From positions 1-32,271 of the IMG/VR virus record IMGVR_UViG_3300033145_001746: a stretch of DNA of 32,271 bases; one strand, 5' to 3'. The position numbers and the translations under genes are program-made. This stretch comes from a virus. Positions 1 to 32,271 of this stretch are shown one piece after another; the first letter of the stretch is position 1; each line of letters opens with the position of its first letter. Below the pieces are notes generated by a model that had not been told where the DNA came from, made no database searches, and saw nothing but the letters and a program-made list of their open reading frames with translations.

Positions 1-1087
1 AACTTTCCTGCTTAGCTCTCATATCTAAATTATTCCCTTTGACCTTCATAGCGTCCAAGGAGTTTTCCCAAGTACTTAATTTTTCACTTATCCTGGAATG
101 TAAATCTAATCCTGTCCAAGCCCAAGGGCCAGCCTCAACATCTACAGTTAAAACATTCTGTATGTCTTTTTGTATGGAAGGCAAGATAGATGCCAGTGAA
201 GATACCTTTTGCTTATAGCGCTCATAGTCCGCAGCATTCTTGGGTCTTTTCTCAAGCTCTTTTACATACGGAGCAAGCTTTGCTGCGGCAGACGCAGCTG
301 CTGAAGATTCAGGCGCCGCCTTTTGTAAAATTTCGTATAGGTCTTTAGTATCTTCTTTTATTCCTTCTTGAAGACTTGTAAGTTTTTTGCCAAAGAAATA
401 TAGAGCAGATAGCCCAAGCCCAATTACTGTGGCGGCTTTGCCGCCTCGTCCCATTGGAGGTTTATTTTTAGTAGTAATTCTTCCTTTTCCTTTGTCCGGC
501 TTTCCTTTAGTTTTAGTAACTGAACCCTTATTAAAGAAATAGTTCCAGGCATATGGAGCTACACCTGTTACTAGAAAAATAACCGGCATAAACCAGCCGG
601 CTTCTTTACGTAGATGGCTATCGACGAAAGGGAGGCGGCCGAGCCTCTCAATCGTTTGGTCGATGCGGACAGACTCTTTATGTTTGCCGTTATCGTCTAG
701 CTTGTTGGCAATTTTTACCAACTCAGAAACAACCGAAGCATGTATTCCGAATAGAGCGCCACTTGGCATCCTAGTCGCTACTTCGATATCTTTTTTCTGC
801 TGCTCTTCCAAGTTCTCTACCAAACTTCCATCACCCATGCTGTTAACAGGAGTGCTCTTCTCGGCCATCCACGCTTGATTAGGGTGAGCCTTTTCTACAA
901 GGTTTCCACCCTCTACTTCTAGTTTGTAATCCTCAGTTTCTTCGGATCTAGTGGGATATTTAGGATCCTTCTCACTGGAATTACCAACTTCTTCTTTTTG
1001 TTCTAAGTCTGATGTAATTAGACCAGACTCTGCGGCAATCTTAAGAAACGCCTGCATGACGCCGCTGCTGTTCCATTCTCTACTCAT
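1..1087 (-). CDS. Membrane-associated phage protein, 3' end beyond window (partial)
   Basis: An uninterrupted reading frame of 362 codons runs from an ATG at 1087 off the left edge, so the C-terminus is missing. The start shares a base with the stop of the upstream gene (TAATG), which suggests translational coupling. Residues 1-25 resemble the start of the 1041-residue protein at 2226-5351: both have about ten residues, then Met, then F-[LV]-K-I-A and a Gly. Residues 119-152 hold the helical hairpin motif seen throughout this window (KIANKLDDNG...RIDQTI), followed by KEAG. Two hydrophobic segments (about 166-186 and 217-233) flank a Lys/Gly-rich loop and could span or insert into a membrane. 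An Ala-rich helical stretch follows. The family is not recognised. A virion or ejected membrane-interacting protein is an inference from neighbours and the shared leader. Confidence 0.82.
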   Translation of the reverse strand, partial: MSREWNSSGVMQAFLKIAAESGLITSDLEQKEEVGNSSEKDPKYPTRSEETEDYKLEVEGGNLVEKAHPNQAWMAEKSTPVNSMGDGSLVENLEEQQKKDIEVATRMPSGALFGIHASVVSELVKIANKLDDNGKHKESVRIDQTIERLGRLPFVDSHLRKEAGWFMPVIFLVTGVAPYAWNYFFNKGSVTKTKGKPDKGKGRITTKNKPPMGRGGKAATVIGLGLSALYFFGKKLTSLQEGIKEDTKDLYEILQKAAPESSAAASAAAKLAPYVKELEKRPKNAADYERYKQKVSSLASILPSIQKDIQNVLTVDVEAGPWAWTGLDLHSRISEKLSTWENSLDAMKVKGNNLDMRAKQES

Positions 1088-2226
1088 TAATGCACCTCTC
1101 GCAGAAGCCCTGCTAACTCAGAACCTGGAGACTTCCCAAGACCCACATTAACAGCAGGCTTCTTTCCTAGTGGCTTTGATTGAATTTTTTCATACCTTGC
1201 TTTTGGTAAAAGCTTTTTTGCCAAGTTTAATACTCTTGGAGCAACAAAAGCTTTTCTTTTATTAATGTCTGCCATGTTACCCCAATTTAAAAGCTCTACA
1301 TCTTGTAGAACTCTCTGCATTTGCGGCGAATTCCGCAAAGGAGTTTTATATGTTGCCTTGAACGCAACGGAAAAATTAGCTATAGAAGCATCTAAAAATG
1401 TGATCAAAGTGTCTTGAACGTTGCCAGATACGTTTGAATAATACTGCATCGTCGCTTTTTTTAATCTCGAAGGAAGAAAAGGATCTGTATCACCGGGATA
1501 TACATTTTTTCCAGTAGTAGCCGGATCATCTCGCTTCCTTTCGTGTCTGGTTTTAACACCAATCACTTTAGCAATACCACCTGCTAACATCATAGCTATA
1601 ATACCCTTACCAAAAAGCTTGATGATTCCAAATATAATGCTGGCGAACCCAAGTCTTCTACCTCCTATCATGCCACTCATAAAGCCTCGCAAGCGGCCGT
1701 AACGACCTGATGCGCCCCAACCATAACGTTTGTAGCGCCTATGTGCTTTGTAGCGTGATCCCAGCCATCCACCACCCACTGCCTCTTTACATAGCATATA
1801 TTCCCCAAGATAAAAAGATGCTATAACATCTTCATTGGAGATATGACCCTTTGCTGCCATAATTTGTTTTAGAGCATTTTTAGGTATTGTTTTTATTTTG
1901 GACCAAATTTTATCCACTATGGAAACTGAGGCAGAATTCATATTACTATCAGAAAAATCTATCTCTGTAACATCTGTTTTACCAGACATTAGATGCTGAT
2001 CAATAAGTCTCCCTATCGCACTTGGGCCATAATTGGTAGCTACATCAGCAGCGAGAATTAGAGAACCAATAAATGGTCCCGTAACAGCATATGCTATGGG
2101 TGGGCCAAGCAGAGAAAAAAGAGTTTCAAACGGTGCCCTATTAAAATTCACATTGTCTTTAACTATGTTAAGGGCACCATTTATAAAATCCTGTCCCATT
2201 CCAGCTTGTTTGACAAGTTCAGTCAT
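1087..2226 (-). CDS. Hypothetical membrane-interacting phage protein
   Basis: 379 residues. Its ATG overlaps the stop of the 1041-residue gene as TAATG, and its own stop overlaps the next ATG in the same way, so the three genes look translationally coupled. The N-terminus carries an ELVKQAG element like the K-x-A steps of neighbouring proteins. Hydrophobic stretches lie at about 33-62 and 190-224. Between them, residues 151-191 form an unusual Gly/Arg/Tyr-rich basic stretch right after a CKEAVGGG step. The C-terminal 150 residues are basic and mixed, with no motif I recognise. Two hydrophobic segments beside a very basic loop would suit a protein that touches both membrane and DNA during ejection, but this is a guess from composition. 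No homologous family is recognised. Confidence 0.82.
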   Translation of the reverse strand: MTELVKQAGMGQDFINGALNIVKDNVNFNRAPFETLFSLLGPPIAYAVTGPFIGSLILAADVATNYGPSAIGRLIDQHLMSGKTDVTEIDFSDSNMNSASVSIVDKIWSKIKTIPKNALKQIMAAKGHISNEDVIASFYLGEYMLCKEAVGGGWLGSRYKAHRRYKRYGWGASGRYGRLRGFMSGMIGGRRLGFASIIFGIIKLFGKGIIAMMLAGGIAKVIGVKTRHERKRDDPATTGKNVYPGDTDPFLPSRLKKATMQYYSNVSGNVQDTLITFLDASIANFSVAFKATYKTPLRNSPQMQRVLQDVELLNWGNMADINKRKAFVAPRVLNLAKKLLPKARYEKIQSKPLGKKPAVNVGLGKSPGSELAGLLREVH

Positions 2227-5200
2227 TATTTGGTCAACCCCATATCTGTACCCAATTGGTCCATAGACACATTATACATCTGCATATAATCTACCAGGTT
2301 ATCATACTTATAGCCCGCAGATTTCAAAGCCCCTTCAAATGTGCCTATAGCACCCTGAATACCATCGAGCCTTCCTTGAAGCTGAGCATAATAAGCTTGA
2401 GCTATCTTTTTTCTTTGTATTGTAGACCACTTTCCACCAACTGGTGTCATAACCTGTTCTTTGCCAGTTACATTTCTATCCATCCTGAGACTTTTATCTT
2501 TACGAGCCGCAAACAATGCGAGCCTAGTAAATAGCACTTCCTGTGCCAAATACCTTCTGTTGGGCAACCCCTTCATGGCTAGAACGATACCATTAGGGCT
2601 ATCTAAGGAAGCTTCACTTCCAGTTAAATCCATAAACGATGTATCTACTTTTCCAGATGGAGCAGACTTTCCAGCAGGCTTAGCTGGCACTTTCTTAGAT
2701 TTTATACTCTTAAGAGCAGCCGCTCCTGATGGGAGCTTATATATTTGGCCAAACAACCTGTTAATTAGAGTCATCAACTTATTTGCCACATCTCTTGAAC
2801 CTGTTTGTATCCACAGCTTGTTCTGATACTCTTTATTTATCAGCTTTTTGTAAAAACCAACGAGCAAATTCATGGCCTGTTCTGTAGCCGCGATCTCATC
2901 TTTAACTTTAGGAACAGCAGCGTTACCGCTTTTTCTGGAAATTGCTAAAGCATTCATGAAGGTCTTGGCATCTTTAAGGTCAGCCACTCTCATTTCCAAA
3001 CCTGGAGCGACTTCTATACGAAAAGCTTCCTTAACGCCAGATGGAACCACTCTTGTTTTTAGTAGAAACTGAGCTACCTTAGTACCCCATCCCAATGCTT
3101 CAACTGTTGCCTGGGCAGGATATGTACGAGCCTTAGGATACTTTGCTTTAACGTCTGCCATAACTTTATTATAGGCAGCTATAGTTTTAGGACCCCAATC
3201 ACCATCATCTTTTTTAGGTCCAACAACATTTGCGCCATATAGAGCCATAACAGCTTGCTGAAACATCTGAACATTAGGATCTACTTTAGCTGTAGGAGCC
3301 CTTTTAGTAGTAGTCTTTTTTTTAGCAGGAGCCTTTGTAGCAGGACCCACGCTCACCGATGGAGGACCAAATTTTCCAGAAGTAACGATAATATCAGAAG
3401 AATCTTGCGTAGCTTCCTTAAGTTTATAAAGTTTTACTTTATTAAACCAGGCCCTGAGAGCATTTATATGTTCTCGCTTAAGCCCTGTTATCTTTTTAAT
3501 ACTAACCTCATATTGCTGATTTCTAATATGTGCGGCGGCTTCATTAAAGCCAGTGACACCATTAAGAGCTGCGGTCACTTTCTCCACGTTGTTCCTCATA
3601 TACTGATCTACTTCTTTTAACAGTTTAATATATGCTATTTTACGAGTCTCTGCGCCGTGCTCCTCGGTACTTAATGGCACTGCAGATTTTTTAGACGCAG
3701 CTTCGGTAGCAACTCTAACAAAATCTTTTAAGGAACCTAGAAACTTATAGTATAGTTTTTCACCAGCGAACCTGGATTTATCCCAGAAATACAATCCGGA
3801 CATAACATCTCTTACACTTTCCTCGTTCCAGTGATATTTTTTATACAGATTAACAGCACGGGCAGCCAGCATTTTGTTATCTAAGCCACCCTTTTTCCAA
3901 TCTTCAGCAATATCATTTAGATAATCTGTCGCAGAAGTCCACACTTTTTGTGCCCTAAACACATGGTTTATATTATGTGGAGGTCCATCTGGCAGATCTA
4001 CGTTAAGTTTTTTATTAAACCTATGCTGTAGCCCTATCATTCTGCCCCACTTATCTATAAGTTTAGCATTGTCGGTTGGAACTGCTGCTTCCTTCTTCAA
4101 TCCCGAGACTGCGTTGTCATCGGAGTCAGCCATCTCGGAAGCTGCACTCCTACTTACGAAAGGGTCCGTCTCTAACAGATCTCGAATTGTGTCATCCACA
4201 AGCTGAGCCTCTTCAGCCCTCCCTTCATCCTCAAGACTATTGGCCGTAGCGATAAGGTTCATCACCAAATCAGCATACTTTCCAGTTGGAGCCTTGGTAG
4301 CTTTATCAATACTCTTTTTCTGCTCTTCGACAATGGTCTCTACTTTACCACCTTCTTCTTTTGAAGGAGCAATAATCGGACCGCCACCTGGGTGCGCTTG
4401 CTCGATAAGCTGCTCACCGGTTTCGCTAGTTACGTCATAAAGTTTATCAAGAGCTTCTTTGTAGATATGAATCTGTTTATCAATGGCAATAGCAGCGTCA
4501 ACTTCTCCAAGCTCTTCTAGATCACCAGCCAAAGAAATAAGTTCACCGATAACTGATGCTGTTACAGCACCATCATCAGCTGTGCTTCCCCTCATAAGAC
4601 GCCATACTCTTTCTATAGCATCATCCTGTGATAAACTGCGATTTATCATCAATCTTTGTATTTCATTACGAGCCTTAGTTTTTACAGACCCATGGAGACT
4701 GTCAAACCATTGCCTGGGGTTGCCGGATGTGGCTACAGGTGCGGGCGCTACTACCGGAGGCGTAGCTGCCGGAGGTGCAGTTACCTCAGGAACACTCCCA
4801 GGTAGACTTTCATTAGGAGAAGCACTTCCCCTCATAAGACGCCACACTCTTTCTAAAGCATCTGCCTGAGATAGGTCGCGACCCGTCATCAGCTTCTGTA
4901 TTTCATTACGAGCCTTTGTTTTGACGTGTCCATTAAGACTATCAAACCATGCCCTGGGGTTGCCAGATACGGCAGGAGGTGCTTCAGGAACATTCCCAGA
5001 TAGACTTTCAGGCTCATCCTCTTTCATCCATTCAGGAAGTTTTGGAGCAAACTCTTTTTCTTTTTCCATAGCCACGCCAGAATAGTCGGCGAACACATCA
5101 GGATATTGACGCTTAAGCTCTTCTAACGCATCACGTGGCTGTATGCCTGGATTTTTTTCAATATATCCCTTAAGCATAGACCACTGTTCGTTTGTAAACA

Positions 5201-5351
5201 TAGATCTTTCTATTGGTGGATCTGCCAATTGTTCCATTTCTTCGGCAGTTTTCTGCGACAAGGCTTTTTCGTCGGTAACAACCCATCCCTTATCAGATGC
5301 TATTTTAACGAATTCATCCATCCAGTCGCCGCCTATATTTAGATTGCGCAT
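2226..5351 (-). CDS. Large modular virion-associated protein with repeats and PG-binding-like domain
   Basis: 1041 residues. The chosen ATG has a strong GGGAGG ribosome site seven bases upstream. A second ATG at residue 11 also has an AGGCGG site, and the F-V-K-I-A leader follows it, so either start is possible. Residues 129-176 and 209-256 are near-identical copies of a helical module (NPRxWFDSL...RVWRLMRG) placed exactly 80 residues apart and separated by a Pro/Ala linker. Two helical hairpin motifs follow (about 268-297 and 362-395). The second leads into a KKEAAVP step, and a related KKSAVPL step lies near 555. Residues 690-730 resemble a peptidoglycan-binding type 1 repeat, with DGDWGPKT where that family has its D-G-x-x-G-x-x-T signature. 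Lys/Ala/Pro linkers separate the remaining helical regions. No catalytic motif was found. Probably a structural or ejected protein. Confidence 0.85.
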   Translation of the reverse strand: MRNLNIGGDWMDEFVKIASDKGWVVTDEKALSQKTAEEMEQLADPPIERSMFTNEQWSMLKGYIEKNPGIQPRDALEELKRQYPDVFADYSGVAMEKEKEFAPKLPEWMKEDEPESLSGNVPEAPPAVSGNPRAWFDSLNGHVKTKARNEIQKLMTGRDLSQADALERVWRLMRGSASPNESLPGSVPEVTAPPAATPPVVAPAPVATSGNPRQWFDSLHGSVKTKARNEIQRLMINRSLSQDDAIERVWRLMRGSTADDGAVTASVIGELISLAGDLEELGEVDAAIAIDKQIHIYKEALDKLYDVTSETGEQLIEQAHPGGGPIIAPSKEEGGKVETIVEEQKKSIDKATKAPTGKYADLVMNLIATANSLEDEGRAEEAQLVDDTIRDLLETDPFVSRSAASEMADSDDNAVSGLKKEAAVPTDNAKLIDKWGRMIGLQHRFNKKLNVDLPDGPPHNINHVFRAQKVWTSATDYLNDIAEDWKKGGLDNKMLAARAVNLYKKYHWNEESVRDVMSGLYFWDKSRFAGEKLYYKFLGSLKDFVRVATEAASKKSAVPLSTEEHGAETRKIAYIKLLKEVDQYMRNNVEKVTAALNGVTGFNEAAAHIRNQQYEVSIKKITGLKREHINALRAWFNKVKLYKLKEATQDSSDIIVTSGKFGPPSVSVGPATKAPAKKKTTTKRAPTAKVDPNVQMFQQAVMALYGANVVGPKKDDGDWGPKTIAAYNKVMADVKAKYPKARTYPAQATVEALGWGTKVAQFLLKTRVVPSGVKEAFRIEVAPGLEMRVADLKDAKTFMNALAISRKSGNAAVPKVKDEIAATEQAMNLLVGFYKKLINKEYQNKLWIQTGSRDVANKLMTLINRLFGQIYKLPSGAAALKSIKSKKVPAKPAGKSAPSGKVDTSFMDLTGSEASLDSPNGIVLAMKGLPNRRYLAQEVLFTRLALFAARKDKSLRMDRNVTGKEQVMTPVGGKWSTIQRKKIAQAYYAQLQGRLDGIQGAIGTFEGALKSAGYKYDNLVDYMQMYNVSMDQLGTDMGLTK
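4584..4967 (-). repeat. Two in-frame copies of a 48-codon module, 240 bp apart
   Basis: The segments 4824-4967 and 4584-4727 encode residues 129-176 and 209-256 of the 1041-residue protein. They agree at most positions, including SGNPR, WFDSL, VKTKARNEIQ and ERVWRLMRG. The DNA is also clearly similar, for example CTCATAAGACGCCA in both copies, so the duplication is fairly recent or kept similar by selection. Confidence 0.88.
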
Positions 5352-5713
5352 TTATTTTCCTCCCGCAATAAAACTTTCAATTCATTTAGCGATCTTTCTA
5401 CTCTATATACAGCCTTAATATTTGATTTGTTTGAGAGGTTATGTGCCACTTTTTCCAAACTTCTAAAAAGGCTTTTGTTATAAGCAACGTGAAGCTCTTC
5501 TTTAAAAGAAGGCTCTTCTGGCTTGTTAAATTCATCAACAGCTGTTATAAGTTGCTCTTGCAAATCTTCCTCTTCCCATACTTTCTCTCCAGCGGTTATG
5601 GGCTGAAAAGCTTCAGCAGGTGGGCCGTTAAGCACATCTGCGCTGAAGTTTTCAAGTTCTCTCATTACTTCGCTGTCAAGCCAAGCGGCTTTATCTTCTT
5701 TTGAAAAAGTCAT
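5339..5713 (-). CDS. Small hypothetical helical protein
   Basis: 124 residues, beginning MTFS like the 143-residue protein at 8993-9424. Its first 23 bases lie inside the 3' end of the upstream HNH endonuclease gene, and its GGAGG ribosome site is encoded by the last codons of that gene. Its 3' end overlaps the start of the 1041-residue gene by 13 bases. The protein is acidic in the middle. Residues about 81-116 (LEKVAHNL...RVERSLNEL) look like a divergent copy of the helical hairpin motif shared across this window. The role is unknown; it travels with structural genes. Confidence 0.8.
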   Translation of the reverse strand: MTFSKEDKAAWLDSEVMRELENFSADVLNGPPAEAFQPITAGEKVWEEEDLQEQLITAVDEFNKPEEPSFKEELHVAYNKSLFRSLEKVAHNLSNKSNIKAVYRVERSLNELKVLLREENKCAI

Positions 5714-6776
5714 TGGCGCCTCCGTTTATTAGCCACAACGCTATTTCGTATTCTTGTCCCGTGATTTGTATGTGGCAATTCAAGCACAAACATAGACCGT
5801 TGTTTATATCATACTTTTCTTCTTTATTACAATCTCTAACTGGTTTAATATGATGCGCTTGTAATTTCATACCTGTACGATCTTTAAAATCACATTTTTG
5901 ACAACAATAATTATCTCTTTTTAATATACCTAGTCGCCACCGCGTTCTTTTACTTGGACATTTTGGTATTTTATCTATTTCTGTCCTAAAGCATCTAGCT
6001 AAAGTTTCTTTTGTTTTCCGCAACTTTAATCTTTTAGCCTTTTTATTTATTTGCCTTTTTTCTTTATTTGGGAAAAGAGAGACTAATTCTCTGATAGTTT
6101 TATATGGATATTCCACTCTTAACACTGCTACTTCATTTTCACTCCACAATAAACTTGGAGGCTTATATATTCCCACGCTATTTGCCTTCTTCGTTATTTG
6201 ATCCCTAGTTTTATATGGCAATAGCAATAACAGATCTTTAACTAAAGTGCTTTTATATTTAGTTTTTAACACTTCAATCTCTGCCTCCGACCAAGTAAAA
6301 TATTCTTTACAATATAGCTGTCTTCTCTCTTTTACTGCTAAACATGATCTGCCAAGAATTTTAGCAATCTTTGTGTCACTACATTTGCTTTTAACCAAAT
6401 CTTTTAAATTTTTGATTTCTTCAACACTCCATTTTGGCTTTTGAATATTATTTCTTTTCAAACCAAGTTGTTCTGCCTTTTTGTTTATACTTCCCAAAGT
6501 ATGATTTGGTAACATTTTTATGATTTTTTCTGTAGAAGAGAAGTAGTATTTTTTCTGTAGTAATTCTATCTCTTTAACCACCCACTTGTGCGTTTTCAAT
6601 ATATTAAGAGCACATAATTTTTGAGCCACAGAGGTCTCTGACCGATTAAGCATTATGCCGATTTCTTTATATCTTAAATCGCCTTTTACAAGTTCTCGAA
6701 GTTTTTCTACATCTTTTTCGAGCCACTTCACATTAATTTCCTTAACAATTTCAACACTATAGCCACATAAACTCAA
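5691..6776 (-). CDS. Free-standing HNH homing endonuclease with five SANT/Myb-like repeats
   Basis: 361 residues. Five repeats of about 45 residues (roughly 16-60, 63-107, 114-157, 160-204, 209-252) each begin near a Trp in a K/T/L-W-[SV]-x-x-E pattern and end in a helix-turn-helix-like N/R-x-x-x-I-x-x-K-A. They look like SANT/Myb or HTH-type DNA readers. The C-terminal HNH zinc domain (about 280-340) has RDNYCCQKC, then AHHIKPV, then NNGLCLCLNCH, the standard HNH/McrA layout. The start is a TTG with an AGAGGG ribosome site; the next ATG (codon 42) would delete most of repeat 1. The gene overlaps the upstream gene by 20 bases and the downstream gene by 23. It probably nicks or cuts a relative's allele lacking it, so that it spreads by repair. 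Confidence 0.88.
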   Translation of the reverse strand: MSLCGYSVEIVKEINVKWLEKDVEKLRELVKGDLRYKEIGIMLNRSETSVAQKLCALNILKTHKWVVKEIELLQKKYYFSSTEKIIKMLPNHTLGSINKKAEQLGLKRNNIQKPKWSVEEIKNLKDLVKSKCSDTKIAKILGRSCLAVKERRQLYCKEYFTWSEAEIEVLKTKYKSTLVKDLLLLLPYKTRDQITKKANSVGIYKPPSLLWSENEVAVLRVEYPYKTIRELVSLFPNKEKRQINKKAKRLKLRKTKETLARCFRTEIDKIPKCPSKRTRWRLGILKRDNYCCQKCDFKDRTGMKLQAHHIKPVRDCNKEEKYDINNGLCLCLNCHIQITGQEYEIALWLINGGANDFFKRR

Positions 6777-7446
6777 GCGAGCCCTCTATAGCACTTGGAG
6801 GGCCGCTTACAATGGCTACTCCCGGATGGTTCTCTGTTGCTTGGGCAGTAGATAATTTTCCCTCTGAGTTAACAAATAGAGTTGCATTTAACGGATATCG
6901 TTGCAGTGAATCAAACTGGTCAGTAGCAAAAATCCCTCTTTGAAACCAAACGGTTACCCTATTGCTACCTATTGTCGTATCATCACCGGGCAGCGATGGT
7001 ACTTGATAAACATAATTGACAATAGTTTTCACACTATCGTTTGTGCCAGTGCCGTTATCATAGTTAAGTAAGCTGCCACTTGGTAAAGTTAAAATACCAT
7101 TCACGGGGTTCAACACCAAGCCTTCATAATCAGCAACAAAACTGGCTTGAATTAAGCCAGCATTGTTTAATTCTTGCTTGATATCTCTCCCAGTCCAATA
7201 ATTATATCCATCTGTCGTGATGTCACCACCTTCTAAAATGACAATCTCATCTACGATGGTCTGAGTAAATGCGCTGGTACGTATATCATCAATAATCCCC
7301 AAGGGGGCTGTACCATCAGATAATCCAACAACAATATCTTGGCCCACCAACTTAAGTTGAGCCAACTGTCCTGGTTGAAAAGTGCTAGAAATGTCTACGG
7401 GATAACTGAATGGTAAAGCATTTCCAGCCTGTATGATTCTAAGCAT
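6757..7446 (-). CDS. Putative beta-rich virion structural protein
   Basis: 229 residues, rich in Val, Ile, Gly, Thr and Asp, with little predicted helix and no Cys/His clusters. The segment PGQLAQLKLVG...DGTAPLGIIDDIR resembles the opening of small beta-barrel head or decoration proteins in large phages, but I cannot name the family. It sits between two homing endonuclease genes. The upstream one overlaps its start by 8 bases and supplies a GGAG ribosome site. The downstream one starts inside its last 20 bases. Selfish endonucleases usually settle beside conserved, essential phage genes, which weakly supports a structural role. It is not convincingly a major capsid protein: it is short and lacks a recognisable HK97-fold signature. 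Confidence 0.8.
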   Translation of the reverse strand: MLRIIQAGNALPFSYPVDISSTFQPGQLAQLKLVGQDIVVGLSDGTAPLGIIDDIRTSAFTQTIVDEIVILEGGDITTDGYNYWTGRDIKQELNNAGLIQASFVADYEGLVLNPVNGILTLPSGSLLNYDNGTGTNDSVKTIVNYVYQVPSLPGDDTTIGSNRVTVWFQRGIFATDQFDSLQRYPLNATLFVNSEGKLSTAQATENHPGVAIVSGPPSAIEGSLEFMWL

Positions 7447-8236
7447 GTTTTCTCCACTTATAAGAATATGACTCTATAGGAGATTCACCCACATAATCCA
7501 ATAAATCATTAATCGCCTTTCTAGACAAATATATATAATACTTGTCATAATGTTTTTGAGTACAAATATTATTCTTGGTAATAGTTTGTAGTTGTTTTAT
7601 TAAAAAAATATTTTCCTCAAAGGTAAACCCGTGAGTCGCCAAAGACCCCCAACCATGCTTTTTATTTAAATAGCCATCTCCAATCCACCAATGGATAAAT
7701 GATACTTTATCAATCTTAAAATCTTTAGGAACCTTTTTGTGTGGAACATACCATTGTCTATATATATTAAGAAGATCTACATAACTCTTACTTCTAAGTA
7801 CCCAACCTTCTTTACTTTTTACACCCCTTTTATCAGTTGACGCCGCTACATATGCAACACTTGTTTTAATGCCATAGGTATTAAAACAGTCTTCTAAAAA
7901 CAATATATAATCTTCATGGCGATCCGAATGCTGATAATAAGCTTGGCGATTAGTCTTGTTTACGATGCAGCCATCTCCTAATAAACATCCGTTTATAACA
8001 GATCTAAAATCCTTATTTATGTTGGCAAACTTTAACCTAGACCTCTGTCCAATCAGGGCATCTTCTTTATTGCTTCTTTTAGTAACGCCGATATCTAATA
8101 ACATCTTCTTTATAGTAATGTGTGAAGCGCTTAGTTGCTTAGCAATTTTGGGAATAGTCATCTCGTCAACTTCATACATATTTCTAAGAGAAGATGGCGT
8201 GATGTCAATTTTCTGCCACCTATTAATATTAGACAT
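7439..8236 (-). CDS. Free-standing LAGLIDADG homing endonuclease
   Basis: 265 residues. The N-terminal 60 residues form a helix-turn-helix-like segment (TIPKIAKQLSASHITIKKML). Two LAGLIDADG motifs follow: INGCLLGDGC (about 81-90, acid D88) and IHWWIGDGYL (about 181-190, acid D187). Both keep the catalytic acid, so a single chain could form the pseudo-symmetric nuclease. The gene has its own GGGAG ribosome site and a 41-base gap upstream. Its stop lies inside the start of the 229-residue gene. It is not inside an intein or intron that I can see, so it is a free-standing, intergenic homing endonuclease. Function is inferred from motifs alone. Confidence 0.88.
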   Translation of the reverse strand: MSNINRWQKIDITPSSLRNMYEVDEMTIPKIAKQLSASHITIKKMLLDIGVTKRSNKEDALIGQRSRLKFANINKDFRSVINGCLLGDGCIVNKTNRQAYYQHSDRHEDYILFLEDCFNTYGIKTSVAYVAASTDKRGVKSKEGWVLRSKSYVDLLNIYRQWYVPHKKVPKDFKIDKVSFIHWWIGDGYLNKKHGWGSLATHGFTFEENIFLIKQLQTITKNNICTQKHYDKYYIYLSRKAINDLLDYVGESPIESYSYKWRKHA

Positions 8237-8277
8237 TAAATCTCCCTATATTAGTTAAACGTTAGCATACTATTTTG

Positions 8278-9000
8278 CTATTCTTTTTTGCTCTTCTTTT
8301 TACTATCTTTCTTAGATTCCTTTTTGGACTCCTTCTTACTCTCCTTCTTACTCTCTTTCTTAGATTCCTTTTTGGACTCCTTCTTGGACTCCTTCTTGGA
8401 CTCCTTCTTACTCTCTTTCTTAGATTTCTTGGCAGCAAGCTTTGCGATAGTATCATCTACCATACCAGCTACAACCTCAAATCCCTTCTTATCAAGGGCA
8501 TCAGCAACCTTAACAAGATGTCCCATAGCAAAGTTTAGAGCGATCATGGTGCGATCATCAGCCGAGCACTCATCTTCTTTAGCATCCTGTGCCATTTGTG
8601 CACCACACTCCGGACAAGTGGCATCAGCCATTTGTGCAAGAGCTGGGTCAGCCATCTGGTCATCAGCAGCAGTAGGCTCATAGCTATCCATCTCATTGAT
8701 GTAATAGTTGATTTTGCCATTTGCATCTTCCTCGCCATAAGACTGTTTTAGTTCAGCAGCAAGAGCGCCTTGACCTTCTCCACCACCAAAATATTTATTA
8801 CGCATATTAGTCCACGCAGCTTGGTCAGCTTCACCAGATTTGCACTGTGCAATAAAAGTGGCAAGCTCAGTTTCAGCTGGTCCCATTGCCATTTTCTCTA
8901 TGGAAGCAGACTTAAATAGTTTATTGAATTCAACATCGCCCAAAGCCTTAGCCATGGCCTCAGCGATCTCGTTTGCATCCTTTACTTTAAGGCTAGTCAT
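8278..9000 (-). CDS. Internal-head-like protein with (SKKE)n tail, paralogue of upstream gene
   Basis: 240 residues. The N-terminus (SLKVKDANEIAEAMAKALG) and the helical hairpin near 153-189 (HLVKVADALDKKGFE...DDTIAKL) match the 143-residue protein encoded just upstream, so the two are tandem paralogues. This copy has gained a possible zinc site (C129, C132, C145) in an Asp/Ala-rich middle. Its tail of about 50 residues is almost purely Ser-Lys-Lys-Glu repeats. A highly basic, low-complexity tail on a small protein in the head region suggests DNA binding inside the capsid, as in T4 internal proteins, though this is inference. The gene overlaps the upstream paralogue by 8 bases. Confidence 0.86.
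   Translation of the reverse strand: MTSLKVKDANEIAEAMAKALGDVEFNKLFKSASIEKMAMGPAETELATFIAQCKSGEADQAAWTNMRNKYFGGGEGQGALAAELKQSYGEEDANGKINYYINEMDSYEPTAADDQMADPALAQMADATCPECGAQMAQDAKEDECSADDRTMIALNFAMGHLVKVADALDKKGFEVVAGMVDDTIAKLAAKKSKKESKKESKKESKKESKKESKKESKKESKKESKKESKKDSKKKSKKE
8281..8430 (-). repeat. Ser-Lys-Lys-Glu codon repeat
   Basis: About eleven tandem 12-bp units encode SKKE, with one SKKD near the end. Synonymous variation (CTT/CTC, GGA/AGA) shows that the protein repeat is conserved rather than freshly slipped. A related SKKD array lies in the protease-scaffold gene at 10811-10930. Confidence 0.92.
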
Positions 9001-9424
9001 TGTTACCCTCCAGCAGGTTTATATTTGTTATCTTAGCAATATCCTCATCGATGAGAACCGCAAGTTCTTCAAAACCATTAGCATCTAAAACGTCTGCAAC
9101 TTTAACAAGATGTTGAAGAGCAAAATTAGCAGCAAGAACATCATCATCTAAAGCTGGCTGATCATCGGCCCTTTTGCCTTTAATACAGGCTGCCATCATT
9201 CTTGGTCGCCAATATCCTCTAGCTGCATCTGTATCAATTCCACGAGCATTATCAGGATTAAGTTCGTTTTTCAACTTCGCACAGTCTCCAGCAGCAGCAT
9301 CTACAGCATTTTTATATTCCTGTAGACTATGATACGTGGTTCTGGCAACCTTATCAATACCCAAGGTTTCGGCCATAGCTTCTAAAATCTCATCAGCATG
9401 AACGTTTTTAAGACTAAAAGTCAT
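8993..9424 (-). CDS. Small head-region protein, paralogue of downstream gene
   Basis: 143 residues. The start ATG directly follows the TAA of the upstream small gene, and the end overlaps the downstream paralogue by 8 bases. Residues 4-23 (SLKNVHADEILEAMAETLG) and 103-133 (LQHLVKVADVLDANGFEE...IDEDIAKI) match the 240-residue neighbour closely. The middles differ and this copy lacks the basic tail. IDKVA and HLVKVA fit the K-x-A pattern common in this window. The function is unknown; a structural or co-packaged head protein is inferred from its position directly after the scaffold gene. Confidence 0.84.
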   Translation of the reverse strand: MTFSLKNVHADEILEAMAETLGIDKVARTTYHSLQEYKNAVDAAAGDCAKLKNELNPDNARGIDTDAARGYWRPRMMAACIKGKRADDQPALDDDVLAANFALQHLVKVADVLDANGFEELAVLIDEDIAKITNINLLEGNND

Positions 9425-9604
9425 TTATTTTCCCCCGCGTTTTGTGCGTCCAGTATTTAAAACGCGTACTCTTTTATTTTTCTGAACTTCTATCGCTTGA
9501 TCAAAAAATTCGAAATATGCCTCAATTTCTTCAGGCAAAAGTCCAAATCCCGTAAGAGAAAATACTTCTTGATCAAATTCTTTTTTAGTAATTTTCATTT
9601 TCAT
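9425..9604 (-). CDS. Small basic hypothetical protein
   Basis: 59 residues from the ATG at 9604. A TTG one codon earlier (9607) is possible but unnecessary, since AAGGG lies just upstream. The centre is acidic and aromatic (PEEIEAYFEFFDQAIEV), and the last 15 residues are very basic (KNKRVRVLNTGRTKRGGK). It is the first gene after the hairpin that follows the protease-scaffold gene, and its stop touches the next ATG (TAA|ATG). No family is recognised. The AEP-like acidic helix followed by a basic tail would suit a small scaffold- or DNA-binding accessory, but nothing specific can be claimed. Confidence 0.72.
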   Translation of the reverse strand: MKMKITKKEFDQEVFSLTGFGLLPEEIEAYFEFFDQAIEVQKNKRVRVLNTGRTKRGGK

Positions 9605-9629
9605 CAACCCTTGGTTTACTTAAAGAAGT

Positions 9630-9656
9630 GATCTCGGGGAAAAATTCCCCGAGACC
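9630..9656 (-). terminator. Strong hairpin between scaffold gene and downstream genes
   Basis: On the minus-strand transcript GGTCTCGGGG pairs with CCCCGAGATC around a 7-base AATTTTT loop. This is a ten-pair stem with one G-U pair. The G-U becomes an A-C mismatch on the plus strand, which argues that the minus transcript is the functional one. There is no U-run after the stem, so it may be a processing site, a partial attenuator or a 3'-end stabiliser rather than a classical intrinsic terminator. It fills most of the 60-base gap after the protease-scaffold gene. Confidence 0.6.
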
Positions 9657-9664
9657 ATTTAAAA

Positions 9665-12600
9665 TTACCATAGTTTTGTTAACTGATTTGCCAAATTAAC
9701 AGGGCTACTCACACCCTCTCCCAAATCTTCGGAGCTAACACCCACATTGAGAGCTGGGGCAGCTGTCTTGATTTGAGCTGGCTTGGATACGCGGGAAAGA
9801 GCGCGCTTGAAAGATTCGAAGCTCTTACTGTCAAAGTTCATAATCTCATCCACTTGCTTATCTAAAGTGGGACGATCATCTTGAATCATTCCCTTTTCCT
9901 GCATGTCAAGGGCAATATCATATGCTCTACGCATTCTTAGGCGCTGCTCGTCGACACTAGCCTGTGCTTTCTTCTTGCTATATTCTTGAGTCAGTTCAGT
10001 TCCGAACTTAGTGCTTTCGGAATCTCCCTCACCAAAGTAACTCTTCCAATACTTTGCGGCCTCTGGATCAACGGCGAGAGCCTGAAGCTTCGCTTCGTTA
10101 TCTAGATCACTTAAAGTTAAGGAACCAGACTTAAGCAGACCAGCGATCTGATTCATGGCTTCTCTAACTTTTGGAAGGTTCTGAACTTGCTTCATGATTT
10201 CATCATGCTGCTCAACGATAGTCTCGAAGTATGCTCCCTTATCGGATGGGCTAGTATCTAGTCTTTCAAGATCATGCCCGCCACTTGGGTGAAACTGTCC
10301 TGGCATATCAGAGTCTACAGTTACAGATGGCTCTAGTTTGAGCTGATACTTCGCTCCAACTTCAGCAGCAGTTCTTTCACGCCATGCTTTGCGCGCGGCA
10401 GCTTCAGCACCTAGGTCACCAACTGGTACAGCTGGGCTATCTGCTTCCTGATCATCGGCAGCTAACTCTTCAGAGTCATCAGCCTCAGGCTCTAGATCAT
10501 CTAGCATCTGAGCTAATTCAAGCTCTACTCCATCCTGTGCTTCTTCTTCTCCAGGTAGCATTTCTTCTAGCTCTACTTCTGGTCCTTCTTCCTCAACCTC
10601 TAGAAGAGCTGGCTCTTCCATGTCACCCATTTCTTCGCCACCCTTAAGCTCGGCGATCTCTGCTCTAAGCTCGGCAACTTCAGACTTAAGTTCCTCAAGA
10701 TCATCACCCTCTTCGGCAAACATCTCGTCACCCTCTTCTGCTTCACGAACTAACTCACGACGCTTGGTGGCACGTGCCTGGAGAAGATTTTCTAGAAGAA
10801 GCTCTGCCTTGCTCTTCTTGCTCTTCTTGCTATCTTTCTTACTATCTTTCTTACTGTCTTTCTTACTGTCTTTCTTACTATCCTTCTTACTATCTTTCTT
10901 GCTACCCTTCTTACTATCTTTCTTGCTACCCTTATTTTTCTTACTCTCTATAGCTTTCTCAAGAGCTGGAGGCAACTTACCCTTGCCCTTCTTTTCCTTT
11001 TTACTTTCCTTCTCATCACCATCACTCTTCTTGGCAGCACCGACGATAAGAGCAGCTTCCTTGCGAAGCTCGGCATTCTCGTTTAGAGCCTCAGTGGTTA
11101 GGCGAAGAAGCTCAGCTGTTACAACATCTCCGGCACCCTTACCGGCCTTAAAGCGACTTTCAAGAGACTCAGCTAGCATAGCTAGTTCGTCTGCACTCTC
11201 ATCTAGACCAGAGTATACTTCCTTTACGTCAGAGATAACTTCTGCAACAGCAAGCTGTTCAGCATCATCATCTGCGTCGTCATCATCATCTGCGTCGTCA
11301 TCTGCCTCGGCTCCACCAACATCGGGAAGTTCCGAACCTTCGGACTGACCAGAAAGTTCCTGGGTGGCATCTTCTAGGTCACCAAGATTTTGCTCAGCTT
11401 TCTGTAGACTATCAGACAAAGCTTCTAGAGCTGAGGCTACAGGATCTTTGTCTCCAACATCTGGTTTCTCTTCATCACCAGCTTCAGGAAGTTCTGGCAT
11501 CTCAGGCATGTCAGGCATGTCTCCACCGGCAGGTGCGGGTGGTGCAGCTGGAGGTGGTACTGGGGGCTCAGCGGTCTTTACGAGATCGCCCTTAAGAAGC
11601 CAAGCAACCTTATCAAAACCATCTTCTCTAATGGAACGTAGAACTTCACGTCCCCATTGCTTACTGGCAAGAACTTCCCAGTTCTGGGCTAGTTCATCTT
11701 CATAGATCTCTTTACCAGTAGCCTGGAGGATCTTGTCTGGACCAGCATAAATTTCCCAGCGAGAGTTGTCTTTATCTATAATAGTTCTATCTTCATTCTT
11801 GTAAGCAAGAACGAACTTAGCACGAAGCTGAGCGCGGAGAAGCTTTTTCTTGAGAGCTTCATCGGGTCCAGTACTTTCATAACCAGGATGCATTCCGTCA
11901 TTACCGGATTCCATTCCCTGACCTTCCATCTGCTTGTCGCCATCAGTCTTTAGTTTGTCATTCAATGGATCGACTGGATAGGTTTGTGGCTCATTTATGC
12001 CACCGCCACCCTGAAAATACGCCTCTTTCTTAGTTCCTCTACCAACCATCTTGATGAGGTCTCTGGCATGCTGGATGGTGTCGTCATCTACTTTCTGATA
12101 GGTGCCATCATTACTTAATGAAATCACGGTACCATCTGGCATTTTTGCGACGGTCTTTGGGCCAGACTTGGTCTGTACTTGTTTACTGTCTAGGGTCTCG
12201 CCCTTCTCCTCGGCTTCTTTCATGAGCGCGTGTCTACGCGCCTTCCTTTCATCAAGCTCTGCTCTAGAAAGCATTTTCTTTAACGCTTCCTCGGACTGGC
12301 CAAAACTATCATAGCCTGGGTGTAGACCATCGTTCCCAGGCTCCATGCCCTGTCCTTCCATTTGCTTATCTCCCTTGGTCTTTAGCTGATCATTCAATGG
12401 ATCGACTGGATAGGTTTGTGGATCGTTCAAACCACCTCCGCCCTGATGATAAGCGGACTTTTGAAACATTGCACGACGGGCGGCTGCCCTTTGACGAAGC
12501 TCTTTGTCAGACATTGATTGCTCCTCCTTGTTTGTTGTAGCTTCCTGGACGCCCGTTGCCATGTCACGAAGTGAGTGCTCCATGCCGTCCAGCTTTTTAT

Positions 12601-13840
12601 TTATAGCGTTAATTTGTATACCTAAATCTAAATTACTCATTCTCATTACATCTGTTCTTTCTGGAGACCATTCAGGAGCACCAGTATCTGAATTAGATCC
12701 AGTGTATCCCTTTTGAGTATCTCCCATATCTGTAGTACTTGGCGTTGCGCTAGCGGGCTGTACTTCTACCGGATCGCCAGGATCGTTTACCAAACTGGAA
12801 ATAATCTCTTCAATTTGTTTGCGTACTCCTGGGTCAGTAGTATTATCTCTAGTTTCACTTAAATTTCTAATTGTCTTTGCCGTCTCCGGATCTATAGCAG
12901 CTTGTTTGCTAAAGGTCTGATTAGTTGCTGCTCTAATAGCTTCTCTAAGGTCTTCAACTTCAGCCTCTAGCCTAGCTAGCTCTCCAGGAGTAACACACCC
13001 GGCACTTTTAAGCTCAGATATTCTTTCTCCCTTCTCGTCAGAATATCTGTCAAGACTCGCGATAACACTTCTAAGTTGTGCGTTTGGATCGGCGCCGGTA
13101 ACAACTAGGCTAAGTTCAATTGGAGAAAGATCAATATTGATCTCTCCATAAGTTCTTTTCTGCCGAACACATGTACAATATTCGGATTCGATTCTCGCAA
13201 CATTTCCACAATCATAACAAATTGATTGGCCAACTGCTGTGCCCATGGAGACGTTTGTAGTATAACCTGTAGCAACCTTTCTAGCCAGATCAGGATAATT
13301 GATTTTGTCTAGAGCGCAAAGACCTATTACTCTTTTGTGTTTGTCGTCATAATATGTGTCAACTATAATACCACGGATTCCGTCAACAGAGCTGCTTTGA
13401 TGATCTTTACAAAGAGGCCGCCCGACCCATTTTCTATATGCTTTTTTTAACTCAGATTGAGGAAATATATCGCCGTTGTTGTTTTTATAAGGTTTAATAT
13501 TGGCATCACTACACTTCCACTTCCAAGATCCCCTGTCATTCACTACCCATTCCGCAACAATATCAGCGCCTTGAGCATCTTTTTTTATTTGACCACTTTC
13601 ATCAACTAATGATGCTTCCGCCGAATGTAACATCACACAGCTAAAATACAAAAAGTCTTTGGCTTTGGGCGCCACTCTCTTTAAATGTTCGGCATATTTA
13701 CAAAACCTCTTTTTTATATTAGTGTCAACACGAGATTTTTCTGGGTCAAATAGAAGTATTTTGGTATCGCTACTAATTTTATCTATAGAATGAATTTCAT
13801 TAGGAGTGAAACTAATTTCAGCATATTTAACTATTGCCAT
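9665..13840 (-). CDS. Prohead protease fused to a long scaffold-like protein
   Basis: 1391 residues. The first 260 resemble phage prohead proteases: a WVGRPLCKDH segment with probable catalytic His147, NVSMG with probable nucleophile Ser198, a Cys knuckle (C208, C211, C222, C224), and IELSLVVTGADPNA, the usual end of this fold. The rest resembles a scaffold: coiled coil (about 270-305), two copies of a Gly-rich module (462-530, 606-672), Pro/Met- and Asp-rich linkers (760-860), helices, a (SKKD)n tract (971-1010), acidic coiled coil (1045-1135), and a helical end like T4-type scaffolds. The protease family is normally a short separate protein, so the fusion is unusual. The start overlaps the upstream intein-nuclease gene by 14 bases. 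Expected role: assemble inside the prohead, then cut scaffold and other head proteins. Confidence 0.78.
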   Translation of the reverse strand: MAIVKYAEISFTPNEIHSIDKISSDTKILLFDPEKSRVDTNIKKRFCKYAEHLKRVAPKAKDFLYFSCVMLHSAEASLVDESGQIKKDAQGADIVAEWVVNDRGSWKWKCSDANIKPYKNNNGDIFPQSELKKAYRKWVGRPLCKDHQSSSVDGIRGIIVDTYYDDKHKRVIGLCALDKINYPDLARKVATGYTTNVSMGTAVGQSICYDCGNVARIESEYCTCVRQKRTYGEINIDLSPIELSLVVTGADPNAQLRSVIASLDRYSDEKGERISELKSAGCVTPGELARLEAEVEDLREAIRAATNQTFSKQAAIDPETAKTIRNLSETRDNTTDPGVRKQIEEIISSLVNDPGDPVEVQPASATPSTTDMGDTQKGYTGSNSDTGAPEWSPERTDVMRMSNLDLGIQINAINKKLDGMEHSLRDMATGVQEATTNKEEQSMSDKELRQRAAARRAMFQKSAYHQGGGGLNDPQTYPVDPLNDQLKTKGDKQMEGQGMEPGNDGLHPGYDSFGQSEEALKKMLSRAELDERKARRHALMKEAEEKGETLDSKQVQTKSGPKTVAKMPDGTVISLSNDGTYQKVDDDTIQHARDLIKMVGRGTKKEAYFQGGGGINEPQTYPVDPLNDKLKTDGDKQMEGQGMESGNDGMHPGYESTGPDEALKKKLLRAQLRAKFVLAYKNEDRTIIDKDNSRWEIYAGPDKILQATGKEIYEDELAQNWEVLASKQWGREVLRSIREDGFDKVAWLLKGDLVKTAEPPVPPPAAPPAPAGGDMPDMPEMPELPEAGDEEKPDVGDKDPVASALEALSDSLQKAEQNLGDLEDATQELSGQSEGSELPDVGGAEADDDADDDDDADDDAEQLAVAEVISDVKEVYSGLDESADELAMLAESLESRFKAGKGAGDVVTAELLRLTTEALNENAELRKEAALIVGAAKKSDGDEKESKKEKKGKGKLPPALEKAIESKKNKGSKKDSKKGSKKDSKKDSKKDSKKDSKKDSKKDSKKSKKSKAELLLENLLQARATKRRELVREAEEGDEMFAEEGDDLEELKSEVAELRAEIAELKGGEEMGDMEEPALLEVEEEGPEVELEEMLPGEEEAQDGVELELAQMLDDLEPEADDSEELAADDQEADSPAVPVGDLGAEAAARKAWRERTAAEVGAKYQLKLEPSVTVDSDMPGQFHPSGGHDLERLDTSPSDKGAYFETIVEQHDEIMKQVQNLPKVREAMNQIAGLLKSGSLTLSDLDNEAKLQALAVDPEAAKYWKSYFGEGDSESTKFGTELTQEYSKKKAQASVDEQRLRMRRAYDIALDMQEKGMIQDDRPTLDKQVDEIMNFDSKSFESFKRALSRVSKPAQIKTAAPALNVGVSSEDLGEGVSSPVNLANQLTKLW
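10811..10930 (-). repeat. Ser-Lys-Lys-Asp/Gly codon repeat
   Basis: About ten tandem 12-bp units encode SKKD, with SKKG variants, at residues 971-1010 of the protease-scaffold protein. The tract sits between two strongly acidic regions, giving a positive block within an otherwise acidic chain. It is similar in sequence and codons to the (SKKE)n tail at 8281-8430. Confidence 0.92.
11825..12457 (-). repeat. Duplicated module in the protease-scaffold gene (two copies)
   Basis: The segments 12251-12457 and 11825-12025 encode two copies of a module of about 68 residues. Both begin KxAYxQGGGG and share PQTYPVDPLND, DKQMEGQGME, GNDG and HPGY, then EALKK. DNA identity is high in places (for example TCATTCAATGGATCGACTGG in both). 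Each copy is directly preceded by a K-x-A step (QKSA, KKEA), which is where a prohead protease could cut if that pattern is its site. Confidence 0.9.
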
Positions 13841-15425
13841 TTAATAATTCTCCCACTTTTTTAGTTATCCAATCTTTATTTTTCCAACTTTCATTATAAG
13901 CAATTCTTAATAATGTAATATTTTGTTTCTCACATTCTTGGTTTTTTATCATATCCATTTGCTGTGTATACTGTAATTTGTTGCCCTCAAAATGCTGTTT
14001 GCCATCAAATTCTATAGCAAAATCAAGACTTTTACAATATATATCTAACTCCATAGGGTAACCAGTATTAGGATTTCTTATTATTGTTCTATCATTAAAA
14101 GTCCAGTTATAATTATTATATTTATCTTTTATTGTACAAAATATAAAATTTTGCGGGTAAGATAAATATCCTTTATTGACATAGCCAAAATAATTAGCGG
14201 CTCGATTTTTGAACGCAAGCGGATCATACACTTTTCTTCTACATACGGTTGAACAAAACTTTTTACAACCAATCTTATTCTTTATGTTTTTGCCGCAAGA
14301 TTTACATTTAAGTTCGTAACGCCAAGATGGCTTACCTATCCTTGTTGTTCTACACTTATAACATATGTCACTTTGTGACAACGACATAATTTTTTTACAT
14401 TCAGCGCAATTTGAACATATATTTATATAATTTTTATTATTATTTGACTTAACAGCATACCCATTCGCTATAACGCCATCGTCTATATCTAATTTAAAAC
14501 TATTTCCACTTATTGTGCTAATCTTTTTTATGGAAAAAAGTATGTTGCCATCAAAATTTCTATACTTTCCTTTACCTTCTATATTCGTATTCTTGCTCAA
14601 AAACTTATGATATAGTTTGTCGCCACAACCACCATTTATAACAAATCTAGAATTTGAAAAACCTTCTGTTAAGCAATATGGTATCCCAAGTCTGGACAAG
14701 ATAAATGATATAGATTCGGTCATAAATTTTGAATTAGTGCTTCCTATAATGGTGTTAAACTTTGTGTGTACGCCTTTGTTAGAAAACCAACCCTTTAAAA
14801 ACTCCAGTTGCAGGTTCTTGTCCATCCATATAACATCTGACGACAATCTTTTCTCTTTACTTGAAACTCCTGGCACATACACCATAAAAAAGTCTACTAT
14901 ATTTTTACCAGAAACGCTTATTAACTTGTTATCTTTTCTAACAGAAGCGTTAGCAAAAGATTTTTCAATCATACGTTTTACTTCACCCTGGTGTTTCGAG
15001 AAAAAAGTAAGAGAACTGGGCCTATTATACTTATATAAAACTCTGCCGTTTGAAGCAAATAAACCTAAAAGCCAAGCCTGTTGTTTAGATACCAAAAAAT
15101 TATTTATCTGTGTTGTTTTCGGACTCATAATATAAAACCCTTTATTAACAACACTTTCTATAATACGACTGCTCTTCAAATCCTTATTTGGTCTTCTACA
15201 GTTGTTTTTGTCCAATGTTAAAAATTCAGTATTTTTGCCGCATGTGATGGGGCGACCATGACGAACTTCTATTTTAACTAGTAGTTCTTGTTTCTTCATT
15301 TCAATGTTTCGCGCCCTTACTATGTTGCCACTGGTACTTATAATTAAATCTTCTGTTGTTATATTTTCAATATTCTTAAAACTACCATCAAACAGTAGTA
15401 TTTTCGTTTCTACCCCAAGAATCAT
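13827..15425 (-). CDS. Degenerate intein with decayed LAGLIDADG and a C-terminal Vsr-like nuclease
   Basis: 532 residues. Residues 2-72 look like the N-terminal half of an intein/Hint fold (GVETKILLFDG..., then GRPITCGKNTEFLTL). Residues 307-330 look like its C-terminal half (FKLDIDDGVIANGYAVKSNN). The first residue is Met, not Cys or Ser, and the block B His is absent, so splicing is unlikely. The LAGLIDADG-like segments LLGLFASNG (119-127) and FLKGWFSNKG (209-218) have lost their acids. Four Cys-pair knuckles follow (337-395). Then comes a PD-(D/E)xK/Vsr-like domain (455-510): MELDIYC, AIEFDGKQHF, a D-x-x-K region and LLRIAY. An in-frame TGA two codons upstream fixes the start. The end overlaps the protease-scaffold start by 14 bases and contains a GGGAG ribosome site for it. 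Probably a free-standing homing endonuclease that reuses a dead intein. Confidence 0.8.
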   Translation of the reverse strand: MILGVETKILLFDGSFKNIENITTEDLIISTSGNIVRARNIEMKKQELLVKIEVRHGRPITCGKNTEFLTLDKNNCRRPNKDLKSSRIIESVVNKGFYIMSPKTTQINNFLVSKQQAWLLGLFASNGRVLYKYNRPSSLTFFSKHQGEVKRMIEKSFANASVRKDNKLISVSGKNIVDFFMVYVPGVSSKEKRLSSDVIWMDKNLQLEFLKGWFSNKGVHTKFNTIIGSTNSKFMTESISFILSRLGIPYCLTEGFSNSRFVINGGCGDKLYHKFLSKNTNIEGKGKYRNFDGNILFSIKKISTISGNSFKLDIDDGVIANGYAVKSNNNKNYINICSNCAECKKIMSLSQSDICYKCRTTRIGKPSWRYELKCKSCGKNIKNKIGCKKFCSTVCRRKVYDPLAFKNRAANYFGYVNKGYLSYPQNFIFCTIKDKYNNYNWTFNDRTIIRNPNTGYPMELDIYCKSLDFAIEFDGKQHFEGNKLQYTQQMDMIKNQECEKQNITLLRIAYNESWKNKDWITKKVGELLNGNS

Positions 15426-15570
15426 TATTCACTATCCTTTTTCTTCCTTTTTCTTCCTCAACGACTGGCTCTTCGTCTTTTTTTTCAGGTTTCTCTACAT
15501 CTTTCCACCCACTTTCTTTATCTTTATAGATATAATCTATTGTTCCCTCAGAACGTTTAATGATCATCAT
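15388..15570 (-). CDS. Small charged hypothetical protein, 3' end possibly frameshifted
   Basis: 60 residues from the ATG at 15570, which overlaps the upstream stop as ATGA. An earlier ATG at 15585 is possible. The chain begins MMIIKRSEGTIDYIY and becomes a Lys/Glu/Pro-rich tail. The last 38 bases overlap the intein-like gene in another frame. Near the end (15436-15455) a 10-base unit, CCTTTTTCTT on the plus strand, is present twice in tandem. With one copy removed, the frame would end in TAG six bases before the intein-like gene's ATG. The present tail may therefore be an artefact of a recent duplication. No family recognised. Confidence 0.6.
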   Translation of the reverse strand: MMIIKRSEGTIDYIYKDKESGWKDVEKPEKKDEEPVVEEEKGRKRIVNNDSWGRNENTTV

Positions 15571-16190
15571 CCCTCCAACATACAAATAAGTCTGGCTCTT
15601 CTGCGAATGCGCCCACGAATACTGCCAACCTTTTTAGAACCCAAGATGTTTCGCTCAAAGTGTGGTCTCAATTGTTTCTCAATAATGTTTTCTATACTTT
15701 GGATTATCTTTTCAGCTTTCTTAGAAATTCCAATAATAGATTTTATTTGGTCTTTGCTGTTAAAATCTTCAAATGCTTCCAAAAATTCCTCTATAAATTC
15801 TGAAAGCTGCTGCATCGCATCTTGCATAGCCATTTTAATTTGTCTTGTTGTGGTATCTTTTTCTAATGGAGCCATGAGATGAATTATACCTTTCTCAACT
15901 AACTCCATATCATCATTTTTCTTACCAGCAAACATAAAAATAAGATCGGTGTATTGGGCTTTTACCTCTTTTTGATATCTACGCAATAGATGTCGTATTT
16001 CAAAAAGAGCTGACGGATCAGCTCCCTCGTTTTTCTCTAGGACATTGATAAGCCGCTCATCGTGCTGTCGGGCAGCCCAAAGCTTGTTTAAAAATTCCTT
16101 GAAGGTTTTTAATACTTTTTTGGCTGCCGCTTTTTCTTCCTCAGATATATCAGAAGATCTTTGCGGTAGAAGAGCTACCTTTTTTACCAT
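15567..16190 (-). CDS. Helical hypothetical protein with basic C-terminus
   Basis: 207 residues from an ATG with an AGAGGA ribosome site. It follows the longest gene-free gap in the window and may start a transcription unit. The sequence is almost entirely amphipathic helix with long Glu/Lys stretches (for example AMQDAMQQLSEFIEEFLEAF). It ends in a basic segment (GRIRRRARLICML). No domain is recognised. Helical, coiled-coil-prone and close to the protease-scaffold gene, it could be a head-assembly or core protein. That is inference only. Confidence 0.8.
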   Translation of the reverse strand: MVKKVALLPQRSSDISEEEKAAAKKVLKTFKEFLNKLWAARQHDERLINVLEKNEGADPSALFEIRHLLRRYQKEVKAQYTDLIFMFAGKKNDDMELVEKGIIHLMAPLEKDTTTRQIKMAMQDAMQQLSEFIEEFLEAFEDFNSKDQIKSIIGISKKAEKIIQSIENIIEKQLRPHFERNILGSKKVGSIRGRIRRRARLICMLEG

Positions 16191-16286
16191 TTATCCTCTC
16201 ATTAAACATAAGTGTAACTGCCGTAAATCTATGAAATTTTATTAATAGATTCGCAATATTAGGATTCAATTAGTGTATGGATTTGA
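16191..16286 (-). other. AT-rich intergenic gap, possible promoter region
   Basis: This 96-base gap is the longest stretch without a gene in the window. On the minus strand it holds several A/T runs and a weak TTGAAT ... TTAATA pair 18 bases apart. This is too poor a match to call a sigma-70 promoter, and no T4-type late element (TATAAATA) is present. It ends in the AGAGGA ribosome site of the 207-residue gene. Confidence 0.3.
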
Positions 16287-16562
16287 CTAGTTAGGTTCAC
16301 CAGGATCATGGAAAAAGGGATTAACACCTACGCCACCGATTGGCTCCTCTGGCTTTACATCTCCCCGTAATCCAACGATATTTGAAGCAACAAAAGCATC
16401 GCTGGCTGCATCTTCTTCGGATAGCTCATCCTCATCTAATGTATAACGATTTTCTATAAGTTTATATAAAATTTCGTTAATATCAGCGGCAGACCGTACA
16501 AATCCACGGCTGTTTAGTGTATCTCTGAGCTTTGCTATAGCTATTATGTGTTTATCAATCAT
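16287..16562 (-). CDS. Small protein with the shared helical hairpin motif
   Basis: 91 residues. Its ATG overlaps the stop of the 726-residue gene as ATGA, a classic coupled pair. Residues 4-37 (KHIIAIAKLRDTLNSRGFVRSAADINEILYKL, shown here as one motif region) match the hairpin seen in many neighbours, with Gly at the turn and Ala-x-x-I/h-x-x-I in the second helix. An acidic stretch and a Gly/Pro-rich tail (GGVGVNPFFHDPGEPN) follow. The family is not recognised. It probably binds the same partner as the other hairpin proteins. Confidence 0.78.
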   Translation of the reverse strand: MIDKHIIAIAKLRDTLNSRGFVRSAADINEILYKLIENRYTLDEDELSEEDAASDAFVASNIVGLRGDVKPEEPIGGVGVNPFFHDPGEPN

Positions 16563-18739
16563 ACGCCTGTGCTCCCTATTGGTAGAGGAATACTTAACAT
16601 TCCGGACGGTGCTACGCTGTTTATGGTATCAGCCCATGTAGTATACGCATGCTCACTTTGTTCCACATATGGATTTCCAAACGGCATGTCATTTGGAACA
16701 GGATTTATGTGTGGATCTAACATATTTTGTTCTTTAACATCTTTTTCAACATGTGGAGGCTTTTTCCAAACGGTTTCTCCCTTTTCAGGATTACCAAGAG
16801 GTTGATAGTTAACATGAGAAATATACATGTTTTTCTCAGCATTTTTAATGGCTTGCGCTTTGTTTTCATAAGTTTGTATGACTCGGCCCCAATAATCTAG
16901 CAAATAAAAGGGACCAATGGGATATTGCTCTTCTATATCCCTAATATATCCCCAAGACCTTTCCCAAATAATGGCTTCATCGCCCATTATTATTGACATT
17001 ACAGGATCGTCAGCAAACTCACTGTTTTCATCATAAACTATTCTAAAAGCCCATTTAGAGCCTTGCGCATTCTTTAAAGCCTGCTCTTCGTTATTATATT
17101 TTGCCAGCAGATTATGCTGGATGTCCATAACATAATATTTACCTTCTGGGTCCTGAGGATCCATCCCTTCATTAGTTATTGGGATATCCTGTGGTTTTTC
17201 TAAACCCTCTGCAATAACTTGATAATCTGGAATATTGTGAGGCATAAAGACATCCGGTTTGTCTTTGCAGGCATGTTCCACGGGATCATCATATTTTGTC
17301 CACATGTCCGGTTTCTTTGGCTTTTCTTCAACTTCTTCTTTTTCTACATCATGTGGTTTGGTGCGATCTTCAAATTCTATTGCTGTTACAGTAATCTTGG
17401 AATTTTCATATGGAGTCTGATTCTCCAATAATGTACGCATTTTAGCTGTGTTAATAGGAGGCTTGGCACAATTTTCTGAGAACCAATCCACTAGATCTAC
17501 AAAAATGTCTTGGAAACCATAAGACTTAGCTTCTCTATAAGCAGCTTCACATGGCCAACCAGTTTCGGTCCTATAGCGAGCCACAACGCCGCCTGTGCGG
17601 TCTTTACCAAACCAACAGTGGATATATGTGGGTTTTTCTCTTAAAAATGTAGAAACAGAATTTCCAAGAACCTTTCGTCCAAACTCATTAGACGCACCTG
17701 TCTCAAGATGCGCGGGGACGTGCTCCAAGCCCAGGTCATCACACATGCGCGTTATTTCTGGATTATTATGTAAAGAAACAATTCTCTGTATGTCAAGCCG
17801 ATCTCTGAGAGCCACCAACTGTTCAATGCCATCGATCATTCCGCCACGATAAAGCTGACCAGGTACCACAACTCCGAAGTTTCTAGGAAGCCCTAAGGTC
17901 TTGCAACCTTTAGCAAACGTAGCAAGGGTGATCTTATTGAGCTTTCCAGTAGGGTCTAAGTTGTTGAGATCTTGCCACTTTGCGAGCGCGACAACAAGAT
18001 TCGGGCCAAAGCATGATTTAGAGCCTGTCTTATGAACTATAGTTCCAAGAAGTTTAGATACTTTTCTATCTCTACTGATGACCTCATTAAATTCTGCCGC
18101 ATCTAGAACCTCAAGTTTAGCGGGCTTTAAATCGCCACGGGTCAATAGACAGACTCCACTCTTGACAAGATAATAATTTTTTCGGTTCATCGATTGCGCT
18201 ATAAACTTCAAATTGGGCTCACCAAATGAGACATTCGGAAGAAATTTCTCCCTAACCTCATCAAGATCAAGTACAGCTTTTAAAATAGCTTCTTCAAAGG
18301 ATGCTGTAGGCATATGTTGTTTGACGGCAGTTTGTGTTTCAGTTTCACCAAGAAACTCACCTTCACTTTGTGGCCCACCAATATGAGTCATTTCATGTAA
18401 AATTGTTTCCATGAGAGCAGATTCTATGGCAGATTGAAGCTGTATGGGGGTGGGTTGAGTCGCACCAAATTGTGCTTTAACTTGGTTCATGATTTGATCT
18501 TTATATATATGAACTTCGCGCGGATTCTTTCCTGGCCCCATTTCGACATGCCCAAGGTGACCAGCCCCACCAGAATGTACCACTATTTTCTCTATACCTT
18601 TTTTAAGCTCACCTATTTTACCAGTATTGGATAGAGCACGAAAAGCTTTCTGTACCGCCGGATCAAACGGTTCAACAACAACATTTACTGTTGGGGATTC
18701 TACTGGCGTAAGCTGGGCACGTTTACTTAAATAAAACAT
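16559..18739 (-). CDS. Multidomain protein: HExxH metallopeptidase-like, PG-binding-like, HCx5R phosphatase-like
   Basis: 726 residues, starting directly after the upstream TAA with a GGGAG ribosome site. The N-terminus MFYLSKRAQL copies the linker found inside the 2410-residue protein (LYLSKRAED). Residues 60-140 include TILHEMTHIGG (H115, E116, H119), a zincin motif, with acidic residues shortly after that could give a third ligand. Residues 243-276 resemble a peptidoglycan-binding type 1 repeat. Residues 285-420 look like a dual-specificity or tyrosine phosphatase: GQLYRGGMID, then VSLHNNPE, then HCWFGKDRTG with nucleophile C375 and R381. The C-terminal third holds two copies of a YxxxD...QAxKNA module (535-570, 611-645). 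A phosphatase in a phage head operon is unusual. Ejected-effector or wall-entry roles are inference. Confidence 0.85.
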   Translation of the reverse strand: MFYLSKRAQLTPVESPTVNVVVEPFDPAVQKAFRALSNTGKIGELKKGIEKIVVHSGGAGHLGHVEMGPGKNPREVHIYKDQIMNQVKAQFGATQPTPIQLQSAIESALMETILHEMTHIGGPQSEGEFLGETETQTAVKQHMPTASFEEAILKAVLDLDEVREKFLPNVSFGEPNLKFIAQSMNRKNYYLVKSGVCLLTRGDLKPAKLEVLDAAEFNEVISRDRKVSKLLGTIVHKTGSKSCFGPNLVVALAKWQDLNNLDPTGKLNKITLATFAKGCKTLGLPRNFGVVVPGQLYRGGMIDGIEQLVALRDRLDIQRIVSLHNNPEITRMCDDLGLEHVPAHLETGASNEFGRKVLGNSVSTFLREKPTYIHCWFGKDRTGGVVARYRTETGWPCEAAYREAKSYGFQDIFVDLVDWFSENCAKPPINTAKMRTLLENQTPYENSKITVTAIEFEDRTKPHDVEKEEVEEKPKKPDMWTKYDDPVEHACKDKPDVFMPHNIPDYQVIAEGLEKPQDIPITNEGMDPQDPEGKYYVMDIQHNLLAKYNNEEQALKNAQGSKWAFRIVYDENSEFADDPVMSIIMGDEAIIWERSWGYIRDIEEQYPIGPFYLLDYWGRVIQTYENKAQAIKNAEKNMYISHVNYQPLGNPEKGETVWKKPPHVEKDVKEQNMLDPHINPVPNDMPFGNPYVEQSEHAYTTWADTINSVAPSGMLSIPLPIGSTGV
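16805..17137 (-). repeat. Diverged duplicated module at the C-terminus of the 726-residue protein
   Basis: Residues 535-570 and 611-645 align as aromatic-x-[VL]-[ML]-D, then [AT]-Y-x-N-x-x-Q-A-[LI]-K-N-A, then a V-x-Y strand. The copies are diverged at DNA level, so this is an old repeat. Each looks like a short beta-beta-alpha unit. Confidence 0.65.
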
Positions 18740-19093
18740 TTAAACTCCCGTACCAGGAGGAAGGGGAGGAGTATACTCTGGCTTTTTGGCCAAAAGTTTC
18801 ACTAACTCTGCCAATACTTCCTGTACGAAATTTGGATTTAAGCCGAACAATAAATTTTTTGTAAGACCAATAGACTGACCAATAGCTGCCGTAGGCGGCA
18901 GAGGTTTGTTGGATATCTCAGCTGGATTAATCTTAGTTACTTTACCGCGCACTCTGGCAAGAAACTTTACTTTCTGTTCATCTGGAACTCTATAGAACAT
19001 AAACTGCATAATTTTAAACATAGACTCAGCGGTGCGCTGAGCTGGTGCCTGAGCTATTTTTTCAATTCTAGAAGAAAGTTTAAAATCATTCAT
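18740..19093 (-). CDS. Small hypothetical protein
   Basis: 117 residues. The N-terminal segment RIEKIAQAPAQRT carries a K-x-A step at residue 12. The middle is hydrophobic and basic (FKIMQFMFYRVPDEQKVKFLARVRGK). The C-terminus is helical and ends in a Pro/Gly tail (PPLPPGTGV). The last codons contain the GGGAG ribosome site of the following 726-residue gene, and the stop touches its ATG. No family recognised. Confidence 0.8.
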   Translation of the reverse strand: MNDFKLSSRIEKIAQAPAQRTAESMFKIMQFMFYRVPDEQKVKFLARVRGKVTKINPAEISNKPLPPTAAIGQSIGLTKNLLFGLNPNFVQEVLAELVKLLAKKPEYTPPLPPGTGV

Positions 19094-19101
19094 TATTTTA
19101 T

Positions 19102-19353
19102 TTATCGGCGTTTTGCCCTTATAGCCTTGGCTTCTAATCTACCTGGCTCTTTTAGTTTTCTTATTTTCTGTTTAATAAGTTCATCTACTTCAGATGCTGC
19201 CTCACAAAAACCACCTCTATCCAACTCGCTTGCAATCCTAGCCAAAACATAAAGAGAGTTATAAGTGTCGAGCGACTCAGTATTTAGTGAATCAATGTCG
19301 AGTTTACCAAGCAAAGCGACTTTTGCTTTATCAGAAAGTTTTTCTACAACCAT
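19102..19353 (-). CDS. Small protein with the shared helical hairpin motif
   Basis: 83 residues, starting right after the stop of the upstream gene (TAA|ATG), with an AGGGG site in that gene's last codons. Residues about 31-65 (LYVLARIASELDRGGFCEA, then SEVDELIKQKI) are one of the clearest copies of the helical hairpin. The C-terminus is strongly basic (RLEAKAIRAKRR). No known domain. Confidence 0.8.
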   Translation of the reverse strand: MVVEKLSDKAKVALLGKLDIDSLNTESLDTYNSLYVLARIASELDRGGFCEAASEVDELIKQKIRKLKEPGRLEAKAIRAKRR

Positions 19354-20004
19354 TTATTTATCACCCCTTTTGGAAAAATGATCCCACCAATTATTAGAAT
19401 CTTCAGGAAAAGACTTATATGATGTCGGTTTTGGAAACGCAAAACCCTGTTTTAACATGGTTTCCAACTCTTTCATTTTGGAGAACTCAAAGCTTTTCTC
19501 ATCAATCATGCCTTCTAGATATTTTTTATGAAGCATGTTTACAACATTATAGGCTCTTTGAGCCGATATTCTTTTTCTTGGAATAGGCATTTTGACTTCG
19601 CAATCAACACATTCCAATTTTAGAACATCTGGAAGCATATTATTAATAGCCTCGGCAAGCACCCTTTCTCCCTTCTTCTCTAAAAGACAGACTATTTTTC
19701 CAAGTTTTACAACAGACTGACCTTCTAGCTCTTCGTGGGCAATAGACTCTATACATCCAGTAAGAGCATCGGCAATATGAATTATACCACGACTATCTAA
19801 ATCATCAGTTACTTTAGCCAATGTTTTTAGTAACTCGGCCTTTTTGCTTTTAAAACGTTTTATTTGCTCAAGACGTGCTACGGCATCATCTCTATTGGGA
19901 TAGCAACCAAACTCTTGGTACTTTCCCGCCTTAGTTTTTTTATGTCCGACTATACACCATTCATCTTTTCTTTGAACGATTTTCGCCGTTTTTTTGATGC
20001 CCAT
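19354..20004 (-). CDS. Phage protein with WCIVGHKK-type N-terminal domain and two helical hairpins
   Basis: 216 residues from the ATG at 20004, which has an AGGGG ribosome site nine bases upstream. A longer frame from 20052 would overlap the endonuclease gene and begin with unrelated sequence, so the shorter start is preferred. Residues about 11-54 (DEWCIVGHKK...FGCYPNRDDAVARLEQI) match a small domain common in phages, in which a W-x-V-x-s-x-k-t-g strand is followed by a helix ending in RLxQIxxFK. Two helical hairpins follow (about 60-90 and 98-125). The second half has a C-x-x-C pair (VDC region) and a basic helical end. The function is unknown. Confidence 0.8.
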   Translation of the reverse strand: MGIKKTAKIVQRKDEWCIVGHKKTKAGKYQEFGCYPNRDDAVARLEQIKRFKSKKAELLKTLAKVTDDLDSRGIIHIADALTGCIESIAHEELEGQSVVKLGKIVCLLEKKGERVLAEAINNMLPDVLKLECVDCEVKMPIPRKRISAQRAYNVVNMLHKKYLEGMIDEKSFEFSKMKELETMLKQGFAFPKPTSYKSFPEDSNNWWDHFSKRGDK

Positions 20005-20020
20005 TTTTGGTTCCCCTATT

Positions 20021-20866
20021 TTATGTACTTCTATATTGAACCACACTGCCAATCCAATTTTTCCAACTCTCTATAGATAAATTATTTTTACCAATATTAC
20101 AAATTTTACAACAAGAAACACAATTGTTTGGTAAGTACCCGAAATTATTATGAACTCTATCTACACCAATTATATTTTTAGTAATAGAGCCACAATATTG
20201 ACAGGGCATATGTAAAAAACTCTTAAATTGATCTAACGTAAGTTTAAATTGTTTATTACGTCTTTTAGCACTTCTACGATAAAAGCCGTATTGCCCTTTA
20301 ACAGAATAAAATTTTATTTTTCTCTGTATTATTCTAGTTGAATTAGACTTGTTATAAAGCACCATCTGTGTTAGATAATTCTTCCATTCGTCTAGTGAGA
20401 GTGCGCGCTTTGTTTTATTACATATATCACAACAAGAAACGCAATTATCAGCGGAATATCCTATAGTATTATGAATCCTATCAAGACCTCCAGCAAAGTC
20501 CCCGCAATAATGACATATTTTTTGAAAAGTGCCAAATTCTTCTAAAGTTAAATCAAATTCTAAGCCTCTTCTTTTAGCACTTGCTTTATAACAACTATAA
20601 GTATAATTTAATGTACCCTTTACTTGCTTATAATATTTCTGGCTATAATCCTTTCGTTGTGAGTTTATCTTTTCTTTATTGTTGTTATAATATGTTTTAT
20701 GCTTTAAAAGTACTTTTTCTTTGTTTTTCAGATAAATTTCATGTCTTTTCTCTTTAGACTGCCTTTTACATAATTTACACTGTGAACATAGTCCATCTAT
20801 AGTATATTTATCTTTCCAAAACTCTTCATCTAGTTTGTTTTCTTTACATTTATTACAATTTTTCAT
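20021..20866 (-). CDS. Free-standing endonuclease with two tandem HNH domains
   Basis: 281 residues. An N-terminal zinc ribbon (CNKC...CSQCKLC) and a Lys-rich helix precede two copies of one HNH-type zinc nuclease module. Copy 1 (91-167) has SAKRRGLEF, CHYCG, LDRIHNTIGY, NCVSCCDICN. Copy 2 (193-274) has SAKRRNKQF, CQYCG, VDRVHNNFGY, NCVSCCKICN. Each keeps the D-R-x-H-N and zinc cysteines, so both may be active. The gene overlaps the upstream 102-residue gene by 14 bases and stops 16 bases before the next start, so it looks inserted cleanly into a gene junction. Probable homing endonuclease. Confidence 0.88.
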   Translation of the reverse strand: MKNCNKCKENKLDEEFWKDKYTIDGLCSQCKLCKRQSKEKRHEIYLKNKEKVLLKHKTYYNNNKEKINSQRKDYSQKYYKQVKGTLNYTYSCYKASAKRRGLEFDLTLEEFGTFQKICHYCGDFAGGLDRIHNTIGYSADNCVSCCDICNKTKRALSLDEWKNYLTQMVLYNKSNSTRIIQRKIKFYSVKGQYGFYRRSAKRRNKQFKLTLDQFKSFLHMPCQYCGSITKNIIGVDRVHNNFGYLPNNCVSCCKICNIGKNNLSIESWKNWIGSVVQYRST

Positions 20867-21161
20867 TATCCTTTCTTCGAGCGCCCACTAATCTGCGCGT
20901 TAATGATGTGCTAACAGCTCTATGATAATCAAATGGTTTTTGCCAAAAGGATTGAATTTGTTCGCAATTTATATTTATGATCCCAACTCCTTCAACTTCA
21001 AGAAGCAAAATCCCTTCATAAACTTCAATAACCGTTCCCTGAAAATATTCTTTGTTGGCTGCCCAAGCTTGGTCATAGGTAATCGTTTCCGCACTTTCTC
21101 CGAGATATACACATATTTTTTGACCTGAATAACGTTCAACGATAAACTCTGCTACACCCAT
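20853..21161 (-). CDS. Small beta-rich hypothetical protein
   Basis: 102 residues with a GGAG ribosome site. The centre alternates hydrophobic residues (GTVIEVYEGILLLEVEGVGI), suggesting a small beta-barrel. The C-terminus is basic (SLTRRLVGARRKDNEKL), and its last 14 bases overlap the double-HNH gene. If the HNH gene was inserted here, the last few residues may have been altered by the insertion. It follows the 2410-residue gene after 44 bases. No family recognised. Confidence 0.76.
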   Translation of the reverse strand: MGVAEFIVERYSGQKICVYLGESAETITYDQAWAANKEYFQGTVIEVYEGILLLEVEGVGIININCEQIQSFWQKPFDYHRAVSTSLTRRLVGARRKDNEKL

Positions 21162-21205
21162 ATTTATACTCCAATACGCTAAATACGCAATTTGATATTT
21201 CTTTA

Positions 21206-24200
21206 TTAGTAGGACGCTCGATTTGATATAGAAAAAGAAGCACTTTTCAATATTTTATCTAATAATTCCGCTTTGTTTAGCCTTATTGAAGAAGTGGCTT
21301 TCTTACCTCTCTTCGCCTCGAATCTATCTATGAGGTCATCGACAATCATCTCCATCTCTTTTGGATCATCTCCATATTCCTTCACATCTCTAACGAACTC
21401 TTGTAAAAGAATACGATCTTCTTCTTGACCAACTTCAGCAGAAAATAAAGCGCCGAGCCTACCAAAGATATTTTTGCTTGTGTCACTCTTTCTTCTAAGT
21501 TCTTGGATTTTCGTGATTGGTTTCCACTTATATGCTCCAGGCATCATAAGAGCCTGAACAAGAACATAATCTCCTACGCTTAGTTCGGTATTTTCTTTGT
21601 CAAGAGTAGCTCTATAAAAATCGTGATCACTGATATCTCCTACAATATTATCTTTACTATTAGCTCTGGCATATTGTGTTAGCTTCTCATCTTTTCCAAG
21701 ATGTAGATTTCCTCGCAACTTTTCTTCTCCTGGTTTTCCGACAACCTGGCCGCTCTCATCCTTGCGAACCTGCCCTTGTAGCGACTTTGTTTGATCTTCT
21801 GAAAGCTGCCATACCCCAAGTATCCTTAGTATTCTCGGACGCAAGCTTGACTCTGGCGTACGTACAGGTCTCAATGGAGAATATATGTGTTCAAAATCCT
21901 GTAGATTCTCTTCTGCAAAATCTTCGCTCTCTGGGTCATCTGGCTCAGGAGCCATCGTTTTTGGTAAAGCTCCCGCCTTCATGGCAAGGCGCAACTCGCA
22001 TCCAAACCCAAACACACCCTCTTGTCCCTTCGAGCTTCTTGGCGGCAAAACATCTCCACCAATCTTAGCGATAAAGAAGGTTCCAGGACCATCACTTGGT
22101 ATACCATCAACTTTACGATCGGTTAAAATTTCTTCCATGCCAAAATGCTCGAAGCCATTCTTTTTAGAAAGCATACTATCTGTCCATGACTGAAGGATTG
22201 GGATATATATTTCATCCCTACGCTGTGCTTTGTTGGTCTTCAAAATAAAGTTGTCTTCCCCAACATCTTCCTGGCCATCTTGTACAAACTTACTTGCGAT
22301 GGAAGTTTCTGTAAGCCATGATACGAAAGAAAGAGGATCAAGTGTAGAGGTTTCCTCAACAGTACGATATAATTCTATCTCGCGTAGTTTGTTCCTAACA
22401 TTGCTACTCTTCAATATTCTTTCTCTCCCATAGCCTCTGTCGATTTGTTTATCTATCCACGCATGAAACTCTTCTTCTTTGCCATCTAGTTCTCTAGATA
22501 AAGATCTTTTACCTAAAACGGATAGATATGCGAAAAGAACTTTTGATAACCTAGAATCCATCTCTTCTTCTACACCTGCTGCCTGGTTCACAACTTCCAT
22601 CTCATCGGCTCCTCGTGGAGCCGCCTCTTCTATTTTTTCCCAGGTAATTCTGCGATAAGGTTCCCATAAAAACCCTCCGAGGCTTCTATGACCTTGATAT
22701 TTGGTGCTTCCAAGAGTAAACTTTATATCATCATGAGGACAAACAAACGGAACTGCTAGCATCCACGTGGGAGGTACATTGCCTGGAGTCACTTTTCTTC
22801 CTTCAGTTTCACCCTCAACGCTCTCCTCACCTGTCACTTCATATCTCCCCTTTCCAAACTTTAAGTTGTGAGGAGCCTCTATTCCATATTGTTTGTTTAT
22901 TTTTTCTGCGAGGTCAGCACCACCTGGCGCAGCCCAAATATCAGATTTCCAATCTATTGCGGTTAAAGGCACCTTGCGGCCAGGACATGTTACATTTGGA
23001 CACCATGCGTGCCAATATGGAACTGACATCTGTCCGGCCAAAATATTTTGTTTTTTTTCAATCTTAGATTTCTTACTCTCCAAGACCTCTATGGCAGATT
23101 TTGCCCCAGATATAGCCTCTAAGTATGTGGCTATCTTAGCCTGTATTTCGTTCTTCTCCTCATCGGTTTCAGCCACATCCAATCTCTGTTGAGCGATGCG
23201 AAATTTTTCTTCAACGCCCATGCTATCTTTACCACCTAAAAGCATTTTGCGTTTTTTGGAAACCTCTGCCTCAATAGTTGGAATTTCTATGTCACGCATT
23301 TCATCATATAACCGCTTACAAGTTGGACATTCCCAACGCATTGGTTTATCTGCCACCTTCTTCATGCTGTACATAACCATTTTACTATTCTTACGTTTTG
23401 AAAAACATACAGAACATGTAGGGTATCTTCTTTGTTTATATCCCTTAACTTCTGATATTTCTTTAGTCATTGCCCTATTTATAGACTTATAGATATATCC
23501 ACCAAGTGGCAGGGCTTTTTTAGGATCTTTTTCACTTTGCCTATATCCATATGAAAAATAATAGTTGGCATACTTCGTAACTAACTGATTAAGCATGCGT
23601 ATATATTTTCTGCCGCTAATCAGATCAGTTATGTCAACGCCATCAGCAATCATAGAAATGTCATCTTCATCAAACATTCCAAAAGGAGTTTTGCCGACAT
23701 TCTTAAATTTTTTAGTTCCAAGAGTAGCTCTACTACTATTATTATCAAACCAACTTTTACCGATACCTATGATAAGGCTTGGAAGTATCCAACTCTGTAA
23801 TAGTTGTGGCTCAGAGTGTAGAATATCCCAGGCCGCAGGGTCTTGAAATAACTTGGTTAAGCTTTTGCCATTTTTGAGGTTATCTGGAGAGAAAAGTTCC
23901 CTGGCCTCTGAAGACATCTTAGGTCTCCTTATTTCTTTAGGCCACTGATCCAAGGCATTTCCTTCTTCATCTGCGGGAGCTTTAAGTTTAACTCCAAAAA
24001 TAGTCTCAGGAGATTTATCCATGGTAGTTTCATAATCTTTTTCTTCATCTGTTTCTAAGGGAACCTCGTTTAATTCTTCGCCAAAATCCATAGGTTCTGA
24101 AAACATAGCAGCCAAATCTTCTGTTTTGGTAGCAATCATTTTTTCGAACTCTTCATCTGTTTCTAGAGACTCTATATCCAGCGGAATATCTTCAAGCTCT

Positions 24201-27200
24201 TCTTCCTCATCTGGAAGAATCAAATCTTTAAACCCTTTTGTTTTTTCTCGCTTGATTTTTGGAGCTTTAGGCTCGACTGGAATAGGTTCCATAGAAGGCT
24301 CCTCGAATTCTTTTTGTTTTATAAGAGCATCTTCTCGTTGTTTTTCTGGAGACAGATCTAGTTCAGGTACCTCTTCTTCTTCAATCTCGTCACCCTGCTC
24401 AACATCCTTTTGCTGCTGTCTTATAAGTTCTTCTAACTCCTCTTCATCTGTGAGATCAGCAACTTTCCATATATTATTAAGTAACGCATCGGCGTTTTTG
24501 AAATCGAGAAAACCTTTAGGGCGTTCAGGATTAGTGGTGCCATTCAAGAAGTTGGCCAGAACATGTGCTATATTTTCCGACTCATCAGGACTCATAGCTG
24601 TGAACAGTGAACCATCACGCTCTATAGGCATTCCTGTCCATACACCTTGTGCCCTTCGTATTTTGCCGACAATATCTGGCCAACTCGTAAGTTCTCTACC
24701 TCTTACAAGACCAGCCTCTACAGCAAGCAAGGGCCCATAACCAATCATAGCTACAGGCTTCTTTTGACGAATAAAAGACTTCAGAATTTTTTGAGCTTCC
24801 GTGTTTTTGGAGAACTCCACCATGTTTTGACCACCAGAAATAAACAAAGCATCATAATCCTTTGCCACAACGGTTGTTGGATCATTAGTTGCTGAAACGG
24901 CAAAACCATATTTTCCTACAAACACTTCGCGAGATACGCCATATTCTGAAACAACAGAATCATTAGGAGCCATTAGCATTAATACGCTCTTGGAAGACAA
25001 CTCTTTTATTCTCTCTTTATCTATCCTTGTCGCGTCTAACTGCTTATCAGTAACTATTCTAGCCTTGATTTTAGTTTTCTTTTCAAAAACGGCCTTTGCT
25101 AGTCTGTGATAACCATCAATGATTTCGCCCTTATAAATAAGAATAGGGTATTTCAAATCAACTTTTTTGATTTGATCGCGATCTTCAGAATACTTTTTAG
25201 GGCTTTCTAACACCGCTGACGGGCTGTGCTTTTTAGGGCTTTCATCTTTACCCCAAACTTCCTCGTCCATGTTCCATTCCAAAGTGTTGACTGGAATACT
25301 TTCTATTTTATTCTTGGAGGTGATCTCAATTAGCATATCTACAGAGTAAGACTTCTCATCATGGACATATGTTTGTCCAGCAGTTTTTTTGATGTCCCTT
25401 TTAGACAAAGCCATCTTATCGTCAACTGTATTATAAGCTACATAACTACCAGATGGCTCAACGCTTTGTAAAGGAGTTACCTGTATCAACGCATCTGGGA
25501 AAGGCTCCTCAATATCATGTGTATATATTTTACCAAAGCCGCCGCTGTTGAAGTTATTTTCCATAGTATCTTGCTCAGAACCAGACGATTTTTTAACATT
25601 TCCATGACTCTCGCCCAAAGATCCTGGGACTCTCATACTACCCGCATTATGTAAAGTGGAGATATCAGATCTCATACCACTGCCCTTTACGATACCAATT
25701 GTTACATTATCCCAATCTTTGTTGAGTTCAGTAAGTAGATCTTTTAGTTCTTCGCGCAGCTTATCTGTGGACATCTCGGAACTTAGTTTAAACTCAATAT
25801 GTAGACCACTACCACCACTCTCGAAGATAGTGCTAGTAGAATCGTATTTTTCTTTTATTTTTTCACTTAAAGCAGCAGCATATTTTTTCGCCTCAGAAAG
25901 AGAAAAGTCTCCATGTATGTCTAAATCAACAAAGCCCAAATTAGTTTCAGTGCCAAACACCTGATGAAAAGATAGAGTACGACGCTTAACCCAATAAAAA
26001 TAGTTATTTGAGTTCTCATCATTTTTAGGATCGTCATTGGTGATAACAATCTCTTTGCCATTATGACTGCGTTTTAGAACTTTTTCGTTGGTTCCTGTCC
26101 CTATATATACTAAAATCGGCTTATCTTTAATGCGAGACATTATCTTTTTTCGAATAGCAGGCTTTTCATAGTGAGATTTAATTTGGTCTCTGGTTAGTTT
26201 CTTATCCTTATCAATAAGAACTTCAGACATTTTCTCTTCGCCGCCCTCATCATCTGCAGCATTTAGAGTGTCTATTTGCTCAAAGTTTATCACCACAAAC
26301 CTTTTATCTGGGCCAAACTTCTCCGTCAAAGATTTTGCCACTCTCTCACCGTAGGCTTTTCCAATTCGGTTTATACTCATAGCATTCTTGGAAGTAATTT
26401 TCACTTCACAAATTAGTCCACCGGAATATGTCATACACCTAACTATTTCCTCTGGCTGTACGGGAACATCCTGTGCTCTGATGGTCATACTTCTTGCTCC
26501 AGACTTAACTCCCTCAGCATATTGTTCTGGAAAATAGAGAGTGCCAGGCTCAGCATATGATGCGCGTTTTGACACAGTAAAACTATTAGATGACTCAACT
26601 TCTGGAAGCTCACGTGTCATCCTTAAAGTCATATCCTGTCTCGGAGATCTTAGCTGTATATACCAATTTGACAGCATATAGTCTACAAACGGATTAGTTT
26701 CTGTGCCCTGCTCCTTAGCTTTCTTAAGTTCTTCGAAATTTGCCATAATATATGTCATGACATCTTCCACATATAATCTGGTAATATCCTCAGCTCTGAG
26801 ATCCGGATTACTGGATTTTTCTGCTAAAGTAGACCACACTCTCTCTCTAACAGTTTCATTCTCATTCATCAGTGCCTGTAAGTTGCTTATAAACTCATCT
26901 CTGGTCTTAATCAATAAATTAACATCTTCAGTGGACTCAGGCTGCGTGGGAATCTCTTCTTCAAACTCCATTTCATCCTCATCGTCTTCGGCTCTCTTAG
27001 ATAAGTACAAAGAAGAAACCTTTTTGTCGCTGAAGCCGCCCATGCCGGCGTTAGATGGCAGCCCAGACAGTAGCGAACGAGCAATTCGCTGTACATCAGG
27101 CGATACTTTAGGATCTCTCTGCATCCATCTCATCGCGCGCATGAATCTGCTGCTTTGAATATAATGAACATTGCCCCTACCAAACGGTCTTCTGTTTCTA

Positions 27201-28438
27201 AGGAAATTTCTAACGGCGCCGGCACCACTACCATTTGCTGTGAACGCTAGTTGATAAATACTGTATGCTCCAGGCGCAGTGGTATCATAACCATATCGTT
27301 TAACATCGGCTGTGACCATTCTCATTTTAGACATAAAATCTCTTACAGAAATACTATCCAACAATCCCTTTAAAACAGGATTTCTCTTTATATTGTAACT
27401 ATTAAATGTGCGTTGAAACTTGGCATACGCTACAGGATTTGCCTGTGCGACAAATAGTTTGGCCATAGCACTATTGGCTACGCCCCAAGTTATAAAGTTT
27501 TTAGTTATCTTATTAAGTTTATTTATAACAACACTATTAACATTAAGACCCATTTTGCTGAGCTTATTTAGATTTACAGCATAGCCGATAAGTTTACCAT
27601 TTTTTATTTTAACTATGCCAGGAGCATTAGTAGGATTATACCTTATGGTAACGCCCTCTTTTCTTCTTAACACAGACCTTGGGTTTTTCTTCATGTAGGC
27701 TCTGACAGCATCTTCGTTAACCGGCACACGCATCCACACATTTTTTATAGGCTTTTTAGCTTTCTTCCATGTAGAAGACATTTGCTTAAACTCTTGAGGA
27801 GAAATGCCAGATACCTTTTGAGACCTTGGGTCTCTTGAAAGATGGCTCATAAAGTAAGGGCCGTGAACCTGTGTCAACCCAAACGAATTGCCTGCGTCTC
27901 CTATAACATGACTTCTCCCGGCAGACTCCAAGCGTGATACTATATAGAATATAGCTGGAAAATTGATGCCAGCCAGATGAGGAAGATTTTTAAGCTCGGC
28001 CATTGGAAATAGCCGACCACTAGTAGCCTCTTCAAGAATCGCAAGGACATCGTCAGCATAAGTGGCTCGCTTCGACAAAAGAAAAGAAGCACTTTTTACT
28101 TTTTCAATTTCGTCTGTGTTTGTCGTGTGAAGCTCGGGAACATTAGTTTCGTCACTATCAACGTCAATATCTTCTTCCAGATATAAGATGTCTTCCAACT
28201 CCTGAACACGAGCTTGTGCGCCATCTAGCTTAGTTTCCATAGACTCTGAGAGTTCTTCTAAACCTTTTGCCCTAAACTCAGTGAGCTTTAATTTCATCAT
28301 CGGGATTCGATTCTTTAACTGTTCAAGTTCGCACTGCTCACACATACCATGAGTTTGGGTATCCTCAGAGATATCCTCACTTATTTCAGTAGATATTAAC
28401 TTTTTACACCAAGAGCAGTAGTGTTCTAGATTAGGCAT
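21206..28438 (-). CDS. Giant polyprotein-like multidomain protein (transglycosylase, ASCH, AEP/LigD-like, ParB-like, DJ-1-like, zinc)
   Basis: 2410 residues, GAGGA ribosome site. Order: zinc knuckle (8-36, CSWC and CEQC); lytic-transglycosylase-like domain (about 125-460; RLESAG with E171, then GDAGNSFGLTQ); ASCH-like domain (630-725; FPEQYAEGVKSGARSMTIR); primase-polymerase-like domain (806-950; D838/D840 in VDLD, SGGSGLH 874-880, R936); ParB-like domain (1030-1140; IIDGYHRLAKA); DJ-1/PfpI-like domain (1150-1298; MIGYGPLL, catalytic Cys replaced by Gly1233); acidic linkers (1330-1500); zinc sites (C1675, C1678, C1704, C1707; C1813, C1818, C1900) around a coiled coil; unassigned C-terminus. 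[F/L]-x-[LVI]-S-K-R recurs at 119-125, 478-483, 620-626, 1009-1014, and as SFSISNRASY at the extreme C-terminus. Domains are motif-based; ASCH and ParB are the least certain. Likely co-packaged or ejected, possibly cut at the linkers. Confidence 0.85.
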   Translation of the reverse strand: MPNLEHYCSWCKKLISTEISEDISEDTQTHGMCEQCELEQLKNRIPMMKLKLTEFRAKGLEELSESMETKLDGAQARVQELEDILYLEEDIDVDSDETNVPELHTTNTDEIEKVKSASFLLSKRATYADDVLAILEEATSGRLFPMAELKNLPHLAGINFPAIFYIVSRLESAGRSHVIGDAGNSFGLTQVHGPYFMSHLSRDPRSQKVSGISPQEFKQMSSTWKKAKKPIKNVWMRVPVNEDAVRAYMKKNPRSVLRRKEGVTIRYNPTNAPGIVKIKNGKLIGYAVNLNKLSKMGLNVNSVVINKLNKITKNFITWGVANSAMAKLFVAQANPVAYAKFQRTFNSYNIKRNPVLKGLLDSISVRDFMSKMRMVTADVKRYGYDTTAPGAYSIYQLAFTANGSGAGAVRNFLRNRRPFGRGNVHYIQSSRFMRAMRWMQRDPKVSPDVQRIARSLLSGLPSNAGMGGFSDKKVSSLYLSKRAEDDEDEMEFEEEIPTQPESTEDVNLLIKTRDEFISNLQALMNENETVRERVWSTLAEKSSNPDLRAEDITRLYVEDVMTYIMANFEELKKAKEQGTETNPFVDYMLSNWYIQLRSPRQDMTLRMTRELPEVESSNSFTVSKRASYAEPGTLYFPEQYAEGVKSGARSMTIRAQDVPVQPEEIVRCMTYSGGLICEVKITSKNAMSINRIGKAYGERVAKSLTEKFGPDKRFVVINFEQIDTLNAADDEGGEEKMSEVLIDKDKKLTRDQIKSHYEKPAIRKKIMSRIKDKPILVYIGTGTNEKVLKRSHNGKEIVITNDDPKNDENSNNYFYWVKRRTLSFHQVFGTETNLGFVDLDIHGDFSLSEAKKYAAALSEKIKEKYDSTSTIFESGGSGLHIEFKLSSEMSTDKLREELKDLLTELNKDWDNVTIGIVKGSGMRSDISTLHNAGSMRVPGSLGESHGNVKKSSGSEQDTMENNFNSGGFGKIYTHDIEEPFPDALIQVTPLQSVEPSGSYVAYNTVDDKMALSKRDIKKTAGQTYVHDEKSYSVDMLIEITSKNKIESIPVNTLEWNMDEEVWGKDESPKKHSPSAVLESPKKYSEDRDQIKKVDLKYPILIYKGEIIDGYHRLAKAVFEKKTKIKARIVTDKQLDATRIDKERIKELSSKSVLMLMAPNDSVVSEYGVSREVFVGKYGFAVSATNDPTTVVAKDYDALFISGGQNMVEFSKNTEAQKILKSFIRQKKPVAMIGYGPLLAVEAGLVRGRELTSWPDIVGKIRRAQGVWTGMPIERDGSLFTAMSPDESENIAHVLANFLNGTTNPERPKGFLDFKNADALLNNIWKVADLTDEEELEELIRQQQKDVEQGDEIEEEEVPELDLSPEKQREDALIKQKEFEEPSMEPIPVEPKAPKIKREKTKGFKDLILPDEEEELEDIPLDIESLETDEEFEKMIATKTEDLAAMFSEPMDFGEELNEVPLETDEEKDYETTMDKSPETIFGVKLKAPADEEGNALDQWPKEIRRPKMSSEARELFSPDNLKNGKSLTKLFQDPAAWDILHSEPQLLQSWILPSLIIGIGKSWFDNNSSRATLGTKKFKNVGKTPFGMFDEDDISMIADGVDITDLISGRKYIRMLNQLVTKYANYYFSYGYRQSEKDPKKALPLGGYIYKSINRAMTKEISEVKGYKQRRYPTCSVCFSKRKNSKMVMYSMKKVADKPMRWECPTCKRLYDEMRDIEIPTIEAEVSKKRKMLLGGKDSMGVEEKFRIAQQRLDVAETDEEKNEIQAKIATYLEAISGAKSAIEVLESKKSKIEKKQNILAGQMSVPYWHAWCPNVTCPGRKVPLTAIDWKSDIWAAPGGADLAEKINKQYGIEAPHNLKFGKGRYEVTGEESVEGETEGRKVTPGNVPPTWMLAVPFVCPHDDIKFTLGSTKYQGHRSLGGFLWEPYRRITWEKIEEAAPRGADEMEVVNQAAGVEEEMDSRLSKVLFAYLSVLGKRSLSRELDGKEEEFHAWIDKQIDRGYGRERILKSSNVRNKLREIELYRTVEETSTLDPLSFVSWLTETSIASKFVQDGQEDVGEDNFILKTNKAQRRDEIYIPILQSWTDSMLSKKNGFEHFGMEEILTDRKVDGIPSDGPGTFFIAKIGGDVLPPRSSKGQEGVFGFGCELRLAMKAGALPKTMAPEPDDPESEDFAEENLQDFEHIYSPLRPVRTPESSLRPRILRILGVWQLSEDQTKSLQGQVRKDESGQVVGKPGEEKLRGNLHLGKDEKLTQYARANSKDNIVGDISDHDFYRATLDKENTELSVGDYVLVQALMMPGAYKWKPITKIQELRRKSDTSKNIFGRLGALFSAEVGQEEDRILLQEFVRDVKEYGDDPKEMEMIVDDLIDRFEAKRGKKATSSIRLNKAELLDKILKSASFSISNRASY

Positions 28439-28445
28439 TATATCC

Positions 28446-29822
28446 TCATGAAAGTTTAGTAAGCTCTAAAATTCTATTTCTGCGAGCTGTTCTTGGGGAT
28501 TGTTCCCCTTCTTGCTTCATAGCAACTAGACGATCTTTCCAATCTTTTGGCATAGGTATGTTGTTTTTCCCAGTTTTGCCTTGCATGCGATCCAAGAACT
28601 CAACTTTTTCTGAATCTTCTTCAACCACATCCTCAGCCCTTATACTGCTCTGTAGAATCTGAGTATAAGGTATGTAACCCTTAGCTACAGTACGAACATA
28701 TCTTGACCTGGGATTCTCACTTTTCCTTACAACCCATACCCTTTCTCTAGTCGGTTTCCTTTTCTCGGGGGCTTCCTCTTCTTCTGGTACTGGTTCAGGA
28801 GTCTCAGGAACCTCTTCAGGCTCTTCAGGAACCTCTTCAGGCTCTTCGGGAGCCGTAATGGGCACAGGCTCTGGAACTGGTTCAGGAGCTATCTCAGGCT
28901 CAGCCTTTGGAGTTGGCTCAGGACTAGGAGTACCGGGTAGTTCTGGCTCCTCTTCAAATCCAGAAGTTTCTTCTTCTTCTACAATTGGAGGAGCCTCTTC
29001 CTCTTCTTTAGGCACATCTTTAGATAAATATGCCCAATCTTTATCGGTCATAGTTATGTGCCAAGTATCATCGCCCATAATACTTTTTAGAGTCGAAAGC
29101 CTTCCAAGTTCTCCTTCATGCTCAATAAACTTAACTTTATCTTCATCTACCATTTCTATATGGACTCCGAGATAATCTTGGAAACCATCAATCTTTATCC
29201 TTATATCTCCGGTTCTACTATTCGCTTGTACATTCGTTACTCTTGGGTGAATTCTTCTCCATCCTTGTTTAGCACCAGGAACTCTAACATCTTTTTCGCC
29301 AGGTGCCGTACCAGGAGTAACGCCTGGAAGTTTATCAATTTGAGAAAGTTCTTCCCCTGACGCTCCGCCCTCTCCCTTATTTAAATTAAAGAATCCAATA
29401 AGCTTTGCATAGGTTTGGTCGTAACCAGACATAATGTTATCAATATCGGCAAGGCCCAAAGATTGTGCCTGATAGCGCCAATCTACCAGCTCATAAACTT
29501 TAAGGCGTTGTTTTACTTGCTTATATTTTTCATTGATGTCACTAATTTCTTCATCCATTGCTTCTTGAGCTTCTTTAGCTTTATCGTGAAGCTCCCTATA
29601 CACGGAGAAGAAAATTCTCTTAGATTTGCCTTTAAGACGCTTTAGAATGTTTGACCAAAACCCTGCCTGTTTTATAATATCGCCATCAGCCGCGTTGGCC
29701 TTGTCGATAAATGTATCCAAGAGCGCAGCCGTCTCATACTCTCCTGCCCTATCAAATAGGTCAGCAAGCATAACAGCCTCCTTGATGGATGGCACGCCCA
29801 GATTTTTTTCGTCGTAGCTCAT
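28446..29822 (-). CDS. Hypothetical protein with helical hairpin and Pro/Glu-rich spacer
   Basis: 458 residues. Residues 11-43 hold a helical hairpin (SIKEAVMLADLFDRAGEYE, then LLDTFIDK), followed by DIIKQAGFW, a K-x-A step. A helical region (55-145) follows, then a probably globular domain (165-270; RIHPRVTNVQANSRTGDIRI begins it) and a long Glu/Pro spacer (about 272-355). It ends in a basic segment of about 100 residues (RERVWVVRKSENPRSRY). The spacer could act as an extended arm. The family is not recognised. It sits between portal and the giant polyprotein-like gene, where T4-like phages keep small head-core proteins. Confidence 0.82.
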   Translation of the reverse strand: MSYDEKNLGVPSIKEAVMLADLFDRAGEYETAALLDTFIDKANAADGDIIKQAGFWSNILKRLKGKSKRIFFSVYRELHDKAKEAQEAMDEEISDINEKYKQVKQRLKVYELVDWRYQAQSLGLADIDNIMSGYDQTYAKLIGFFNLNKGEGGASGEELSQIDKLPGVTPGTAPGEKDVRVPGAKQGWRRIHPRVTNVQANSRTGDIRIKIDGFQDYLGVHIEMVDEDKVKFIEHEGELGRLSTLKSIMGDDTWHITMTDKDWAYLSKDVPKEEEEAPPIVEEEETSGFEEEPELPGTPSPEPTPKAEPEIAPEPVPEPVPITAPEEPEEVPEEPEEVPETPEPVPEEEEAPEKRKPTRERVWVVRKSENPRSRYVRTVAKGYIPYTQILQSSIRAEDVVEEDSEKVEFLDRMQGKTGKNNIPMPKDWKDRLVAMKQEGEQSPRTARRNRILELTKLS

Positions 29823-29840
29823 TATTCCTATAGCCTCCAG

Positions 29841-30071
29841 TTACTTTTTAATTGATTTTCTATGTTCAAGAGTGATCGACGCATAAAGAGATCTTAAAGC
29901 ATTGAACTTTATGTTAATCGATCTTTTATATTCTTCCCAATCTTTCAAATATTTGGCCACGCTCTGTATAATTTGGGCAGCCTCTTTCGTTTTACCTTGC
30001 TTGATGAGTTTACGCACCATGTCATTATACTTTTGACAATACTTTCTAAACTCTATATCTTCTTTCTTCAT
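29841..30071 (-). CDS. Small helical protein next to the portal gene
   Basis: 76 residues, starting three bases after the portal stop, with a GGAGGA ribosome site contributed by the portal's last codons. It is almost wholly helical and basic. Residues 17-45 (YNDMVRKLIKQGKTKEAAQIIQSV) resemble one half of a TPR-like or helical-hairpin unit, weakly like the motif shared by other proteins here. In T4-like phages a small head-core protein (gp67/gp68 class) follows the portal, so it may fill that place. Sequence similarity does not prove it. Confidence 0.76.
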   Translation of the reverse strand: MKKEDIEFRKYCQKYNDMVRKLIKQGKTKEAAQIIQSVAKYLKDWEEYKRSINIKFNALRSLYASITLEHRKSIKK

Positions 30072-30074
30072 TTA

Positions 30075-32271
30075 CTATATTCCTCCGCCACCGGCACCAG
30101 GAAGACCGCCTGCGCCTCCAGGTGTACCCGGCCCCAATCCTGGGGTCATGCCGCCTGGACCTGCTCCAGCACCGCCTATTCCCATCTCGGCGCCGGGCGG
30201 TGGAGCTAGCTCTGGCAAACCACCCATTTCACCACCCATTTCACCACCTGGTGGCATTCCTGCTTCGGCTCCAGTTTCTGGAGGAGGAGCAGCCTCTCTT
30301 TCCTCAGAGTCAACAGGTTCCATAACAGGCTTTTCAGGGTCTAGAGAACGAAGTTCGGTTAAAGTCATAACTCCAAGAGCCATCTCTTCTCTTCTTCTAA
30401 TCGCCTCATCAATCGACTCTTGGCGCATTTTAACCTTCTCATCTTCATAATTAAGGCCCATGCTTCTATAAAGAGTTTGTACCGACGCTTGTTTGGCACT
30501 AACCATTCCAGTTATATTACCAATGTAATCCTGTAGATCATATAGGTTCATTTGGTTCCACTCTACTTCAGGAACAATTAATCTCTTCTCTTTATTCCTA
30601 TACTCATAAAATCCTTGAATCTCGCTGATTGGCGCAAAAATCTTGTTGACCAACCACTGTTCCATCATGGTACGAAAATTGAAATATCTTTGTCTAAGAA
30701 CCTCTAACCCAATGGAGGCAGAAGCATAAACTGCGCTCTCAGTATCTACAACAGCTGGTGGAACCATTAGTCCAGTATAAATATTCTTAATGATAAGTTC
30801 TAAGTCGCCAGCAATATCAAGTGTTTGTCCCTGGTTACCGATACGAGTGATGTCAACTCCAGCATGAGTAATGAGCTTGAAATCCTTATCGTACTGTGCC
30901 TCTTCAAAAATTTGACGGAAGAACTCTAAATCTTCCTGAGTAGCCCGATAGTCTCCATCGGTGTTTCCGCCAACTTTAATTACAGTAATTGGGTTAATCA
31001 TTGAATCGGCCTGGGCAAACTTGCTGTTTCCCTGGATGGTAATGAGACCATTATTTCTAGTAACAAAAAGTCCATTGGGTACTTCAAAACAAAAAACTCT
31101 TCCCTTATATGGGACTTTTTCAATATTTGCTCCAGTATACTTATTATTTATAGAATTACCATATATTACAGGCTCTCTCCCGTAATTAGAATCTGACCAG
31201 GTAATTAAATAGAACTCTTTTCCTTGACCATTATAATCTAACATTAAATGCGGGGCATATCCGCATTTAAACAAAATTTCTTGAACATCATTAGCCAACT
31301 GTTTCGAAATTGTATGATATCTATAAGATGTTGCTCCATTCTCATATTTACTATGAATGATACTGCCATCACCTTTTACTAACGCCTTAAGTAATATTTT
31401 AAGCAACCTAGGGGATAACTGTTTAACCCATTTTGGAACATGTTTGTTTCTAGACAATGAGCCAATTTCATCTTGAAAATGTTTAGTAAGATTTTTTCTA
31501 GACATTTTCCAGGTAGTTATTTTATTATCTTCCTTAGAAGAAAAACCATCTTTATTTATATGATCACATTTACTAACACAAACATTAAGTAATTCTCCAA
31601 TTTTATATATTGAGTCACGAAAATATTTATATTCATCTGAATCCACATTTTGACACATACTTATACTATATTGATAAGTCTTCTCATTATAATGAACACA
31701 TCCTTCCGAAATTATATATCCTATAAATTCTAGGTAATCTTCAATAGGAATTTTTTTATCGAATATCTTTACATTAGAAATTTCTTTTCCAACATAACTA
31801 TCTATAATTGCTCGGGACTTATAATAACATCCCATTTTAACATCTTCTGCCTTTATAAAGCCAAAATTATTATATCCCTTATGATGTACTTTTTTCTTGG
31901 CTAACCACATTCTGTGATTCGGTGTTACTAAAGTATCTATTTTTTTGCCACTAAAATGATATAAATCTCCATCATATTCGTAATCTGTACGATTAATATA
32001 ATTTTGAAATTCAAGTTCCTTAGTTTTAGGATTCATAGTTGCTATTTTATCATTTTCCGTAATATCATCATATAGTTTGAATCCGTCTTTTGTAAGAACT
32101 TCCGTAAATACTGGGAAGCACTCACGAATCTTGTCATATAGCATTAAGTCTTTAAAAACACTAACAATAACACTTGTTCCTCTAACATCATATGGACTAG
32201 AGAGTAACTTCAAGTGAGACACATTAAAGTTATCCAGAGGAATATCCTGGTTAGCCCTAACATGATAAACG
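30075..32271 (-). CDS. Portal protein containing an intein (5' end outside window)
   Basis: The frame is open to the right edge; the GTG at 32222 is only an internal codon. Window-derived residues read VYHVRANQDIPLDNFN, then SHLKLLSSPYDVRGTSV and FKDLMLYDKIRE. After the intein comes SKFAQADSMINPITVIKVGG, the typical T4-like portal core, with the later GLMVPPAVVD and QRYFNFRTMMEQW regions. Removing the intein rejoins KIRE to SKFA without a gap, as expected for a conserved portal block. The portal ring sits at the head vertex and passes DNA. The last 80 or so residues are a Gly/Pro/Met-rich tail, not usual in this family. The gene leads the head cluster, followed at three bases by a small helical gene. 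Confidence 0.9.
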   Translation of the reverse strand, partial: VYHVRANQDIPLDNFNVSHLKLLSSPYDVRGTSVIVSVFKDLMLYDKIRECFPVFTEVLTKDGFKLYDDITENDKIATMNPKTKELEFQNYINRTDYEYDGDLYHFSGKKIDTLVTPNHRMWLAKKKVHHKGYNNFGFIKAEDVKMGCYYKSRAIIDSYVGKEISNVKIFDKKIPIEDYLEFIGYIISEGCVHYNEKTYQYSISMCQNVDSDEYKYFRDSIYKIGELLNVCVSKCDHINKDGFSSKEDNKITTWKMSRKNLTKHFQDEIGSLSRNKHVPKWVKQLSPRLLKILLKALVKGDGSIIHSKYENGATSYRYHTISKQLANDVQEILFKCGYAPHLMLDYNGQGKEFYLITWSDSNYGREPVIYGNSINNKYTGANIEKVPYKGRVFCFEVPNGLFVTRNNGLITIQGNSKFAQADSMINPITVIKVGGNTDGDYRATQEDLEFFRQIFEEAQYDKDFKLITHAGVDITRIGNQGQTLDIAGDLELIIKNIYTGLMVPPAVVDTESAVYASASIGLEVLRQRYFNFRTMMEQWLVNKIFAPISEIQGFYEYRNKEKRLIVPEVEWNQMNLYDLQDYIGNITGMVSAKQASVQTLYRSMGLNYEDEKVKMRQESIDEAIRRREEMALGVMTLTELRSLDPEKPVMEPVDSEEREAAPPPETGAEAGMPPGGEMGGEMGGLPELAPPPGAEMGIGGAGAGPGGMTPGLGPGTPGGAGGLPGAGGGGI
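31026..32120 (-). mobile_element. LAGLIDADG intein in the portal gene (365 residues)
   Basis: The element starts at Cys (CFPVFTEVLTKDG, block A) after KIRE and ends at Asn in ITIQGN before Ser of SKFA. Block B is canonical (TPNH). Two LAGLIDADG motifs are present: FIGYIISEG (Glu in the acid place) and LLKALVKGDG (Asp). The C-terminal block (VFCFEVPNGLFVTRNNG) is normal except that the residue before the final Asn is Gly rather than His, as in several phage inteins. The terminal Cys, Asn and +1 Ser are intact, so protein splicing should work. The nuclease may be active. Confidence 0.9.

Follow-up and report, generated by a model that had tools for sequence, protein, structure and literature searches.

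Genomic context of the giant gene

The window analysed here spans positions 1–32,271 of a partial virus record of 98,856 bases. On its minus strand, one open frame, 2410 codons long and complete with its stop, runs from 28438 down to 21206; the plus strand across 21206–28438 is stop-rich. The initial annotation had described one uninterrupted frame at this place without giving a strand, and the frame is confirmed here. The encoded protein (P0001) has homologues and shares 52–59% identity with one of 2718 residues (L001) along nearly its full length, which shows that the frame is a real gene.

In transcription order, the terminase gene (35472–37319 of the record) lies upstream. It is followed by the portal gene (PHROG 16240), which occupies 30075–32271 of the window on the minus strand, reaches 35462 of the record and is interrupted by an intein. 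The interval between the portal and the giant protein holds a gene for a 458-residue protein (28446–29822, minus strand), found at the same position in relatives. Downstream of the giant gene are small genes, then a gene for a 726-residue head-region protein (16559–18739, minus strand), which starts with MFYLSKRA and contains a tyrosine/dual-specificity phosphatase domain, and then that of a prohead protease-scaffold protein of 1391 residues (9665–13840, minus strand). The latter matches the PHROG 18299 'head maturation protease' family at 1e-11, and its candidate catalytic residues are the His in CKDHQ and the Ser in VSMG. The giant gene is located between portal and head protease in every contig long enough to tell. 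Among named phages, relatives of the portal occur in Bacillus phage G (35% identity), Virus Rctr197k and Myrna-type mycobacteriophages.

Several mobile and repeated elements were also noticed. The portal intein is large, with the junctions KIRE/CFPVFTEVL...TIQGN/SKFAQ, and the portals of L006, L007, L018 and L019 are likewise enlarged by inteins or insertions. Free-standing homing endonuclease genes (HNH, LAGLIDADG and endonuclease VII-like) are dispersed in the head module of the window, at 5691–6776, 7439–8236, 13827–15425 and 20021–20866. Several proteins in this phage group contain copies of a short helical repeat (LADLFDxxGEYETAALLDxFI-like), at 28446–29822 of the window, at 43020–44150 and 95609–95839 of the record, and at 1406–4003 and 8197–9993 of L001. 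At 93633–97091 of the record, three small proteins share the start MKIR(N/T/A)GFVSNSSSSSF.

Modules of the giant protein

The protein begins with a zinc knuckle of the CxxC...CxxC type (residues 8–36; 28331–28417, minus strand, as for all modules below), which is kept in L001, L006 and L060. A transglycosylase-like domain follows at residues 156–470 (27029–27973). Its E171 and the motif GDAGNSFGLTQ, on which the annotation of a transglycosylase was based, are conserved: the motif is invariant in seven relatives and the pattern GD.G.SFG.TQ is kept across the family. The AlphaFold2 model of residues 156–470 has pLDDT values mostly of 75–94. On the other hand, we found no Pfam SLT match and no lysozyme fold among the Foldseek matches listed, so the motif stands while the transglycosylase assignment is putative. 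An SLT-like profile retrieved one weak match of 31% from the genome collection, in an unclassified MAG. After a middle segment that is helical by secondary structure (residues 500–612; 26603–26941), an ASCH-like domain occupies residues 635–720 (26279–26536). It lies below the Pfam cut-off in the window (0.04) but above it in the relative L018 (2.5e-6), and the fold search returned a viral ASCH protein with a probability of 1.00, in keeping with the initial assignment.

The next module, at residues 738–945 (25604–26227), is an AEP domain with FVDLDIHG, SGGSGLH and D925 (Pfam 7e-4). With a mean column identity of 77%, it is the most conserved part of the giant protein. A ParB/sulfiredoxin-like domain with IDGYHRLAKA is located at residues 1018–1135 (25034–25387). 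The ParB-like label is backed by PHROG 17560 (2e-16) and by tblastn matches of 26–32% identity to jumbo-phage proteins, some of them annotated as ParB; a Pfam ParB match was not obtained. The DJ-1/PfpI domain proposed earlier is clearly recognized at residues 1150–1300 (24539–24991; Pfam 1.1e-19), although its nucleophile Cys is replaced in the window (IGYGP, whereas L001 has ICHGP). This Cys is kept only in L001, L007 and L009 and lost in three of six copies, indicating that DJ-1 chemistry is not the conserved feature.

An acidic low-complexity linker in the sequence (residues 1327–1468; 24035–24460) leads into the C-terminal core (residues 1468–2379; 21302–24037), which is 32–56% identical to four relatives (alignment A4). 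Its Cys/His pairs, putative zinc sites, are invariant over five homologues and bear out the zinc sites that had been noted. The core has no solved relative in a PDB sequence search, and the PDB searches with A4, A5 and A6 gave chance or coiled-coil matches only. Its AlphaFold2 model (A4) has a mean pLDDT of 56 and is unusable for a fold search. A likeness of the core to sigma factors (YIYKSINRAM) was seen by eye only and was dropped. The AlphaFold2 model of residues 122–1014 is confident for the transglycosylase-like part only, and Foldseek returned no match below 0.001 for it; fold evidence is thus used here as supporting only. The annotation is upheld in that a head-region protein, encoded between the portal and prohead-protease genes, strings together unrelated enzyme domains.

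Relatives encode a LigD-type set

Scans of IMG/VR revealed that at least nine further phage contigs encode relatives, either of 1362–3474 residues or as fragments. The homologues measure 2718 (L001), 2851 (L006), 3178 (L007), 3474 (L009), 1362 (L018) and 2768 residues (L019); L008/L011, L010 and L060 carry fragments, and L061/L062 are more distant. All family members are metagenomic contigs, with no isolate, and among 50,697 named phages we found nothing beyond single-domain similarity. In L060, the giant frame stops before the core is complete and the 3'-phosphoesterase (PE) lies in the next frame, which may reflect either a genuine split of the gene or an error in sequencing.

Every relative that has its N-terminus starts with an ATP-dependent DNA ligase domain (LIG; PF01068, 1e-28 to 1e-33), and nearly all with a C-terminus contain a LigD 3'-phosphoesterase (1e-22 to 1e-28). 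For the latter, the NCBIfam model LigD_PE TIGR02777 scores 1.7e-42 in L018, above its cut-off. In the ligase, KxDG with the motif I lysine and EG[IV]VLK are invariant among the relatives; the best-matching bacterial ligase model differs between them, and the NHEJ-ligase model falls below its cut-off. In the PE domain, the residues corresponding to the catalytic His42, His48, Asp50, Arg52, His84 and Tyr88 of Pseudomonas aeruginosa LigD (PMC8656161) are all invariant.

The AEP domain is present in all relatives covering that region. Since it scores below the Pfam LigD_Prim-Pol cut-off, we compared profiles directly, using hhalign with six phage sequences and six bacterial LigD polymerase (POL) domains from plasmid-borne ligD genes. 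The two profiles align over 167 columns with an E-value of 4.7e-6, and the DxD and SGGxGLH motifs are in register; the controls gave 0.057 (reversed profile) and 0.35 (unrelated phage domain). The leading Foldseek matches of the AEP model are POL structures of Mycobacterium tuberculosis LigD, with weak E-values. An AEP profile found nothing in the genome collection. On the basis of profile alignment and modelled fold, the 'primase-polymerase' of the window, correctly noticed before, can be specified as a LigD-type polymerase.

With LIG, POL and PE in the relatives, the family encodes a shuffled LigD, and this domain content is well supported. In each of the records of five relatives, the giant protein contains the only PF01068 ligase and the only PE. 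The L018 version has no core at all, yet it contains LIG, POL and PE. No Ku (PF02735) was detected in the seven records searched, all possibly incomplete, and the PE profile had no match among the 50,697 named phages.

We also notice additional insertions in individual relatives. In L007, a LAGLIDADG intein sits within the PE active-site segment (17090–18200; P0013, residues ~2695–3070). The giant protein of L009 (8543–18967; P0014) has an additional post-ligase segment (PHROG 12854) that looks nucleotidyltransferase-like by eye; near its C-terminus, the protein also weakly matches the NTP_transf_5 nucleotidyltransferase family.

The window copy is a reduced form

In the record of the window (G000, partial), neither PF01068 nor PF13298 has a match, and traces of both domains were found at the corresponding places. 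Residues 98–119 (TNVPELHTTNTDEIEKVKSASF; 28082–28147, minus strand) align to the tail of the ligase domain of relatives (DATMHEFHVENIDEFKMAEKKASF in L001), with E102 and H104 invariant, as expected for the scar of a deleted ligase domain. At the other end, the protein terminates at KSASFSISNRASY, where L001 runs on from RSSFILSVREAKD into PE; the last residues (FSISNRASY, 2402–2410; 21209–21235, minus strand) form a stub of the C-terminal delimiter, beyond which relatives continue into the phosphoesterase. The ParB-like module, placed between POL and DJ-1 in the window, lies after PE in L006 and L009. The scar, the stub and the position of the ParB-like module indicate that modules have been gained, lost and moved.

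By these alignments, the window copy is a derived form: it has kept POL, while LIG and PE are deleted, the DJ-1 nucleophile is lost and the ParB-like module has been gained or moved. Its polymerase must consequently act alone or with host enzymes. The ligase and the phosphoesterase escaped the initial annotation because they are absent from the window copy. The LigD-type end-joining set is visible in the relatives only, so that the key content was beyond the reach of the window, and the interest attaches largely to the family rather than to this reduced copy.

A short motif delimits the modules

The sequence F-x-[LI]-S-K-R-A (also F-x-[LIV]-S-K-R-[A]) recurs in the stretches that separate modules and also heads other proteins of the head region. 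In the window protein, four copies are recognized on the minus strand: FLLSKRA (residues 119–125; 28064–28084), LYLSKRA (477–483; 26990–27010), FTVSKRA (620–626; 26561–26581) and MALSKRD (1009–1015; 25394–25414). Counted over four records, [LIV]SKR has 23 occurrences among the 36,345 residues of head modules, compared with 14 among the 181,009 remaining residues (Fisher p 7e-10); these counts come from homologous genomes, and the p-values overstate independence. The enrichment is significant alone in three of the four records, but not in G003 (p 0.23). All motif copies in giant proteins (23/23) fall outside recognized domains. The transglycosylase-like interval is under-covered in some proteins in this count; the coverage is thereby underestimated, and zero motifs inside any interval counts as conservative. 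Synonymous codons vary between motif copies, which points to selection on the peptide. The SKRA linkers of the initial annotation are therefore real, non-random and special sites between modules. The short L018 version has no strict SKR delimiter separating its domains.

In other, separate head-region proteins, the motif directly follows the start Met. Motif-bearing proteins of the head region carry a phosphatase in the window, L001 and L006, and a cupin in L009. One in L006 (22219–25272) starts with MFYLSKRA and has a topoisomerase IB (4e-29) and a 2H/2'-5' RNA ligase-like domain, then a second SKRA. One in L019 (18088–20088) starts with MSFLSKRA and combines a CCA-type tRNA nucleotidyltransferase with an HD domain, followed by SKRA motifs.

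Comparison with known systems

The initial annotation knew of no described system with this set, which was too strong. Iyer et al. (2017; PMC5512222) had already described polyvalent proteins of phages and conjugative elements, injected multi-enzyme chains whose genes lie close to those of the virion; their domains include AEP primase-polymerase, ParB-like, nucleotidyltransferase, 2H phosphoesterase and muralytic domains. Like them, the present family consists of very large chains with many disparate domains, encoded beside virion genes with a portal-terminase system and predicted to be injected. Domains of disparate activity are found here in one chain, with portal, terminase and head protease as neighbours; packaging and injection are predictions for most published members as well. 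The earlier observation was thus mostly right and its interpretation right in outline, for a class that was already known. The end-joining set and the repeated delimiter are new here. In a word search, the text of PMC5512222 has no mention of DNA ligase, LigD phosphoesterase or DJ-1, and the repeated F-x-[LI]-S-K-R-A delimiter is a feature of the present family. Processing of polyvalent proteins by a fused zincin metallopeptidase, common but not universal, has no counterpart in most members here: there is no HExxH in the window, L001 has a chance-like HEEPH, and HEIMH occurs only in the distant L061.

Bacterial LigD shares these three catalytic domains, with their active sites conserved, and the N-terminal region of the polymerase aligns too. 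In contrast to LigD, their order here is LIG...POL...PE, hundreds to thousands of residues apart with unrelated modules interleaved; no Ku was found, and the window copy retains POL alone of the three. Mycobacteriophages Omega and Corndog bring Ku and borrow the host LigD for their incoming genome. The likeness lies in end-joining functions of a phage for its own incoming genome, whereas here the phage would bring the LigD functions. A search of open-access journal papers returned no report of a virion DNA ligase or LigD polyprotein.

The ejected head proteins of SPN3US/phiKZ-type phages and T4 offer a further comparison. A prohead protease processes head proteins of SPN3US, and many of these proteins pass into the infected cell (PMC10052503). 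The systems share head-module genes, a prohead protease and a proposed targeting or propeptide role of a short signal. They differ in that the portal and terminase here are of Bacillus phage G and Myrna type, and in that the motif here ends in K-R-A, versus Glu-containing motifs, with several signals per chain; the known SPN3US protease cuts a motif different from SKRA.

A proposed packaged polyprotein and other explanations

We favour, with moderate confidence, the explanation that this is a virion polyvalent polyprotein of large tailed phages, whose SKRA-marked modules are packed and injected, and that the family delivers a LigD-type end-joining set. The giant polyprotein would be produced together with the head proteins. 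F-x-[LI]-S-K-R-A ahead of each module would most likely serve as a prohead-targeting signal and/or a cut site of the prohead protease, the candidate cutter being the phage's own enzyme, encoded ~8 kb further along. Carried in the head, the modules would pass into the host together with the DNA; there, the LigD-type POL would fill, PE would clean 3' ends and LIG would seal. On the incoming genome they may act at ends, nicks or gaps, in its circularisation or in the repair of damage by host nucleases. As Ku is absent from the records, joining would be Ku-free or use the Ku of the host. Packaging is suggested by gene position and by the precedent of known systems, and cleavage or targeting at SKRA by the motif distribution and the neighbouring protease; injection and action on DNA ends are likewise predictions. 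More tentatively, the proteins may constitute a particle-delivered end-joining kit, in which signal-tagged LIG, POL and PE are packed, freed by the protease, injected and join ends without a phage Ku, while units of signal and module are exchanged.

The motif itself is open to two other readings. It might be a packaging (capsid-targeting) signal only, the polyprotein being ejected whole like the virion RNA polymerase of N4, which is packaged unprocessed (PMC5512222). Cutting at the extreme N-terminus of the other head-region proteins would indeed remove few residues; however, the placement of several internal copies precisely where modules meet suggests release, and a prohead protease gene is present, so that we regard signalling alone as possible but doubtful. 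Alternatively, SKRA might be neutral remains of domain shuffling, spread by recombination at short similar linkers, in a cytoplasmic scaffold for replication or repair that is encoded in the head region and never packaged. DNA repair typically involves functions such as those of ligase, polymerase and PE, and with no other PF01068 ligase in these phages, the joining of Okazaki fragments is conceivable. Yet the differing codons imply that the motif is kept as protein, not copied as DNA, and it also heads separate head-region proteins. The constant place of the gene, next to the portal and preceding the protease in contigs of unrelated length, likewise speaks against a scaffold, as does the peptidoglycan-type domain, senseless in the cytoplasm if the domain call is right. 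We consider such a scaffold unlikely.

The neighbouring terminase and portal, together with the large conserved core and its putative zinc sites, would also suit a structural or tail protein or a genome-packaging machine, such as a portal-vertex or core protein, whose enzymes act during packaging or assembly, for example in the repair of nicks in concatemers. Phage T4 requires unnicked DNA for packaging. But L018 has LIG, POL and PE without the core, packaging offers no role for the DJ-1, ASCH, ParB and nucleotidyltransferase modules, and the motif-headed CCA-transferase and phosphatase fit host take-over better. Such a machine therefore seems improbable.

If the packaged, injected polyprotein is the true explanation, some phages carry enzymes for mending and joining ends along with their genome, ahead of gene expression, a task that has until now been proposed chiefly for host NHEJ with phage Ku. 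Gene callers and domain surveys would miss these modules, hidden as they are in one 'hypothetical' giant protein. The delimiter would also point to a simple and reusable signal for loading enzymes into the phage head, and it could define the cargo in many uncultured large phages.
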